A DNA stretch of 64,000 nt from the NCBI GenBank assembly GCA_017478625.1, contig JAFVDF010000005.1, positions 1-64,000 of the forward strand, in the 5' to 3' direction. The DNA is from Alloprevotella sp. (lineage in GTDB: Bacteria; Bacteroidota; Bacteroidia; Bacteroidales; Bacteroidaceae). Under the pieces are notes generated by a model that was given only the letters and a program-made list of their open reading frames with translations, had not been told where the DNA came from and searched no databases. Positions 1 to 64,000 of this stretch are shown piece by piece. The position numbers were made by a program, and so were the translations under genes. The first letter of the stretch is position 1, and each line of letters opens with the position of its first letter.

Positions 1-122
1 GAAAACAAGCCCGTGCCGACCGACTTGATGTAGCCGCCACGCACCATCAGTGCCTGACTCTCGACGACGCAATCAGCAGGTGCCTTCTTGAATCTTTCTC
101 CCAATAAAACTGAAACTTTCAT
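1..122 (-). CDS. proS: Prolyl-tRNA synthetase, N-terminal fragment
   Basis: Only the first 40 codons are inside the window; the gene runs off the left edge. The start is the ATG at 122-120. The visible protein carries the opening of bacterial-type class II prolyl-tRNA synthetases: a KVSVLLGERFK start, then KAPADCVVES, then LMVRGGYIKSVGTGLFS, matching the conserved PADxxxxSHxLMxRxGxI block before motif 1. The enzyme charges tRNA-Pro with proline in the cytoplasm. The assignment rests on this short block alone, so another class II synthetase is not fully excluded. Confidence 0.72.
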   Translation of the reverse strand, partial: MKVSVLLGERFKKAPADCVVESQALMVRGGYIKSVGTGLF

Positions 123-184
123 ATCTGGTTATTTTATTTGTCCGTTTTGGGCGGCAAAGGTACGGAATTTTTCGGATTATCTTC

Positions 185-1009
185 CTATATTTGTCTTTGT
201 CTGTCAATTTGATAATAGTGGTCTCTGCAAGGTATGCTTTTATCCATCCAATGAAGGTAGTTCCAGGCATCAACAGAGACACCTTCTTCGTGCTTGCAAC
301 CAAAATTGTAACTGGCTACTGTGTCTTGGGATTTGAAATAGAAGTACCCATCACCCATGTTGCCTTCATATTGGGCATATCCGTTAAGACATGCAACAGG
401 CTTGTCGCCTATTTCGGCATTCTTTGCGAATAGGCTAAGCCTATATAGTGTGTCGCTCACGGTACTTTTGTCGATACGCGCAAAGCCATAAACATCATCA
501 GCTAACATCAGTCTGTCAATGGGTGTCCGGTCACCTTGCAGAGATGGATGTAAAGCATCGAACTCCGCTTTGATCAACGAATCACGCAACCTTTGTTCGG
601 CGGGTGAAGAATAGTTTACGGTAACCAATTCACCACCATCTTCCCATAATTCGCCAGACATAATCGTGAATCCTCGCCATCCTACCACTTGCCATTCGTC
701 GAGTTTTAATGAGCGGATAGCATTTCTAAATTCGTCATCAAAGAGAAAATCGAAATACTTGACCATTTCGTCTTTGGTATAGACGTTCTTTAAAGGATAC
801 TGTCTATACAATGGGTAGCGAACCAAACCTGCGAAAGTTTCCTTATCGCCGTTGGCGATAGAGTTAAAGATTAGTTGGCAAGTTTCTTCATCTGATCGAT
901 GCTCCAAAGCCTTGCAATCGACACATTCTGTCTTTTTATTGTTATTGCTGCAGCAACACAGTGTCATTGTAAGCATGGACAATAACGCAAAAATCATATT
1001 TCTTTTCAT
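185..1009 (-). CDS. Hypothetical lipoprotein
   Basis: A 274-residue protein with a lipoprotein signal: two basic residues, a hydrophobic stretch and a lipobox ending in LCCCS near residue 20. It should be acylated on the cysteine and held at the cell envelope. The mature part has no fold I recognise; it is rich in D, E and aromatic residues and has no later membrane segment. It is the last of three co-directional genes (transpeptidase domain, lipoprotein, lipoprotein) with gaps of about 20 bases, which suggests one transcript and a shared envelope role. Function unknown. Confidence 0.75.
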   Translation of the reverse strand: MKRNMIFALLSMLTMTLCCCSNNNKKTECVDCKALEHRSDEETCQLIFNSIANGDKETFAGLVRYPLYRQYPLKNVYTKDEMVKYFDFLFDDEFRNAIRSLKLDEWQVVGWRGFTIMSGELWEDGGELVTVNYSSPAEQRLRDSLIKAEFDALHPSLQGDRTPIDRLMLADDVYGFARIDKSTVSDTLYRLSLFAKNAEIGDKPVACLNGYAQYEGNMGDGYFYFKSQDTVASYNFGCKHEEGVSVDAWNYLHWMDKSIPCRDHYYQIDRQRQI

Positions 1010-1030
1010 GGTATTTCTCGGTTTAATAGT

Positions 1031-1735
1031 TTATTCATAAACGCCAAATTCATTCGCATCGTATTTACATTTACCTTGATATGCAAAACAATTGCCATTC
1101 CAAGTGTATTCAAGACCGTAGCCTGTGGGCCAGTCGTTTTCGTTGATTTCGGCCAACACTATTCTTTCGATGTTTTTGTTGTCGAAATCAGCGTCAACAT
1201 ACATCAAGCATATCTCATCAAAATCCATAGGAAGCCAACGTTGGCCACCGCAACTGACAGTGATTTCATCATAAGAGGCGTTCCTGGTTTTGAACAGAGG
1301 CTCTTTCACAAGCTCACCTTTCTCGTTAAATGACAAGGCATGAATTGTTTCTGAAACAACAATGCCTTGGTGCAGAATGCCAAATTCAGTTTTTACCAAA
1401 TAATAAGGTTTGCCGTTTGAAGCAGATACTTGGTATATATCCACGATAGAGCCAAAGTCATCATGCAAGAGCATGGTGTCTAAAACCGTTTGGTTTTTGT
1501 TGTTATTATACTTTATTGTGTTGCGGCAATATTCGGCATAGCCACAGTATTCATCAGACGGAATTGAATAGATGCTTATCCGCCCTATCGTTGCGCTGTC
1601 GATTGGATAGTCCATATCTTCAACAGGCATAAGACTATTGGTTTGTTGTTGTATTACGTCTGCCGTTTGCTTTTTGTTGTCGCAGGAAACAAATGCCATG
1701 AACAACATGACTATTATTAAAAAATGTGTTTTCAT
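1031..1735 (-). CDS. Hypothetical lipoprotein
   Basis: A 234-residue protein beginning with a lipoprotein signal (MKTHFLII, then lipobox FVSC at residues 15-18). The mature region holds many polar residues and ends with GNCFAYQGKCKYDANEFGVYE-like sequence; I see no known domain. It sits 21 bases after the penicillin-binding-like gene and 21 bases before a second lipoprotein gene, so co-transcription is likely. The pairing with a transpeptidase domain hints at envelope work, which is inference only. Confidence 0.75.
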   Translation of the reverse strand: MKTHFLIIVMLFMAFVSCDNKKQTADVIQQQTNSLMPVEDMDYPIDSATIGRISIYSIPSDEYCGYAEYCRNTIKYNNNKNQTVLDTMLLHDDFGSIVDIYQVSASNGKPYYLVKTEFGILHQGIVVSETIHALSFNEKGELVKEPLFKTRNASYDEITVSCGGQRWLPMDFDEICLMYVDADFDNKNIERIVLAEINENDWPTGYGLEYTWNGNCFAYQGKCKYDANEFGVYE

Positions 1736-1756
1736 TGTATTCTGTATCTATTTGTT

Positions 1757-2743
1757 TTACATCACTTTCTTAATTTCATTATAAACCAGAACAGACATGA
1801 GGCCAGCGGTGGAGCCACCATAAAGAGGTTCTACTCCAAGAATCATATTGTCGCCTTGGCAACGGCCATACGATGCGAACGAAACGACCAATAGGTTTCC
1901 GTCACTGAGTACAGCCCAGCCGTATTGTTGGCGTGTGGACGTTCCAGTTTTAGAGTAGTATGTGCGGCCTTCTGGCAAGCTTGAGCGGTGAGCTTTCATC
2001 GTGCCGCTCACGATGGTTTGGCTAAGGGCTTGTTTCACTACGGCCACGTTTTTGGACTCGTAAATGCGGAAAGGCACGAGGGTATCGCCTAGCTCATATT
2101 CGCGAAGCGGATAACACAAACCGTCATTCATAAGTACCTGAAATGCTTGTGCCACTTCGGTCACGTACATCTGGCGGATGCCAAGGGGATAATTGTATGT
2201 GTCTTCACACATTTCAATGTGGTGTTGCTCTGACCTGATTCCCATTTTGCGATAGCTAACTTCATTGCGGAGGAAAACCTGCCTTGGATTGAGATTCAAA
2301 TCTTGCAGGTTCACGAAGGGCGCATTTAACGACTTGCTTAAAGCCTCGGAAATTGTAACTTGTCTGCAAGTCCATAAATGATTGGCATTCTTCGGAGTTT
2401 TCCTTCCGTTTTTTGGACCATCGTAGAGGGTGAGATTAGGGCTTGCACCCATTTCAAGCATCTGGGCCACGATAAACGGTTTCCCAAGACTACCAATGGC
2501 AAAGCCATCGCGGTAGTCTGCGTAGTCAATCATGCCACTGCTGTAGTGGGCAATGACATGACCAGTGTGGACATCCACGACGATGCTAGCAACTTCAAGT
2601 TCGGCATCGTTTTTACGAAAGACGCTGCTGTTGCGAAGGCCTTTATAGGCGCGAGTCATAGCCTGCTCGTTTTCGAGCGTTATGTAACTCAGATGACGGC
2701 CAGGAAGCACTCTATTCCTTTCGAAACGGAGACGTGTGGCCAT
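1757..2743 (-). CDS. Penicillin-binding transpeptidase domain protein (stand-alone)
   Basis: About 328 residues from the ATG at 2743; a TTG 12 codons upstream (2779) is possible but less likely. All three penicillin-binding motifs are present: SLGK (S85-K88), SLN (S138-N140) and KTGT (K265-T268), so the active-site serine is probably S85. The domain resembles the transpeptidase half of class A PBPs, which cross-link peptidoglycan stems. There is no glycosyltransferase domain, signal peptide or membrane anchor, so it may be a 5'-truncated remnant of a longer PBP or a specialised acyl-serine enzyme. It heads a three-gene run with two lipoproteins. Confidence 0.8.
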   Translation of the reverse strand: MATRLRFERNRVLPGRHLSYITLENEQAMTRAYKGLRNSSVFRKNDAELEVASIVVDVHTGHVIAHYSSGMIDYADYRDGFAIGSLGKPFIVAQMLEMGASPNLTLYDGPKNGRKTPKNANHLWTCRQVTISEALSKSLNAPFVNLQDLNLNPRQVFLRNEVSYRKMGIRSEQHHIEMCEDTYNYPLGIRQMYVTEVAQAFQVLMNDGLCYPLREYELGDTLVPFRIYESKNVAVVKQALSQTIVSGTMKAHRSSLPEGRTYYSKTGTSTRQQYGWAVLSDGNLLVVSFASYGRCQGDNMILGVEPLYGGSTAGLMSVLVYNEIKKVM

Positions 2744-2779
2744 TGGGATGTCACTCTTGCGTGGGCAAGTAATTTGCAA

Positions 2780-3263
2780 TTACCAACGATTACCATTTAT
2801 CATTAATCATCACATAAGGCACTCTAAATGAGTGCTTTATTTATTTCCAAATTCATCGATGCCAATCGTTGAATTTCTTTTTTTAGTCTGTTTTTGTACC
2901 ACATTTGTACCTCGGAGGTTTTCAGCGGACTACCTTTAAAGGGGCAAATCGCTATTTTAAGAACTTTGGTGAGACGTATTGAGACGTTTTCAGATTGCCT
3001 ACAACCGCCATTAAGGAACCTATGTGAGACATCATGGGACACGGTGGGACGCAATGAGACGGTTTTAGGCGAGTAAAAATAAAAAAATCGTGACACACCA
3101 ATCTCCATCATAGCAATCCACCTTAATTTCTGGTATATAACTATCCAAATAATTTTATGCCGATGTCACATTAGCCCTTCTATGGTAAAAGAGTCATCTG
3201 CAAACACAAAAGAATATCATATTACAACGGAAAGACCACCTTCAACTCGGTTGTACATCATCA
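2780..3263. other. Intergenic region with imperfect GAGAC/GGGAC repeats
   Basis: No convincing gene. A 95-codon minus-strand frame (2824-3111) has biased composition and no recognisable domain, so I do not call it. From about 2969 to 3062 the plus strand repeats short GAGAC or GGGAC words in front of runs such as gttttcag or ggtttta. The stretch lies between the lipoprotein/PBP cluster and the defence cluster and may mark the left edge of the defence insertion. Confidence 0.4.
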
Positions 3264-4322
3264 TCAAAATTCAATAACTTCTTTATCTTTCAAATAATGG
3301 ATATCAATCATTAATCTCACATCCTCTAGAGCATCAGATTTAAACATTTTTGTTAACCTCCCATTATCATAGTTGAAATACAGTGATACTGGAATGTTAG
3401 ATGATGCCGCCACAATTCTTGCAACCGTCTCTTTATTTGGTAAGCAATGGCGATTAATACCATCTGCACTAATGATATATTTGTTAGCAGATATCATCTT
3501 AAACAAATCTAAGCTATTGTTAGCCGAACTCCCATGATGAGAAAGCAAAACCACATCGCACTGCATCTTATTTGTTTCACTATATCCGAGTTTTAATAGT
3601 GAACCGACAACCACAGAGGGTATCGAATCAGATAGCCACAAAACTCTTTTTCCTCTATATTCAAATATAGCAGCAATACTGCTTGCATTCTCAATGTTAG
3701 TGTCTTCTCGGAATTTGTCTGTTTTAAACTGAAGCAATGGTACTGAATAGTCATCTGCCACGCCACCTGCTTCAATACTTATTTCATCCGTTTCCGACTT
3801 GCTGAGTGGACGGTTATTCGAATACTTGTATCTCAACAGATTCAGAGTGTTCACATCGGGTGAAAGAATGGTAACTTTCATTCCATCAATATCAAAGAAC
3901 AGCCCTTCCGTAACATCATTTATATCAGACGGCCTATTTACAAGAATATATTCATAGACCTTATCTCCAGACACAATACCACATAATACGCCATTCTGTT
4001 CATTTCGTATTTTTTCTATGCCATATTTTCTTGGGGCATTGTATATCCAACGGCCAACAACATTTTCAAGAGTGCAATCCATCTGTATATCCTTTATGAA
4101 TCGGCAGGCACCGCCAATGTGGTCATCATGAATATGAGATAAGAATATGGCATCTATCTGTTCTGATGTTCTAACTATACCCGAAATAACATCTTTCAAC
4201 ACCTGAGTATATGTCTTAGGGTGTCCCATATCGAGAAAGATGTTTCGATGCTTACCGCTTTCACCCTCATACTGCAGGTGAAAAGCATCTCCACACATAG
4301 CCTTGTAACAAATCAGTCTCAT
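3264..4322 (-). CDS. MBL-fold metallohydrolase of a STAND defence operon
   Basis: A 352-residue protein with the metallo-beta-lactamase signature SHIHDDHIGG (HxHxDH, about residues 62-67), a later metal-ligand Asp in LWLSDS and the LLSHHGS block typical of ComEC-like MBL hydrolases. No signal peptide is visible, so it should act in the cytoplasm, perhaps on nucleic acid or nucleotides. Its ATG lies 1 base beyond the stop of the protease/STAND gene, so the two are translationally linked. MBL plus protease-STAND is the arrangement described for type I AVAST anti-phage systems; assignment to that type is by gene order and domains, not by alignment. Confidence 0.85.
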   Translation of the reverse strand: MRLICYKAMCGDAFHLQYEGESGKHRNIFLDMGHPKTYTQVLKDVISGIVRTSEQIDAIFLSHIHDDHIGGACRFIKDIQMDCTLENVVGRWIYNAPRKYGIEKIRNEQNGVLCGIVSGDKVYEYILVNRPSDINDVTEGLFFDIDGMKVTILSPDVNTLNLLRYKYSNNRPLSKSETDEISIEAGGVADDYSVPLLQFKTDKFREDTNIENASSIAAIFEYRGKRVLWLSDSIPSVVVGSLLKLGYSETNKMQCDVVLLSHHGSSANNSLDLFKMISANKYIISADGINRHCLPNKETVARIVAASSNIPVSLYFNYDNGRLTKMFKSDALEDVRLMIDIHYLKDKEVIEF

Positions 4323-4323
4323 T

Positions 4324-7300
4324 TCAAACTCTTTTATATGTCTTTAGGACGCCTTTAAGATTCGTATCGCTATCCAAATAATATATGCCGCATGGATTAT
4401 ATTCACTTAGACACCCTATACCGCCACTAATAAAAACCATCTTATCTCCTCTCACTAGCCATAATATGGCCAAACCACTCTGTTCAAGATATTGCAGAAG
4501 TGGTTCTTTCCTTACAAGAATCTGGGCATATCCGTAAGTTATCGCTACAAGATTTCCATTTTTATCAATGTATCGGCCATCATGTGCATCGTATTCCATT
4601 TCCAAGCCTTCAAATAATCTTCGACATGGAATACTATAACTTCTTATTGTACCAGATTTATCTCCTTCAATATTTCCACTTGCCTTTTCACTGGTATAAA
4701 TGAATGGAACATTAAGATCCTTTATAGTATCAGACCAATCATCCGTGCTTCTGTACACATCCTTATAGGCAGGTGACCAATATTTTTCTCTATTTATTAG
4801 ATATTGCCAATCATCAGAGGGGAATTCATTTCCTTCCCATAAACTTCTATTATCAAGAGACCGAATTGCCTCTTCAACATCTTGCTGTTTTACCAGAATT
4901 GCGTCAACATAAATGGCTACACTATGTCTTTTGAGTTTGTAGTGATACTTTTCCTTACCAATATCTTTTGGATCATCCCATCTATTATAGTTATTCAATG
5001 TAAGCCATTCTATTCCACAATCGTCTACTTTTTGAATCATAGAGACTGGATCAGGTAAGTCTTTGAGCAATGATGTCCACGCTTCATCAGAACCAGGATA
5101 ATTCCAATTATCATATTTCTCATCTCGATACCATTTCTCGTATTCGGCTTCATTATCATCATCTGACGATTCAAAGTCAGCGACTATTTCTCTTGATATC
5201 ATTGAAGGATTAATATTCCTCAAATAAGACTGCCATGTTCCGTGAAACAATTCATATCCTCCAGAACCCTCATTAGCAAAGTCGTTATTAAACTTGTAGT
5301 TGTCTGATAGTATTCCCATTATCTCATGAAAAGCAATCCACTGATACTTCTTACCAACGCGGTCTATCCTATCATCCGAATTCCTGAATGTCCAGCTTTT
5401 TGCAAAACGGTCATACCTCCCATGGAGTTCTACATCAAAGCCCAGATCGTATGCCCTCTTAACAAGCCAGTTTCTTACACCGTCTGTCGGGAATCTGCAA
5501 TTATAATGTTTCTGTAATGGCAATTCCTTAACTTTAAAAGGAATCAAGACATCGTATAAAGCTTGTTTTTGTTCTTCTGACATTAACTTTTCAGTCTCAT
5601 TACAAACAAATTCAAACATCTTATCGCTTATGCTAGCATCCTTTGGCCCTTTTTGTCCATTTAAGATTAAGACAGCTTTTCCCTCACACATACACTCAGC
5701 CAGTTCCCTCATATTGCCTTTAAACAAGCGTAATGCTTTTTCAAATGCTTTTTCCTCGGCAATTGATATTGGGTAAAAGCGCTCAATGTCTGATGAAGCC
5801 AATTTATTCCAGAAATCGGCCAATCCACCTTTAACCGATTCCCAAATCAAGTTCTGTTCCGAACCTTTTCTTTCTTCATAGTCAGGAGCATCATAGTTTA
5901 TATGAAGGAACTCAACCTCATCATCCGTTGGCCATTTTGGAAGAATACTGAAATAAGGCGGGCGGACTTTTTTCATATTGACAGAAGTCAGCCCCTCTTT
6001 GTAACAGGCATATTCAATAATATTTCTGGCATAGTCTCTCAACAAAATATCTTTAGGCGGATTATTGTGCTTAAAAATGGTATCATATACATACTTACCC
6101 AATTTTTTAAGCCCTTCGCCCGAGGATGTTCTCAATGCTACTCCGTATGCTACCGCGAATAACCGTTCATAAACATACATGTCATCAACATTCTCGAAAG
6201 TACGTATAATATCAATGAGCACATCCACCTTCTCTGAAAGGAGATTGACAAGTGCCTTTGTCGCTTCGTCTCGATGTTTGATGTATGTTGACGACAGAAT
6301 CCAACATAGCATAATAGCGGCCAATCTTGTAGACTCCGGATCTGAATTTGCAGATACACCTTCAGACCATGCCCAGTCTATCAACCGACGTAAAGGGTTT
6401 GCGCATTTCTCATCATCATATCCGGCACATCCATTGAAAAAGAACTGAAAAGTTCCATCACGTTCAGGCATAGACTTACACATCATTAATGCATGAAAAT
6501 AATCAGCATTGAATGGATGATCTGGAATCGCAGAAAGTTCTGCCAACTTATTAAACCAGACATCTGAATCGACCCTACACATTCTGGAGTTGAGGAAAAT
6601 TTTTATTGCTTCCTTATTGATGGATTCAATGGATCGCCAATTTAAACTGTTTATCAGTGCTTCCGAAATAAAGTCAAGGCAAGAAGAATATTGCCTTTCT
6701 ATTTTCTTTGGCGGAATAAAGTGAATTATGTCTGTTATTTCACGGCCATATGCTTCTGGTATTAAGATTGCAAACGCTTCTAGTATACCTTTGTATTCCC
6801 AATTAGTATCAACAATTATCGAGCTAAGGGTGTTGTCGTCATTGACATTCCCTACAAAAGACTCCCAGTCCTGGTATTTCTTAACTATTTCTCCAGCAAT
6901 AATAAAGTCACTAATTCTTTGATAGCAAAAAAAAACGCAGTCTTCATTCTCATCACTGATTTGTGGCTTCGTCTTTAGCAGAATGTTGTTATCTATAAGG
7001 TCGGCCAACAATGATGGACAACTAGGGAAGGATGTCTGCAGTATTCTATCAGCATCCTGTTTCCTCAAAAGATTGTACTTGGCTTCAAACATCGGGAGGG
7101 CGAGCAATTGTACGGAACTGCTGACGACATCCCGATACTTGTATTCTGGTCTTTTTTTGCCAAACTGCTGATCTTGAATCCTAAAATATCGGTTGAATAG
7201 TGAGGTTACATCGTTGAAACCTTTGGGAAAATCTTTTCCGCCAGATGCTTCTAATGTGTCACAAACAATCTTGAGAAATAAAGGATTACAGAATTCCGGA

Positions 7301-9021
7301 GTAAGAATAGGAACATTAGGTAAGTTCAATTTATAAGCCAAACAGAATTGCCTGACAGCTTCATACTCCAAGCCTTTAAATCCTTTATGTTCAATGATTG
7401 TTGCATTACTTTCTGATTCCACATCATCAGGAATAACATCATCAAAGTATGTATCACGCACAGATACTACCAGACCAATCGCTGGATAATCTTCTAGTGA
7501 ATGTATCAGTCCTGATAGTTTGTCTTTCCACAAGTTGGCTTGTTTGCCTTCATTCAATGCGTCAATCATTAATAATGCCCTAGAACCGACTTGACATCCT
7601 ACCTGATTAAAACTAGACAGGAATTCCGGAAATGTACCTGCAAAACCAATTTTAGATGTTATGGTACTTTCATAGATGCCATCAGAGAAATCGGTACCAA
7701 GAAACAATAGCGTTGGTAGCCCATCAGCAATTCTCTTGCTAGCCATATCTCCCATCAAATGAGACTTTCCACAACCTGCTTCTCCTTTAATTATAAGATA
7801 GGGGGTATTCGCCAGCCCAATCTTCAAGTCTTTATAGTCCTCGGTGAAAGTATATAAATCCCGTGATATCTCAGATAGTCTTGACTCGTCAGCCTCTACT
7901 TCGTTCTTTAATTTATCCTCTGCCTCTCGCGTTGACGAATTATCAGAGTACAAATCGTAACGAACTTGCTCAATCTCAACCTCAAGGTTATCTACACGTT
8001 TTATCAAGTCTGAGAAATTAATACTCCCCTCCACACTTTTTTCCAAGTCTACCAAAGCAACGGCGAAATCGGTTCTGATTGACTTAAGAATTAATTCCAA
8101 GTGTCCAATCCTGCTTGATTCAGGTCTGACCATATAACTCTTTTCCGTTAACCATGCATCTACAGTTCTAATCAGTCTTTCGTAATAGATGGGAGTCTTG
8201 GCAACACAATCAATGTATCTAGCTGTTCCTGTCTTTACATTGACTTTTTGACAATATCTAGGGCCAAGATTAGCAATGGTCTCATTTACGTTGTTCTCAA
8301 AAGTTTTGTGTCCCAATCCATGATGTCCAAGGAATGATAATGGTATCTGTTTCTTATATTCAAAACCCAGTAGTTCATTAAATGATGTCAACCTCTGTGA
8401 GAATATTACTTTGCCTCTCTCTTCATCTGTGAATCTGGTAAATATACCGTTGAGATATAATTCTCCACATGCTTCAATAAAAATTCCCGAACCAGACATC
8501 CCAATAATTGTATTCTCGTTATAGTCATCGATAGTAGTAAGTTGGAATGTACGTTCTGACAATACCTCCTGACGGTATGTCATTTTAAGTGCTACCAAAG
8601 AAGACTCTCCAGCTTCACTAGTCTGATCAAGACTTGCCAGAGGAAAACCTTTGGTTACAAACTCATTCTCCCCCACATTCTTGTCAACAACAAATATTGA
8701 TGGGAGTTTCGGATTAATTTCTGCAAGTTCCCGCTGGTTGAAGACAATAATTCCTGCATCATCAACCGAATGACACAGAATAGTTTGATTAACGGGAATA
8801 ACATATTCGTACGTATTGATGTTTGGATTGTAAACACGTAAAGAAACTTTCTCTTTTTCATTCAACCCAGCAAGACAATGCTTGGCAGTCAGAACATACA
8901 CTAATCCAGATAACAGCTTGTTGGAATAAAGTACACCTGTCCCTAATTTCTGTTTAACCGGGTCATTTTTATGTAATTCAACCGTTATCTGAGTTATCAT
9001 GTCAAGACATTTTTCCGTCAT
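4324..9021 (-). CDS. Trypsin-like protease / STAND NTPase (AVAST type I-like)
   Basis: A 1565-residue, three-part protein. Residues 1-200 form a trypsin-like serine protease with H48 (TAKHC), D88 (DDAGIIV) and S176 (GMSGSG) as the likely triad. Residues 413-420 are a Walker A loop (GEAGCGKS), followed by a Walker B strand ALLMIDALNEG, the pattern of STAND NTPases. The remaining ~900 residues are a large helical, tryptophan- and acid-rich sensor-like region. In AVAST systems the C-terminal part binds a phage protein and the N-terminal effector is switched on by oligomerisation; here that effector would be proteolysis. It lies between the SIR2 gene (20 bases upstream) and the MBL gene. The start ATG at 9021 gives an intact protease domain. 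Confidence 0.85.
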   Translation of the reverse strand: MTEKCLDMITQITVELHKNDPVKQKLGTGVLYSNKLLSGLVYVLTAKHCLAGLNEKEKVSLRVYNPNINTYEYVIPVNQTILCHSVDDAGIIVFNQRELAEINPKLPSIFVVDKNVGENEFVTKGFPLASLDQTSEAGESSLVALKMTYRQEVLSERTFQLTTIDDYNENTIIGMSGSGIFIEACGELYLNGIFTRFTDEERGKVIFSQRLTSFNELLGFEYKKQIPLSFLGHHGLGHKTFENNVNETIANLGPRYCQKVNVKTGTARYIDCVAKTPIYYERLIRTVDAWLTEKSYMVRPESSRIGHLELILKSIRTDFAVALVDLEKSVEGSINFSDLIKRVDNLEVEIEQVRYDLYSDNSSTREAEDKLKNEVEADESRLSEISRDLYTFTEDYKDLKIGLANTPYLIIKGEAGCGKSHLMGDMASKRIADGLPTLLFLGTDFSDGIYESTITSKIGFAGTFPEFLSSFNQVGCQVGSRALLMIDALNEGKQANLWKDKLSGLIHSLEDYPAIGLVVSVRDTYFDDVIPDDVESESNATIIEHKGFKGLEYEAVRQFCLAYKLNLPNVPILTPEFCNPLFLKIVCDTLEASGGKDFPKGFNDVTSLFNRYFRIQDQQFGKKRPEYKYRDVVSSSVQLLALPMFEAKYNLLRKQDADRILQTSFPSCPSLLADLIDNNILLKTKPQISDENEDCVFFCYQRISDFIIAGEIVKKYQDWESFVGNVNDDNTLSSIIVDTNWEYKGILEAFAILIPEAYGREITDIIHFIPPKKIERQYSSCLDFISEALINSLNWRSIESINKEAIKIFLNSRMCRVDSDVWFNKLAELSAIPDHPFNADYFHALMMCKSMPERDGTFQFFFNGCAGYDDEKCANPLRRLIDWAWSEGVSANSDPESTRLAAIMLCWILSSTYIKHRDEATKALVNLLSEKVDVLIDIIRTFENVDDMYVYERLFAVAYGVALRTSSGEGLKKLGKYVYDTIFKHNNPPKDILLRDYARNIIEYACYKEGLTSVNMKKVRPPYFSILPKWPTDDEVEFLHINYDAPDYEERKGSEQNLIWESVKGGLADFWNKLASSDIERFYPISIAEEKAFEKALRLFKGNMRELAECMCEGKAVLILNGQKGPKDASISDKMFEFVCNETEKLMSEEQKQALYDVLIPFKVKELPLQKHYNCRFPTDGVRNWLVKRAYDLGFDVELHGRYDRFAKSWTFRNSDDRIDRVGKKYQWIAFHEIMGILSDNYKFNNDFANEGSGGYELFHGTWQSYLRNINPSMISREIVADFESSDDDNEAEYEKWYRDEKYDNWNYPGSDEAWTSLLKDLPDPVSMIQKVDDCGIEWLTLNNYNRWDDPKDIGKEKYHYKLKRHSVAIYVDAILVKQQDVEEAIRSLDNRSLWEGNEFPSDDWQYLINREKYWSPAYKDVYRSTDDWSDTIKDLNVPFIYTSEKASGNIEGDKSGTIRSYSIPCRRLFEGLEMEYDAHDGRYIDKNGNLVAITYGYAQILVRKEPLLQYLEQSGLAILWLVRGDKMVFISGGIGCLSEYNPCGIYYLDSDTNLKGVLKTYKRV

Positions 9022-9041
9022 ACGCTTTAATTATTTGCAGA

Positions 9042-10283
9042 TTAGTTCTTCCATATAATCTCTTGAAATTCGCTTACAGACTTCTCTATAGGTCGGGCTC
9101 CTATCGTTTCTCCAAATCGTTTTAAGTCTTCATTGCTGTAATAGAAAGGATCTACAATAAATGATGGTTTGTCGCGATAATCAAAATAATCCAAAATATA
9201 TTTGTTAATACCTAAATCTCTACCGCCATATCCTATTATTATTAAACATTCAGCCTTTTTCAAGTTCTGTCGAAAGCGATTAAACAACTTCTTGTAGAAA
9301 CTATCGTTATAATGATGTGTTTTTGACAAAGTACCAGAGAGAAAATCATGAGAATACTCTATCCAATCTTCTATATATCCAAGCCTATGATTGTTCTGCT
9401 TCTTAGTCTTATCTATGGCTATCCCATAAGGAACCTTAATCATTTTATCATTCCAATAGCAACCATTACTATCACACCTCTTGAACAGAAGATAATCCAA
9501 ACTGCCATGTAGCTTGTATAACCTAATAGCAGTATTGTAATAGGCCTTATATTCCTCAAGCCTACAATCATATTTTTGGCCATTACATTCCTACTCTCCA
9601 TAGTAGGGTGACCTATAGCTATGAAAACCATCTGATATACCCTCATGTTGTAGCCAACTTGTTCTTGGAAGATTCTCGATAAGCAAATCATGATTCAACG
9701 AGAAGATATCAACAATATAGTTAATCGAAAGTTTATCAAGATACTTCACAAAACTCTCGTATTTCCAAAATTTTTCACTAGCAAACTCATTGTCTTTTAT
9801 TTCTGTCTTTCTTCCCTCTTTCAGTTTATATTCTATCAACTGATTATACACGGTCTTCATATTAAACACTAGTTGGTAGTAGTCACTAAACATCAAAAGA
9901 TATGGCTTTGCAAGATTCTGATATTGAACTTCATAAATACCATTTCCGCTAATGAAATCATAGAACTGTTCATAATCAAATTCATTGCTTTTACCATATT
10001 CTTTCATTGCCTCAGAACAGAATGACAAGCAATAGTCAAACGGGCTTCCAATTGTATGTTTAATACCATCCCGTGAAACTGCCAATTTACCTGCATAGTC
10101 AAACGTAATAGGACTATTTTCTATGTTAAACACATAACCATTCAACTGTCTACCAGTGGGCATACCACATGGGACAGAAAAACCGGAGCCAACAAGAAAG
10201 GCCACATGTTTTCTTTCACCGTAGGGAATCTTTACAGATTCTGTGTAACCCAAATCAATATACTTAATTCTTTGTTTAATCAT
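9042..10283 (-). pseudogene. SIR2-like protein interrupted by an in-frame TAG
   Basis: Two reading frames in the same phase, 10283-9594 and 9590-9042, are separated only by a TAG at 9593-9591. Read through, they give a 413-codon SIR2-family protein: FLVGSGFSVPCGMPTG near residue 30 (NAD-binding loop), IFSLNHDLL, then after the stop KLHGSLDY and LIIIGYGGRDLG, both typical of the family. SIR2 effectors in defence systems deplete NAD+. The stop removes the second half of the catalytic fold, so the allele is probably inactive. No insertion or deletion is needed to join the halves. Alternatives are a sequencing error or translational readthrough. It heads the operon with the protease-STAND and MBL genes. 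Confidence 0.85.
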
Positions 10284-10336
10284 TCTTTACTTTTTAGGTC
10301 TTGAATTTATTAAATTTGTATTATACAACATCTGCT

Positions 10337-11257
10337 TCATTGCGATTTAAGTACATTTTTTAATTTTTCTGTTTCTTCACGCAATTTCTGCGGATTCTGC
10401 TTAGCCAGTTTCTTCAAATTAAGGAATTTCCATTGTACCGATGGATAATCTTTGAAATATTCAAATTCATATCCGTCCCATTCTGGCTGGCCAGATTCAA
10501 AACTGATTAGGAACTTCTTATCTTCTTCCGTCATGAGTGATTTAACATCGCTGATGAGTTTTGCACGGGTCTCTTCAAACTCCTCGTATGTAAAGGGAAT
10601 TTCTGTCATTCCTGTGAACTGGTTCTCCATAGCCTCGCGCTGGTCAATCAGACTTGGAGCAAAAGACTCGTGTATTGGCCTGTCACTTCCCAACAAACAG
10701 AAGATAAGACCCTCACGACATTCGCTTAGAGGAATATCCATGTACTTCACGTCAAATAGATCACGTGGATGTTGGCGAGAGAGTGTCGCTGCAATCTTAC
10801 CACCATACAATTGAGTTAGAGGCACAACTTTTGCTTCACAAAAAAGAGAAAACTCACTCTGTGCCTTCTCGCTCAATGGTATAGACAGACAATCACCACC
10901 AACAATTCCCCTCTTTGTCTGGTTTACCTCTATTTTTACTTGCTTTCCTCGATACTCACACAGCAATTTACACGTACTGAAGTTTGGAACAATGTGCATC
11001 CCTTTGAATGCCTTCTTCGCCTTTTCAGCAATGGATTTCAAGTGTAAGTTGATGTCGTCCAAACTATTTTTTCGGTCAGCCAATGGTATATAAGTCAAAT
11101 CAATATCTACAGAATAACGTGGCAGGTCCTTCAGGAAGAGATTGATGGCTGTACCACCATGTATAGCAAATACTCCCTCGTCCATCACAATCGGAATAAG
11201 GCGAAGCAAGAGTTCAACCTTTTGTGCATAAACGCTTGATTTTATGTTGTCATTCAT
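10337..11257 (-). CDS. abiEii: AbiEii/AbiGii family nucleotidyltransferase toxin
   Basis: A 306-residue protein from the ATG at 11257, which overlaps the antitoxin stop by 8 bases; a TTG three codons upstream is also in frame. HGGTAINLF near residue 38 and SVDIDLTY near residue 54 are the nucleotidyltransferase motifs (GG[TS] and DxD) of the DNA polymerase beta-like AbiEii toxins. These toxins modify tRNA ends and halt growth; the pair is a type IV toxin-antitoxin acting in abortive infection. The C-terminal third is helical with conserved DLFDVKY. It is 53 bases upstream of the SIR2 gene on the same strand, part of one defence block. Confidence 0.88.
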   Translation of the reverse strand: MNDNIKSSVYAQKVELLLRLIPIVMDEGVFAIHGGTAINLFLKDLPRYSVDIDLTYIPLADRKNSLDDINLHLKSIAEKAKKAFKGMHIVPNFSTCKLLCEYRGKQVKIEVNQTKRGIVGGDCLSIPLSEKAQSEFSLFCEAKVVPLTQLYGGKIAATLSRQHPRDLFDVKYMDIPLSECREGLIFCLLGSDRPIHESFAPSLIDQREAMENQFTGMTEIPFTYEEFEETRAKLISDVKSLMTEEDKKFLISFESGQPEWDGYEFEYFKDYPSVQWKFLNLKKLAKQNPQKLREETEKLKNVLKSQ

Positions 11258-12011
11258 ATTCTGCAAGTTCTTTGGATATTGTCATATTATACTTGTTGAT
11301 GTACTTTCCTGTGGCCGTTATCATAAACCTCGATGTACCAAGATTGATATTCTCAAGTTTCAATGCCTTGAACCAGGAATGACTCGCTTTTTCTGCCATA
11401 TAAAGAAACAGGCGCTTTACTTTCTGAGACGTGCAGTTTTCCAGTAAAGTCTGAACCAACTTAGGGCGTAATGTCGTCATACTCTCCATTATATAATAGA
11501 TGTCAAGCAAAGAAGAAGATGCATCTGGCAAGTTCAGGCACTCCAATATGGCACGTTCAGGAGACGATACAAGCAAATCGTGTTGTTCTATGGTCATTGT
11601 TTCTATTCCTAACAGTTCATCACCCAGAAAAGATGTGATCATATATTTTATGGTCATATCCCATTCCTCATTTAGTAGCCATAAAGGCAACTTATTTCTT
11701 CTGTTAGTAAACAAGAATGCCATAGGCTTTCCCATTGACAGATAATGAGAGTAACCACGCATTTCCAAAGCAGTATAAGCACCTACTATGCATTGCTTAG
11801 AAAGTTGCGTATTATAGGATGAAACTGCAACCATCAGCGTTGGCGATGAACCATGTATTTTATACACCCCTTTGGATATACGATCGAGCCATCCACTTTT
11901 CATATAAGAGTGTTGCCCACGAGCATCTAATCCTTGACTTGAAAGCCAAGAGCCAAATAATACCGAGCCATGTGGGACTTGCTCTAATATTTGCTGTATT
12001 TTTGTTGCCAT
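11250..12011 (-). CDS. abiEi: AbiEi family antitoxin / transcriptional repressor
   Basis: A 253-residue protein with a basic N-terminal winged-helix region (SQGLDARGQHSYMKSGWLDRISKGVYK) and the conserved central block ending in SPERAILECLN, both seen in AbiEi antitoxins. AbiEi proteins repress their own operon by binding inverted repeats and counteract AbiEii without forming a stable complex. The gene overlaps the downstream toxin by 8 bases, giving coupled translation. The upstream AT-rich region from 12012 holds no other gene and should contain the promoter and operator. Confidence 0.88.
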   Translation of the reverse strand: MATKIQQILEQVPHGSVLFGSWLSSQGLDARGQHSYMKSGWLDRISKGVYKIHGSSPTLMVAVSSYNTQLSKQCIVGAYTALEMRGYSHYLSMGKPMAFLFTNRRNKLPLWLLNEEWDMTIKYMITSFLGDELLGIETMTIEQHDLLVSSPERAILECLNLPDASSSLLDIYYIMESMTTLRPKLVQTLLENCTSQKVKRLFLYMAEKASHSWFKALKLENINLGTSRFMITATGKYINKYNMTISKELAEYE

Positions 12012-12739
12012 CTTCCTTTTTTTTACGAATATGACGGAAATTTTTCTGCAAAAATACCCGTTTTCTTCTTATTATATAAACTTATAAATGGAAAACAGCA
12101 CAATTTTATATAAATTTCCCTCAATATTCGCATTTATTTGGATTTTTGCGCTAAATTACTTGCAAAGACAGCCGTTTTAGCGAAAAATAGATAATGATAT
12201 ACCGATTTAGTGTTTTTTAGACATTAAAATGACCTCTCGTTTGCAGGAATTTGACTACCTTTGGAAACGAGAGGTCAAGTGGACACTTTCGCAGACTTTT
12301 GAGAGACTGGAAATACACCTAAGCATGGCGGATGAGTAATTGCATTTTCTTACTTGTACCGTTTAAATGATTAAAGTGCTGTAAGTGAAGACTATATAAA
12401 TACCGCGTGGGTAAGTAGGAAATTTACATCAAAGTTGAAAATCACATCGAAGGAATAGGCAATATGCTCCTCTTGGAGATATAGTACCACGAGTTGCCTT
12501 AATCCATAAATCAGTGAAAAGAACTATAAGTATAACCCGTAGGGTTTATAAACTTTTCTTTACCTTTGCCTCGTAGCGATACTTCGCCTCCTGCAAAGAC
12601 GGCCACAAAACGAACAACAAACATACAGAATTCTCTCGTAGGCTACAATGGCTTTGGTCGGCCAGCAGGTACTACGAGGGAGTTCTTGCTTTATATTATA
12701 TATGCCGATAAAAACCAAACTAACTTACCGTGAAATTGG
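12012..12739. other. AT-rich intergenic stretch between AbiE and mobile-element debris
   Basis: No intact gene. The part next to 12011 is the likely AbiE promoter. Further right are a perfect 12-bp inverted repeat (separate entry) and an imperfect inverted pair with cores TCTCTCGTAG and CTACGAGGGA around 12631-12686. A short frame from 12702 reads MPIKTKLTYREIGERLKAL before losing phase, which may be the decayed start of the fragment that follows. Confidence 0.4.
12231..12276. repeat. Perfect 12-bp inverted repeat with 22-base loop
   Basis: The arms gacctctcgttt (12231-12242) and aaacgagaggtc (12265-12276) are exact reverse complements. There is no run of T directly after either arm, so a simple rho-independent terminator is unlikely. 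It could be a regulator or recombinase site at the edge between the defence cluster and the mobile debris. Confidence 0.6.
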
Positions 12740-12958
12740 AGAAAGGCTCAAGGCGCTACCTACGAAGCCCTGCCGCACCTCGACTTGATACTCACACCCA
12801 ACGGCTTTGCCGTGGTGGGCAACCAAAACCTCACGCCAGCCAGCCGCCAGCGCGTCTACGACCTGCGCCTGCTGGGGCACGAAGTCTAGGACTTCTTAAA
12901 CCGCAATGCCGACAGTCTGCCTACTTACAAGGCAAGTACCAAATACGAGGCCGACCAT
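12740..12958 (+). pseudogene. Phage-like protein fragment (resembles DUF6712)
   Basis: A plus-strand frame reads AQGATYEALPHLDLILTPNG, then FAVVGNQNLTPASRQRVYDL and LLGHEV, a TAG, then DFLNRNADSLPTY. The LTPxGFxVVxNQNLxPASRxRV block is like a family found in Bacteroidetes prophages that I recall as DUF6712. There is no start codon in frame, the gene is cut at both ends and it contains a stop, so this is a remnant. The family name is from memory and is the weak part of the call. Confidence 0.4.
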
Positions 12959-13160
12959 TTCCTCGGTGCTTGTCCGAGGCATATAATACGGGGCTATCTT
13001 GTTATTATAGCCGACCATATCCTGAAGAATGTCATCAATCTCTTCAATGGGTATTCCTTCAACAGGCCGAATGACAACTCCGGTTTTATCATCAGTGTCA
13101 ACGCCTACCACGATATAGCCGCCACCTAAATCGTCAAAATCATTTGCGAAAGCGCATACG
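12956..13160 (-). pseudogene. AlbA_2 / Schlafen-like ATP-binding domain fragment
   Basis: The minus strand encodes CAFANDFDDLGGGYIVVGVD, then PVEGIPIEEIDDILQDMVG and PYYMPRTSTEE. This is the core of AlbA_2 domains found in ATP-binding transcriptional-regulator-like proteins often linked to mobile elements. Only about 65 residues remain. The sequence changes abruptly to unrelated DNA at both ends (near 12956 and 13160), so the fragment was pasted between two others rather than being a complete gene. Confidence 0.7.
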
Positions 13161-13169
13161 CTGTGGTAT

Positions 13170-14292
13170 ATGCTCACAGCGGAGAAGGTACAGGACAAAC
13201 AGACCAAGCAGATGATACCCACCGGACGTGTATTCAATTCCGCAGGTGAAGAAGTGGAACCGGCTTATTGGCTCGGAAAGTATTCCGATATGCCACATAT
13301 CCTGTCATTCCTCAATGAGAGTTACCAGACCATTTTTGAGGTATTGGAGACCGACAACGAGGTAGCACCGTTGCTCGGTCCGTTTCAAACAGCTCTGAAG
13401 AACAAGGCAATGGAGCAGTTGGAAGGTATGATTGGTACACTGCGTGTCTATACCTCACGACTTGCCACCAAGGAAAGTTACTGGACATTCCACAAGGACG
13501 GTGACGACTTCGACTTGAAAGTTTCTGACCCGAAAAGCCCTTCTTATCTCTTGATAGGAAATGGAAAGCTTTATCGGGGCACTCAACGCCCTTATTCTCA
13601 ATCGTCTGGTTACACGAGTGAACACGGGACAAAGCAAGAATATCCCGGTAAGCATCATCGTGGATGAGTTGCCTACCCTGTATTTTCACAAGATAGACCG
13701 CCTTATCGGTACGGCACGAAGCAACAAGGTGTCGGTAGCATTGGGATTCCAGGAACTTCCGCAACTCGAAGCGGATTATGGCAAGGTGGGTATGCAGAAG
13801 ATTATCACCACTGTCGGCAATGTGGTCAGCGGTTCAGCACGTTCCAAAGAGACCTTGGAATGGCTGTCTTCCGACATCTTCGGCAAGGTAGTACAGCTCA
13901 AAAAGGGCGTTACCATTGACCGGGATAAGACCTCCATTAACCTAAATGAGAACATGGACAGTCTTGTTCCTGCATCCAAAATCTCCGATATGCCGACCGG
14001 ATGGATATGCGGTCAGACGGCATGTGATTTCGTACAGACGAAGACCGGAAGCGGTGGCAGTATGAATATTCAGGAAAGCGAGGAGTTCAAGACCTCCAAG
14101 TTCTACTGCAAGACGGATTTCGACATGAAAGAAATAAAAAAGGAGGAAGCCGGCTATGTACCGCTTCCCAAGTTCTACACCTTCAAATCAAGGGATGAAC
14201 GAGAGCGTATTCTTTATAAAAATTTCGTGCAGGTAGGAGAAGATGTCAAATCCATGATAGCAGAAATACAATGTAAGAATCATGCAAAATAA
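13170..14292 (+). pseudogene. traG: TraG-type conjugative coupling protein, C-terminal part, frameshifted
   Basis: Two plus-strand frames (13170-~13560 and ~13561-14292) together give the C-terminal half of a TraG/VirD4-like coupling ATPase of Bacteroidetes conjugative elements. The second part carries Walker B-like VSIIVDELPTL, then RLIGTARSNKVSVALGFQEL and the CGQTA block. The N-terminal Walker A half is missing, cut at about 13165 where the AlbA_2 piece begins. The frame changes near 13555, where LLIGN runs directly into ESFIGALNALILNR; the usual few residues between are gone, consistent with a short deletion. The gene cannot make a working coupling protein but shows that a conjugative element once sat here. 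Confidence 0.82.
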
Positions 14293-14474
14293 AAACAGCA
14301 CAACGACAAATTCCATTTCGAGTTATTGACAATCAAGGAATAACGGTATGGAGTGATAGAAGGAAACCGGAATTTCCGTTATTGGATGCCAGTGAAACTT
14401 TATCAGGTAAATCGCGATCACTTGATGGTATTGGCACGAATGGACAGAGTACGATAATTATCCAAACAAAATAG
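14283..14474 (+). other. Open-frame remnant between traG debris and the recombinase
   Basis: The frame reads without a stop through IPFRVIDNQGITVWSDRRKP and ends QSTIIIQTK with a TAG at 14472-14474, ten bases before the recombinase start. It has no in-frame ATG and overlaps the end of the traG frame. It may be the tail of a gene whose head was lost. No family recognised. Confidence 0.35.
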
Positions 14475-14484
14475 ATAAAAGAAT

Positions 14485-15690
14485 ATGGCAACAGTAAAAG
14501 TGAAATTCCGTGCTTCTTCCAACTCCGATAAGGAAGGCACATTATATTTCCAGATAATCCACAACAGAATTACAAGGCAGATACATACCGGGTATAAGTT
14601 GTTCCAATATGAATGGGAAACTGAGCAGTCAGAAATTATCTTGTCGGGGAGTGACACATTGCGACATGATTATCTCATTTCATTGAAGGAGGCATTGGCG
14701 GCAGACACCTTGAAGTTAAAGGGTATCATCGCAAAGTTAGAAAAAGTAGGCGGCACATATACGGCAGAAAAAATCGTGGAGCAATTCCACGCACCTGAAA
14801 ACGATGGAGGTTTTATTTCATTCGCGTTAAGGCTTATTGACCAGTTGAAGCAAATCGGAAAGATACGAACAGCAGACACCTATACAACCGTACTGAACAG
14901 TTTCAAACGATTCAGAAATAAACTGGATGTGTTATTGGAAGACGTTGTTTCCAACCTGATGATAGAATATGAGAGCTGGCTAAAAGAAAACGGCATCTGT
15001 AAGAATACGATTTCGTTCTACATGCGCAACTTGCGTGCTATCTATAACCAGGCGGTGGAAAAGGAACTGGTCACACAGCGGTTTCCCTTTAAGCACGTCT
15101 ATACCGGTATTGACAAAACAGTCAAGCGTGCCGTTCCTATAAAAGTCATTAAGCAAATCAAGGAACTGGATCTTACCTTGTTCCCTATGCTTGATTATGC
15201 CAGAGACCTTTTTATGTTCTCGTTTTACACGCGCGGAATGTCCTTTATTGATATGGCTTACTTGAAGGAGAAAGATTTGCAAAACGGTATTTTATCTTAT
15301 CGCCGGCATAAAACCAACCAGCAACTCTTCATCAAATGGGAACGCCCCATGCAGACTATCATTGACAAATATTACACGGCGGACAACCCTTACCTGTTGC
15401 CAATCATCAAAGACATGAACATTGACAAACGTAGACAATACAAGAATGCGGCTCATCTTGTCAACAATAAACTGAAGAAAATCGGGGAACTACTTGGACT
15501 GAATATATCATTGACCAGTTATGTCGCGCGGCACTCATGGGCAAGTATAGCCAAGAGCAAGAACATCTCAATCTCTACAATCAGTGAAGCCATGGGACAT
15601 GATTCGGAAACGACCACGCGAATATACTTAGCTTCATTAGACACCTCCTCTGTGGATAAGGCAAACTCCATCGTGCTGAATTTACTTTAA
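14485..15690 (+). CDS. Tyrosine recombinase / site-specific integrase
   Basis: An intact 401-residue protein with the layout of Bacteroidetes phage-type integrases: an N-terminal arm-binding domain (residues 1-90, VKVKFRASSNSDKEGTLYF), a core-binding helical domain (about 100-200) and the catalytic domain. Catalytic residues visible are Arg in FSFYTRGMSFID, Lys in RRHKTNQQL, the HSW in VARHSWASIAK with its preceding Arg, the final His in AMGHDSETTTRIY and the Tyr nucleophile of that same segment. Recombinases of this class in Bacteroides invert nearby promoters or integrate elements. Matched inverted repeats lie 240 bases downstream, so DNA inversion in cis is a plausible job. Confidence 0.92.
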   Translation: MATVKVKFRASSNSDKEGTLYFQIIHNRITRQIHTGYKLFQYEWETEQSEIILSGSDTLRHDYLISLKEALAADTLKLKGIIAKLEKVGGTYTAEKIVEQFHAPENDGGFISFALRLIDQLKQIGKIRTADTYTTVLNSFKRFRNKLDVLLEDVVSNLMIEYESWLKENGICKNTISFYMRNLRAIYNQAVEKELVTQRFPFKHVYTGIDKTVKRAVPIKVIKQIKELDLTLFPMLDYARDLFMFSFYTRGMSFIDMAYLKEKDLQNGILSYRRHKTNQQLFIKWERPMQTIIDKYYTADNPYLLPIIKDMNIDKRRQYKNAAHLVNNKLKKIGELLGLNISLTSYVARHSWASIAKSKNISISTISEAMGHDSETTTRIYLASLDTSSVDKANSIVLNLL

Positions 15691-15902
15691 ACAGCAGATC
15701 TGGTACAGTAGATGCGGATTTAAATATTCAATGGTCAGTCCAATTGCATAGGCTGGCTTTTATTGTTGTATAAAACAGCAACTTCTCTCTTAATGAGAGA
15801 AATACCGAATTGGAGAATTGAAAGATGTGTTTTCTCATTCTTTTGAATAGGAAATGCGTTCGATATTCCTAAATAATGGTAAAGAGGCATAAAGATACAA
15901 AG
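15691..15902. other. Intergenic region after the recombinase
   Basis: No gene. The region is AT-rich and repeats TTCTC and GAGAA words in both orientations. It leads into the inverted-repeat element described in the next entries. Confidence 0.4.
15783..15801. repeat. Inverted TTCTCTC/GAGAGAA element
   Basis: Seven-base arms TTCTCTC and GAGAGAA are separated by TTAAT. The arms resemble those of the two 17-bp sites at 15931 and 16147 (TTCTCT and AGAGAA), so this may be a third, diverged recombinase site or an accessory site. Confidence 0.5.
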
Positions 15903-15938
15903 AAAGAGAACTTGTTTTGCAAATGGGAAGTTCTCTTT
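15903..15938. repeat. 9-bp inverted repeat overlapping the left switch site
   Basis: AAAGAGAAC (15903-15911) and GTTCTCTTT (15930-15938) are exact reverse complements 18 bases apart. The right arm overlaps the left 17-bp switch site, so this may be an accessory recombinase-binding site. Confidence 0.5.
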
Positions 15939-16163
15939 GCGAGAGAAGTACTATAGTCTACAAAGATACTGATTTTATCTGAAATATTGGTGAAATCTGC
16001 TGTTTATTTTGCATATACAATAACATTTTATGTATTTGTGGCCTATTTGTGGTATCTGTTGTAAAACAAATGTTGAGCAAAAAAGTGCTTGTTTAAGATA
16101 AATGATTTGTATATCAACCGATTGCTTGATAACACGGCGGTGGTCTTTCTCTCGCAAAGAGAA
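15931..16163. promoter_or_regulatory. Putative invertible promoter element
   Basis: The left site ttctctttgcgagagaa (15931-15947) and the right site ttctctcgcaaagagaa (16147-16163) are exact reverse complements over 17 bp. Each has 6-bp inverted arms around a 5-bp centre (ttgcg or cgcaa), the geometry of a tyrosine-recombinase core site. The 199 bp between them contain one perfect TAnnTTTG box, on the minus strand 13 bases inside the left site, pointing left. Inversion would turn it toward the operon at 16567. An intact tyrosine recombinase gene lies just upstream. In Bacteroides such switches control surface polysaccharide and other loci. The element and sites are directly visible; switching itself is inference. 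Confidence 0.7.
15961..15968 (-). promoter_or_regulatory. Bacteroidetes -7 box (TATCTTTG), facing left
   Basis: The plus strand reads caaagata here, giving TATCTTTG on the minus strand, an exact match to the TAnnTTTG -7 consensus. The -33 element is weak (TTTC-like). It is the only such box between the two inverted sites, and there is none on the plus strand between 15948 and 16566. Confidence 0.6.
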
Positions 16164-16266
16164 GTACTGAAAACTCCAAGAGAGAGAGACTTTTACAGAT
16201 ATTCAAATGTACTAAAATCTGGATAATTCGAATGTATGTCAAAAGAGGGAAGAATCGCTTGTCAAT

Positions 16267-16457
16267 GGGACAAACGAACGCGAAGCGCACCCAAAGCGCT
16301 GGGTAGCAGCACTTGTTCATACTAATTGTGAAAAGAAAGTTGTGGCAAAATTAGATAAACTTGGAATAGAGAATATGTGGCTATCCAAACGGAAGAACAC
16401 CAATGGAGTGATCGTAAGAAAAAGATTGATAGGATTATAATTCCAGGATTGATGTAG
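16267..16457 (+). pseudogene. NusG/UpxY-like transcription antiterminator remnant
   Basis: One frame reads RWVAALVHTNCEKKVVAKL, then DKLGIEN near 16375; the adjacent frame continues YVAIQTEEHQWSDRKKKIDR and IIIP. Joined, this is the NGN domain of UpxY-type NusG paralogues, which in Bacteroides follow an invertible promoter and let polymerase pass the leader of long operons. Here the frame breaks at about 16378 and the KOW part is missing. Its place between the putative switch and the long operon fits that arrangement, but the gene is no longer functional. Confidence 0.72.
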
Positions 16458-16559
16458 ATGACGATGGCAACATTACAAATATCCATGAAACGTCTAACGA
16501 TAATCAAGACGAGCATGAAGACTATTCAGATTGTCATATAAATGACTTTTATCAATAAA
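16435..16559 (+). other. Acidic C-terminal remnant
   Basis: A frame with no start codon reads DYNSRIDVDDDGNITNIHET and ends in HINDFYQ with a TAA at 16557-16559, 7 bases before the next gene. It looks like the tail of a deleted gene that once preceded the operon. The DDDGNITN stretch is slightly like the EDGTI motif repeated later in the operon; this is too short to be sure. Confidence 0.35.
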
Positions 16560-16566
16560 CTTCAAT

Positions 16567-17046
16567 ATGTCAAGTTCGGATCTGTATTATGTTGCTCTTG
16601 ATGACCAAGTTTTTGGGCCTTATTCACTTGATGAGGTTTCAGATCTTGGTTTGTTGCCAGATACATTAGTAAGTCGTTCAGATTCAGAATGGACAAATGC
16701 ATCTGAAATGCCAGAGCTAAGACATTTATTTCATTCTGATAATCAATACAATACTCAGAGGCAATCACCATTGTTTAATAATAAACAATTAATATACAAG
16801 CAAAAGAGGAAAGCTGCTTTAATAGGAGTATTAACATTAGGTCTTGCAGGTCTAGCGATAATCGGAGTTGGAGAGACATGGCGGAGTAACATATTTGCAG
16901 GAACTTCTTTTGACCAAGGAGGACTGGGCTTTGTAATGAAAATTATTTCATTTATGATTGTGTCTGTAATTGTCGCTATCCCATTCTTTATAATTTCACT
17001 AATACAGCTAATATATTATAGCATAAAACTGTCTTCAACGAACTAA
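16567..17046 (+). CDS. GYF_2-domain membrane protein
   Basis: A 159-residue protein. Residues 5-55 form a GYF_2 domain (YYVALDDQVFGPYSLDEVSD, then LLPDTLVSRSDSEWTNASEM), a fold that usually binds proline-rich peptides. After a basic linker come two hydrophobic segments, about 78-97 and 118-150, so it is a membrane protein with its GYF domain probably in the cytoplasm. It is the first gene of the operon. The large ATPase two genes downstream has two GYF_2 domains and no membrane segment, so this protein could be its membrane tether; that is inference. Confidence 0.8.
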   Translation: MSSSDLYYVALDDQVFGPYSLDEVSDLGLLPDTLVSRSDSEWTNASEMPELRHLFHSDNQYNTQRQSPLFNNKQLIYKQKRKAALIGVLTLGLAGLAIIGVGETWRSNIFAGTSFDQGGLGFVMKIISFMIVSVIVAIPFFIISLIQLIYYSIKLSSTN

Positions 17047-17050
17047 TATT

Positions 17051-17323
17051 ATGCCAACATTCATAGCAAGTCGTGTTTCTTCAGATCAGAATGCATTATA
17101 CCCAGATATGCTAGAAATAGATGATTATAATGTCATTTATTACAAAGGTTATGTGCTCGGATATACGACAACAGTTATCGCAAGGCATAATGTCGCAAGT
17201 GTTTCATTAAGTAGCGGCTTATTTTTCGCCGATGTTATTATTTCTAGCAAAGGTGGAGAATGGATTAGAGCTAGAGGATTCAGTCAAAGTAAAGCAAAAG
17301 AAATATTAAGAATTTTAGCATAA
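17051..17323 (+). CDS. Small PH-like domain protein
   Basis: A 90-residue soluble protein with alternating beta-strand patterns (YNVIYYKGYVLGYTTTVIAR, then VASVSLSSGLFFADVIISSK) and a final helix SKAKEILRIL. This layout is like bacterial PH domains, which bind lipids or peptides. It follows the GYF gene by 4 bases and precedes the ATPase gene by 6, so it is made together with them. The fold call is by pattern only. Confidence 0.65.
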   Translation: MPTFIASRVSSDQNALYPDMLEIDDYNVIYYKGYVLGYTTTVIARHNVASVSLSSGLFFADVIISSKGGEWIRARGFSQSKAKEILRILA

Positions 17324-17329
17324 GGAATC

Positions 17330-20300
17330 ATGAATACGCTCTATTTTGTTGAGTTAGATGGGCAGCAATTCGGTCCATACGAATTGAAACAAATGAAAAC
17401 ATTTGGGTTAATGCCCAATGTTCAAGTTTACTCTACATTATCAGAAGAATGGGCTCCTGTGGAATCATATCCGGAGTTAGTTGACTTTATTGCACATGAT
17501 GACACCTCTAATGATGATATTGACATCTACAATGCAACATATTATCTAAGATTGGGCGAGGATAATTATGGCCCATATTCATTGCCCGAACTGTCTTTTT
17601 TAGATATAGAAGCGAATTCTTTGTTGAGCGTAGATAATATGCATAGTTGGCTACATGCTAGCGAAGTTAAAGGGCTGTTATCAGCTATAGATTTATTAGC
17701 GGAGGAAGAAAATAATGTTGATACCCCTATTGTTGAAACGCCCAACACAGATGAACTTGAAGAGATAATTGAAGAGCAAGAGGCAGAAATTGTACAATTG
17801 AAAGACCAATTAGCAAAACTGAAAAACAAATTAGATGAAGACAAAGAATATGAATCGGATGCTCCAGCATACGATATGTCGGCTAATAATGCGTTAAACT
17901 ATTCAGAGCAAAGTAATGAGTTGTGCGCGTTGATAAATAATAAGATTTTAGTAGCGGATAGTCACACAACTATTTATCGTAAAATATTCCCATCTATTGA
18001 GAGTGAGAAACAATACCATATTGAGGAATATATTAAATTCATTAATAGCACAAAACTTACATTAGAAGTTATTATTGAAAAAACGCAAAACATCCAGTCT
18101 TCCTTCGAAAATGACATGATGCTATTAGAGAATAATGCTCAAGCTGTTCATAGAAAGTGTATAAAAGATTCAAATAAAGAGGAACGCTCATTAATAGAGA
18201 CTATAAATCAGCAGATAGAATCTATTAAAACTGCACGGAACGTAGACATTGCTATAGAGTCTCTTAAACAGACCTTAAGCTCTCGTAGAGCTGAAATCAT
18301 TTCTAAATATAAAAGAATTCAGGCCGAAGAATTAGAGCATATTGCAACAGAAAAACGCAAGGTAAAACAAGCCTATGAAAGCCTTCGTAGAGATGTATTA
18401 GTAGCGATTAAGAATGCATATAATAGCGGGAAATCATACTATGAAGAGTATTTCAATAATCTTTATGAAACATCTAAAGCTGATATTCCTTTGTGGAATA
18501 CAATCAATGATAAAGGAAATATGCCTTCATCATTAATAATAGTAGGAAATAAACAATATAGATATACGATACTTGGTGAAGACATTGTCATTAAAGAAGA
18601 CTGTTATATTGAACTACTTAACAATCAAAATCTCATAATCCGCCATAACGATAAAACAAAACAAAAGGCACATCAGATTGTAAACTCATTAGTAGGTCGT
18701 TTGATGGCATCATCATCTCCTGGCAAAGTAAATGTTGCTATGATTGATGCAGAAGAAATGGATGGTACTTGTGATGTGTTTAAGTTTCTTAATAGAAATA
18801 TTTTCCAAATTTTGGCTCGACCAGAAGATATTCGTAAGTATTTGGACGAGAAAGAGCGGCATATCGGTAATATAATCCAAAATTTGTTGTTAGGATCTGT
18901 TAAGTCATTGCATGATTACAATCAGGCCAAGGAAAACAAAGAGCCGTATCATGTGATTGTTATAGAAGACTTTCCAGTAGGATTTAATAGTGAATCTCTA
19001 CTTCTCTTACAGAAAATATTAAAGAATGGTGTTCGTGCTGGTGTAAATGTTATAATGTTAGTAAATGAGGATAAGATTGATTATTCCGAAGACACTCGCA
19101 AGACATATAATAACAGTAATATAGGACTACTTGAGCGTAGTTGTTCAGTGTATAATTTAACAAAAAGCGAAGACCAAATAGAATTTGATTCATTTACAGA
19201 TGAGCAACTACGTAAAATTGTACAGTATGTCAATTCTGGTGTTGAAATCCGTAAAGAGGACGCGATATTGTTTGCAGACTATATGACCACCAAATCTGAA
19301 TGGTGGCAAAGAAAGAGTGCAAAATATATTGAAATACCATTTGGTATGTCTGATGATAGGCAGATCCAAGAATTAAAAATCACTCAAGAAAGTGGTCAGA
19401 ATTCAGCCATTGTAATAGGTATCCCTGGTTCAGGAAAGAGCGTTTTCCTTCATGCTTTAATATGCAACGCAGCCATCAATTATTCACCCGATGAGTTAAA
19501 TATGTACCTAATTGACTTCTCTGGCGTTGAATTTAATTCGTATGCTTTACATAATTTACCACACGCTCGCGTGATTGCACCAGAAGCTGAGCGAGAGTTT
19601 GGTCTTAGCATTCTGAATGAATTGGTTGAAGAGGGTTCAAGGCGAATGGAACTTTGTAGAAATCACGATGTAAGCAATATTGTGGATTTAAAAGCCAAAA
19701 ATCCATCTTTGCATATTCCTCGACTCTTGGTTATTATTGATGAGTTCCAGAAAATATTTGAAATTGAGAATGATTTGATTAGTCGAGAGGCTAATGCAAA
19801 GGTTCACACCATTATTCAAGAATTCCGAAAATTTGGAATAAACTTGATTTTGGCGACACAAAAACTGCCATCATCATCAATTTTACCTAAAGATCTAATT
19901 GCCAACAGAGTTGTATTCAAGAGTTCTCCAGCAGATTTTTCCGCCCTTATCTCATTGACAATCAACGGAAAACTTCCACAACTACATACGGGAGAATGTA
20001 TATATAACTCAGAATCCGGCTCCCCATATGACAATCGTCAAGTACATGGGTTCTTAGTAACCAAATCTGATATTGACAAATTGCTAAATCAGATTTCAGA
20101 TTTTTCGGATGCATCTCACTATCAAAGGAAACATGATATGGTTGTATTCCGAGGTAATGATTTGCCGGAGTTCAGAAATAGAAGAGTTGCTAAATGTCAT
20201 CAAGTTCCTTCAAGTATACCAGAATCGATTGGCGTATATTTAGGGGAATCAATTTCCATTCATGAAACTGACGTTTGTGCAATATTACGCAAAGAATCAG

Positions 20301-20947
20301 CTAATAACATTTTAATATTGGGAGGAGAAGCACATGTTGCACAAAAAATTGCTTATCATGCAACTATTTCAGCTACTACAGCATATGCTGACCAGAGTGC
20401 AACATTTGTAATATTAAACTTCATGCGCCGTGAAGAATCATTGAATGAAGAGATTCAAGATGTATTTGAGTCACTACCGTTCACTTCGCAGATAATATCA
20501 AAGACGGCTGAGGTTATAGAATCACTTTCTGCAATTAAAGAAGAGATCGATGAGCGTCGCAAAGATGAAGAGCATACGCAAAATCATATCTATCTCTCAA
20601 TCTATGCATTCCAATTAGCTCGTATGTTTGATAAGGGTGGTCGACGAGGTGATGATGTATCTGAAAGTGGCGTGCTATTGGATTACATCCTAAAAAATGG
20701 TCCAGCTGTCGGTGTGTTTACCATTTTGCAATGTGACAATTGGGATAACCTTTCAAGAATCGGTAATTCCCTTTCAAGCTTTGCATATCGTGTAGCATTG
20801 CAAATGACGGAAAATGATTCTAATAAGATTATAGGTTCATCAATTGCAAGTAAGCTATTTGTATTCAATCGCCCAAGTTCGGTGAATAGAGCATATTTCA
20901 GAGACAATAATAGGAATATCAATATCAAGTTTAAACCTTATAAATAA
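17330..20947 (+). CDS. FtsK/SpoIIIE-type ATPase with tandem GYF_2 domains (type VII secretion EssC/EccC-like)
   Basis: A 1205-residue protein. Residues 3-55 and 67-120 are two GYF_2 domains (FGPYELKQM and YGPYSLPEL). A long coiled coil covers about 140-185 and 240-400. Then three ATPase-like units follow: a degenerate one (about 430-640), an intact one with Walker A GIPGSGKS at 697-704 and Walker B LLVIIDEF with D804 and E805, and a degenerate one near 1000-1205 (ILGGEAHVAQ). Three FtsK units in one chain is the plan of EssC/EccC, the motor of type VII secretion, where the N-terminal domains are FHA and there are membrane segments; here GYF_2 domains replace FHA and no membrane segment is visible. 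Small helical-hairpin genes lie directly downstream, as in T7SS loci. Confidence 0.87.
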   Translation: MNTLYFVELDGQQFGPYELKQMKTFGLMPNVQVYSTLSEEWAPVESYPELVDFIAHDDTSNDDIDIYNATYYLRLGEDNYGPYSLPELSFLDIEANSLLSVDNMHSWLHASEVKGLLSAIDLLAEEENNVDTPIVETPNTDELEEIIEEQEAEIVQLKDQLAKLKNKLDEDKEYESDAPAYDMSANNALNYSEQSNELCALINNKILVADSHTTIYRKIFPSIESEKQYHIEEYIKFINSTKLTLEVIIEKTQNIQSSFENDMMLLENNAQAVHRKCIKDSNKEERSLIETINQQIESIKTARNVDIAIESLKQTLSSRRAEIISKYKRIQAEELEHIATEKRKVKQAYESLRRDVLVAIKNAYNSGKSYYEEYFNNLYETSKADIPLWNTINDKGNMPSSLIIVGNKQYRYTILGEDIVIKEDCYIELLNNQNLIIRHNDKTKQKAHQIVNSLVGRLMASSSPGKVNVAMIDAEEMDGTCDVFKFLNRNIFQILARPEDIRKYLDEKERHIGNIIQNLLLGSVKSLHDYNQAKENKEPYHVIVIEDFPVGFNSESLLLLQKILKNGVRAGVNVIMLVNEDKIDYSEDTRKTYNNSNIGLLERSCSVYNLTKSEDQIEFDSFTDEQLRKIVQYVNSGVEIRKEDAILFADYMTTKSEWWQRKSAKYIEIPFGMSDDRQIQELKITQESGQNSAIVIGIPGSGKSVFLHALICNAAINYSPDELNMYLIDFSGVEFNSYALHNLPHARVIAPEAEREFGLSILNELVEEGSRRMELCRNHDVSNIVDLKAKNPSLHIPRLLVIIDEFQKIFEIENDLISREANAKVHTIIQEFRKFGINLILATQKLPSSSILPKDLIANRVVFKSSPADFSALISLTINGKLPQLHTGECIYNSESGSPYDNRQVHGFLVTKSDIDKLLNQISDFSDASHYQRKHDMVVFRGNDLPEFRNRRVAKCHQVPSSIPESIGVYLGESISIHETDVCAILRKESANNILILGGEAHVAQKIAYHATISATTAYADQSATFVILNFMRREESLNEEIQDVFESLPFTSQIISKTAEVIESLSAIKEEIDERRKDEEHTQNHIYLSIYAFQLARMFDKGGRRGDDVSESGVLLDYILKNGPAVGVFTILQCDNWDNLSRIGNSLSSFAYRVALQMTENDSNKIIGSSIASKLFVFNRPSSVNRAYFRDNNRNINIKFKPYK

Positions 20948-20955
20948 ATAGAATT

Positions 20956-21228
20956 ATGGCAAGTGTTATAACTAACTCTACTTCATTAAAGAAGTTTCGC
21001 AATGAGTTATTAGATACTGTAGATAATCTAAGGGAGCAGTTAAGAGCGACTGAAAATGCTATTGACGAAGTATCTCAAGAATGGAAAGACCCCCAGTTCA
21101 AAAAGTATAACGATGAATTTAGTAAAGACAAGGAACAAATAGAGCCTTTGTGCAAAAAAATCGAGGAGTATGAAGATGATGTTCTCAGGGGGCTTTATGA
21201 TATAGTATATGAATACGAAAATTTGTAA
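20956..21228 (+). CDS. WXG100-like helical hairpin protein (W-x-D variant)
   Basis: A 90-residue, highly charged helical protein. Two helices (about 8-40 and 50-85) flank a turn with W43-K-D-P-Q-F48. This is the size and layout of WXG100 substrates of type VII secretion, with W-x-D in place of W-x-G. No signal peptide or cysteine. It starts 9 bases after the ATPase gene. A secreted substrate or structural partner of the ATPase is likely by position; direct similarity to WXG100 cannot be proven by eye. Confidence 0.68.
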   Translation: MASVITNSTSLKKFRNELLDTVDNLREQLRATENAIDEVSQEWKDPQFKKYNDEFSKDKEQIEPLCKKIEEYEDDVLRGLYDIVYEYENL

Positions 21229-21244
21229 TTAAATCACGATAATT

Positions 21245-21538
21245 ATGGACATTTTTGCACATGTTAGTTCAAAGTCTCTTATAGATCTTCAATCAAATTT
21301 GAGAAAGCTGTCGGAAAGATTGAATGAAACATATGAAACATTAAAAAACAACGAGGCTGATTTAGGAGAGTCTTGGTTGGATGATAAATTCTCAGAATTT
21401 GAAGATGATTTCAAGTCAAGCAGAGAACTTATAAGTGAACTTTCTGAGAAGTATCTGCATTGGGCTAATAATTATCTTCCACCATATATTGAACTAGCTC
21501 TTAAATATGAAGCCGCCAAAACAGGATTGAGTCGTTGA
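21245..21538 (+). CDS. WXG100-like helical hairpin protein (W-x-D variant)
   Basis: A 97-residue protein of the same build as the previous gene: helix about 8-38, turn with W44-L-D-D-K-F49, second helix 50-90. Sharing W-x-D-x-x-F at the same position suggests the two are paralogues and may form a heterodimer, as EsxA/EsxB do. It lacks a signal peptide. The start ATG at 21245 is 17 bases beyond the previous stop. Confidence 0.68.
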   Translation: MDIFAHVSSKSLIDLQSNLRKLSERLNETYETLKNNEADLGESWLDDKFSEFEDDFKSSRELISELSEKYLHWANNYLPPYIELALKYEAAKTGLSR

Positions 21539-21558
21539 TTTAATATTATTATAAGATT

Positions 21559-22404
21559 ATGAGTGAACCATCAGCACATATTCGCGATCACCAATCACTT
21601 ATAGAATTAAATAATACCTTGGAGTATAGTGCAGACTCTATCCTTAAAATATTAGAGCAAGTAGACGCTTATTTAAAAGGTGTTATTGAAGCATTAAAAA
21701 AACAAATGAAAGTGCTTGAGGAGGAACTGCGTGCTGCTGAAGAAGCATTGGCAGAAGCAGAAAAAGCTCATGGTTCGTGTGTCGCGTCACAACGTTGGGT
21801 TGAGGAATACGAGGATGAAGATGGTAACACACATGGTGGATACTATACACCGTCCTGCGATAGTGAGGCTTCGGAAGTAGAACGGTGTCGAGAAGAACGC
21901 GATAGATGCCAAGAAAAGTATGAAAAGGCAAAATGTATATGTGATGATTGTGAGCATGAAATAGAAGAGTATAAAAAAGATCCAGGCTTCATAACCCCTC
22001 CTGGTGGTGAGAAATTAATGGAAGCTTTAGCTAAGGACCATACGGATAAAGCTACTTCTAAGATGCGAGAAATTCTTGCTGTGGTTGAGAGATATCTCCG
22101 ATATAATATGTCTACAAAATCCTCATGTTCTTCAACTATTCCTGCTGACATAGATGCGGCAAATGGTTCGAGTAAGACATTAAGTCCAGAAGAGAAAAAA
22201 GAACGATTTAATAGTGCGATTCAAAAAGTTATTGAGCGTCAACACAACGAGAACTATGGTAGCCGTCAGATTGCTGATGCCAATAGAGTCATAAGATGTC
22301 CTCGATGTGGAAGGCCACCAATCGCATGTATTTGCAATAATACAAGAGAAAGAGAGTACACAAGAGAGGATATACAAATTATCAGAAATGATTTTTCGCG
22401 ATGA
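21559..22404 (+). CDS. Coiled-coil protein with C-terminal CxxC zinc knuckle
   Basis: A 281-residue protein. Residues 10-75 form a long amphipathic helix (EALKKQMKVLEEELRAAEEA), followed by a cysteine-rich middle (CREERDRCQEKYEKAKCICD) and a C-terminal CPRCG-x6-CIC zinc-binding knuckle near 255-268. The N-terminal helix could be a longer version of the WXG-like hairpins; the middle cysteines might form disulfides if it is exported. It overlaps the next gene by 4 bases. Role unknown; by position, a substrate or adaptor of the ATPase. Confidence 0.7.
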   Translation: MSEPSAHIRDHQSLIELNNTLEYSADSILKILEQVDAYLKGVIEALKKQMKVLEEELRAAEEALAEAEKAHGSCVASQRWVEEYEDEDGNTHGGYYTPSCDSEASEVERCREERDRCQEKYEKAKCICDDCEHEIEEYKKDPGFITPPGGEKLMEALAKDHTDKATSKMREILAVVERYLRYNMSTKSSCSSTIPADIDAANGSSKTLSPEEKKERFNSAIQKVIERQHNENYGSRQIADANRVIRCPRCGRPPIACICNNTREREYTREDIQIIRNDFSR

Positions 22405-22922
22405 GGAATATACCGGATTTTGCGATGCAAGTGCAAGAGGCGCAAAGGCAAATCGAGGCACAGAGTGATGTTACAGCACAGGATTGGAAAGATGCTGTAC
22501 AGAAACGATATTACGACAATTATATGAATGCCTACAAAGAGAAAATGGAACTTTATGTACATGGAGGTTCTGGAATATCTGGGAAAGGTATAAATGATTT
22601 GTTAATATTTCTTGATGAGCAGATGCAAAAAATGGAAGAACTTACCGGAGTTCCGGCAGATGTCACATTCTTATGTGCTGCAGGATCTTCCTACTCTGGT
22701 TCTGTACGGGATAATTATGGCGTTGATATAAATGTTGAATCATCGCAAGAAGTACAAGGACGCAACGGAATTGTTCATAATGAGAAACAAGAACGCGATT
22801 ATTGGCAAGAAGGAGGCGGTTACTACAATGGCACACGCCCGGGACAATATTCAAATGAAGAGATCAAGCAGATAATGGACTATCGTAGTCAGGATGACTT
22901 TTATAAGAACTTTAAATTTTGA
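22401..22922 (+). CDS. Helical protein with W-x-D signature
   Basis: A 173-residue protein. The N-terminal 70 residues are helical and contain DVTAQDWKDAVQKRYYDNY with W29-K-D, like the W-x-D turn of the two small proteins upstream. The remainder is polar with Gly/Tyr-rich stretches (GGGYYNGTRPGQYSN). No signal peptide. The start overlaps the previous stop (ATGA), so translation is coupled. It may be a larger secreted effector-like or structural component; no known family recognised. Confidence 0.65.
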   Translation: MRNIPDFAMQVQEAQRQIEAQSDVTAQDWKDAVQKRYYDNYMNAYKEKMELYVHGGSGISGKGINDLLIFLDEQMQKMEELTGVPADVTFLCAAGSSYSGSVRDNYGVDINVESSQEVQGRNGIVHNEKQERDYWQEGGGYYNGTRPGQYSNEEIKQIMDYRSQDDFYKNFKF

Positions 22923-22984
22923 TCATAATTTTACCATGGAGATTAAACCAAAACAATAGATTGAATACGATTTTTAACTATTAA

Positions 22985-23788
22985 ATGTATAAATATATGG
23001 AAAATATTTTTTCTATTCCTGCCACTAAGATGGCAGCTGATGATGCGACATTGAAAGCAAAGCGTGAAGAACTCAAGAAGAAATTACTTGAGGGTAAGAA
23101 GGTAACAATTGCTCCCGATGGTAATGTTACCAAGGGTGATGATTCGTCTTCTATTGTAATTCCGAAAGGTAAGTTGGCAGCAGATGATGATATCTTGAAG
23201 AAAAAGCGCGAAGAGCTTAAAAAGAAGTTGCTTGAAGGTAAGAAGGTAACAATTGCTCCTGATGGTAATGTTACTAAGGGAGACGATTCGTCATCAATTG
23301 TGATTCCTAAAGGTAAGTTGGCTGTTGCACAGTGGTATGAAAAGGACCCGGGGCTTCTTATGGCTGAAAAGGCTGCAATGAATCATGCATTCCCTAGATT
23401 TACATTGGATAAATTGGATGATGGTCGCTTGGCGTGGGTTGGTTCCCTCAATATTGGTATTCTCGGTGATAACGAGTGGCACATTATGGCTGTATATAAC
23501 AATAACCACCCTCAACAAGTCATGGGTAGTTCTGTTCGCGTTTATTTGATACAGCCGGATATTGATGAACTCATAAAGGATCTTGGTTGGAGACCTTTGC
23601 ATTTGCTTATGGATAGCAACAACCAACTTTACTTGTGCACTGCGGAAGCTGGTAATATTAAAACCGGTAAAGAAACAACATCTGCTGCATCTGTAATTGC
23701 ATGGGCGGTTAAGTGGCTTATGTCATTTGAGTTGGTACTGACAGGTGATTTATCTCAAGAGCAGTTCAACACTCACGGGGTTATTTAA
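22985..23788 (+). CDS. E2-like (UBC-fold) protein with two N-terminal tandem repeats
   Basis: A 267-residue protein; an ATG at 22997 is an alternative start. Residues 17-64 and 65-112 are two near-identical 48-residue repeats: a charged helix (KREELKKKLLEGKKV) then TIAPDGNVTKGDDSSS and IVIPKGKL. Residues 117-267 resemble bacterial E2-like UBC domains: GRLAWVGSLNI, a P-containing turn after MAVYNNNHP, strand SVRVYLIQP, then H206 and LYLC with C218, and a final helix VIAWAVKWLMSFELVLTG. C218 is the only cysteine and sits where the thioester-forming residue is expected. With the JAB and E1-like genes next to it, a role in conjugating a protein tag is likely. No separate ubiquitin-like gene is obvious. 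Confidence 0.7.
   Translation: MYKYMENIFSIPATKMAADDATLKAKREELKKKLLEGKKVTIAPDGNVTKGDDSSSIVIPKGKLAADDDILKKKREELKKKLLEGKKVTIAPDGNVTKGDDSSSIVIPKGKLAVAQWYEKDPGLLMAEKAAMNHAFPRFTLDKLDDGRLAWVGSLNIGILGDNEWHIMAVYNNNHPQQVMGSSVRVYLIQPDIDELIKDLGWRPLHLLMDSNNQLYLCTAEAGNIKTGKETTSAASVIAWAVKWLMSFELVLTGDLSQEQFNTHGVI
23033..23320 (+). repeat. Two tandem 144-bp coding repeats
   Basis: Units 23033-23176 and 23177-23320 encode nearly the same 48 residues inside the E2-like gene. Differences between the copies are mostly at third codon positions plus a few changes in the first ten residues, so the amino-acid sequence seems to be kept by selection after an older duplication. Confidence 0.85.
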
Positions 23789-23805
23789 TATAAAATGCAT
23801 TGGGT

Positions 23806-25380
23806 ATGAGTAATTATTGTCAAACTGTAATATTCTCTGATAAAGCGTATAACGCTATTATCGACGAAACCTTCCGTAAAGACCCCATTGAAACAGGTGG
23901 TATTTTGTTGGGCCATGTGTTGGATAATGATTTATGGGTCGTCATGGAAGTGATACCTCCAGGTATAGATTCTGTTCATCAATATGCATACTTTGAATAT
24001 GATGAAAAGTTTGTGAATTACCTTGCAGAATCTGTAGCTACAAAGTATGAGAACAAATTAGAATTGCTTGGTTTGTGGCACAGACATCCAGGTAGTATGG
24101 ACACTTTCTCTGGGACTGATGACGGAACTAATCATATTTTTGCAGGCTTACGGTCTTGTGGAGCTATTTCAGGATTGGTCAATGTTGATCCAAATTTCAG
24201 ATTAACAATGCGCCATGTGTCAAATCCTTTGCATTACGAAATAGTTGATGTTGAGGTCGGAGATGACTTGATTCCAGAAAATTATTTTAAATTGAGGCAT
24301 TTCCCCGAGAAAGGGCTCAATCCGGTACCGTATTCTGAAAAAAAAAACGATTGGACGACTATCGGGAGTATGTCAGAGCAAAAGTCAAACTCTATCAACG
24401 AGAAAACAATAGCGATTCAGACAAAAAAGACTGATATAAAATATCTAAAATCTACGATACTTATTCTATTGTCAGGATTCTTCTTATCGTTCTTTGTGGT
24501 TGTACATATATGTCAAAATATTGTAGATGAAAGTGCTAGTAAGCAAAGTACTCTATTTGAACTGGTATACAACACTACCGATTCAAAAGGGATATGTATC
24601 AGAGATGCAAAAGATGCTAAGACATATATTGATAAAAAGACTAATAAAGAGATAATTAAACAGAAAGCGAAGCCTGCTGTATATATCAAACAGCATACTT
24701 CAATTAATGTTGTTAAATATGGTTTTCTTGCAATTGATGCATTGTTGATAAGCCTGATATTCATCCCATTATATCGTAAAGAGTATGTTTACTGCGGAAT
24801 AGGAAGTTTTGTGCTGGCTTTTCTTATCCTCTTACTATCTCCAATAAAATTATCATTAGCATTTATTGCTTTGATAATACTTCTTGACTTGCTGTTTAGT
24901 TTGATAAGTATTGGAGTATTAAATCTAATTGAGTTAGTCAAGGTGTATCAGAATATGCCTTGGTATCAGAAACAAAAGGAATTATTCTACGATGAGGATG
25001 CTGCAATACGCAAAGTAGAGCCAAATGCTGAACGTAGTTTTGAAGAAGGTAAACTTGTTTATACAGTCATCACAGATAGACATATTACCCGCCAGGAACA
25101 CACTTTGACTTATCAGATGATCTATTCTACTAATTACATTGATGATAGCTCAATTAGAATATATTTTATCATGCCAGAGTTGGCAGAAATGTTTACCTCC
25201 AAGAATGGGCTCAAGTCATCACATGTTAAGAGTGATGATAATGGGGATATGTATCTTGAATTTGCCCGCGAAGATAAGCGTATGAATGGAACTGAAACAA
25301 TCAAACATCTCTATAGTTGGGTAGATTCCTATAATCGTCACAGAGCAGGAGATATGTCTGTTAAATCCGAAAAATTATAA
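23806..25380 (+). CDS. JAB/MPN metalloprotease fused to membrane segments and a Cys-less E2-like domain
   Basis: A 524-residue protein from the ATG at 23806 (a TTG two codons earlier is possible). Residues 5-140 are a JAB domain with the full JAMM set: E29 (ETGG), H92-R-H94, S102 and D105 (HxH-x7-S-x2-D). These zinc isopeptidases remove or mature ubiquitin-like tags. Hydrophobic segments at about 208-232 and four near 303-378 make it a membrane protein. The C-terminal part (about 385-510) repeats the layout of the E2-like domain of the previous gene (SSIRIYFIMPE, then GDMYLEF, then TIKHLYSWVDSY) with Glu where its Cys would be. It lies between the E2-like and E1-like genes. Confidence 0.85.
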   Translation: MSNYCQTVIFSDKAYNAIIDETFRKDPIETGGILLGHVLDNDLWVVMEVIPPGIDSVHQYAYFEYDEKFVNYLAESVATKYENKLELLGLWHRHPGSMDTFSGTDDGTNHIFAGLRSCGAISGLVNVDPNFRLTMRHVSNPLHYEIVDVEVGDDLIPENYFKLRHFPEKGLNPVPYSEKKNDWTTIGSMSEQKSNSINEKTIAIQTKKTDIKYLKSTILILLSGFFLSFFVVVHICQNIVDESASKQSTLFELVYNTTDSKGICIRDAKDAKTYIDKKTNKEIIKQKAKPAVYIKQHTSINVVKYGFLAIDALLISLIFIPLYRKEYVYCGIGSFVLAFLILLLSPIKLSLAFIALIILLDLLFSLISIGVLNLIELVKVYQNMPWYQKQKELFYDEDAAIRKVEPNAERSFEEGKLVYTVITDRHITRQEHTLTYQMIYSTNYIDDSSIRIYFIMPELAEMFTSKNGLKSSHVKSDDNGDMYLEFAREDKRMNGTETIKHLYSWVDSYNRHRAGDMSVKSEKL

Positions 25381-25385
25381 CGACT

Positions 25386-26507
25386 ATGATTACTTTAGGG
25401 AAACGAAAAATTAAGCCTATTGTATATTTTCCTCTTGAACTAGAAAAGGATAAATATGTAGGTAAGATATATGGTTTACATATTGAAAATACTAACCATT
25501 ATAATATCGTTACAACGAAAAGCTATAGCAACTACTCTAACCTTATTGAATTAGGCGAGGTTGTAGAAAATAAACCCGTTAATAATCCAAACAAAGGAAT
25601 TATTGGATATTTTGAGAATGATTGTATTCAATTCATTGATTGCGAGGGAGTCGTATGCAAAAAAGAGCCGTATTCACTCAAGTTGGATATTTTCTCTCGC
25701 AATGTGGGCATCTTAGAATCAGATATAATGCTGAAAACAGGGGCAATGTTAGTTGGGTGTGGTTCTGTTGGAAGCTTAGTTGCATTAGAACTTGCGAAAG
25801 CTGGCGTTGGCAGGTTCTTGTTAATAGACAACGACATTCTCGGATATCATAATATTTGCCGTCACCAGTGTGGAATCCTAGATGTCGGTAAATATAAAAC
25901 CGATGCAGTAAAAGAGCGTATTTTGCAAATTAACCCATCAGCACATGTGGTTACTCAGAATATGACAGTTCAAGAAGTCCCTCTTAATGTATTTGACGAG
26001 TTCTGCGACGAGAACACCATTGTAATTGGTGGTGCAGACAATCGAGAGGGTGATTTGTATGCAAATAAGATTGCGAAGGAGGTTGGTATGCCTCTTATGT
26101 CAATTGGATGCTGGGAGAGAGCCTTTGCAGGAGAGATTTTCTATTGCTTGCCCGATGGAATGCCCGACTATGAGGATTTTATGTATGCGTTAGGTGATAC
26201 ATCTGGGCGTGTAAATCAAAACAGAAAATTCTATACCAATGAGGAAGAGTTGGAAAAGGCTTCGTTTGAACCGGGCATATCTGTCGATATCGACTTTGTA
26301 ACTGTGATAGCTGTAAAACTGGCACTTGATATATTAAACAGAAACAATCCTGCATTTACGCCTCGCCTACTTGGGCATCTGACTCAATACACTCTTGTTT
26401 GCAACACCAACAATCCAAAGATTGGTGGCGATATGGCAGAAATATTCTCCTATCCGTTACAGATTACAACAAGTATCGAGGTAGATTATGCACCAAAAGA
26501 AAATTAG
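25386..26507 (+). CDS. E1-like ThiF/MoeB-family adenylyltransferase
   Basis: A 373-residue protein. A ~110-residue N-terminal extension is followed by an E1/ThiF fold: GCGSVG at 124-129 binds ATP, then IDNDILGYHNICRH with D148, N156 and R159, the adenylation signature DxDxxxxxNxxR. Cysteines in SIGCWERAF and IFYCLPDG are candidates for a thioester site. E1 enzymes adenylate the C-terminus of ubiquitin-like proteins and pass them to an E2. It starts 5 bases after the JAB gene and completes an E2-JAB-E1 set. Confidence 0.88.
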   Translation: MITLGKRKIKPIVYFPLELEKDKYVGKIYGLHIENTNHYNIVTTKSYSNYSNLIELGEVVENKPVNNPNKGIIGYFENDCIQFIDCEGVVCKKEPYSLKLDIFSRNVGILESDIMLKTGAMLVGCGSVGSLVALELAKAGVGRFLLIDNDILGYHNICRHQCGILDVGKYKTDAVKERILQINPSAHVVTQNMTVQEVPLNVFDEFCDENTIVIGGADNREGDLYANKIAKEVGMPLMSIGCWERAFAGEIFYCLPDGMPDYEDFMYALGDTSGRVNQNRKFYTNEEELEKASFEPGISVDIDFVTVIAVKLALDILNRNNPAFTPRLLGHLTQYTLVCNTNNPKIGGDMAEIFSYPLQITTSIEVDYAPKEN

Positions 26508-26567
26508 TTTTATGGAAATTAGAGGTATAGACAATATGACATATGGCAATTGTATCATGATATAGCT

Positions 26568-26840
26568 ATGGGAGGTAAGTTCGTCATCTATACATACGTA
26601 ATATCAGTCATTCTAATGACTTTTAAGAGACCATCTAACACTATTTACTATGTAAAATCAGGGGAACTCCCTATCAAATTCGGTTGGAGTTATTTGCTGA
26701 TAACTCTATTTCTTGGTTGGTGGGGAATTCCATTTGGACCGATTTATTCGATTGGTTCTATTATTACTGCATTTACAGGAAAAGATATTACGGAAGGGGT
26801 TTTAGACAATATAAACAGAAACATAAAAACAGAAGTTTAA
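26568..26840 (+). CDS. Small membrane protein
   Basis: About 90 residues from the ATG at 26568; a TTG at 26550 would add six. Two hydrophobic segments (GKFVIYTYVISVILMTF and FGWSYLLITLFLGWWGIPFG) and an IYSIGSIITAF tail make it an integral membrane protein. It is the first of seven genes in a row beginning with Met-Gly. No family recognised. Confidence 0.7.
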   Translation: MGGKFVIYTYVISVILMTFKRPSNTIYYVKSGELPIKFGWSYLLITLFLGWWGIPFGPIYSIGSIITAFTGKDITEGVLDNINRNIKTEV

Positions 26841-26856
26841 CTATTAAATATTAATT

Positions 26857-27420
26857 ATGGGACAAACAAATTACACAATTAATGAGTATGGAGAAATAAT
26901 TCGAGAAGATTATTTTTTCTCTTCAGTAAAAGGAACAACACCACAGGTGCTACCTACAAATCGTAAAGTGTGGAAGATTTGGCTACTATCTTTCCTTACA
27001 TTAGGTATATATGGTGTTGTAGTCATGTTTGCAATGGCAAAAGAGACAAACATCTCATGCGCTGACGACGGGAAGCATACAAGAGGTTTCTGGGGTGCAA
27101 TTCTGCTATCAATAATAACACTCGGCATATATGCCTTTGTGTGGCAGTATAAGTGGGCAGATAGAGAATACTCTTATCTCTCGCGGAATAGAAAAGATGG
27201 AGGCATACTAAGCGGTGGGAGTCTCGTTTGTTTAATGTTAGTTACATTACTAATGACTTTTGCAGAGCAATATGCTTCCCTGTGTTATATGATGGATATA
27301 TATTGGATAATATATGCTGTTCAATTGCTGTGGGGAATTTTTGTGATGTCTAGATTTGTGAAACAGCATAACACTGTCAATAGAATATATAATCTTAACA
27401 CATTCGGTCAAAAGGCATAA
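26857..27420 (+). CDS. DUF4234-like membrane protein with N-terminal INEYGEIIRED motif
   Basis: A 187-residue protein. Residues 6-18 read YTINEYGEIIRED, the motif shared with neighbours. Then two repeated blocks around LTLGIYGVVVMF and ITLGIYAFVWQY, typical of DUF4234 membrane proteins, and a last segment near 145-165 give about four membrane helices. Role unknown. The motif lies before the first membrane segment, so it is probably in the cytoplasm. Confidence 0.75.
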   Translation: MGQTNYTINEYGEIIREDYFFSSVKGTTPQVLPTNRKVWKIWLLSFLTLGIYGVVVMFAMAKETNISCADDGKHTRGFWGAILLSIITLGIYAFVWQYKWADREYSYLSRNRKDGGILSGGSLVCLMLVTLLMTFAEQYASLCYMMDIYWIIYAVQLLWGIFVMSRFVKQHNTVNRIYNLNTFGQKA

Positions 27421-27426
27421 ATAGTT

Positions 27427-27720
27427 ATGGGATTCTTTAAACGCCTTTTTGGTTGTAAAAAGAAAACAGATACTACTGAATCAGGAGATGTTTTTTCATC
27501 TCCTGACCTTCAGTTTTATGTGAATTTTGAAGATACTATATTTGGGCCATTTTCATTGTCTGAGATTAAGGAGTATCCTTTGCTTGAAGACACATTGATT
27601 ACAACCAACACACTTGGTGGTGAATGGTACGAAGCAAAGTATTTTGAATGTTTCGATGAAATGTTTAATCCTCATTTAGGATTTCGCATTGCAGAAGATG
27701 GAACAATAATTAGAGAATAA
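27427..27720 (+). CDS. Small GYF_2-domain protein ending in the EDGTIIRE motif
   Basis: A 97-residue protein with a short N-terminus carrying basic residues and a cysteine (FKRLFGCKKK), a GYF_2 domain at about 28-80 (FYVNFEDTIFGPFSLSEIKE, then LGGEWYEAKYFE) and a C-terminus FRIAEDGTIIRE. Here the motif shared with neighbours forms the very end of the protein, directly before the stop, which would leave it exposed. It is 6 bases after the DUF4234-like gene and 2 bases before the next. Confidence 0.75.
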   Translation: MGFFKRLFGCKKKTDTTESGDVFSSPDLQFYVNFEDTIFGPFSLSEIKEYPLLEDTLITTNTLGGEWYEAKYFECFDEMFNPHLGFRIAEDGTIIRE

Positions 27721-27722
27721 AT

Positions 27723-28214
27723 ATGGGAATGAATAGTAATATCAAGGAAAATTTTGCTATTGCAGAAGACGGTACAATTAAACGCGTTTCTAATGAATTA
27801 GATGTTGCGATGCTTAACATTATTCGAGTTGGAGCAAATAAAGATGATATATTAGCAGCATATAAAGCTCGTAAGAAATGTTATCAGATTTGCAAGAAAG
27901 TTGCAAAACGCCTAGATTACAGAGAATATGTTGAGACTCTACAATTAGATAATTTCCCTAATGAGTTAAAGAAAGCTGACTATGGTGAACGATATGTAAA
28001 TATCTTTAGGTGGCTTATTATCTGTGTTATCATAGGTATAAGTTGTTTGGGATTTGGATTGTATGTGCTATATGAGTATCATTCAGATTTTGAGATTTTG
28101 TTGGGGTTGGCTTTTGTATCAGTGGCTGTTGGCCTATATTTTATTGTGTCAAGATTCTTTGTAAAGAAACTTTCTAGCATTTCTCAATCCATTAAAAGCA
28201 TAAAATCTGTATAA
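27723..28214 (+). CDS. Membrane protein with N-terminal IAEDGTIKR motif
   Basis: A 163-residue protein. Residues 11-25 read FAIAEDGTIKRVSNE, the shared motif. A helical soluble region follows (30-95), then two hydrophobic segments (about 97-118 and 126-147) and a basic tail. No known family. Its motif is nearly the same as the C-terminal motif of the gene just upstream. Confidence 0.72.
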   Translation: MGMNSNIKENFAIAEDGTIKRVSNELDVAMLNIIRVGANKDDILAAYKARKKCYQICKKVAKRLDYREYVETLQLDNFPNELKKADYGERYVNIFRWLIICVIIGISCLGFGLYVLYEYHSDFEILLGLAFVSVAVGLYFIVSRFFVKKLSSISQSIKSIKSV

Positions 28215-28215
28215 A

Positions 28216-28914
28216 ATGGGAATCATCATATTGCTACTCGCAATTGTAATTTTATTATTAGCCTATTTTGTATATAAGAGTAACACATCCTCCTCTACTT
28301 CCTCTTATGTTATAAAAGAGGATGGTACAATATTAAGGCAGGATAATGAAATTGAATCAGATTCAGTGGACCAAAATGATATAACAAACACTAACCCTTT
28401 TTCCTTGGAGAATAACAACCGTCTTCTTATTACTTCTATTCAGACACAAGAAGAGGCAACTCAGGAAGAGTTTATTCTTAGAAAAAGAATGTTGGCTGGT
28501 GAACAAATAGAATTTTCTCAGTGCAATGGCCTACTTGATACAGTTGATGATTTCGAATTATGGGAGCTTATAGTGAAAAATCATATAAGCCAACCTAATA
28601 GGCCACCTGTTGATCTTATTAACAATTATTCTTCTGAACGAGCTATCGATTTTATGGAGATGATATATCGTATTGTTAGTTCTTGTGTAGCAACAAATAG
28701 TGAATTCTGTCAATTGTCCCCAGAGTTTCTAAAGAACATTATCGTTTTTTCAAAGAATATTGATGCTTTGTATTGTATAGCTGATATGCAAGAGTCAGAC
28801 TTAATAGAGTCAAAATATGACGAAGATTTATTTAATGAACTTAAACGGCGTGCATATAATAGATATAATTTCCTAACGACTAAAAGAAATAAGCATTATG
28901 GGAATGGATTTTAA
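28216..28914 (+). CDS. Membrane-anchored protein with IKEDGTILRQDNE motif
   Basis: A 232-residue protein with one N-terminal hydrophobic anchor (residues 3-20), a Ser/Thr-rich linker, the shared motif at 31-45 (YVIKEDGTILRQDNE), and a mostly helical soluble domain. The anchor has no cleavage site, so the rest may face the cytoplasm if it follows the positive-inside rule (VYKSN after the helix). It overlaps the next gene by 17 bases. No known family. Confidence 0.72.
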   Translation: MGIIILLLAIVILLLAYFVYKSNTSSSTSSYVIKEDGTILRQDNEIESDSVDQNDITNTNPFSLENNNRLLITSIQTQEEATQEEFILRKRMLAGEQIEFSQCNGLLDTVDDFELWELIVKNHISQPNRPPVDLINNYSSERAIDFMEMIYRIVSSCVATNSEFCQLSPEFLKNIIVFSKNIDALYCIADMQESDLIESKYDEDLFNELKRRAYNRYNFLTTKRNKHYGNGF

Positions 28915-29305
28915 GGTTAATGAGTATGGTGAAATTATCAGAGAAGATAATGAACTATTAACTCTTGAACAGGAATACTTAAAAGGTGTTCCTTTGAACA
29001 TAAAAGTTAGGAAACAACTTGCAGCTGAATCTCAGAACTCCAAAGTGCTTGAGGCTTGTCTGAAAGAAAGAGCCATTACCGTGAGAAGAATAGTTTGGGA
29101 CAACCCACATCTGCCTCCCGAGATGCGTAAAGAAGCAACTCGACAAAAACTATTGGATAAAGGTCGCAATTCCAAAACCGAGCACAAAGATAATGGAGAA
29201 GCCAATTGTTGCCTATGGTTTTTTATTATTGTAGGACTTTTGATTGGTTTATTTTCTTATCTTTCAGGGGAAATGTGGTTCCGGGAAATGTGGTTCCCCT
29301 TTTAA
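28898..29305 (+). CDS. Small protein with N-terminal NEYGEIIREDNE motif and C-terminal anchor
   Basis: A 135-residue protein. Residues 5-19 read FKVNEYGEIIREDNE, the shared motif. Then a helical, charged region (RKQLAAESQNSKVLEACLKE, then a WDNPHLPPEMR turn) and one membrane segment near 112-128 (LWFFIIVGLLIGLFSYL). The middle is like short variants of leucine-rich-like repeats with NPxLPPE turns, but it is too short to name. The start overlaps the upstream gene in another frame. Confidence 0.72.
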   Translation: MGMDFKVNEYGEIIREDNELLTLEQEYLKGVPLNIKVRKQLAAESQNSKVLEACLKERAITVRRIVWDNPHLPPEMRKEATRQKLLDKGRNSKTEHKDNGEANCCLWFFIIVGLLIGLFSYLSGEMWFREMWFPF

Positions 29306-29323
29306 CCATTTATAAAATCTAAC

Positions 29324-29746
29324 ATGGGACAAGAATTTAAAATTAATGATTGCGGAGAAATAATCCGAGAAGAACAAAATACAACTAAAAAGACAAATTG
29401 GTGGGCTATTGTATCGTTTCTCTTCTTTTTTGCACTTTGCATATTATCTTATGCACTGTATGAATCTTATGAAAGAAATGACCATTTGAGTTGGCAACGG
29501 AGTAACTTGTACAATGAATTACAAACAAAAGAAGCAACTATAAATAGCCTTCAAAACCAACTCCCCCAAACATATTATACAAAGTATTCCAATCAGGCTA
29601 TATATTCTATTTATTGGGACGGCTCCTTTTTTAAAACTGGCTCATATTATGCCGATTCAGATGTTCGTGTAACGATCTATCTTCAAAAAGAAGGTTATGG
29701 TATGACAGAATTTGGATGGATACCAATGAATTGTTTGCGAAAGTGA
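29324..29746 (+). CDS. Small membrane protein with N-terminal NDCGEIIREE motif
   Basis: A 140-residue protein, the last of the operon. The shared motif is at 5-17 (FKINDCGEIIREE), a membrane segment follows at about 27-46, then a short coiled coil and a C-terminal beta-rich part (YYADSDVRVTIYLQKEGYG, then EFGWIPMNCL) that resembles a small SH3-like domain. With the membrane helix between them, motif and C-terminal domain should lie on opposite sides of the membrane. Confidence 0.72.
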   Translation: MGQEFKINDCGEIIREEQNTTKKTNWWAIVSFLFFFALCILSYALYESYERNDHLSWQRSNLYNELQTKEATINSLQNQLPQTYYTKYSNQAIYSIYWDGSFFKTGSYYADSDVRVTIYLQKEGYGMTEFGWIPMNCLRK

Positions 29747-30700
29747 TTCAAGAAAACTATTTGTGTTGGCCAATTGATATGCTAACCGTCAGTATCAAAC
29801 AGATTCCATTGGCAAGTTATGCCTTGACTGTAAATAATGTTGCGATTATTCGTAGCATTATCGTAAGAAATAATACAGATTCAGATAATAGGACCACAAA
29901 CAAGGGAATAACATGAAAATCATTATTTTCGTATGAAGATTAAATGAATTTATGATATGAGTATGTCGGATGATAGAAGATACGAATTATCAATGTAACA
30001 CGCAAACCGACGAAAAGTCCGGATTGTGGCAGTGAAGTCTTTGATATTATATATTGCACAGGCGACTTGACAGAAACTGACTTTTTGTTTGAGTACCGTA
30101 AAAATGCCATCATAGGCGGTGAAAATATCCCCACGTCAGCTGCTGTTCGTGCGGATATAAACGCTTCAAGAAAGTAAATTCAGACGGAACAGATGCCCCT
30201 ATAAAAGTAAAAACGTTGAAAGACATCCGTAAAGCACCTGCATCCACTATCAATTGGTCAACTGAACTGGTTGGCCGAGACTTGGAAAGTAATTGCATGT
30301 AGTGCATCATTATAGTCTGGATGTAACTACAGAACTTGATAAGCGAGAGACGCTAAAGATAACAGCCGTGAGTAGAAGCGATGCGGAAGATCTTGCATGG
30401 GAGTTGGTTGCTAAGTTGTCGTAGGACTTAAAGGTTGGCTCTGCTCCAAAATAGAGAATGTCAAAATCAAAGAAGAATTATGAGGTGTAATGTGATAAAC
30501 GACATTACATCAAAACAATATCCACGAAAAATCTCTCGAATTACAAATTATCCAATAGGTGGGACAGCGTTCCACTTATTTATTGTACTGAGACGTGATG
30601 TGGTTGATAATAATGATTGGATTGATACTCTTTCGTTCGTATTTGCAGGTGATGTGCAGATGTTCCCCAGTACTGCGACCTGTATTGCCGGTAATACCTA
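29747..30700. other. Decayed region between the operon and the second recombinase
   Basis: No intact gene. Traces of coding appear: a frame at about 29985-30175 reads RKPTKSPDCGSEVFDII, then YCTGDLTETDFLFEYRKNAI, and stops; another near 30195-30300 reads APIKVKTLKDIRKAP. They have no usable start and no family I know. A 66-codon frame overlapping the last gene (29716-29916) and an 88-codon frame at 30435 look accidental. No clear terminator follows the operon. Confidence 0.4.
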
Positions 30701-31467
30701 ATGTCTCAAAACACGGTGAGAGCCTACAACTTCGCCGTGCGCGACTTCTTTGCGCACTACAAGGAACTCAACAAACGGAACTTGTTGCTTTCTAAGACGC
30801 ACCTTATAGAGACGTTCAAACCCAAAACGGTGAACCTACGCATCCAAGCACTAAACAAGTATCTCATTTTTTTGTGCGCCGACCGCAACTGCACCTTAAA
30901 TCCGTCAAGGTGCAGCAGCGTTCGCACTTGGAAAACGTCATCTCCAATGCCGACTACGTTTTCCTCAAGAACAAACTGCGCCACGAGTCCAACCAGGAAT
31001 GGTACTTCGTCGTGCGCTTCCTCGCAGCCACGGGTGCACGTGTAAGCGAGTTGGTACAAATCAAGGTGGAGCACGTACTCATCGGGTACTTCGACATCTA
31101 CAGCAAAGGCGGCAAGATACGCCGTTTGTTTATCCCCAAGAAACTACGCGAGGAAACGCAGGTTTGGCTACAGAAACAGTAACGCACTACAGGCTATTTG
31201 TTCCTAAACCGTTTCGGGCAACGCATCACCACACGTGGCATTTCCCAGCAGCTCAAAATCTACGCAGAACGCTACGGGCTGAACACAAAGGTGGTCTATC
31301 CGCACTCCTTCCGCCACCGCTTCGCCAAAAACTTTTTGGAGAAGTTCAACGACATATCCTTGCTGGCCGACTTGATGGGACACGAAAGCATAGAGACCAC
31401 GCGCATATATCTCCGCCGCACTTCCAGCGAGCAACAGGCTATCGTCGATAAAGTTATTACTTGGTAG
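30701..31467 (+). pseudogene. Tyrosine recombinase, inactivated by a frameshift and a stop
   Basis: Three pieces make one XerC/D-like recombinase. The first (30701-~30885) reads SQNTVRAYNFAVRDFFAHYK, a core-binding domain. After a frame change near 30885, the second continues HLENVISNADYVFLKNKLRH and the catalytic start FLAATGARVSELVQIK. A TAA at 31180-31182 interrupts it, in phase with the third piece (to 31467), which carries HSFRHRFAKNFLEKF and LMGHESIETTRIYLRR with the HxxR, H and Tyr residues. At least two disabling changes are visible. It lies 290 bases from tRNA-Asp, as integrases of tRNA-targeting islands often do. Confidence 0.85.
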
Positions 31468-31612
31468 GACGTTTCCCTTAACGGGGCGGGCTAACGTGCC
31501 TTTTGGTGCAAGGCGAATGCAGAAAAACTTGTATCCATGTTGAGCCGTAGCCCAAAAATCTGTAAGAAAGAAGCTTGTAATCTCCGCCATTCAGCTAATA
31601 TCCCTAACGCAT

Positions 31613-31641
31613 AGCGTGCCGCAATTTGTGGCACGCTTTTT
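31613..31641 (+). terminator. Rho-independent terminator after the recombinase remnant
   Basis: Arms AGCGTGCC (31613-31620) and GGCACGCT (31630-31637) are followed by a short T run (CTTTTTC). Confidence 0.65.
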
Positions 31642-31713
31642 CTGTCTTTTTATCCTTATTAGCAGACACAGATCGCATTGTAAAACTCCGACACTTTTGC
31701 CCAACGTTCTAAT

Positions 31714-31753
31714 AGAAAAGAAAAGCGGGAACTTAATGTTCTCGCTTTTCTTT
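31714..31753 (-). terminator. Terminator of tRNA-Asp
   Basis: On the minus strand the arms AAAAGCGAGAAC and GTTCCCGCTTTT pair around ATTAA and are followed by CTTTTC. It starts a few bases after the CCA end of the tRNA. The arms also pair in the other direction. Confidence 0.75.
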
Positions 31754-31755
31754 GT

Positions 31756-31832
31756 TGGCGGTGCGTACGGGACTCGAACCCGTGACCCCCTGCGTGACAG
31801 GCAGATATTCTAACCAACTGAACTAACGCACC
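31756..31832 (-). tRNA. tRNA-Asp (anticodon GTC)
   Basis: A full cloverleaf can be drawn. The acceptor arm is GGTGCGT with ACGCACC. The D-arm contains AGTTCAGTTGGTTAGAAT. The anticodon stem-loop is CCTGC-CTGTCAC-GCAGG. The T-arm has GGTTCGAACC. The discriminator is G and CCA is encoded. Anticodon GTC and G73 fit aspartate. The 3' end faces the island, so this tRNA is a possible integration target, though I found no second copy of its 3' end on the far side. Confidence 0.96.
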
Positions 31833-32318
31833 AGGATTTACGAAATCACCTCTGTGAAATTCGGTGCAAAAGTATAATGGAATTTTATAACTGCAAAGGA
31901 TTATCAGAAAAAAAATCATATCCGAGAGTGTTTTTTACCAAAGAGGGAGACGAATTTATGTATTGAACGAGTTGATATGAGGACTTTTTTGAATAATTGA
32001 GTCTGAGAAATAGATGTACCAAACATCTACATAGTTCGCTCAATAAGTCATTGAAACAACAAATCAAAAAGGATGACACTCTATAATAATGGAAAGAGAT
32101 GGACGTGTTAAGGCTCTGGCGCAACAAATCCAAGAATAAGGTCACAGCGTATCGGTACGAAAACAATTCTCTACCAGAGAATATCGGAATATGATAGCAC
32201 AGCGAATTGTGACAATGAAGTAAAAACAACAGATATTATCACGTATTCTCTGTCAAGATTAAGGCTCACCACAACTCTGTCTAACAGAAACCACTTCGGG
32301 CGCTATAGAATGGAGGTA
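31833..32318. other. Intergenic region with no recognised gene
   Basis: The stretch contains only unsupported frames, including a 114-codon minus-strand frame (31885-32229) of low-complexity hydrophobic and serine-rich composition. The tRNA-Asp promoter should be near its left end. Confidence 0.4.
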
Positions 32319-32816
32319 TTATAGAATGAGGCTGTAGAGAGCAATATCTACAAAATGGCCTGATTGAAAACTCCAGTCGGGTAATGTGGCAATAAGGCAA
32401 AATCCATTGTGCTCAAAAACCTGATTGCAGGACGGATTAGAATATGGCGTAATTTTTGCTGTAAGCTGATGGAGGTTGAGTGTCTGGCGAGCCTGCAAGA
32501 TCAGAAGCCGAAGCGCCTCTGTAGCATATCCGTTATGTCGCTCGGTTTTCAGCACTGCTATTCCCACTTCTGCCCGTTGAGCAATGGCGTCGTAATCAAA
32601 TAAGTCGATCAGACCTATGGCCCTACCGTCAAGGTCTATGACTTGGCGCAACTGACCCTGTTCTGTAAGGCTGGAGGTTTGACTTAAAATATATTTACGC
32701 AAAGAGAAGCGCGAATAGAGAGTCCCGGGTAGTCCAATACTCCAAGATTCAGGCGCATTTTCTATAGTATAAAGAATATCTAAGTCTTCGGGTTCGAGGG
32801 GGCGTAAGGTTATCAT
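32319..32816 (-). CDS. GNAT-family N-acetyltransferase
   Basis: A 165-residue protein with the RimJ/RimL-like GNAT plan: MITLRPLEPEDLDILY at the N-terminus, a strand AEVGIAVL, then an acetyl-CoA loop with Arg-His-x-Gly-Tyr-Ala (RHNGYATEALRLL) near 90, and NPSCNQVFEHNGF for motif B. It transfers acetyl to an amino group of a protein or small molecule; the substrate cannot be told. It overlaps the upstream glycosyltransferase gene by 4 bases (ATGA), so they share a transcript. Confidence 0.88.
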   Translation of the reverse strand: MITLRPLEPEDLDILYTIENAPESWSIGLPGTLYSRFSLRKYILSQTSSLTEQGQLRQVIDLDGRAIGLIDLFDYDAIAQRAEVGIAVLKTERHNGYATEALRLLILQARQTLNLHQLTAKITPYSNPSCNQVFEHNGFCLIATLPDWSFQSGHFVDIALYSLIL

Positions 32817-33991
32817 CTGTGTGGTGCTCTATTGGGCGGTACTACCGTATAGTTTCCACCTGCTGTAATGAGTTTTTGGAGTGGATAATAAAAGAATCCG
32901 ACGAAATGCTTGTGGTTAGAATTTATCATTTCATCCAATATCTCGGCATAAGTAAAATCTCTTGTGTCATAACAGTAGATAGAGGCGTCTTCGATACCGC
33001 TATCTCCCGTAACAAAGGAGGGTACATCCAGATTGATAATCGCACCTTCTGAGGGCAGATACTTAAATTCATAATAGTAGCCCCTGAAAGACAGAATGCC
33101 TGTTAGCTGTTCTTTTTCTACCTTGGGCGTTTTCCGCTTTAGGCGATGTATGAATGCGCGCAGGCGTATGGCAGACTCCACAAAGAAACTTAATGCGCGA
33201 TGCGACCGATGAAAATGTTTACGATAGAAGAAGAGCATAGCCTCATGAAAGTGCTGTACATAGCGCAAAGAGTCCTTTTGCGTACTTTCTCCCTTATAGT
33301 GTAGAATCGGTGTGGGGCAGTAGTAGTTTTGATACCCTGCTTGAAGTATGCGATACGACAAGTCTATGTCTTCTCCGTACATAAAGAACTGCTCGTCAAA
33401 GCCTCCTACCTCTTCCAGTATGCTACGCCGAACCATCATAAAGGCTCCGCTCACGATATCTATAGGGCAAGCCTGATCCTGTGGTGTAGTGTTCTGATAA
33501 TAGCGTCCAAAGGTCCGACTTCTTGGAAAAAGTGCGGTAAGCCCCGTCACTTTGCAGAAGGAGACCCAAGGAGTGGGTAATCCGCGCCGTGATTCGGGGG
33601 CAAAACTTCCATTGTCTTTCAACATCCGGACACCCAATGCTCCCATATCTTCGTGCTGTCGGGCAAAAGCAAGGCAGTCTGCCAACGTATGTTCTGTCAA
33701 GACCGTATCTGGATTAAGAAAGAGGATGTATTCTCCCCTAGCCTTCTGCAAGGCAAGGTTATTCGCCCGTCCAAACCCCAGATTTTCGTCAGATGCAACA
33801 ATTGTAAGATGGGGATAATTGGCCTCCGGATAAAAATCTCTCAAATACTCTACACTTCCATCCTTAGACGCATTATCCACGACAATAACTTCTGCATCCA
33901 TATCTTTGGCCGATAGCCAGACAGAACGCAGGCACTGCCACAGGTAGTGCTTGACATTATAACTTACAATAAGGATGCTCAGTTGTGGCAT
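32813..33991 (-). CDS. Family 2 glycosyltransferase
   Basis: A 392-residue protein with a GT-A fold: LSILIVSYNVKHYL at the start, EVIVVDNASKDGS, DENLGFGRANNLA and LFLNPDTVL (DxD-like metal site), then VSGAFMMVRR and FDEQFFMYGEDIDLSYRI. These are the marks of rhamnosyltransferase-like GT2 enzymes that build cell-surface glycans. The C-terminal 90 residues are an added domain without known function. It is in an operon with the downstream GNAT gene and the upstream membrane protein and recR. Confidence 0.92.
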   Translation of the reverse strand: MPQLSILIVSYNVKHYLWQCLRSVWLSAKDMDAEVIVVDNASKDGSVEYLRDFYPEANYPHLTIVASDENLGFGRANNLALQKARGEYILFLNPDTVLTEHTLADCLAFARQHEDMGALGVRMLKDNGSFAPESRRGLPTPWVSFCKVTGLTALFPRSRTFGRYYQNTTPQDQACPIDIVSGAFMMVRRSILEEVGGFDEQFFMYGEDIDLSYRILQAGYQNYYCPTPILHYKGESTQKDSLRYVQHFHEAMLFFYRKHFHRSHRALSFFVESAIRLRAFIHRLKRKTPKVEKEQLTGILSFRGYYYEFKYLPSEGAIINLDVPSFVTGDSGIEDASIYCYDTRDFTYAEILDEMINSNHKHFVGFFYYPLQKLITAGGNYTVVPPNRAPHR

Positions 33992-34009
33992 AAGGTCTTG
34001 AACGGATTG

Positions 34010-34399
34010 TTACTTTGCTTCGTTTCGTGGCCAGCACAAAAAACTACCGAGCAGGCAGATTATAGCACAATAGAACGTAGTCTGCGTCCCCGCAAGCATA
34101 TTGAGTACCGACGTACTTACAACGGCGGCAGATATAATAGCGGTGCGGAAAAGTTGCATTCTCCCCAAACGGTCGTCATTAGGTTTTTCGGTTATATAGC
34201 GCTTCACACGCTCAAACTGGAAGAATCGGCAGGAAAAATAGACACCTGCGATGGCTATCAGCACACAGAAGAGGTGGCACACATACAGCAGTGTAGGGTC
34301 ATCCGATAGGACTTTGGGCAAAATACCCGAGAAATGAATCAACAGGAATAAAAGCGCATATCCCCAGGAAGCCATTAGTAGAACGCGGGATATTTTCAT
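34010..34399 (-). CDS. Small integral membrane protein
   Basis: A 129-residue protein with four hydrophobic segments at about 5-24, 39-58, 87-103 and 109-122 and a basic loop between the second and third (QFERVKRYITEKPNDDRLGR). No known family. It lies 8 bases after recR and 18 before the glycosyltransferase, so it is co-transcribed with them. Confidence 0.75.
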   Translation of the reverse strand: MKISRVLLMASWGYALLFLLIHFSGILPKVLSDDPTLLYVCHLFCVLIAIAGVYFSCRFFQFERVKRYITEKPNDDRLGRMQLFRTAIISAAVVSTSVLNMLAGTQTTFYCAIICLLGSFLCWPRNEAK

Positions 34400-34407
34400 A
34401 ATGAATC

Positions 34408-35028
34408 TTAAGGTTTTTGTGCGTCCAGACAGACACGATTAACGATTGAACGGCCCAATGTGATTTCATCTGCGTACTCCAAATCATCGCCTACGCTTAC
34501 TCCACGGGCCAATGTAGTCATAGTAATATCCTGATTGGATAATTTTCGGGAAATATAGAATATTGTGGTGTCGCCTTCCATCGTAGGGTTGAGTGCGAAA
34601 ATCACTTCTTTCACTTCGCCCGACTGTACCCGTTCAATGAGAGAATCTATCTCCAGCTCATCAGGACCAATGCCGTCAATGGGCGATATAATGCCCCCAA
34701 GCACATGGTATAGCCCACGGTAAATGCCTGTACTTTCAATGGTCATCACCCCTCGGATATTTTCCACCACACATATTGTAGAATGATCGCGCTGGGGGTC
34801 TGCACACAAGTCGCATACCTCGGTATCTGATATGTTATGGCATACGGAGCAATACTTTACCTCCTCAAGCAGTTGGCTTATACTTTGAGCCAGCACCATA
34901 GCATCTTCCTTCTTGCGATGCAAGAGGCTAAGCACATAGCGCAGGGCTGTACGCCGGCCCACGCCTGGAAGTTGGGAGAAAGCCTCTACACAATGTTCAA
35001 GCAGACGTGATGAGAATTGTTCCGACAT
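34408..35028 (-). CDS. recR: Recombination mediator RecR
   Basis: A 206-residue protein of the normal RecR length. A helix-hairpin-helix lies near 18-30 ([14 protein letters not shown]), a C4 zinc finger at about 58-73 ([16 protein letters not shown]), a Toprim domain starting [14 protein letters not shown], and the [20 protein letters not shown] Walker-like end. RecR with RecO/RecF loads RecA at gaps and ends of DNA. Confidence 0.98.
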
Positions 35029-35042
35029 ATAGTGTGGGTGTG

Positions 35043-35984
35043 TTAGTCATTAGATGTGTGTTCGTGGTCCGTATGCAGACAGTCGCAATCGTGGTCAGAA
35101 CAATGGGCATCAGGCAGTTCCAGTTCGAGCGTACTATGCTGTATTCCTGCTGCAAGGAGGGAACTCTTGACTTCTGCCTTTACTCGCTCTATTTCATCAA
35201 GCGAGTCCACTACGAGGTGTGCTGTCAATGCCACTTCCGTAGTAGAAATAGCCCATATATGTATATGGTGGACATCCAGAATATGCTCACAGTTCAATAT
35301 GGTATTACGAACGACCTGTGGGTCTATTTCCTCCGGCGTTCCGTCTAAACTGAGGCGCAGGCTCTCGGACAAGAGATGCAACGTCGAAATGAGAATAACA
35401 ATAGCAATAATAAGTGAAATTATCGGGTCAATGTAAGTCCAGCCTGTGAGGATGATAATCACGCCACTCACGACCACTCCTACCGATACAAGCGTGTCTG
35501 CAACCATGTGGAGGTAGGCTCCCCGTACATTGAGGTCTTTATTTCCGCGTGGCATAAGAAGCCAAGCCGTCAGGCCGTTGATGACGATTCCCACACCTGC
35601 CGTCCAGGAAATCATCTCTCCACTGACGGGTTCTGGAGTTATGAACTTGTGTATGCTCTCTATGACAATAGCTCCCACTGCGATGAGCAGAATAATCGCA
35701 TTAAGTAGAGAAATCAAAATAGTGCTTTTCTTGTATCCGTACGAGAAGGTTTCCGAACTATGCAAACGGGCGAGATGGATGGCCACTAATGCAAGTACAA
35801 GAGAGAATACGTCACTCAGATTGTGCCCCGCATCTGAGAGCAGGCCCAAGGAATGGCTATAAAAACCGACACCGGTTTCCACCACGACAAACAGTACATT
35901 CAGCACTATGCAAAGGACAAAAACCGAATTTAGCGATTTCGGCGCCTCTACATGATGATGGTGGTGATGATGATGTGTTTCCAT
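35043..35984 (-). CDS. czcD: Cation diffusion facilitator (zinc/cadmium-type efflux)
   Basis: A 313-residue CDF transporter with six membrane segments. It has the metal-site pair HNLSDVFSL (HxxxD in TM2) and a matching [11 protein letters not shown] (TM5), and a cytoplasmic C-terminal domain with HHIHIWAIS. The N-terminus is eight histidines in a row and the C-terminus is rich in H, D and C, both likely metal buffers. It exports Zn2+, Cd2+ or similar ions by proton exchange. It lies 14 bases upstream of recR on the same strand; czcD/zitB-like is the closest name. Confidence 0.93.
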
Positions 35985-36142
35985 TTGACGGATTAAATAG
36001 TGCTACAAATATATGAAATATTTGCATATCCCCATACCATAAGCGTGTCGAAACACACGGTCTGGCATACGACACACTACCCCGCCCTATCCTAAAACAT
36101 CAAAATGCAACAGCCACACGGACTTTGTTTACAGAAATAGAT

Positions 36143-36150
36143 TATCTTTG
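36143..36150 (+). promoter_or_regulatory. Bacteroidetes -7 promoter box for engB
   Basis: TATCTTTG is an exact TAnnTTTG match, 35 bases before the engB start. A TTTG lies at 36124-36127, but its 15-base spacing is shorter than the usual -33/-7 distance. Confidence 0.6.
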
Positions 36151-36185
36151 CAGGAACAGACTGTCCTCTCCCTCAACGAAATTAT

Positions 36186-36803
36186 ATGGTTATAAAATCG
36201 GCAGAGTTCCTCATAAGTGCATCTAAGATAAGCCAATGTCCGCCTACGACCTGTCCCGAATATGCTTTCATAGGTCGGAGTAATGTCGGCAAGAGTTCTC
36301 TGATAAACGCTCTTACGGGGCGCAAGGGGCTTGCCAAGACTTCTGCCACACCCGGTAAGACCCTGCTCATCAATTTCTTTAAGATCAACGACAGTTGGAT
36401 GCTTGTAGATCTTCCTGGCTATGGATATGCCAAACGAGGCAAAGCCGTTCAGGAAGAATTACGCCGTATGATAGGCTCCTACATCCGGAAGCGGGAACAA
36501 CTAGACTGTCTGTTCGTCCTAGTGGATGCCCGTCTGGAACCTCAGCATATAGATTTAGCATTTATCCATACACTGGGCGAAGAGGGAATCCCTTTTGCCA
36601 TCATCTTCACTAAGTCGGATAAATTGTCGGCTACAAATGTGGCTAAAAATGTGGCCTCTTTCCAACGAAAACTAAAAGAAGAATGGGAAGAACTACCTCC
36701 CATTTTTGTAACAAGCAGTCTGTCTGGAAAAGGACGGGATGACGTACTCGGATACATAGAGGAAATCAATCTGCAACTCAAGGAAAATCATCAGAATCCG
36801 TGA
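36186..36803 (+). CDS. engB: Ribosome-assembly GTPase EngB (YihA/YsxC)
   Basis: A 205-residue GTPase of normal length. G1 is GRSNVGKSS near residue 33, G3 is DLPGYG, G4 is FTKSDK and G5 is TSSLSG. The [11 protein letters not shown] stretch is typical of the family. EngB takes part in late assembly of the 50S ribosomal subunit. The next gene begins inside its stop codon (GTGA). Confidence 0.97.
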
Positions 36804-37987
36804 TCAACCGAGCGTTCAAAATAGTATTTCTGTTAGTAGCCCTATTGATAGCCTGTACGTCCTTATGGGTAAGCAATGCGCTCATATCAGACTTGAAGAA
36901 GCAGGAGCAACAGCGGGTGGAAATCTGGGCAACAGCCATGCGCTCTTTTACAGAAGCCGATGAGACCACGGACCTCAATCTCGTCTGGCACGTGCTGAAT
37001 GACAACAACACCATACCTGTCGTAGCACTCTACGAGTCGGGAGAGGTGGCTGCGGCCAGAAATATGTCCATTCCTCAGGACAGTATTGAAATAGCTCTGT
37101 CCGACCCCACCACGCCAGCCCACCGCCAAACACTGGAAGCATTAAAGGCCCGCGCGGAATATATGAAGGCCAACGGCAACTACATAGTCACACCGTTAAG
37201 CGATAACGCCAATATGTTTGTCTATTATGAATCTTCGTTATTGCTACGACGCCTCACTTGGTTTCCATACATACAACTTGCCGTAGTGGCTCTGCTCTTG
37301 TTGCTGGCTTTTGCGGTGCTTCTGGCCGCGAAACGAAGTGAACAGAACAAGGTTTGGGTCGGACTGTCGCGCGAGACGGCCCACCAACTCGGTACTCCGC
37401 TCTCCTCGCTCGTAGCCGGAGCCGCTATATTGAGCGATGAATATCCGGAAGATCCCCTTATTCCCGAAATAGACAAGGACATCCAGCGACTGCAACTCAT
37501 AGCCGACCGCTTTTCAAAGATAGGTTCTGTTCCCATACTTGAAGCGCAATCTTTGCAGGACGTATTACGTCGCGTCGTTTCCTATGTGGGTAAGCGTGCA
37601 GGAAAGCACATCGAGTTCATTGAAGCTTTCCCCGAGCAGGATGTAATAGCAGAAGTCAATGCTCCCCTATTTGAATGGGTGATAGAAAACTTGTGCAAGA
37701 ATGCCATAGACGCCATGGAGGGTTCGGGAACCCTTACTTTGCGTATTGCTGAGACCTCCCGCCACATTGTCGCTGAAGTGTCAGACACAGGCAAAGGCAT
37801 ACCCAAAAATAAATGGAAGCGCGTCTTCAAACCGGGTTATACCACCAAGACACGTGGCTGGGGACTGGGTCTGTCGCTGGCTCGAAGAATAATAGAAGAG
37901 TACCATCGGGGCAAAATCTTTGTGAAGAGCAGTTCGGCAGAAGGCACTACGTTCTGTATTCTTCTTAATAAAACTTCCGCCATATAA
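36800..37987 (+). CDS. Sensor histidine kinase
   Basis: A 395-residue membrane kinase using a GTG start that overlaps the engB stop (GTGA). Segments at about 7-27 and 153-173 flank a periplasmic sensor loop of about 125 residues. Phospho-acceptor His is in [14 protein letters not shown] (H-box), then N-box [14 protein letters not shown]1 DTGKGIP, F-box FKPGYTTK and G2 GWGLGLSLA. No response regulator gene is next to it, so its partner is encoded elsewhere. The H-box HQLGTPLS form is common in Bacteroidetes kinases. Confidence 0.95.
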
Positions 37988-38009
37988 GCGGAACAACTCA
38001 TAGTATTAT

Positions 38010-39353
38010 ATGGTAAAGGTAATCACTTACGGCACCTACGATCTTCTCCATTACGGACACATACGCCTGCTGGAACGTGCAAAGGCTCTAGGCGACTATC
38101 TCATCGTGGGAGTAACGGCCGACGCTTTTGACCAGGCGCGCGGAAAGATAAATGTGCAACAATCGCTCGTCGAGCGTATTGAAGCCGTGCGCGCCACGGG
38201 GTTAGCCGACGAAATCATAGTGGAAGAATATGACGGGCAGAAGATAGACGACATACGTCGCTATGGCATTGACATCTTTGCTATTGGTTCCGATTGGGAG
38301 GGCCATTTTGACTACTTGCGGGATTATTGCCGTGTAGTATATCTCCCTCGCACAGAAGGTGTCTCCAGTACCGACTTGCGTACACAAAGCAGAAACGTAC
38401 GCATCGGACTGGTAGGTGAGTTGAATATGGTCAATAAATTTGAGGCTGAAAGCCACTTCGTAAACGGTGTGACTATATCGGGGTTCTACGCAGAAGAACA
38501 GACTTTTCTGTCGGAAGCCATTACCCGGTTGCCTCTTAATGCGAAGAATTTAGACGAACTGCTTGATGTAAGCGATGCCGTATATATTGTATCCCATCCC
38601 GCACACCACTATTCCCAAGTCCGTCAAGCCCTTTTGCGCGGTAAGCACGTCATCTGCGAGGCCCCTACCACGCTTCTGTCCGAACAGTGGGACGAACTGA
38701 CAGCCCTGGCCCAGCAGCAAGGTTGCATATTGATGGACTCTGTCAAAACCGCCTATTCGCTGGCTTATTCGCGCTTGTTGCTGATGGCAAAGAGTGGTAA
38801 AATCGGCAGAATAGTCTCTGTCGATGCCGTATGCACCAGCCTGACCGATCTGGCATTAAAACGGGGCAAAGACCTGTCGAATACGTGGAATAGTATGTGC
38901 CAGTGGGGACCCACAGCCTTACTTCCCGTCTTCCAGTTATTAGGCACAGACTTTGTACAGAAGTCTGTCGTCAGCCACTATTCCGACGAACACGACGGTC
39001 TCGACCTTTTTACAAAAGTATCCTTTGTCTATCCTCACGCTGTAGCCTCCATTAAGGTAGGTAAGGGCGTCAAATCGGAAGGAGAACTGATTATCTCCGG
39101 CACAGAGGGTTACATCTATGTTCCAGCCCCTTGGTGGAAAACCTCCTATTTCGAGATTCGCTTTGAAAACCCGGCCGACAATCTGCGCTATTTCTATCAG
39201 AACGACGGAGAGGGCATCCGATATATGATAATATCTTTCCTGCAGTCCATAGCCCGCAACGAGCATCTTACCTATATTCAGCCCGAAGTCTCGCGCGCTA
39301 TTGTCAGCGAAATAGATTATTTTACCCATTCAGACAATGTGGTAAAAATCTGA
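38010..39353 (+). CDS. Cytidylyltransferase / Gfo-Idh-MocA oxidoreductase fusion
   Basis: A 447-residue fusion. Residues 1-130 are a TagD-like nucleotidyltransferase: TYGTYDLLHYGHIRLLERA with the HxGH motif, then FAIGSDWEGHFDYL and TEGVSSTDLR (ISTT/S block). Residues 131-447 are a Gfo/Idh/MocA-type oxidoreductase: VRIGLVGELN nucleotide loop, the VISHPAHH-like strand in AVYIVSHPAHHYS, and GKHVICEAPTT (the EKP-like site with APT). One half activates a polyol or glycerol phosphate as a CDP compound; the other would oxidise or reduce a sugar-like substrate. A role in a surface glycan precursor is likely. It is 23 bases after the kinase. Confidence 0.85.
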   Translation: MVKVITYGTYDLLHYGHIRLLERAKALGDYLIVGVTADAFDQARGKINVQQSLVERIEAVRATGLADEIIVEEYDGQKIDDIRRYGIDIFAIGSDWEGHFDYLRDYCRVVYLPRTEGVSSTDLRTQSRNVRIGLVGELNMVNKFEAESHFVNGVTISGFYAEEQTFLSEAITRLPLNAKNLDELLDVSDAVYIVSHPAHHYSQVRQALLRGKHVICEAPTTLLSEQWDELTALAQQQGCILMDSVKTAYSLAYSRLLLMAKSGKIGRIVSVDAVCTSLTDLALKRGKDLSNTWNSMCQWGPTALLPVFQLLGTDFVQKSVVSHYSDEHDGLDLFTKVSFVYPHAVASIKVGKGVKSEGELIISGTEGYIYVPAPWWKTSYFEIRFENPADNLRYFYQNDGEGIRYMIISFLQSIARNEHLTYIQPEVSRAIVSEIDYFTHSDNVVKI

Positions 39354-39360
39354 CAGCCTT

Positions 39361-40911
39361 ATGAAATCGGCTCGTGCAATAGGCTCCGTAGCCAGTGCCC
39401 TACTCTGCTCCTGCGGTTTCGCGCAACAGCGACCCAACCTCATACTCTTCCTTGTGGACGATATGGGCTGGCAAGAAACCAGCGTACCGTTTTATCAGGA
39501 ACGGACTCCCCTGAACGCGCGTTACCATACGCCCAACATGGAACGCATGGCTCGTCAGGGTGTCCGCTTTATGGAAGCGTATGCCTGCGCCATATCTTCG
39601 CCGTCGCGTTGCAGTCTGCTGTCAGGAATGAACGCTGCGCGCCATCGCGTCACTAACTGGACACTTGAATACGACCAACCCACTGATGTGCAGAACGGGG
39701 TTTTCAACGTGCCGGACTGGCATTACAATGGCATACAGCCAGATACAGTCTCCTCGGATAAGGCCCGTAAAAACGCCACCCTCATTACCGCCCTGCCACA
39801 GGTGCTGAAAGACAACGGATATTATACTATCCACTGTGGAAAAGCACATTTTGGGGCGCGGGAAACACCTGGAGCCGACCCGCACACCTTCGGTTTCGAC
39901 GTAAACATAGCCGGTAGTGCTATCGGAGGGCCGGCCAGTTATCTGGGAACGAAAAACTTTGGAGAAGGCCGTTTCCATGTGAGCGGACTGGAACAGTATT
40001 ATGGTCAGGACATATTCCTGACAGAAGCCTTGACGCAGGAAGCCCTCAAGACCCTGCGCCAACATCTTGACACCTCAGAGGAGTCAGAGGAGCGGAAACC
40101 GTTTTTCCTCTATATGAGCCACTACGCCATCCACGTCCCCTATGATGCCGACACACGCTTCGTTTCTCATTATCAGGAGCCTGATGGCAGTGGAAAATAC
40201 GATAGTCTGCTCTGCGCACCGCTCAGCGAGCAGGAGATAAATCATGCGGCGCTGTTGGAAGGTATGGACAAGAGTCTGGGCGATTTACTGGACTTTCTGG
40301 ACCAGCGTACCGAGGTGCGCGACAACACGATAGTGCTATTTATGTCCGACAACGGCGGACAGGCCATTTGGCCCCGACAAGGACGCTACAACTACGATCA
40401 GAATTTCCCGGCAAGAGGTGGAAAAGGCTCCGCACTTATGGGTGGCGTCCGAGAGCCTATGATGGTAGTCTGGCCCGGCGTGACACAGGGCGGCACAATC
40501 AGTGCGCACCGCGTCATGATAGAGGACTTTTTCCCTACTCTTATCGAGATGGCAGGCATCAGCCGGTATCAGACCAGTCAGACCATAGACGGATGCAGTT
40601 TTGTGCCTGCACTGAAAGGACAACATATTGATACCGGCAGACAGATTATCTGGCACTATCCCAATCTTTGGACAGAAGGAGTAGAAGAGGCTGACGGCTA
40701 CGGGCCCTACTCTGCCATTCTGCATGGCAATTATCATCTCATCTATTACTGGCAATCGGGCCACAGCGTACTCTATGATATCCGCCACGACATTGGCGAA
40801 ACTCACGATTTGAAAGCTGAAAAGCCCCGACTCCATAAGCGCCTGCTTCGAAAACTGATGCGTGAACTCAAACGGATGGATGCACAGCTTCCCACAGATA
40901 ATGCGCGCTGA
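39361..40911 (+). CDS. Exported sulfatase (Ser-type)
   Basis: A 516-residue sulfatase with a signal peptide (first 21 residues, ending in FAQQ). Metal site LFLVDDMGW, and the modification motif SSPSRCSLLSG (S-x-P-S-R), meaning the catalytic formylglycine is made from serine by a radical-SAM maturase (anSME), usual for anaerobes. Further motifs are HCGKAHFG, HYAIHVP and FMSDNGG. It removes sulfate esters from host glycans such as mucin or glycosaminoglycans in the periplasm or at the surface. It follows the fusion gene by 8 bases. Confidence 0.95.
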   Translation: MKSARAIGSVASALLCSCGFAQQRPNLILFLVDDMGWQETSVPFYQERTPLNARYHTPNMERMARQGVRFMEAYACAISSPSRCSLLSGMNAARHRVTNWTLEYDQPTDVQNGVFNVPDWHYNGIQPDTVSSDKARKNATLITALPQVLKDNGYYTIHCGKAHFGARETPGADPHTFGFDVNIAGSAIGGPASYLGTKNFGEGRFHVSGLEQYYGQDIFLTEALTQEALKTLRQHLDTSEESEERKPFFLYMSHYAIHVPYDADTRFVSHYQEPDGSGKYDSLLCAPLSEQEINHAALLEGMDKSLGDLLDFLDQRTEVRDNTIVLFMSDNGGQAIWPRQGRYNYDQNFPARGGKGSALMGGVREPMMVVWPGVTQGGTISAHRVMIEDFFPTLIEMAGISRYQTSQTIDGCSFVPALKGQHIDTGRQIIWHYPNLWTEGVEEADGYGPYSAILHGNYHLIYYWQSGHSVLYDIRHDIGETHDLKAEKPRLHKRLLRKLMRELKRMDAQLPTDNAR

Positions 40912-41205
40912 CCGTTTTCCCCTACTCTCTGCCCACACGCTTATGTGCTGACAGATTTCACACTGTGAAATGTGCGTTTCACACTGTGAAATTCAAATTT
41001 CACAGTGTGAACTCCAACCTTCCTCTATGTAGCGAAAAACGGCATAAGACAGTGAGCCGATTGCATAATACGGAACCTCGGGCAGATAGGTATCGGACGA
41101 AATCGGAGCCACTTTTCAGCCTGTGGCATAAAAAAATCGACCCATGGGCCTTGAATTTGAAAAAATCGTGTAAATTTGCACGCGATTTGCAACCGCATCT
41201 CAACT
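40912..41205. other. Intergenic region holding the first palindrome triplet
   Basis: No supported gene. It contains the three 21-bp-spaced palindromes described next and, before tRNA-Ser, TTTG at 41155 and TAAATTTG near 41170, probably its promoter. Confidence 0.5.
40956..41011. repeat. Three 21-bp-spaced TTTCACACTGTGAAA palindromes
   Basis: Copies begin at 40956, 40977 and 40998, exactly 21 bp (two helical turns) apart. The first two are perfect 15-bp palindromes with a central C; the third has the central base inverted to G. The same arrangement occurs at 60729. The regular phasing suggests binding of a dimeric protein on one face of the DNA, or an interspersed repeat family. Confidence 0.85.
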
Positions 41206-41296
41206 GGAAAGGTGCTCGAGTGGTTGAAGAGGCACGCCTGGAAAGCGTGTAACCGGCAAAACTGGTTCGTAGGTTCGAATCCTATCCTTTCCGCCA
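41206..41296 (+). tRNA. tRNA-Ser (anticodon GGA)
   Basis: Acceptor GGAAAGG with CCTTTCC, a long variable arm (AACCGGCAAAACTGGTT) typical of tRNA-Ser, anticodon stem-loop CACGC-CTGGAAA-GCGTG with anticodon GGA, T-loop GGTTCGAATCC, discriminator G and an encoded CCA. Confidence 0.96.
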
Positions 41297-41319
41297 GCAT
41301 TAGAAAATGCGCTGAAGTT

Positions 41320-41376
41320 ATTTGCTATATTATCTTACACTATTCAAGTGGGAATAATATAGCAAATGTCTTTTTT
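41320..41376 (+). terminator. Terminator of tRNA-Ser
   Basis: Perfect 14-bp arms atttgctatattat (41320-41333) and ataatatagcaaat (41354-41367) followed by gtcTTTTTT. Confidence 0.8.
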
Positions 41377-41597
41377 AGAATCCCGTAGGTTTCATCTTGC
41401 CGAAAGAGGCAAAAGATAGATTGGCATATAGAAAAACACAACGCCATTATAAAATAAAGTTTCTCTTTACTTAAAATACATCAAATATTTGTTTTACATA
41501 ATTTTAATATATACAAACACTTGTACGCAAAGGAGGAAAAAGAGGATTGTGGTGGCGCATCGCCTCGCTGAAGCAGTTCTTCCGAAATAAAGAATAA
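41377..41597. other. Intergenic region with no recognised gene
   Basis: AT-rich, no frame with coding character. Only the right end, with the hairpin listed next, has visible structure. Confidence 0.4.
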
Positions 41598-41630
41598 GCG
41601 CAGACAACTTAAACACCCAGTTGTCTGCGC
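41598..41630 (-). terminator. Probable terminator of the PstS-like gene
   Basis: Perfect 12-bp arms GCGCAGACAACT and AGTTGTCTGCGC around a 9-base loop, followed on the minus strand by TTATTCTTTATTT. It lies about 70 bases beyond the stop of the PstS-like gene. Confidence 0.65.
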
Positions 41631-41698
41631 TACAAAATATGCAAAAATGTGTTTCTACAAAGATCCCACCCTCTGCAAAGCAGAGAAGAGCCTGTTAC

Positions 41699-42631
41699 CT
41701 AATGGACATTGACGGCCTTAACGGTTACCGGCATCGTGGGAAGCAGTTGGGAATTGTTACAAAAGATGAGTTGGCCCTTTTGCCCCTTCAACCAGAAGTA
41801 GAAATTACGCTCCATTGACTTTGTACGCGGGTCGGTCGTGATGGCATAGACGCCACGTACGAGGGGGTAATCCCCCGTGGCTATATAATACTGATACGGA
41901 CGGAAATGACGGATGCCCTCATCTGACGTACGGGAGACGAGCATCACTTTCACTGGAAGCGTATCAAAATTGGGTAATACGGTATCTCCCTCGCGTAGCC
42001 AGTCGGTGCCGACAACGCCGATGGCATCGGAGTTTTGCTTCACTAACTCAATAACAGCCTTATTGGAGCCCTGTGCAAAGACATTGCCTTGGAGCTGCGC
42101 ACCGCCACACAGGCTATCGCGCATATAGCGTACCGTGCTGGATGAACTATTGTCAAACACCAGACTTAGCCTACCCTTTTTCTGCCCATGAGAGAGTTGT
42201 TCCCAACGTGTAATTTTCCCATTGACAATATCTTTAAGTTCCTCGACAGAAATAACGGTATCTGTATTTTGCTTATTGACGATGAGCGCAAACGCATCGG
42301 AGGCAATCAAAGACCAAGACACGCTGTGTCCAGCTGCCGAGATTTTCTTTTTTTCTCCGTCGCTCAAGGGACGTGTAACCACCACAGAACGCAGACTGTC
42401 GTTCACCAGCAGGCGAATGGCCGAATCCTCGCTACAATAAAGGGGCTTCATACCGGCATCCACATACGTCAGACCAAACTGCTGTATCTGCTCAGACATA
42501 ATAGGCTCAAAGGTCTCATCTATGGCTACACGCACGTCTGTACTGGTAAGCCAACTGTAATCTGCTTTCTTATTGGAGCTGCACCCCATTATCAATGCGA
42601 CGCAACTGATAAAGAATACTATTTTTTTCAT
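41699..42631 (-). CDS. PstS-like phosphate-binding lipoprotein
   Basis: A 310-residue lipoprotein (signal ending LIMGCSS, Cys 17). The mature part is a type 2 periplasmic binding fold of the PstS group: SDAFALIVN, VSVEELKDIVNGKITRWEQL and DNSSSSTVRYMRDSL (phosphate-binding loop-like). It would bind phosphate or a similar anion for uptake or sensing. No pst transporter genes are adjacent, which is common for such solitary proteins in Bacteroidetes. Confidence 0.85.
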   Translation of the reverse strand: MKKIVFFISCVALIMGCSSNKKADYSWLTSTDVRVAIDETFEPIMSEQIQQFGLTYVDAGMKPLYCSEDSAIRLLVNDSLRSVVVTRPLSDGEKKKISAAGHSVSWSLIASDAFALIVNKQNTDTVISVEELKDIVNGKITRWEQLSHGQKKGRLSLVFDNSSSSTVRYMRDSLCGGAQLQGNVFAQGSNKAVIELVKQNSDAIGVVGTDWLREGDTVLPNFDTLPVKVMLVSRTSDEGIRHFRPYQYYIATGDYPLVRGVYAITTDPRTKSMERNFYFWLKGQKGQLIFCNNSQLLPTMPVTVKAVNVH

Positions 42632-42982
42632 AGTTCCATACGTTTAGATGGCGAAGTTACGAATTCGCTCTATCTTTGGCCGTAAAGATTTCCAGATTTT
42701 TCTTTTAGAAGCACTAATACATTGTCGTTATATAAGGACTCTGCCCCTATATGTGGGAATACTCAGCGGAACACTCGTGGGCGCAGTAGCATAGCGCATA
42801 ATCAACTGGATTGATTCGGGCTTCAGCCGGTTACAATCTCATAAGTCCCCAAATATATTTCCTACTGATCGCAAGCCGGGCTCCTATCCTATCGACACGC
42901 AAACTTATGTTGCATTTAATTATCCAGTGTAAAATTAAGGACTCATACTGCGATTACACTCTCTCCCATCAAAGAACCGAGA
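42632..42982. other. Intergenic region between PstS-like and WG-repeat genes
   Basis: No gene with support. Its left end should hold the promoter of the PstS-like gene. The adjoining duplicated terminator is listed next. Confidence 0.4.
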
Positions 42983-43057
42983 AAAAAGTGTGGACTACGG
43001 AGATACTCCATAGCCCACACTACATATAACACTGAGCAATCGGCCGAAAAGCCTATC
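42983..43057 (-). terminator. Duplicated terminator region, copy 1
   Basis: A stem of AGTGTGG-type arms (42987-43021, minus strand AGTGTGGGCTATGGA with TCCGTAGTCCACACT) followed by a T run on the minus strand. The ~40 bases between the stem and the stop codon (acatataacactgag, then cggccgaaaagcctatcct) are shared with 45637-45674. Confidence 0.85.
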
Positions 43058-44869
43058 CTACAATTCCGTCGGTACTTCAGCAATGGCAGAATCGGCTTCC
43101 AAATAGTCGGTTGCCTCTTCTTCTGCAACCTCAAAGGATTCGGTCTGTTCATTTTCACTGGCAAACTCAGAGATGTCATACTGCCTGAAATAATTGCTGT
43201 CATTGATAAGTGTCACCATGACTCGGCGCGTTTTACGGCCCACTACATAGCCTAAATTATCAGAAACCTTTACCATTACAGCTCCACTATTCTGTTTGTA
43301 CACAGAACCGAATGCCTTAACTTTAGCTACGATTTTCTTGAAGAGCTGGCCGACTTTTTCCCCGCCATCACTAAACTTGATTTCAGACTGTACATAGGTG
43401 GGTTTGTCATTGGACCATGCCACATCATAGTCGTAATAGTTGCTTTGCGTCAGGTAGCCATTATAATACACCTTTGTGCGGTAATAGATTCCTCCAGGTG
43501 TGTTCCAGGTAAGCTCCAAACGGTCACACCCACGATTATCTTCGGGAGTTGTACCCATCAGATGGCCGTCTTCAACTCGCTCCGTAGGGATACTTCTATA
43601 TAGCGTATTGTATGCCTGCACTATCTGCAGAGGAGTTGCCGAGATCTTAAAGCCGGATAACGACTCTTTCTCGATTTTTAGTTTATTGAGTATACCATCA
43701 TAATCAACAAAATCGCTTTCGATATCGGAGAGTTTGCGATTCAGCCACAGATTAAAGATATCGGGCATATCCTTACTTGACACTTCCTGCCCCTTGTGGG
43801 AAATAAAAGTCCAACTATTGTCGGAAATCTGAGCGGGAAGGTTACCCCCAAACTGAATCGGCAAAATACGCTGGTAACTCTCTTGCGTGAGCACTTCACC
43901 TTTAAGATTTATCAAATCATACTCTCCGTCTGACTTGCTACATACGAGTAACTCATCTGTAACCCAGTCCAAATTGTCATACTTAGGCCTAAGTATCACA
44001 TCTCCTTTAATATTTCTTACTCCATAATTATTCCCATCGGAAAATATGAAGTCATCCCCCTTAATCTGGCCTAAATACTTAATTTTAGACGAAGGCTTCA
44101 GCAGAACTTCCTTATCAAAAGATACATATCCCCAATGTTCTTGATCGTCAATCTTAGTGGATACAGCCAAGCGACTATGCTCAAAGTCAGAAGCCTCCGG
44201 ATTTAGGTTCACATACTTCTGCCCAGTACCGATTTTAAGGTCGGATACATTTTTACCTTTGGTATCTACAAAAGAAATGACAAACTCATTCTTTTCCACA
44301 TCTATGTCTTTCTCCTTTATGGCCAGAAATTTTCCTTTTGCCACAGGTATTAACACGGCAAACTTAGGAGATATGACAACTTCACCGTTCATATTTATGG
44401 CTCCCGATAAGCCATCTTCTGTTGTGATGATGGCATAGCCGGATTCAAACCTACGACACCTGATAATATTCTTTCCTTCGGCCTTATCGAGTGTGGCCTT
44501 CACATTTCCGTCGCGGTCAATGAGCGTTATATGCTCCCCCTTTTTCACTGCAGGCGTTACATTTCCTATAAACTCAATGATGTCCTTGTACTCTTCGCCT
44601 ACAGTCTCCAAGTTCTCATTGGCTTTGTATATTTCCCATAGGCCATCCACATTTTCAACAAAGAAGCGACCATTCATCACATTGGTCGGTACGTTTTGAA
44701 ACTCACCATCGGCCAACACATTCCCCTTGTCGCTTATCAACCCCCATTTGCCGTCTTTGTCAGACTGAAAAGGATAAAAATACTCATCCTCACCCAAGAG
44801 TCCGCTACACGAAATGCCCGAAAGCACCAGGGCGAACATCAATAAAATAGAGAAAAACCTCTGTCTCAT
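43058..44869 (-). CDS. WG-repeat lipoprotein
   Basis: A 603-residue lipoprotein (signal with lipobox SGISC, Cys 21). The N-terminal 330 residues hold WG-type beta repeats (KWGLISDKGNVL, GAINMNGEV, HWGYVSFDKEV, YGVRNIKGDVI), found in large surface-exposed proteins. The C-terminal part has a second domain (LSGFKISATPLQIVQAYNTL) and ends in a very acidic tail. Probably exposed at the cell surface or periplasmic; function unknown. It ends at the duplicated terminator. Confidence 0.85.
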   Translation of the reverse strand: MRQRFFSILLMFALVLSGISCSGLLGEDEYFYPFQSDKDGKWGLISDKGNVLADGEFQNVPTNVMNGRFFVENVDGLWEIYKANENLETVGEEYKDIIEFIGNVTPAVKKGEHITLIDRDGNVKATLDKAEGKNIIRCRRFESGYAIITTEDGLSGAINMNGEVVISPKFAVLIPVAKGKFLAIKEKDIDVEKNEFVISFVDTKGKNVSDLKIGTGQKYVNLNPEASDFEHSRLAVSTKIDDQEHWGYVSFDKEVLLKPSSKIKYLGQIKGDDFIFSDGNNYGVRNIKGDVILRPKYDNLDWVTDELLVCSKSDGEYDLINLKGEVLTQESYQRILPIQFGGNLPAQISDNSWTFISHKGQEVSSKDMPDIFNLWLNRKLSDIESDFVDYDGILNKLKIEKESLSGFKISATPLQIVQAYNTLYRSIPTERVEDGHLMGTTPEDNRGCDRLELTWNTPGGIYYRTKVYYNGYLTQSNYYDYDVAWSNDKPTYVQSEIKFSDGGEKVGQLFKKIVAKVKAFGSVYKQNSGAVMVKVSDNLGYVVGRKTRRVMVTLINDSNYFRQYDISEFASENEQTESFEVAEEEATDYLEADSAIAEVPTEL

Positions 44870-45597
44870 AATAGTCTGAATCCCCGATACCCTAAGAGAG
44901 ATTTAGAAATTTATCAGATCCGTGAACCACATAATTAAAAAAACGCAGGTATCCACTTTTCTAAGTTTGCCAGCTTCTTTAGGCCCTAGGAAGCCCCATA
45001 TAGTTGACAAACAGTGTGATACCTACGCTGTATAGCACGATGACGTCCCTAGAAGGTGTGCTTGAAGGCAAAAAATTGCCCTCTGCACACCCCGAGATGC
45101 CAATCTTGCATACTCGTAGCATCAACCGTTGCATTGTCATTGACTATATGCGATGAATTTCCTAGGTTCAAAGAAGCCAACCGACAAAGCGAAAGTGACG
45201 CTTTTTTATCATGTCGTGTCTCCCGCACATCAAAATCAGGAATTTCCAGTTTGGTACAGAAGACAATGCAAATATAGGAATAAATCCCACTAATTTATCC
45301 TTCGGCTATTCCATTTTATCCATATTTGTCAAGCCTCTCATTCCCAATCTCGCCACTCTATCAATCCGCCTGCTCTTCGTGGCGTCATATATACCTATCC
45401 TCCCCTCCTAAACATCTTACCAACAACTCCGCGAGAGATTCCTTCTCTCCATCTACCAATCCCTCTTTATAATAGGTATTTATAAACGTTCCTGCACACT
45501 CTATCTGGTCACACACGTCCCCCTCTTGAAATACATTGCAAGCATTTCATCATATTATACATACATTGACTTGGTCCAGGCAAGACATATATGCATA
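44870..45597. other. 728-base region without an intact gene
   Basis: The right end has pyrimidine-rich sequence and no gene. On the minus strand, 45056-45260 reads openly as IPDFDVRETRHDKKASLSL, then NDNATVDATSMQDWHLGVCR. This could be the decayed end of a former gene, but I know no family like it. Confidence 0.35.
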
Positions 45598-45674
45598 AAA
45601 AAGTGTGGACTACGGAAATACTCCATAGTCCACACTACATATAGCACTGAGAAATCGGCCGAAAAGCCTATCCT
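45598..45674 (-). terminator. Duplicated terminator region, copy 2
   Basis: Nearly the same as 42983-43057: hairpin 45602-45636 with a T run on the minus strand, then the shared segment ending in cggccgaaaagcctatcct. It lies directly after the TonB gene. Confidence 0.85.
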
Positions 45675-45684
45675 CTTCTTTTGC

Positions 45685-46530
45685 TTATCGAAGCTGGAAG
45701 CGTACCGGAAGTGTAAACCAAACGGCTACCGGATGACCCTGAGATTTTGCAGGGATAAAACGCTTCAGTTTCTTAACAACCTTGATTGCTTCAGCATCGC
45801 ACTCTTTGGTAAGGCTCTTCTTGACTTTTACATCGCTTACAGAGCCATCCTTATCTACCTTGAAGCGAAGCACTACAGTACCCTGCACTTCTTGTTCCTG
45901 TGCTATTTCCGGATAAACTGTGTTGCTGTTCACGAAAGCGATAAGTGCGGCCTCTCCACCCGGATAGGTTGCAGGCACTTCTACCATAGCATTATCTTGA
46001 ACCTCTTCTTTCTTCTTCTCGGTATTTGTACTACCTGCTTTCTGATCGCTCTTGAGGTCGTCGATAGTCTTGGTGGCATTGTCGCTACCCTTAATATCCA
46101 TAGAGGCTACAGTGAACTTACTCTTCTGTACATCCTCCTGAGTTTTGAGTTCCTTCTGCTTTTCAACCTGATTGTCATCTACAATCTTAGGAACGGTAAA
46201 TTGGATAGAAGATTTAACCTCAACGATTTCCTCTTTAGGTTCTTCTTTGGGTTTGTCAATCTTCTTCTCTTCTTTCGGTTCCTCCTTCTTGAGTTCCGCA
46301 AATTCGGTCTCCATTTCGCTATCACCAGCATTTGAGCCAAAGGCATTCTTTACTTCCTGCCAAGAAAAGGCAAGTAGCAAGATGGCTGCGATTGAAATCA
46401 GCACCCAAATAACTGCATTACGCTGGCGACGGCCAGAATTGGCACGCAAACGATAAGCACCGTACTCTTTGTTACGTCCCTCAAAAACCAGATCACACCA
46501 ATCTTTGGCGGTCAAATTCACTTTAGACAT
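45685..46530 (-). CDS. tonB: TonB energy-transducing protein
   Basis: A 281-residue TonB. The start ATG at 46530 gives a conserved N-terminus (LTAKDWCDLVFEGRNKEYGAY), one membrane helix (about 39-57), a charged KE/EP-rich periplasmic linker, and a C-terminal TonB domain starting at about 190 (TYPGGEAALIAFVNSNTVYP, then GTVVLRFKVDKDGSV). It passes energy from ExbB/ExbD to outer-membrane TonB-dependent receptors such as SusC. Last gene of the exbB-exbD-exbD-tonB operon. Confidence 0.96.
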   Translation of the reverse strand: MSKVNLTAKDWCDLVFEGRNKEYGAYRLRANSGRRQRNAVIWVLISIAAILLLAFSWQEVKNAFGSNAGDSEMETEFAELKKEEPKEEKKIDKPKEEPKEEIVEVKSSIQFTVPKIVDDNQVEKQKELKTQEDVQKSKFTVASMDIKGSDNATKTIDDLKSDQKAGSTNTEKKKEEVQDNAMVEVPATYPGGEAALIAFVNSNTVYPEIAQEQEVQGTVVLRFKVDKDGSVSDVKVKKSLTKECDAEAIKVVKKLKRFIPAKSQGHPVAVWFTLPVRFQLR

Positions 46531-46554
46531 AATCTTTGACTTTCTTATCGTTTA

Positions 46555-47160
46555 CTACTTTCCGTTCAGCCGATCAATCTTTGCTTGATCTTGCGGCGTG
46601 AACTTGTCAATTACATACTTACCGATGCTACAAATTTGCATCTCGTCGAGAAGGTCTATCAAGTCCTTGTAGGTAGATTTGTCGGAGGGCTTAATAATTA
46701 CACTAGGAGTATCTTCTGAATTACGTATTTCAGAGAGTTCCTTCTTGTATTGCTCCTTCGCCTCAAGGGCTTTTTTCGGGTCAGAACTTTGCTGCGTTGC
46801 AAACTTTGCTTTCAATTCGGCCACTTTTTCTTGTGCAACTGCATTGGCCTCCTTAAGCATGGCGCGAACACCATCTTGGCCGTATTCGGTAGCTTCAAGA
46901 TTATCATCAGTAGCTTTACCTTTGAAGAAATATAGCTTACGGTCTTCAGCAATCATAATAGTGATAGCTTTTGATTCAGCCACCTGAGAACGACTTTTAT
47001 CATCAATGTCTTCTTTATCTGAAGGCATTACGATTTCCATCGTCTGCGGTTTCATCAAAGTAGTACAAAGCATAAAGAATGTAACCAGCAACATAATCAT
47101 ATCCACCATCGGCGTAAAGTCGACGCGGGCATTCATTTTCTTTTGTTTACTTCCTGCCAT
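46555..47160 (-). CDS. exbD: ExbD biopolymer transport protein (second copy)
   Basis: A 201-residue ExbD/TolR protein: basic start, ARVDFTPMVDMIMLLVTFFM with the membrane helix Asp that carries protons, then the periplasmic domain with an unusual insert (about 60-145, KE-rich) and the end SVIIKPSDKSTYKDLIDLLD. Second of two ExbD genes in the cluster; such pairs are usual in Bacteroidetes. Confidence 0.94.
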   Translation of the reverse strand: MAGSKQKKMNARVDFTPMVDMIMLLVTFFMLCTTLMKPQTMEIVMPSDKEDIDDKSRSQVAESKAITIMIAEDRKLYFFKGKATDDNLEATEYGQDGVRAMLKEANAVAQEKVAELKAKFATQQSSDPKKALEAKEQYKKELSEIRNSEDTPSVIIKPSDKSTYKDLIDLLDEMQICSIGKYVIDKFTPQDQAKIDRLNGK

Positions 47161-47172
47161 AATTTCTCGGAT

Positions 47173-47787
47173 TTATTCTTCGCCATTCTTAAGAGACGTT
47201 ATAAGGTTATAACGGTTCTCGTGAATACTACGAAGAGAATTCATAACGTTCTTAATTACAGCGTAGGGAGTTTTCTGGTCTGCCTTGATTGCAATGCGCA
47301 TATTATCGCCTGCAGCATCACGGGCTGCCTGAACCCATTCTTTCAATTGGTCATTAGCACTGTCGCAAGGAATACCAGCCTCTTCCTTCTGAAGAAGACT
47401 ATTGCGGTTCTCAGCCGGAGCATTGAGCCAACTCTTCATCAAGTCTTTTGAAAAGCCAAAAGTAGGAGCCAACTGGAAAGCCTTTCGTTCTTCTGGAGTT
47501 ATCTGGCCCAATACTTTGTCAGCCATAGCACCAAGAACTTCCTTACTATCCATTGTCATAAACACCTTACCGGACTTGTTGTCTGCATCAGGCCTTACAA
47601 AAATGGTAAGCAGATTGCTTTCTGGTATCTTGATTTCTGAAACAGAACCCGGCGTCACCACCTTAACGGGCTCTTCCTTTACGAACGTTGCAGTAAGCAT
47701 AAAGAAGGTAAGCAGCAGGACCATCACATCACTCATAGGCGTCATGTCTATGAATGTGTCTTGTTTTTTGATTTTAAATCGTCCCAT
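47173..47787 (-). CDS. exbD: ExbD biopolymer transport protein (first copy)
   Basis: A 204-residue ExbD/TolR protein. The membrane segment FIDMTPMSDVMVLLLTFFML holds the conserved Asp (D in MSD). The periplasmic part ends MRIAIKADQKTPYAVIKNVM, typical of ExbD. It pairs with the second ExbD to form the proton-driven motor with ExbB. 12 bases separate the two. Confidence 0.95.
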   Translation of the reverse strand: MGRFKIKKQDTFIDMTPMSDVMVLLLTFFMLTATFVKEEPVKVVTPGSVSEIKIPESNLLTIFVRPDADNKSGKVFMTMDSKEVLGAMADKVLGQITPEERKAFQLAPTFGFSKDLMKSWLNAPAENRNSLLQKEEAGIPCDSANDQLKEWVQAARDAAGDNMRIAIKADQKTPYAVIKNVMNSLRSIHENRYNLITSLKNGEE

Positions 47788-47847
47788 ATTAATTTGCTTT
47801 AGGTCTTAGAGAATAAGTGTCTCTAAGGCCATACCTTAATTATGTGA

Positions 47848-48741
47848 TTAATGAGTTGCGTTGAAAGTTTGTACGATAGAGAAGCCAACCTCGTCAAGAG
47901 CAAAGGTCAAGCGGTCAATTTTGTTTGTGAAATAGTTGTAGGTAATAACTGCGAGAGCACCCGTTGCGATACCTGATGCCGTATTAACCAAGGCCTCAGA
48001 AATACCGGTTGCAAGAGCAGAAGAATCGGCGCCACCTTCGCCACCACCCATAGCGGAGAACGAACGAATCATACCGATAACCGTACCAAGAAGACCGGTC
48101 AGAGTACCCAATGTGATAATGGTACCAACGATTGGAAGATTTTCCTGAAGCATTGGCATCTCAAGAGCGGTTGCTTCATCAAGAGCTTTCTGGATGGAAA
48201 GAACTTTTTGTTCTTTCTCCAACTCGTTGTTGGCTTCCATTTCCTTATAGCGTGCAAGCGTTGCACCTACTACATTGGCGATAGAACCACGCTGTGCATC
48301 ACAAAGCTTCTGAGCCTTTTCGAGATCATTTTGCTTGAGAGCAGATTTGATATCTGTAACGAATTTTGCAAGGCTGGTCTTACCGTATGCTGTACGGATT
48401 GCGAAGAAGCGCTCAATGGCGAGAGCAAATACCGTAAACAACATGGTCCAGATAAGAGGTACGATGAATCCACCCTTATATACCGTACCAATCAAGTCAC
48501 CGGTAATTGGGCTAAGGTCGCCATCTACCAAGAACATAAACGGTTTGCCAGACTCAGCACCACCTTGGAAGTGGGAAGTTTGACCAAAAACGAACAGGAA
48601 GATGCAGACTGCGATTACGAAGCAGCATAAGATCACTGCAAAACCTGATTTAATTCCCGTAAAACCTTTGGAGGCTTTAGCTTTAGGAGCACCCTGTTGG
48701 GCGGTTGCACTCTTTGGTGCGGTAGCATTAGTTGTTGCCAT
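47848..48741 (-). CDS. exbB: ExbB/TolQ/MotA-type proton channel
   Basis: A 297-residue protein with three membrane segments (about 32-52, 93-113, and 205-225 with a following helix). The MotA/ExbB family stretch LPIVGTIITLGTLTGLLGTVIGMIRSFSAM is present, and NTASGIATGALAVITYNYF for the last helix. An N-terminal Ala/Lys-rich extension is unusual but common in this phylum. It heads the four-gene operon that powers TonB. Confidence 0.96.
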   Translation of the reverse strand: MATTNATAPKSATAQQGAPKAKASKGFTGIKSGFAVILCCFVIAVCIFLFVFGQTSHFQGGAESGKPFMFLVDGDLSPITGDLIGTVYKGGFIVPLIWTMLFTVFALAIERFFAIRTAYGKTSLAKFVTDIKSALKQNDLEKAQKLCDAQRGSIANVVGATLARYKEMEANNELEKEQKVLSIQKALDEATALEMPMLQENLPIVGTIITLGTLTGLLGTVIGMIRSFSAMGGGEGGADSSALATGISEALVNTASGIATGALAVITYNYFTNKIDRLTFALDEVGFSIVQTFNATH

Positions 48742-49053
48742 TTTTAATTAAATAATTGATTAGGTTGTTATAAATGTTTGATTTTCTGAATGAAATACTT
48801 TGCAGACAACCAACAATGTGGCATATTGCGCTACAATATTAGTAATTTCCTCTTAAATAAAGCACCCTATCAGCCCAAAAAAAACACAGAATCGGACAAA
48901 TGTCCCAAATTGCCACTCTATATGAGGATTTTCCAGTTACTCAAAACCATTCAAATTTTCGTTATTCAGATGCTACGGAAGAAATATCTGGCAAAATTTC
49001 TTTATTTAATTATGGAGAAAGACTATATTTGCCGTACATAAAACCTAAAACCT
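48742..49053. other. Divergent promoter region exbB/ilvE
   Basis: No gene. On the plus strand TATATTTG at 49024-49031 is an exact TAnnTTTG -7 box 22 bases before the ilvE start. The exbB promoter should lie on the minus strand in the same stretch. Confidence 0.55.
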
Positions 49054-50079
49054 ATGGAACCACAAATTGAATGGAACAAAATTGGCTTCGGATACATTCC
49101 CACAGACTATAATATCCGCAGTTATTATCACAATGGAAAATGGAGTGAACCAGAAGTAACTGATGACTTGAATATTTCTCTCAGCATAGCTGCGACTTGT
49201 CTGCATTACGGGCAGGAAGCTTTTGAGGGATTAAAAGCCCGTCGGTGTCCTGATGGTAAGGTTAGAATTTTCCGTCTTGAAGAAAATGCCGCACGAATGC
49301 AGGCTACAGCGCGAGGAATCGTTATGGCAGAAGTTTCGACCGAACTTTTCCGCGAAATGGCTATTAAAGTAGTAGAATTGAATAAGCGGTTTATTCCACC
49401 TTACGAGTCTGGCGCCTCATTGTATATTCGCCCGCTCTTGATTGGTACCTCCGCACAAGTGGGCGTCAGTCCTGCAGAAGATTACACCTTTTTAATGTTC
49501 GTAACCCCCGTTGGCCCTTACTTCAAAGGCGGTTTTGCTACAAATAATTATATGATTGTACGCCAATTTGACCGTAGCGCTCCGCTCGGAACTGGTCGGT
49601 ATAAAGTAGGAGGTAACTACGCTGCTTCATTACTAGCCAACCACATGGCACACGAACAAGGCTATGCTTGCGAGTTCTACTTGGATGCAAAAGAAAAGAA
49701 ATACATTGACGAATGTGGAGCGGCCAATTTCTTCGGAATCCGCGACAATACATACATAACCCCGAAGTCCACGTCAATCCTGCCTTCTATTACGAACAAA
49801 AGTTTACAGCAAGTTGCCCTAGACTTAGGCCTTCGTGTAGAATGTCGCCAAATTCCAGAAGAAGAACTACTCACTTTTGAGGAAGCTGGTGCGTGTGGAA
49901 CTGCAGCCGTAATTAGTCCTATAAATAAAATAGACGATGTAGAAAAAGGCGTATCCTATCAAATCTCAAAAGACGGAAAGCCTGGACCTATAAGCACCCT
50001 GCTCTACAATCGCCTTACTGGAATAATGTACGGCACGGAGCCAGACATTCACGGATGGAACACTGTTTTAGACCTTTAA
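49054..50079 (+). CDS. ilvE: Branched-chain amino acid aminotransferase
   Basis: A 341-residue fold-type IV PLP enzyme. LHYGQEAFEGLKA near 50, the arginine motif FRLEENAARM, PLP lysine in TGRYKVGGNYAASL (about 190), and the loop EAGACGTAAVISPI with the phosphate-binding TAA. It makes Leu, Ile and Val from their 2-keto acids with glutamate in the cytoplasm. The length and motifs fit the group II IlvE. Confidence 0.97.
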   Translation: MEPQIEWNKIGFGYIPTDYNIRSYYHNGKWSEPEVTDDLNISLSIAATCLHYGQEAFEGLKARRCPDGKVRIFRLEENAARMQATARGIVMAEVSTELFREMAIKVVELNKRFIPPYESGASLYIRPLLIGTSAQVGVSPAEDYTFLMFVTPVGPYFKGGFATNNYMIVRQFDRSAPLGTGRYKVGGNYAASLLANHMAHEQGYACEFYLDAKEKKYIDECGAANFFGIRDNTYITPKSTSILPSITNKSLQQVALDLGLRVECRQIPEEELLTFEEAGACGTAAVISPINKIDDVEKGVSYQISKDGKPGPISTLLYNRLTGIMYGTEPDIHGWNTVLDL

Positions 50080-50106
50080 TAAATATATTACCTTCCGCAT
50101 ATTTTC

Positions 50107-50988
50107 ATGCATAAATCAAATCATCTTACCCAACTGTTGCTCGGTGCAGTAGCAGTTGGGCTTATTTCTTTAAGTTCATACTCTTGTCAAAGCAACCAGT
50201 CTGACCGTCAGGAATTGGAGGATCTTAAGAAACTGGCAGAAGCAGACCGTGAAGAGCTACAAAATCAATATGCAGAGTTCGCTCACGAGTATGAAGAAAT
50301 GAAAAAAGTGGTTCGCGACGACTCCTTGCTAGTCAAGTTAGACCAAGAGCAACGTCGCGCAGAACAATTGATGAAAGAACTGAAAGCTACAAAGGCTGCG
50401 GATGCCGCGGAGATTCTTCGGCTAAAAAAAGAACTGGAAACTGTACGTGCCGTTCTCCGAGATTACATTCGGCAAGTGGATTCTTTGCAACAATTAAATA
50501 TTGCACTGACAGGAGAACGTGATGCTGCGCTTGAAGACGCCAAACAGGCCCACTTGCGCAACGAGGAACTTTCTTCAAACAACGCTCAGCTACGCCAGAC
50601 CGTTGAGGTTGCGTCCCAATTAAATGCAACCAATGTACAACTTGTGGCTCTCAAGAAAAACGGAAAGAGTACAAAGAAGATAAAAGATACCAAACGATTC
50701 AGCATTACATTTAATATTTCTAGAAATGTAACTGCCAAAACTGGTACAAAAGAGATATATGTAAGGATAATGAAACCCAATCAAGAAGTCGTAGCCCCCG
50801 CAGGAACGATTACCTATGAAAATGCTTCCATACAATACTCAGCCAAAAAGACAATAGATTACACTGGCGAAGAAGCTTTATTGACATTATTCGTTCCCAT
50901 ATCGGAATTTCTGAGTGCCGGTACTTATTCCACATATATCTTCTGCGAGGGACAAATGATTGGCTCTGGCAAAACCCTACTACAATAA
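50107..50988 (+). CDS. Coiled-coil lipoprotein-like protein
   Basis: A 293-residue protein with a signal ending in SYSCQS (possible lipobox, Cys 27), a long coiled coil (about 36-170, many E/K/Q) and a C-terminal beta-rich domain (ITFNISRNVTAKTGTKEIYV). The family seen in Bacteroidetes has no assigned role. It is 27 bases after ilvE and just before rnz. Confidence 0.75.
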   Translation: MHKSNHLTQLLLGAVAVGLISLSSYSCQSNQSDRQELEDLKKLAEADREELQNQYAEFAHEYEEMKKVVRDDSLLVKLDQEQRRAEQLMKELKATKAADAAEILRLKKELETVRAVLRDYIRQVDSLQQLNIALTGERDAALEDAKQAHLRNEELSSNNAQLRQTVEVASQLNATNVQLVALKKNGKSTKKIKDTKRFSITFNISRNVTAKTGTKEIYVRIMKPNQEVVAPAGTITYENASIQYSAKKTIDYTGEEALLTLFVPISEFLSAGTYSTYIFCEGQMIGSGKTLLQ

Positions 50989-50998
50989 TATCGGCTTG

Positions 50999-51916
50999 AT
51001 GGATATTTTTGATATTTATATCCTCGGATGTGGAAGCGCTATTCCCTCTTGCAGGCACAATCCGGCTTGTCAAGTTGTAGATATACATAGTTGGCTTTAT
51101 ATGATAGACTGTGGAGAGGGTTCACAGATACAGTTCCGTAAAGCCGGACTAAGTTTTGCCCGACTCCGTGGCATATTCATCTCACATCTACATGGAGACC
51201 ATTGCTTTGGTTTGATGGGCCTTTTGTCCACGCTGTCCCTGCAAAAGCGCACTGCACCTATTGAAATCTATGGTCCACAAGGCATAGTTGATTATTTTGT
51301 CCCCCAACTAAAATTCTACTCAGGGGCAATTACATTTCCGGTAAACCTACATGTCGTTCCCACTGAAGAATCAGTCTGCATTTTAGAAGAAAAAAGTTTC
51401 AAGGTTACTACTATCCCGTTGCGCCATAGGGTACCTTGCTGTGGGTATCGTTTTGATGAGGCACAGCCCCTTCCTCATATTCTGCCTGATATGATAGATT
51501 TTTACAAGATACCTCACTATGCAATACGCGATATTAAAGAAGGGGCAGATTGGATTACTGCTGAGGGGGAAGTTATTCCTCATATGAGATTAGTTCGTCC
51601 GGCGCGCTCTCCAAGGTCTTACGCCTATTGCTCCGATACTGGTTTTTGTCCGGAAAATGCGCCTCTACTTCGCAATCTCTCACTTCTCTATCACGAAGCC
51701 ACATATGCCACGACGGAAGAGGAACATGCACACCAGGTTGGACATTCCACAGCCTCAGAAGCTGGTCGCATGGCAAAACTGGCAGAAGCCAAACAGTTAT
51801 TACTGGGACATTTCTCCACTCGCTATGATGACGACAAACTTCTACTCAATGAAGCGCGACAAGTGTTCCCAGAAGCCATTTTAGCCAACGAAGGAATGCA
51901 TATAGCCCTCAAGTAG
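50999..51916 (+). CDS. rnz: Ribonuclease Z (tRNA 3' processing)
   Basis: A 305-residue protein from the ATG at 50999; an in-frame ATG at 50960 would overlap the upstream gene and add 13 unsupported residues. GCGSAIPSCRHNPACQ, SHLHGDHCFG (HxHxDH), HRVPCCGYRF, CSDTGFC and the flexible-arm region ARSPRSYAY are all RNase Z features. It cleaves the 3' trailer from pre-tRNAs. It is the long (elaC) type. Confidence 0.95.
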   Translation: MDIFDIYILGCGSAIPSCRHNPACQVVDIHSWLYMIDCGEGSQIQFRKAGLSFARLRGIFISHLHGDHCFGLMGLLSTLSLQKRTAPIEIYGPQGIVDYFVPQLKFYSGAITFPVNLHVVPTEESVCILEEKSFKVTTIPLRHRVPCCGYRFDEAQPLPHILPDMIDFYKIPHYAIRDIKEGADWITAEGEVIPHMRLVRPARSPRSYAYCSDTGFCPENAPLLRNLSLLYHEATYATTEEEHAHQVGHSTASEAGRMAKLAEAKQLLLGHFSTRYDDDKLLLNEARQVFPEAILANEGMHIALK

Positions 51917-51954
51917 TCGTAATATATATAATATAGGAGTATTAAAATTGAATT

Positions 51955-52752
51955 ATGAATACCAAAGAAGAAAAACTGGCGGCGTTCGGCAGGCTCTTGG
52001 ACGTGATGGATACATTACGCGAAAAATGTCCCTGGGACCACAAGCAGACCAATGAAAGCCTACGATCAAATACGATTGAGGAAGTGTATGAACTCAGCAA
52101 TGCTCTTTTGAATAATGACAAAGACGAAATCCGCAAAGAACTGGGAGATGTGCTTCTGCAAGTGGTATTCTATGCAAAAATTGCACAGGAAAAAGGAGAT
52201 TTTGACATAGCCGATGTCTGCAATGCATTATGTGACAAACTCATTTTCCGCCATCCTCATGTTTACCCGCCTCAGGAATCAGTAACTTCAACAGTCGAAA
52301 CCGCCGATGAGGTTATCAGTCAATGGGAAAAACTAAAGACGCATGAAAAAGGAGGTAATAAAACCGTTTTAAGTGGTGTTCCTCAAAGTCTTCCCTCCCT
52401 AATAAAAGCATACCGCATACAGGAAAAAGCAGCAGGCGTAGGCTTTGACTGGGACAGACCTATAGATGTGTGGGATAAAGTAAAGGAAGAAATAAAAGAG
52501 TTTGAGCTGGAAGTTGAAGGTATGGATAAAGAGGCCGCCGAAAGGGAGATGGGAGATGTTTTCTTTAGTCTCATCAATGCAGCGCGCCTTTATCATATCA
52601 ATCCCGACAATGCGTTGGAACAGACAAATAGGAAATTTATCCGTAGGTTCACTTACGTGGAAGAACAACTTAAAGCTATCGGAAAATCGCTTACAGAAGC
52701 ATCGCTAGAGGAAATGGAAAGGCTTTGGCAACAAGCCAAAAGCGAATCATAA
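51955..52752 (+). CDS. mazG: Nucleoside triphosphate pyrophosphohydrolase MazG
   Basis: A 265-residue protein of normal MazG length with two MazG units: LREKCPWDHKQTNESLRSNT, EEVYELSNALL and ELGDVLLQVVFYAKIA (EExxE...ELGD metal site), then a second unit KEEIKEFELEVEG with EMGDVFFSLINAARL. It hydrolyses NTPs to NMP and pyrophosphate and clears damaged nucleotides or lowers ppGpp. It is 38 bases after rnz. Confidence 0.96.
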   Translation: MNTKEEKLAAFGRLLDVMDTLREKCPWDHKQTNESLRSNTIEEVYELSNALLNNDKDEIRKELGDVLLQVVFYAKIAQEKGDFDIADVCNALCDKLIFRHPHVYPPQESVTSTVETADEVISQWEKLKTHEKGGNKTVLSGVPQSLPSLIKAYRIQEKAAGVGFDWDRPIDVWDKVKEEIKEFELEVEGMDKEAAEREMGDVFFSLINAARLYHINPDNALEQTNRKFIRRFTYVEEQLKAIGKSLTEASLEEMERLWQQAKSES

Positions 52753-52779
52753 CTCCGGACAAAAACACGCTTAACTTTT

Positions 52780-52819
52780 TGTGCGAGAAGAGTAGCTAAT
52801 TGGCTACTCTTCTCGCACA
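52780..52819. terminator. Long hairpin between mazG and the acyltransferase gene
   Basis: Perfect 17-bp arms tgtgcgagaagagtagc (52780-52796) and gctactcttctcgcaca (52803-52819). It lies between two convergent genes; the right arm overlaps the 3' end of the acyltransferase. T runs are weak, so it may serve both directions. Confidence 0.6.
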
Positions 52820-54192
52820 TTTGATGCAGCCACAATCTGCTTGATGCTCTTCAACACAGACTTTATAGAACTCCAAAGCCATTGGCTACCTACTCGTATT
52901 ATTATCCAAATCCATCTGCATATAAAGGAAACTACAGATACCACAATCTTAATAACCTGATTGCCCACGGTCTTGTTGAACACCTTAGCCCAATTGATAT
53001 GCAAATCATACTTATCAACTAATTTCCTGTAGCCAGCCAACCACAACAAAGGCAAACCGACACCTGCAATTATGTAGAGTATGAAGAATAAGTCTGTCCC
53101 CTCTCCCACATGTACTACAGTGTGACAGCCCACCATCTTCCAAGGTAGTCCCAATATCCATACTTTCAACACGCTTACCACACGGAAAGCCAGAAGATGA
53201 AAAGCAAAAATATAGAGCGTTCTATCTCCAATATATGCAAGACTGTCGGCCAGCCAGCCCCAGCCTTTATTATCTATAAGGCGTGAAAGCCAAAGTAACA
53301 TAAAGAAGCCTGCAACACCTGCCACAGGAAGACATATCCATTGTAATAGATTCGCCCGAAAACCCATACTTGTCGGATAGTACCAAGCACTAACCAACAA
53401 ATAAAGGAGGCACACTGCAGCTACAGGAAAATTCAATTTGAAGACATACCTATGCACTTGTTGCTCTGCAAGTTCATATTTAGAAAATACAAAGCCTAAT
53501 GCCATCAAAAGTACAGCCTGAACTTCTCGGAAGCCCCCCTGAGCCACTCCCGTCATAGTCAAGTGTTCAACGCTCTGCCACAAGCCCAGCAACAGAAAGG
53601 TCACGGCTATTGCCAGACCAATACCTATCGGACTTTCAGATAAACGTAACGACTTACTGATTCTTTCAAACAATTTATAGCATAACAGGAACAGCAGACT
53701 GGCTATAAACAATGCACGGAAAAACCAGAAAGAGCCTGCAAAAAACTCATCGTATCCCGACATATTAAAGATTATACACCAAACTCGCTGGCTAAATATG
53801 TGCCAGGAATAATAGGCCAACACACCTCCCTCGGCATTTCCATAGGTCGTATTAAGAAAACCGGTGTAGAACCATAAGTTATGTACAATCAGAAAGAACA
53901 GACTCCACCGCAGAAACGGCAAATAAAGTCGATTAAACTTTTTACCTACAAAGTCAGCCCAGTTGGAAGCATATTTTTCTTTAAAAAAATAGCCGGCGCA
54001 TAAAAAAAAGACTGGTACATGAAATTGAAAAACAAAATGCGTCAGGAACGATGGCGCACCCGAATGTGAAATGACCACACAAACTATGGCTAAGGCCTTG
54101 CAGATAGAAAATGCTCTGTCGCGCGCCTGTCTTGTCGCCGCGTCAGATATAATAGGTTGTTCCACAATTGGGTTTTGCTCAAATAAATCCAT
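52804..54192 (-). CDS. Acyltransferase 3 family membrane protein
   Basis: A 462-residue multi-pass protein. AFSICKALAIVCVVISHSG is the first segment with the family His, then HFVFQFHVPVFFLCAGYFF and about eight more segments, and a polar tail. The family O-acetylates sugars and lipids of the envelope (LPS, peptidoglycan). It is the last gene of the kdsA-kdsD-clsA-like run, which suggests a role in lipid A/KDO or phospholipid chemistry. Confidence 0.88.
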   Translation of the reverse strand: MDLFEQNPIVEQPIISDAATRQARDRAFSICKALAIVCVVISHSGAPSFLTHFVFQFHVPVFFLCAGYFFKEKYASNWADFVGKKFNRLYLPFLRWSLFFLIVHNLWFYTGFLNTTYGNAEGGVLAYYSWHIFSQRVWCIIFNMSGYDEFFAGSFWFFRALFIASLLFLLCYKLFERISKSLRLSESPIGIGLAIAVTFLLLGLWQSVEHLTMTGVAQGGFREVQAVLLMALGFVFSKYELAEQQVHRYVFKLNFPVAAVCLLYLLVSAWYYPTSMGFRANLLQWICLPVAGVAGFFMLLWLSRLIDNKGWGWLADSLAYIGDRTLYIFAFHLLAFRVVSVLKVWILGLPWKMVGCHTVVHVGEGTDLFFILYIIAGVGLPLLWLAGYRKLVDKYDLHINWAKVFNKTVGNQVIKIVVSVVSFICRWIWIIIRVGSQWLWSSIKSVLKSIKQIVAASNVREE

Positions 54193-54210
54193 ATCCTATA
54201 TTTTCACCGT

Positions 54211-55524
54211 TTAAAGAAATGGCCACAAAAATTGCCAGAACCAGGCTCCCCTACGTTTCTTTTTAGAAAAGTGGCTATTCCAAGTTTCAGGCGTCAATTG
54301 CCATGCTGCATTTTCCTTATCGTTTTGGAATTGTTGCAGGAAAAACTGCGTAGTAACACTATCGCAGACAGCCACATTACATTCAAAATCGTGCCAAAGA
54401 CTACGGCTGTCAAGGTTGGCACTACCCATGAAAGTGTAAAGGCTATCTACCATCATAACTTTCCCATGCTGAAAGCCATCCGCATAGAAGTACACATTCG
54501 CCCCACGCTTCATCAGTCTGTGTACGTTATGCTCCACCACTCTGGGAGTAATCGGTATGTCACTTTTTGCCGACACCAGAATATTTAAGCGCACCCCCCG
54601 CTTCAGCGCCTTACGAAATTCTTTCCTTACATGACGACACAGGGTGAAATATGGATTCATCAGTGTAATTTCAGTATTGGCTGAACGGATTCCCTGCACA
54701 AACGCTTTGTGTATCATATTGCGTGGCGAAAAAGGACCTTTGCTTACCAAACCAATAACCTTCTGCCCATTCGTAGAGTCATTGTTTTGAGCCAAATCAT
54801 AAAAGTAATCCTTCACCTCCTTATACCCTGTATAATATTGCGCTCCCGAAAGGTTCTCGCCAGTAGAAAAGTTCCAAATTTGAATAAATTCTCGCTGAAG
54901 ATCATTGACCACTTCCCCTTCTAAGCGAGCATGAAAATCTCTCCAAGCCCCTAATTCCGGTTTTCCAACCACATAGTAGTCTGCCACATTCATTCCGCCA
55001 GTGTACCCGATCATTCCGTCAATAACAACAATCTTACGATGATCGCGCCTAAATATGTGATTGACATACGGAAATTTGATTGCGTTGTATCTATGTATCT
55101 TTATGCCACTTTCCCGTATTTTTCTCAGATGCTTCTTACGAAGAGGACGGTCGTTAGATAAGTTACCAAAGTCATCCACCAGTACTCTTACCTCAACGCC
55201 TTGTTCTACTCGCTCAGCCAACAATTCAAATAGAAGATTGGATATAGAGTCATTTCTAAAATTAAAATACTCTAAATGTACACTCTTTCTTGCCTGAGCG
55301 ATGGCCTTAAACATATCTTCAAACTTCTCAGTTCCCGATTTGAACACCACAAATCTGTTATTATCTGAAAAGCGGATATTGAACGATTCTTCTAAGGACT
55401 TTCGAAATACGGAGTCGGCACGAACTTGTGCAAACGATATTTCCGCAAATAGCATAAAGTAGAGAAGCATTGGCAACATTCGCCAACGCTTCTGCACTAT
55501 CCTATTCTGCAAGAAGTCTGCCAT
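54211..55524 (-). CDS. cls: Cardiolipin synthase (phospholipase D family)
   Basis: A 437-residue protein with a membrane segment near residues 15-35 and two HKD motifs: HRKIVVIDG (HxKxxxxD, about 162) and HGKVMMVDS (about 367), with GGMNVAD and SANLDSRS after them. It condenses two phosphatidylglycerols to cardiolipin. Gap to kdsD is 8 bases. It ends in a short, basic tail (KKKRRGAWFWQFL). Confidence 0.92.
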   Translation of the reverse strand: MADFLQNRIVQKRWRMLPMLLYFMLFAEISFAQVRADSVFRKSLEESFNIRFSDNNRFVVFKSGTEKFEDMFKAIAQARKSVHLEYFNFRNDSISNLLFELLAERVEQGVEVRVLVDDFGNLSNDRPLRKKHLRKIRESGIKIHRYNAIKFPYVNHIFRRDHRKIVVIDGMIGYTGGMNVADYYVVGKPELGAWRDFHARLEGEVVNDLQREFIQIWNFSTGENLSGAQYYTGYKEVKDYFYDLAQNNDSTNGQKVIGLVSKGPFSPRNMIHKAFVQGIRSANTEITLMNPYFTLCRHVRKEFRKALKRGVRLNILVSAKSDIPITPRVVEHNVHRLMKRGANVYFYADGFQHGKVMMVDSLYTFMGSANLDSRSLWHDFECNVAVCDSVTTQFFLQQFQNDKENAAWQLTPETWNSHFSKKKRRGAWFWQFLWPFL

Positions 55525-55532
55525 CTGTACTC

Positions 55533-56489
55533 CTATAACTGTGTGCTGAACGAATCGACTATTCCCAGCAATTTTTTCTCACTGTCGGTCACAAGAACAC
55601 AATGTATCTTTCGTTCGTGCAAAATAGATTCTATCTTTGAAACCTTAGTCTTCGGAGAAACACATACCGGATTTTTAGTCATAAAATCGGCCACCGACTT
55701 TTTGAAAAAGTCATCGTGAGAATGCTGAATAGCACGTCGCACATCACCATCCGTTATCAGACCGACAACTTTATTGTTTTCAACAGCCACACAGAGTCCC
55801 AGCCGTCCTTCACTAACCTGCACAACGGCTTCTCCCATCTTGGTATCGGGAGATACTATTGGCATATTCTCAGAAAGCATTACATCGCAAGCGTTCGTAA
55901 GCAAACGACGCCCCAGTGTACCGCCGGGATGAAAAGTGGCAAAGTCTTTGGCTTTAAACCCTCTCGCAGCCATCAGCACGCAAGCAAGAGCATCACCCAT
56001 TGCTAGTTGTGCAGTTGTGGAAGACGTGGGGGCCAAGCCGAGCGGACCGGTCTCTTTTTCTACAAAAGTATTCAGATGCACTGTAGAATAATGTGCCAAA
56101 TCTGAATTCGGATTGCCCGACATCCCTACAATAGGAATATTTTGTTCTAGAAGATAGGGCAAAAATCTTAGTAGTTCGTCTGTCTGGCCCGAATTAGATA
56201 TAGCCAACACTACATCCTCTTTTCGAATTACGCCAAGGTCCCCGTGAAATACATCCAGAGGATTTATGAAAAAAGCGGGAGTTCCAGTAGAGGACATAGT
56301 AGCTGCAATTTTAGCTCCGATATGGCCACTTTTTCCCACCCCTGTTACGATCAGTTTTCCCTTACAAGAAAGAATAATCTCCACGGCTTGTTCAAACAAG
56401 TCATCTATGTGAGAGGCCAGTCCCTCTATGGCAGCCGCCTCATCCTTTAAGCACGTAAGCGCTATGTCTCTCCATTCTTCTTGTATCAT
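55533..56489 (-). CDS. kdsD: Arabinose-5-phosphate isomerase
   Basis: A 318-residue protein: SIS domain (GKLIVTGVGKSGHIGAKIAA, NSGQTDELL) and two CBS domains (about 205-318, DVMLSENMPIV, LITDGDVRRAI and VADFMTKNPVCVSPKTKV). It makes arabinose 5-phosphate for KDO. The start ATG overlaps the kdsA stop by 4 bases (ATGA). Confidence 0.97.
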   Translation of the reverse strand: MIQEEWRDIALTCLKDEAAAIEGLASHIDDLFEQAVEIILSCKGKLIVTGVGKSGHIGAKIAATMSSTGTPAFFINPLDVFHGDLGVIRKEDVVLAISNSGQTDELLRFLPYLLEQNIPIVGMSGNPNSDLAHYSTVHLNTFVEKETGPLGLAPTSSTTAQLAMGDALACVLMAARGFKAKDFATFHPGGTLGRRLLTNACDVMLSENMPIVSPDTKMGEAVVQVSEGRLGLCVAVENNKVVGLITDGDVRRAIQHSHDDFFKKSVADFMTKNPVCVSPKTKVSKIESILHERKIHCVLVTDSEKKLLGIVDSFSTQL

Positions 56490-57262
56490 AACAGACTTTT
56501 AATTACTTCTTTAAGGTCTTTTAAATAAAGCATATTCTTTCCATCGCTAAGTGCCTTCTCCGGGTCGGGATGAGTCTCGAAAAAGAATCCATTAGCTCCA
56601 AATGCTTTGGCAGCCTTAGCCATGGCAGGCACAAAAATACGGTCGCCAGACGTAGAACCCTTTCCTCCACCTGGCCGCTGGACAGAGTGTGTACAATCCA
56701 TAACTACTCGGTCAGTCCAACGTTTCATCAAAGGGATATTACGGAAATCTACGACAAGGTTATTATACCCGAAGAAATTTCCACGTTCGCTCAGCCACAC
56801 CTCTTTGGCCCCCGACTCTCGACACTTATTAACTGCATATTGCATATCATCGGCCGAGAGAAACTGCCCTTTCTTTATGTTCACGACACAATCCGTCTTG
56901 GCTGCTGCCACCAGAAGATCGGTCTGTCTGCATAAGAAAGCAGGAATTTGCAGTATGTCAACAACCTGTGCTACAGGTTCAGCCTGCCAAGCCTCATGTA
57001 TATCGGTTGTGATGGATAGGTTAAATTTTGATTTTACATCGGCCAGCATTTGTAGCCCCTTATCCAGTCCCGGACCACGATAAGCAGACAAGGAGGTGCG
57101 ATTAGCCTTATCAAACGAGGCCTTAAAGATAATATCTGTTCCCAGAGATTTATTGATTTCTACCAACTCTGCAGCAACGCAATCTAATAATTCTGCAGAT
57201 TCAATAACGCAAGGACCCGCTATGAAAATGGGCTCAGATAACTGGGGAGCATTATAGGACAT
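56486..57262 (-). CDS. kdsA: 3-deoxy-8-phosphooctulonate (KDO-8-P) synthase
   Basis: A 258-residue KdsA of the usual length. IFIAGPCVIESAEL start, FKASFDKANRTS and SYRGPGL, TTDIHEAWQA, CRQTDLLVAAAKT, NIKKGQFL, and VMDCTHSVQRPG. It joins arabinose 5-phosphate and PEP to make KDO-8-P for lipopolysaccharide. First gene of a four-gene operon. Confidence 0.98.
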   Translation of the reverse strand: MSYNAPQLSEPIFIAGPCVIESAELLDCVAAELVEINKSLGTDIIFKASFDKANRTSLSAYRGPGLDKGLQMLADVKSKFNLSITTDIHEAWQAEPVAQVVDILQIPAFLCRQTDLLVAAAKTDCVVNIKKGQFLSADDMQYAVNKCRESGAKEVWLSERGNFFGYNNLVVDFRNIPLMKRWTDRVVMDCTHSVQRPGGGKGSTSGDRIFVPAMAKAAKAFGANGFFFETHPDPEKALSDGKNMLYLKDLKEVIKSLL

Positions 57263-57464
57263 CGTAACGAAATAAAGAGGTTTAATGGTCGTAACTTTTC
57301 TTCTGCAAATACCACTTTTAGGTGGTACGCTTTAATTTTGCTAAAATATTACAAAATATTTGAAACGCACATGCTCATACTTTTGTTTTCTGACTAATGA
57401 TGCTTTTTCTTACACTAAAACACACATTTTCACAGAAAAGATTTTCAATTTGAACCAGAACCTT

Positions 57465-57472
57465 TACTTTTG
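57465..57472 (+). promoter_or_regulatory. -7 box for the small-protein/sigma operon
   Basis: TACTTTTG matches TAnnTTTG, 56 bases before the start at 57528. A TTTG lies closer than usual (57449-57452), so the -33 part is uncertain. Confidence 0.5.
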
Positions 57473-57527
57473 CATTCTATGGACTATTGTGCAACAGCAC
57501 AGCATTATTGAATTTTAGCGTCACTTA

Positions 57528-57845
57528 ATGATAAGACTTTTACTCATTAGCCTACTTTCCATCTCCACCTACTTTGCTACAGAAAGAAACGCTGTGGCCA
57601 AGAATCCTGTTATGGGCCATATTGAGATGACGCTGATAGAAACGGATCCCATAATCAGCGTCAATGGTAGCAACATTCGCGTGCAAAATGGGATGGGAGA
57701 AGTGCTTGAGGTATATAACATCACAGGGTTACGAGTCTATTCCAAGAAGATAGAGAAGGCCGATATCCTCATCAGCCTCAAGCTTCCCAAAGGTTGCTAT
57801 ATATTGAAAGTGGGCAAAACTGTACGCAAATTCTCTATTGCATAA
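57528..57845 (+). CDS. Small secreted protein resembling a T9SS C-terminal domain
   Basis: A 105-residue protein: signal peptide (first 24 residues, to AVAK) then about 80 residues that look like a type A T9SS sorting domain (VLEVYNITGLRVYSKKIEKA, LKLPKGCYILKVGKTVRKFSI). Normally this domain is at the end of a large cargo; here it is nearly alone. It may be a short secreted peptide or the relic of a cargo gene. 38 bases separate it from the sigma gene. Confidence 0.72.
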   Translation: MIRLLLISLLSISTYFATERNAVAKNPVMGHIEMTLIETDPIISVNGSNIRVQNGMGEVLEVYNITGLRVYSKKIEKADILISLKLPKGCYILKVGKTVRKFSIA

Positions 57846-57883
57846 TTCCAGCCACCAATTTATCCTTAGATACACCCGTTCCG

Positions 57884-58414
57884 ATGAATGATTTGACCAG
57901 TCGCCTTAAGAATCCAGCCACTCGCCGAGAGGCTTTTGAGGAATTGGTCAGGTCTCAGAGTCAGAATGTCTATCGCAATGTACGGCGTCTGGTCCTTGAC
58001 CACGAAGATGCCAATGATGTGGTCCAAAATGTCTTTCTGAAAGCCTGGTTGTCTTTAGATTCATTTCGCGGAGACGCTCAGCTCTCCACATGGCTTTATC
58101 GTATTGCCATAAACGAATCACTTACCTTCTTGTCCAAGAAGAAAAAGGAGCAGTCTCTCTCTCTGGACGATACAGATGTGGCTCTGACCCTAAAAAGCGA
58201 CAGTTACTTTGATGGCTCCGAGGCACAAGCCCTGCTACAGGCGGCCATTGCTACCCTACCCGATAAGCAAAGAGTCGTTTTCAACCTTAAATATTTCGAA
58301 GAGATGAAGTATGAGGAAATGAGCGAGGTACTTGACACCAGCGTCGGGGCACTAAAAGCGTCATATCATTTTGCCGTACAGAAAATTGAGGCTTGGATGA
58401 AACAGCACGAATAA
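57884..58414 (+). CDS. ECF RNA polymerase sigma factor
   Basis: A 176-residue sigma-70 family protein from the ATG at 57884. Region 2: DHEDANDVVQNVFLKAWLSL and STWLYRIAINESL; region 4: LPDKQRVVFNLKYFEEMKYE, then SVGALKASYHFAVQKIE. It directs RNA polymerase to stress or envelope genes. The next gene encodes a membrane protein that may be its anti-sigma factor. Confidence 0.94.
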   Translation: MNDLTSRLKNPATRREAFEELVRSQSQNVYRNVRRLVLDHEDANDVVQNVFLKAWLSLDSFRGDAQLSTWLYRIAINESLTFLSKKKKEQSLSLDDTDVALTLKSDSYFDGSEAQALLQAAIATLPDKQRVVFNLKYFEEMKYEEMSEVLDTSVGALKASYHFAVQKIEAWMKQHE

Positions 58415-58495
58415 AAAATATGACCGCGATATTAAACTTTTTTCAGATTCTACTATCAAAAGGACAAACAAATATATCGGAATAATTCAACATAT

Positions 58496-58858
58496 ATGCT
58501 TCCAGAAAAGCCACAAATAGAACCTTTTAAAGTTCCCGAAGGATATTTTGAGCAACTTCAGGAGCAAATCCTTATGGCCATAGACAAGCAAGCTGCCCCC
58601 ACTAAGAAATTTACCCTCAAGAAGAGTGGAAAATTCCCCATGTGGCTTCGCTACACCACGGGTATTGCTGCGTCAGTGGTTTTATTCTTTGCATTTTCCC
58701 ATATCCATGAGCACCGTTTCCCCACGACGGCACAAAACAACGCTCCTGAATATGAGATTTCCAACAATCTTTATTTGGCAGGCCTGAACACCAATGATAT
58801 GTATGAATATATGAGTGCGGCCGAAGATTTCCATTATGACAATTATGAAGAAAACTAG
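58496..58858 (+). CDS. Small membrane protein, possible anti-sigma factor
   Basis: A 120-residue protein with one membrane segment (about 48-68, RYTTGIAASVVLFFAFS) between an N-terminal cytoplasmic part starting with PEKPQIEPFKVPEGYFEQL and a periplasmic tail. The position after the ECF sigma gene and the single segment fit an anti-sigma factor, but no zinc-binding HxxxCxxC motif is seen, so the role is uncertain. Its 3' end overlaps the next gene by 14 bases. Confidence 0.75.
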   Translation: MLPEKPQIEPFKVPEGYFEQLQEQILMAIDKQAAPTKKFTLKKSGKFPMWLRYTTGIAASVVLFFAFSHIHEHRFPTTAQNNAPEYEISNNLYLAGLNTNDMYEYMSAAEDFHYDNYEEN

Positions 58859-59336
58859 CCTACTCGTTATTTTACTTTTTTGCCTGAGCGCCCAGATAGG
58901 GTTGGCAGAGAATATCTGTACTTCAAATGTCTGCGAAGGTATGCAACGCGAGCATCCACAACGCAACCCCAAAAAGTCACATTTTGATCCCACAGAATTC
59001 AAAGCTCGGTTTGACGCCTACATTACCCAGCGCTTAGGACTTAATAAGCAAGAAACTTCCGAGCTTCTTCTAGCTTATCATCAGATGCGTCAGGCGCAAC
59101 GCAACAATGATTCTTTCGTTCGTCGCATGCTGAAGAAGCAACAGGGTACAGAGTCCGATGAAAAAGAAGCCAACAAGGTACTGAACGAAATCATTAAGAT
59201 GCGCGAGAAAAATGCTAATATTGAGAACGATTTCTACAAGAAAGCAATCAAGAAGATAGGCGCAAAAAAACTCCTCCAGTTCCAATTGGCTGAAAAGAAC
59301 TTCTTCATGCACGAGTGGAAGAAGTTTGCTAAATAA
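58845..59336 (+). CDS. Periplasmic helical protein (Spy/CpxP-like)
   Basis: A 163-residue protein from the ATG at 58845, chosen because it gives a clean signal peptide (MKKTSLLVILLFCLSAQIGLA). The mature part is helical and charged, with QRLGLNKQETSELLLAYHQM and a KELLxEK-like repeat. CpxP/Spy-type chaperones have this look and are often regulated by envelope-stress sigma factors, as here. Family call is tentative. Confidence 0.72.
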   Translation: MKKTSLLVILLFCLSAQIGLAENICTSNVCEGMQREHPQRNPKKSHFDPTEFKARFDAYITQRLGLNKQETSELLLAYHQMRQAQRNNDSFVRRMLKKQQGTESDEKEANKVLNEIIKMREKNANIENDFYKKAIKKIGAKKLLQFQLAEKNFFMHEWKKFAK

Positions 59337-59362
59337 AGATTCGTCTTATTTTCATCATCTAT

Positions 59363-59396
59363 AAAGAATAGGTTTCCGCCGGGAAACCTATTCTTT
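59363..59396. terminator. Bidirectional terminator
   Basis: Perfect 15-bp arms aaagaataggtttcc (59363-59377) and ggaaacctattcttt (59382-59396) around gccg, flanked by A and T. It lies between the convergent sigma operon and mtgA and overlaps the end of mtgA. Confidence 0.75.
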
Positions 59397-60116
59397 ATTT
59401 TGCCAATCAGGCAAGGGAATATTCTTCATCTGTCGCAGAATCCAACGTTGCCGCTTGTTCATATATCCCGATGGTCGGCCAGAATTATAACGCAACGGAT
59501 TCGGAAGCGTAGCGGCTATGAGCGCACAATCGGCACGTGAAAGCTGACTGGCCTTGCACTTGAAATGTTCCTGAGCCACTGCCTCCGCACCATATATTCC
59601 ATCTCCCATTTCGATAGAGTTAAGATACACTTCCATAATGCGCTCTTTCGACCACATCAGTTCGACCAAAACTGTAAAGTAGCCTTCCAATCCTTTCCTT
59701 AACCAAGACGATTGAGGCCATAAGAAAATATTTTTAGCTGTCTGTTGTGTAATTGTACTGGCCCCTCGCCTGCGCTTACCTTGTAGGTTTTCTTCCAGAG
59801 CCGATTGTATCGCTTCTGTATCGAACCCGTTATGTATGAGAAACTTCTGGTCCTCCGAAGCAATTACAGCCACAGGTAAATATTTGGAAATAGAGTCCAA
59901 TGGCACCCACTTATGCTCCAAGCGTACAGGTTCTCCCCTGTTGGCCTGCTGAAAGCACCTAATCCCCATCAGAGGCGTGTATTTCACAGGAACATGAAAT
60001 CTTAGCAGAAAGACGGACAATAGTGTTGATACAAAGAAAAACACGACAGCCCCACGCAATAAGCGCAGGATACTGTGCCATAATCCATTCCGGCTCTTCG
60101 TTTTCTTTTTGGCCAT
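59388..60116 (-). CDS. mtgA: Monofunctional peptidoglycan glycosyltransferase
   Basis: A 242-residue GT51 enzyme with one N-terminal membrane segment (about 21-42). Motif 1: [15 protein letters not shown] with the catalytic Glu; [16 protein letters not shown] (motif 2); [17 protein letters not shown] (motif 3); [10 protein letters not shown]. It polymerises lipid II into glycan chains without transpeptidase domain. Confidence 0.96.
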
Positions 60117-60215
60117 TTACTATAAAGATTGCCCGGATTTTTTCAATCCGAGCAATTAAACACATAGGTGCATCTACACCCTATATATATTAAATTCTGA
60201 CATTACCTGCTCCGA

Positions 60216-60596
60216 CTAGAAAGGAAGATCGCCCGTTGGGTCAGTTGCTTCAGGGGCTGGAGCAAAAGGAGCCTCTGGAGAAGGTATTTCCTGCGGGGGC
60301 TGAGCCGTTGCACCTTGGGCGGGCTGTACGCGCCAAGCACGTATGTCAGCAAACCAACGACCGTTGTATTCGCGAGCATCAATATCGAAAGATACCGTAA
60401 GTTCCTGTCCTACCTGAATATTGAACTGTTTGATACGGTCTTCGCCGAAAACATTGAAATATAAGTGACGAGGATATTGGCTATTGGTATCGGTATATTC
60501 CATTACGTATTCCTGCGACATCCAAGAGTTGCCCGTTGATTTTGATACGCCACTACGTGCTTCAAGGCAGTGTGTAATTTTTCCTGTTAATTCCAT
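60216..60596 (-). CDS. DUF3127 domain protein
   Basis: A 126-residue protein: residues 1-90 form an OB-like beta domain (LTGKITHCLEARSGVSKSTG, EYVMEYTDTNSQYPRHLYFN, VGQELTVSFDIDARE) of the DUF3127 family found in Bacteroidetes, and the rest is a proline- and alanine-rich tail ending in DLPF. This tail is like that of single-strand DNA-binding proteins (SSB), which end in DxPF and recruit repair enzymes. DNA binding is inference. Confidence 0.85.
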   Translation of the reverse strand: MELTGKITHCLEARSGVSKSTGNSWMSQEYVMEYTDTNSQYPRHLYFNVFGEDRIKQFNIQVGQELTVSFDIDAREYNGRWFADIRAWRVQPAQGATAQPPQEIPSPEAPFAPAPEATDPTGDLPF

Positions 60597-60858
60597 ATTG
60601 TGATTTGATATTTAAATTGTTTCGAAGAGCAAAGATACACTATTTTTTCATAATCATTCTTCTGAAAAAGTTATTTCTTCTTCACCATACAATAAGGGGT
60701 TTCTTCTATCTCATAATGCCATTTTCCATTTCACACTGTGAACTCCATATTTCACACTGTGAACTCTACGTTTCACACTGTGAAATAAGAAACGCAAAGG
60801 ACTTGCCACTGGATTAAAATAGATGACCTACAGATGGGAATGGGATTATTTCGGATTC
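60597..60858. other. Intergenic region with the second palindrome triplet
   Basis: No supported gene. A 70-codon frame (60605-60817) only reflects the palindromes, which translate as repeated SHCEL. Confidence 0.5.
60729..60785. repeat. Three 21-bp-spaced TTTCACACTGTGAA palindromes (second locus)
   Basis: Copies begin at 60729, 60750 and 60771, the same 21-bp spacing as at 40956. All have central C; only the third keeps the full 15-bp form. Both triplets lie in non-coding DNA. Confidence 0.85.
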
Positions 60859-61887
60859 CTACTTCAAGATGCCTCGTTCGTTAAGCGCGCGGACATACGC
60901 GGCTGCTATTTTCAGATGCTCGCTGTAATTTTCGGTAAATACATGCGTCCTGCTGAAATCGGGATTGGCACACATATATAAATAGGAATGTTTCTCTGCG
61001 TGAAGAACTGCCTCGATGCTCTCCACAGAAGGGATGCATATAGGGCCAGGAGGAAGCCCCATGTAACGATAAGTATTGTATGGACTGTCTGTTTTAAGTA
61101 TCGCTCCCGCTACACGGCGCAATTGGAAATCGCCCGCCGCAAATTTCACCGTAGGATCTGCCTGTAAAAGCATAGGTTTGCGCAAACGATTCAGATAAAG
61201 CCCTGCAATTCTGGATTTCTCACTGGACGCCGACGTCTCCTGCTCCACTATAGAGGCCAGAGTAATTACTTCCTCTTTTGTAAGTCCCAGTGCTTCCGCC
61301 TTAGCCACGCGTTCTTCCGTCCAATAGGCTTTTGCCTCTTTGGCCATACGCGACAATAATGATTCAGGGGAAATCGTCCAATAAACCTCATAGGTGTTGG
61401 GAATGAAAAGGCAGAACACGGTCTCTGGCTTTATGCCATAGCCTGACAGCAACGTTGTATCAGAAAATGCGCATAGAAAACTGTCCGCAGGCTCCTTGAG
61501 TTGTCGCCCGAGGAAAGAGGCTAAATCTTCGTTAGTATGTACTATCGGAATAGTCAACCTTACGGGTTGCTGATTGCCGTTTCGAATATTGCGAAGCAAG
61601 CCCAAAATACTCACGTCCGATAATGAATAGCGCCCGTGGCGTAGTCTGCTGGCGCTGCCAGACAACTCTGCACCCAAGCGGAAGAGTGTAGCGCGCACGC
61701 AGGAAGATGCGGTGCATACAGAGTCGGCTACATCGGATAAAGTAGTTGTCTGGCTTACATAAAGCACCTTGTTTTTTTCACGCGAAATGGGGGTAAACGT
61801 GATATAACAAAGTCCTACAGCAAAAATACCTATGAGAATGAGGGCATAGGGTATAAGTTTTTTATAGTTTCTACTTTTGTCTGTCAT
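60859..61887 (-). CDS. mltG: Endolytic murein transglycosylase MltG
   Basis: A 342-residue YceG-family protein with one membrane segment (about 12-30), a LysM-like part and the catalytic domain: LASIVEQET with the catalytic Glu, AGLYLNRLRKPMLLQADPTV, SPYNTYRYMGLPPGPICIPS and LYMCANPDFSRTHVFT. It cleaves nascent glycan strands and sets their length. Confidence 0.97.
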   Translation of the reverse strand: MTDKSRNYKKLIPYALILIGIFAVGLCYITFTPISREKNKVLYVSQTTTLSDVADSVCTASSCVRATLFRLGAELSGSASRLRHGRYSLSDVSILGLLRNIRNGNQQPVRLTIPIVHTNEDLASFLGRQLKEPADSFLCAFSDTTLLSGYGIKPETVFCLFIPNTYEVYWTISPESLLSRMAKEAKAYWTEERVAKAEALGLTKEEVITLASIVEQETSASSEKSRIAGLYLNRLRKPMLLQADPTVKFAAGDFQLRRVAGAILKTDSPYNTYRYMGLPPGPICIPSVESIEAVLHAEKHSYLYMCANPDFSRTHVFTENYSEHLKIAAAYVRALNERGILK

Positions 61888-61991
61888 ATTAGAACGAAGA
61901 AGAATCTTGATTCAGCAGTGCAAATGTAAGACTTCTTCTTCGGCCCACAAAACACGATACTCCAACAAGCTCCGTTCTGAATCCTTTTCCG

Positions 61992-61999
61992 TACCTTTG
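61992..61999 (+). promoter_or_regulatory. -7 box for the metallophosphoesterase gene
   Basis: TACCTTTG matches TAnnTTTG, 31 bases before the start at 62030. Confidence 0.55.
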
Positions 62000-62029
62000 C
62001 AATCCTATCCCATCACTTCATACTCTACT

Positions 62030-63142
62030 ATGAGATTTTTCGTACCTATCCTATTCCTTTCACTACTGATATTGTCGCTCAGCTATTGTTCTTGGCGAAT
62101 ATATCATGTGTTGCCGTTCAGCAACTCCATCCTACGCGCTTTTATCAGCCTCTTACCCTTTGTCTTGACCCTCGGCTCAGTGACCTGCTTTATGGTGGGA
62201 TTCGACCGCATAGCCTATCAGCCGGCTGTCATACTCTACGAAATATGCACCTCGTGGATTATCATACTGCTATATATTTTCCTGGCTTTCTTACTGATTG
62301 ACGTCCTGCGCTTAATCCACCTTCTGCCTTCAGACATACTTACGGCAAACTGGAAGACCCTTGGTACACTCACCGTTCTCCTTGCCAGTTTGTTCGTATA
62401 TGGTAATATCCACTACCAGCATAAGTACCGCGAAGAGATAACCCTGCCCACTCATGGAAAAGTATTGAAACCCACAAAGATTGTCCTATTAAGCGACCTC
62501 CACCTGGGCTATCACAATCGCGCAGAAACTTTCAAAAAATGGATAAGCCTTATCAATAAAGAAAATGCAGATGCCATCCTGATTGCCGGAGATATCATAG
62601 ACATCAGTATTCGGCCTTTGCTGGAAGAAAACATAGCCGAACTTTTCCACACCTTCAATGCCCCCGTCTATGCGAGCCTTGGCAATCACGAATACTTTAG
62701 TGGAGAGCCTCGTGCAAAGTTGTTTTTTCGCGATGCCCACATTATGTTGCTTCGTGACACCGCTCTAACGCTACCGGCTAATATTCTAGTTGTCGGGCGT
62801 GACGACCGCACCAATCCACACCGCGCTTCTACCAAACAGATTCTGGCTTCTGTCCACAAAAACGATACGCTGACAGCCCCCTACTCTATTCTCTTGGACC
62901 ACCAGCCCTATCATTTGGAGGAATCTGAAGAAGCCGGAATAGATTTCCAGTTTAGCGGACATACGCACCACGGACAAGTATGGCCAATATCTTGGATAAC
63001 AGATTTAATCTACGAAGATGCGTTTGGTTTCTACAGTCGTGGCGATACAAACTACTATGTGTCTTCCGGCTTAGGTATCTGGGGCGGAAAATTTCGTATC
63101 GGTACACGCTCAGAATATGTTGTACTGACGCTACTGCCTTGA
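62030..63142 (+). CDS. Membrane metallophosphoesterase
   Basis: A 370-residue protein from the ATG at 62030; a longer frame from 61877 would overlap mltG. Four membrane segments (about 3-22, 31-53, 67-94 and 115-128), then a calcineurin-like phosphoesterase domain: LLSDLHLGYH (DxH), AGDIIDI (GDxxD), LGNHEYF (GNHE), and FSGHTHHGQ (GHxH). It resembles UDP-diacylglucosamine hydrolase-like or phosphodiesterase YaeI-type enzymes acting near the membrane. Substrate unknown. Confidence 0.9.
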   Translation: MRFFVPILFLSLLILSLSYCSWRIYHVLPFSNSILRAFISLLPFVLTLGSVTCFMVGFDRIAYQPAVILYEICTSWIIILLYIFLAFLLIDVLRLIHLLPSDILTANWKTLGTLTVLLASLFVYGNIHYQHKYREEITLPTHGKVLKPTKIVLLSDLHLGYHNRAETFKKWISLINKENADAILIAGDIIDISIRPLLEENIAELFHTFNAPVYASLGNHEYFSGEPRAKLFFRDAHIMLLRDTALTLPANILVVGRDDRTNPHRASTKQILASVHKNDTLTAPYSILLDHQPYHLEESEEAGIDFQFSGHTHHGQVWPISWITDLIYEDAFGFYSRGDTNYYVSSGLGIWGGKFRIGTRSEYVVLTLLP

Positions 63143-63269
63143 TTTGTAGGTCTGTCGGACAAATATTTCTAAAAAATCCGGTTTTCCATACTCTCTTGTC
63201 CCTATTCGGCACACAAATTGCATAATACAATTTCCATAGATAATCATACAACTAGGAGGACAGTATAAT

Positions 63270-64000
63270 ATGGAATATAAACTTCCAACCAGTTTTACAA
63301 GAATTCTCGCAAATTGTCGTGCAGAGGCTATTCGGCTGGAGCGCAACAATGTCAATATCTTGTGTCTTCTACTGGGAATGCTTAAAGACAATAATGAAGA
63401 AATAAAGCAACTGCTTACCGATATGGGGACAGACATACCCCATCTGGCGCAGGAAGCTGAGAATATAATCGTCAAAGTACCGGAAAATGTCAATGCCATT
63501 GCCTCGGCGGCAAATTTGATGATGTTTGACCATGATTGCACTCGCATTTTTCGCCTTGCCCTTATGGAAGCCAAGCGTTGCGGAGTAGAAGCCGACGGAC
63601 GCCATCTTCTAATGGCCATGCTCCATGATCGGACCAATTTGGCCCGCCCACTTTTGGAACAGCACGGGCTTACTTACGAAAAAATTGTAGATAAAACAGG
63701 CTTCCGCCCTATATCAGACGAATATGCCTCCTCTCCTACAGACGATCCGGATAGTCTGCACCACAGTCGGGGCCAACATAGGCAGCAGAAGACTAATTCT
63801 GCAGAGAACAACAACGAAACACCAATCATAGACAATTATGGGACAGACCTGACCCAACTGGCAGAAGAAGGTGTACTCGATCCGGTAGTGGGACGCGATA
63901 AGGAAATGCAACGATTGGCCCAGATCCTGTGCCGACGCCGTAAGAACAACCCGATACTCATCGGACAGGCTGGCGTGGGTAAGAGTGCGGTCGTTGAAGG
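63270..64000 (+). CDS. clpC: ATP-dependent Clp protease ATPase subunit, N-terminal part
   Basis: The first 243 codons are present; the gene runs off the right edge. Start ATG at 63270, preceded by aggagga at 63254-63260, an unusually strong Shine-Dalgarno for this group. Two Clp-N repeats (about 8-150: [40 protein letters not shown]), an extended polar linker, and the first AAA+ domain with [13 protein letters not shown] and Walker [15 protein letters not shown]. ClpC/ClpA unfolds substrates for ClpP. Confidence 0.95.

Follow-up and report, generated by a model that had tools for sequence, protein, structure and literature searches.

Relays of E1, E2 and JAB enzymes in bacteria have recently tied bacterial defence to the ubiquitin biology of eukaryotes. 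Short type II CBASS forms with an E2 alone exist, and the E1/E2/JAB operons of the Bil-like kind and of row 6d of Iyer et al. include a gene for a ubiquitin-like protein. To our knowledge, pairs of FtsK and WXG100 proteins have no established job outside Gram-positives. In type II CBASS the C-terminal Gly or Ala of a cGAS-like enzyme is conjugated by E1-E2 with no ubiquitin-like protein and is removed by the JAB protein Cap3; operons that have full-length Cap2 and Cap3 conserve that C end, which those of other architectures do not (PMC10097602). The common parts of type VII secretion systems (T7SSs) are a membrane-bound EccC/EssC ATPase, of which EccC has two membrane segments, and EsxA, according to a 2024 review (PMC11217815). 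Bacterial operons that hold E1, E2 and JAB together are set out in rows 6a-6e of Iyer et al. 2006, row 6e including RWD-like inactive E2 folds, and in the same part of that survey FtsK/ESAT-6 is grouped with YukD (row 11) and not with E1/E2/JAB (PMC1779556).

The locus described here brings both kinds of machinery into one operon. The window, that is, the whole stretch of DNA analysed, comprises the first 64,000 nucleotides of contig JAFVDF010000005.1 of the gut bacterium Alloprevotella sp. (GCA_017478625.1), a host assembly of 1.26 Mb that is 59% complete. The ORF listing of the window gives 17 ORFs, g1 to g17, all on the plus strand at 16567..29746 and mostly spaced by fewer than 25 bases, as a first-pass annotation of the sequence had described; the widest intergenic gaps measure 62 bases (22922 to 22985) and 42 bases (5' of the TTG-start ORF at 26550), and matches to a Bacteroides-type promoter pattern were no better than chance. 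Among the open-access papers listed by our searches we found no description of an FtsK/WXG100 and E1/E2/JAB combination, most subscription papers being outside the scope of those searches. Our preferred reading, which we hold tentatively at a probability of roughly 0.45, is that of a defence-island operon built from two modules, each of which is also found on its own: a T7SS-like cytosolic FtsK motor accompanied by WXG100 hairpins, coil proteins and GYF_2 or PH-like adaptors, and a CBASS-like set of E1, E2 and JAB for reversible ubiquitin-like conjugation without a dedicated ubiquitin-like protein. A conserved operon that joins the two and in which a short peptide recurs on membrane proteins is a testable object, and it raises the questions of whether conjugation without a ubiquitin-like protein extends past CBASS and whether a WXG100/FtsK motor can have a defensive role.

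The course of events that we infer, including the reaction, its tag, the cue, the recruiting role of the motif and an anti-phage activity, would begin with the motor and hairpin complex meeting, at the membrane, a cue from a phage or plasmid. The E1 would then adenylate one of the operon's proteins at its C end, the E2 would attach that C end to targets through C218, and the membrane-held JAB, helped by an E2-like domain of its own that lacks the cysteine, would remove the attached protein, while membrane proteins bearing a common 11-residue motif would be recruited through it. Conjugation is likely because the enzymes are present, a role in defence because of the island setting, and coupling to the motor because the operon is conserved as a unit.

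The conjugation block consists of g8 (22985..23788), g9 (23800..25380) and g10 (25386..26507). The first of these carries two N-terminal tail repeats and matches the PADLOC E2 model (6.1e-11); its sole cysteine, the one that the first-pass annotation had pointed out, is C218, invariant in three relatives, and we predict from the alignment an E2 with C218 at its active site. The g9 protein matches Prok-JAB (Pfam, 2.4e-8) and has membrane segments by hydropathy, and the JAMM set that had been called complete is indeed so, H94-x-H96-x7-S104-x2-D107 and E31 being invariant in five sequences; a predicted isopeptidase is thus encoded. At its C end lies a degenerate E2-like domain without the cysteine (E2 profile, 8e-11 and 2.4e-10), which the first reading had not mentioned. 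The g10 protein was correctly named as an E1/ThiF enzyme (Pfam ThiF, 2.8e-24). Its invariant cysteines in the three sequences compared are C91, C158 and C339, and since three sequences are too few to pick among them the E1 lacks an assured catalytic cysteine, which counts against our reading. So does the quality of the structural evidence: the predicted structure of the E2 is nearest to CdnG-E2 and that of the E1 has a beta-rich N-terminal domain, both models being of low confidence, and the E2 profile found no E2 among solved structures.

Set beside type II CBASS, the operon is alike in having E1, E2 and JAB with no ubiquitin-like protein seen, in its place in a defence island and, at the low confidence of the model, in the structure nearest to its E2. 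It differs in encoding E2 and E1 as the separate genes g8 and g10 rather than as the fused E2-E1 protein Cap2, in a JAB that has membrane segments as well as an E2 domain lacking the cysteine, and in its FtsK/WXG100 partner. The E1 profile, too, points elsewhere, its best match in the PDB being MccB (2.1e-13), with PaaA at 1.7e-10 and with MccB, UBA5 and MoeB all scoring above Cap2. At about 370 residues with an N-terminal extension the E1 is like MccB and PaaA; unlike them, it stands alongside an E2 and a JAB, no precursor peptide is seen, and its N-terminal domain is beta-rich in the low-confidence model. The operons of Iyer et al. share E1, E2 and JAB with this one, and the Cys-less domain of the JAB recalls the RWD-like inactive folds there, whereas in this operon no ubiquitin-like gene was found by Pfam. 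Against our reading, and unlike type II CBASS, there is no CD-NTase by Pfam among the 17 operon proteins or by PADLOC among the 10 scanned, and Pfam, NCBIfam and PADLOC gave no further sensor or effector of a known kind. The E2 itself matched positions 415-530 of the 542 in PADLOC's cyclase model, at 0.029.

The distribution of the two blocks bears on whether they belong together. The first-pass annotation had treated the combination as a unit, and this stands for two genomes: Alistipes sp. RGIG9547, a metagenome-assembled genome (MAG) from yak colon, carries the operon in the same order from g1 through the tail (stretch L062), with an E1 that is 96% identical. Across 14 gene pairs dN/dS is 0.01-0.19, with dS of 0.24-3.3, several values exceeding 1 and so near saturation; these ratios indicate that both blocks are kept by selection in both genomes, and purifying selection on the whole operon in the Alistipes MAG makes the pairing real. 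The linkage is known in two genomes only, which weighs against the main reading, and the blocks are not normally linked. Eleven loci hold FtsK and a hairpin (the window, L062, L031-L035, L054, L055, L056 and L059; L031 and L032 run to contig ends, L032 over 10.8 kb, and the remaining stretches cover 20-26 kb), and a profile search found E1/E2/JAB at the window and L062, two of the 11. The wider survey of the ATPase scored two candidates per genome and therefore undercounts. Outside these 11, the survey's only other match at 1e-40 (L144) has short broken frames and no hairpin beside it, and the hairpin profile found nothing at seven weaker FtsK loci (L036-L042, 40-49 bits). Conversely, a Stygiobacter MAG (L061 and L063, one genome) has E2, JAB, E1 and a gene with a weaker copy of the motif in a row, the 20 kb of L061 containing neither FtsK nor a hairpin. 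The FtsK/hairpin block and the E1/E2/JAB block are separable.

A reading as two independent neighbouring island modules, in which FtsK/WXG100 and E2-JAB-E1-motif form units that differ in function, draws on precisely this occurrence of either block without the other, and on the 1.2 kb spacer of small ORFs that separates g7 from the E2 in RGIG9547, where one insert ORF (7317-7598) repeats the N end of the E2 (67% over 30 amino acids). We consider it unlikely, if the most serious of the rivals, since order and close spacing are kept in two genomes over dS of that size, a mere 62 bases join the blocks in the window, and GYF_2 domains occur in both blocks, the one in the tail being weak.

FtsK matches above 90 bits occur in six of 151 family genomes, our own included; some match is present in 145 of the 151, the next best scoring 49 bits, and most of these weaker matches we take as ordinary FtsK. 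The JAB is matched in 10 of 395 phylum genomes, strongly only in our own and in G185 (1.2e-43), the others at 6.4e-6 or weaker, and the E2 in one of 395 class genomes, our own. At 1e-10 the E1 has matches in 64 of 197 genomes of the class of G185, of which G185 itself (782 bits) is a true, close relative; the other 63, at 62.5 bits or less, are probably generic ThiF. Viral contigs scanned for E1, E2 and FtsK held no relative, and plasmids scanned for E2 no match; the E1 matched 222 plasmid records, the best 15 of the 222 being generic ThiF that share 27-31% identity with the query along no more than 59% of its length, and JAB relatives appeared in three, from Gloeothece and Hymenobacter. A peptide-pattern scan of genome contigs gave two loci, and because its patterns were poor the estimate of rarity relies on the genome samples.

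The motor block opens with g1 (16567..17046), which has a GYF_2 domain (9.6e-9) and two membrane segments by hydropathy, and g2 (17051..17323), a small PH-like protein that ends in Ala (bPH_3 0.00048, below cut-off) and has a homologue adjoining FtsK in L031. The ATPase, g3 (17330..20947), matches FtsK_SpoIIIE (Pfam, 5.7e-25), and the residues noted earlier lie where they had been placed: GIPGSGKS at 697 is the Walker A motif and IIDEFQ at 802 supplies D804-E805, units one and three having no intact Walker A as judged by eye. It also has two N-terminal GYF_2 domains. Among NCBIfam models it matches EccCa, EccCb and EssC far under their cut-offs (TIGR03924 at 3.6e-25 and 88.8 bits against a cut-off of 509), and in the PDB it matches 4nh0 (3.9e-17; a T7SS EccC labelled FtsK/SpoIIIE), EccC5 (1.8e-15) and YukB (1.7e-13). 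Directly downstream, g4 (20956..21228) and g5 (21245..21538) are helical hairpins with W-x-D turns; as single sequences they score 0.003 and 0.021 against WXG100 in Pfam, both sub-threshold, and a profile of 12 hairpins out of eight loci matches EsxA (2.2e-8) and other WXG100 structures in the PDB, which gives the hairpins of the first-pass annotation their identity. The same profile matched a designed protein, 7mcd, at 8.2e-8, with no stretch passing alone. A coiled-coil-like protein, g6 (21559..22404), has a weak counterpart in L031 (blastp 1.7e-4), and g7 (22401..22922), with a C-terminal extension, may be a third, divergent hairpin (hairpin profile 0.0059; blastp 4.5e-6 to its L031 counterpart).

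The earlier label of a type VII-secretion-like motor holds for an EccC-like ATPase adjoining WXG100 hairpins and is otherwise too strong. Unlike EccC, g3 has no membrane segment (no 19-residue window above 1.6 in hydropathy), and neither EccB, EccD, EssA, EssB, EsaA nor YukD occurs among the Pfam matches of the 17 operon proteins or the NCBIfam matches of 10, searches that could miss distant forms. With an ATPase free of membrane segments, no T7SS channel partner found and a Bacteroidota host, the operon departs from known T7SSs, and the first two of these points keep it from being a T7SS strictly speaking. A Gram-negative apparatus for T7SS-like export or competition, with exported or membrane proteins as substrates of the conjugation set, is accordingly rather improbable in our judgement: the EccC5 and YukB matches, the WXG100 hairpins, the many membrane proteins and the joint presence of FtsK and a hairpin in one stretch on Caballeronia, Rhodococcus, Deinococcus and Helicobacter plasmids speak for it, but the unanchored ATPase and the missing partners, together with the lack of any toxin or outer-membrane family in those same Pfam and NCBIfam matches, tell against it. 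With no membrane segment in the ATPase and no known T7SS partner by Pfam, the coupling to export once suggested for this locus finds no support.

The tail begins with g11 (26550..26840), a doubtful small membrane ORF with a TTG start and no counterpart in L062. The six proteins that follow share an 11-residue motif of the FKINEYGEIIR type, which the first reading had also passed over: g12 (26857..27420; four membrane segments, DUF4234 at 5e-17, C-terminal Ala) has YTINEYGEIIR at residue 6; g13 (27427..27720; weakly GYF_2-like, 0.21) has FRIAEDGTIIR at its C end, one residue following; and the membrane proteins g14 (27723..28214), g15 (28216..28914), g16 (28898..29305) and g17 (29324..29746) have FAIAEDGTIKR at residue 11, YVIKEDGTILR downstream of the membrane segment, FKVNEYGEIIR at residue 5 and FKINDCGEIIR at residue 5, respectively. 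By hydropathy there are seven small membrane proteins (g1, g11, g12 and g14-g17), matching the seven or more announced earlier, and of the four GYF_2 domains then counted Pfam recognizes three, one in g1 and two in g3, the fourth, in g13, being weak.

In the 40,505 ORF residues of the window the motif's regular expression matches six times, always in g12-g17, and once, weakly, in the remainder of the contig (124,622 residues). A position-specific scoring matrix (PSSM) built from the g12-g17 and L062 copies gives these 27.5-35.5 bits; among 149,337 positions the runner-up reaches 14.8. In L062 six genes carry the motif, partly other genes than in the window, and in Stygiobacter SRINEKGEITR lies in the gene directly 3' of E1 at 17.5 bits (next best there 10.3). 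A supposed copy in L031 was rejected (14.7 bits, equal to background), as were the E2 tail repeats (VTIAPDGNVTK, 4.0 bits). As a DNA pattern, the motif has, in 201 family genomes, two matches in the home genome and one apiece in four further genomes (control 4), and gives 23 matches in 296 phylum genomes (two at home, one the Stygiobacter gene; control 8), so that the pattern alone is no marker.

A free ubiquitin-like protein, earlier reported as not obvious, has no Pfam match among the 17 operon proteins, g2, g11 and g14-g17 having no assured family. Of the 17 proteins none ends in Gly, and a C-terminal Ala is found on g2 and g12 alone, in each case kept in L062; in L031, where no E1/E2/JAB is seen, the g2 counterpart extends to a different C end. 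The 20 kb of the Stygiobacter locus contains no counterpart of g2 or g12, the Ala-ending candidate tags, a point against the main reading. A more specific proposal, in which the peptide, at either end of changing membrane proteins, would recruit a ubiquitin-less E1-E2-JAB set to the WXG100/FtsK motor, and in which Ala-ending g2 or g12 would be the modifier attached to motif proteins or to invader proteins on infection, is a long shot. Least probable is a system of envelope maintenance or stress, in which turnover of motif membrane proteins would be under the control of the conjugation set and their extraction the task of the motor: the membrane segments of the JAB and a motif in six of the last seven proteins, five of these six with membrane segments, favour it, but the operon is rare, island-borne and patchy, its G+C (about 33-39%) is low against the right flank (about 42-51%; left flank 35-45%), and its tail genes differ between the two copies.

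Returning to the defence-island reading, both full copies of the operon sit among defence genes, which bears out the defence setting suspected for the locus. To the left, on the opposite strand, are Avs2 (1976.9 bits), an LmuA/Avs1a-like MBL protein, two weakly SIR2-like pieces, AbiEii and AbiEi. The operon is bracketed by a tyrosine recombinase (14485) and recombinase-like frames at 30701-31467, the first scoring just 0.0022; farther out on either side are a TraG/TraD C-terminal piece (13561) and tRNA-Asp (31756). In RGIG9547 a DUF4011/AAA/REase helicase, with E 0 to the PDC-S37 model and 2.5e-146 to Hhe, lies 3' of the operon, and then come AbiH (3.6e-38) and the type I proteins HsdS and HsdR; L033, which lacks E1/E2/JAB, has AbiEii, FRG (PDC-S15) and helicase neighbours. 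Genes of non-defence function also ride in defence islands, and island membership is judged here from the neighbourhood only, a further point against our reading. The helicase gene, whole in L062, survives in the window as its first part (29776..29876, plus strand; 91% DNA identity over 101 bp to L062 15381-15481), and a remnant of a NusG-family gene at 16255..16444 (plus strand) is 89% identical in DNA to part of L113 1433-2014, where RGIG9547 has the whole gene (3.6e-12) directly upstream of the operon, a gene that may provide an antiterminator for so long an operon.

The genes that flank the operon in the second genome carrying it whole, that of the yak colon Alistipes sp. RGIG9547, have left remnants at both of its edges in the window. 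A NusG-family gene lies immediately upstream of the RGIG9547 operon (L113, the stretch covering its upstream side, 1433-2014) and is represented in the window by a piece at 16255-16444, while the RGIG9547 operon is adjoined by a gene for a 1710-aa DUF4011/AAA/REase helicase, PDC-S37 and Hhe-like (L062, 15384-20516), whose start, at 29776-29876, is the sole part left in the window. Also upstream of the RGIG9547 operon are two ORFs (L113 2800-4148), judged by eye to be macrodomain-like and ADP-ribosylglycohydrolase-like.

Within the operon, RGIG9547 has a spacer of small ORFs between g7, the last gene before E2, and E2 itself (L062 6535-7598), which is absent from the window; one of these ORFs (7317-7598) is similar to the E2 N end (67% over 30 residues) and ends in a hydrophobic stretch. 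By alignment, the E1 of the Stygiobacter E2-JAB-E1 locus (L061 11287-12420) contains two CxxC pairs, presumably a zinc site, whereas the window E1 (25386-26507) is without them. Relatives of the window JAB, with 44% identity to it, are encoded on Gloeothece plasmids (L057 11998-12543 and L058 11977-12522). In both cases the next gene is a large one with the annotation WD40 repeat protein, and no E1 or E2 was found near the JAB within these two stretches.

As for FtsK and hairpin genes elsewhere, those of a Caballeronia plasmid (L054) and a Rhodococcus plasmid (L055) have VWA, PP2C, Ser/Thr kinase and CARF genes, or else TerD genes, close by. In a further such locus, L031, the genes behind the hairpins (10437-15411, minus strand) encode, as judged by eye, a coil protein followed by a series of mutually related proteins that look secreted and bear C-x-x-C repeats; these are possibly cargo or partners.

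To the left of the operon, the window holds, on the minus strand, a defence island (3264-12011) comprising an LmuA/Avs1a-like MBL protein, a 1565-aa Avs2 (1976.9 bits, PADLOC), AbiEii, AbiEi, and two ORF pieces with a weak likeness to SIR2.
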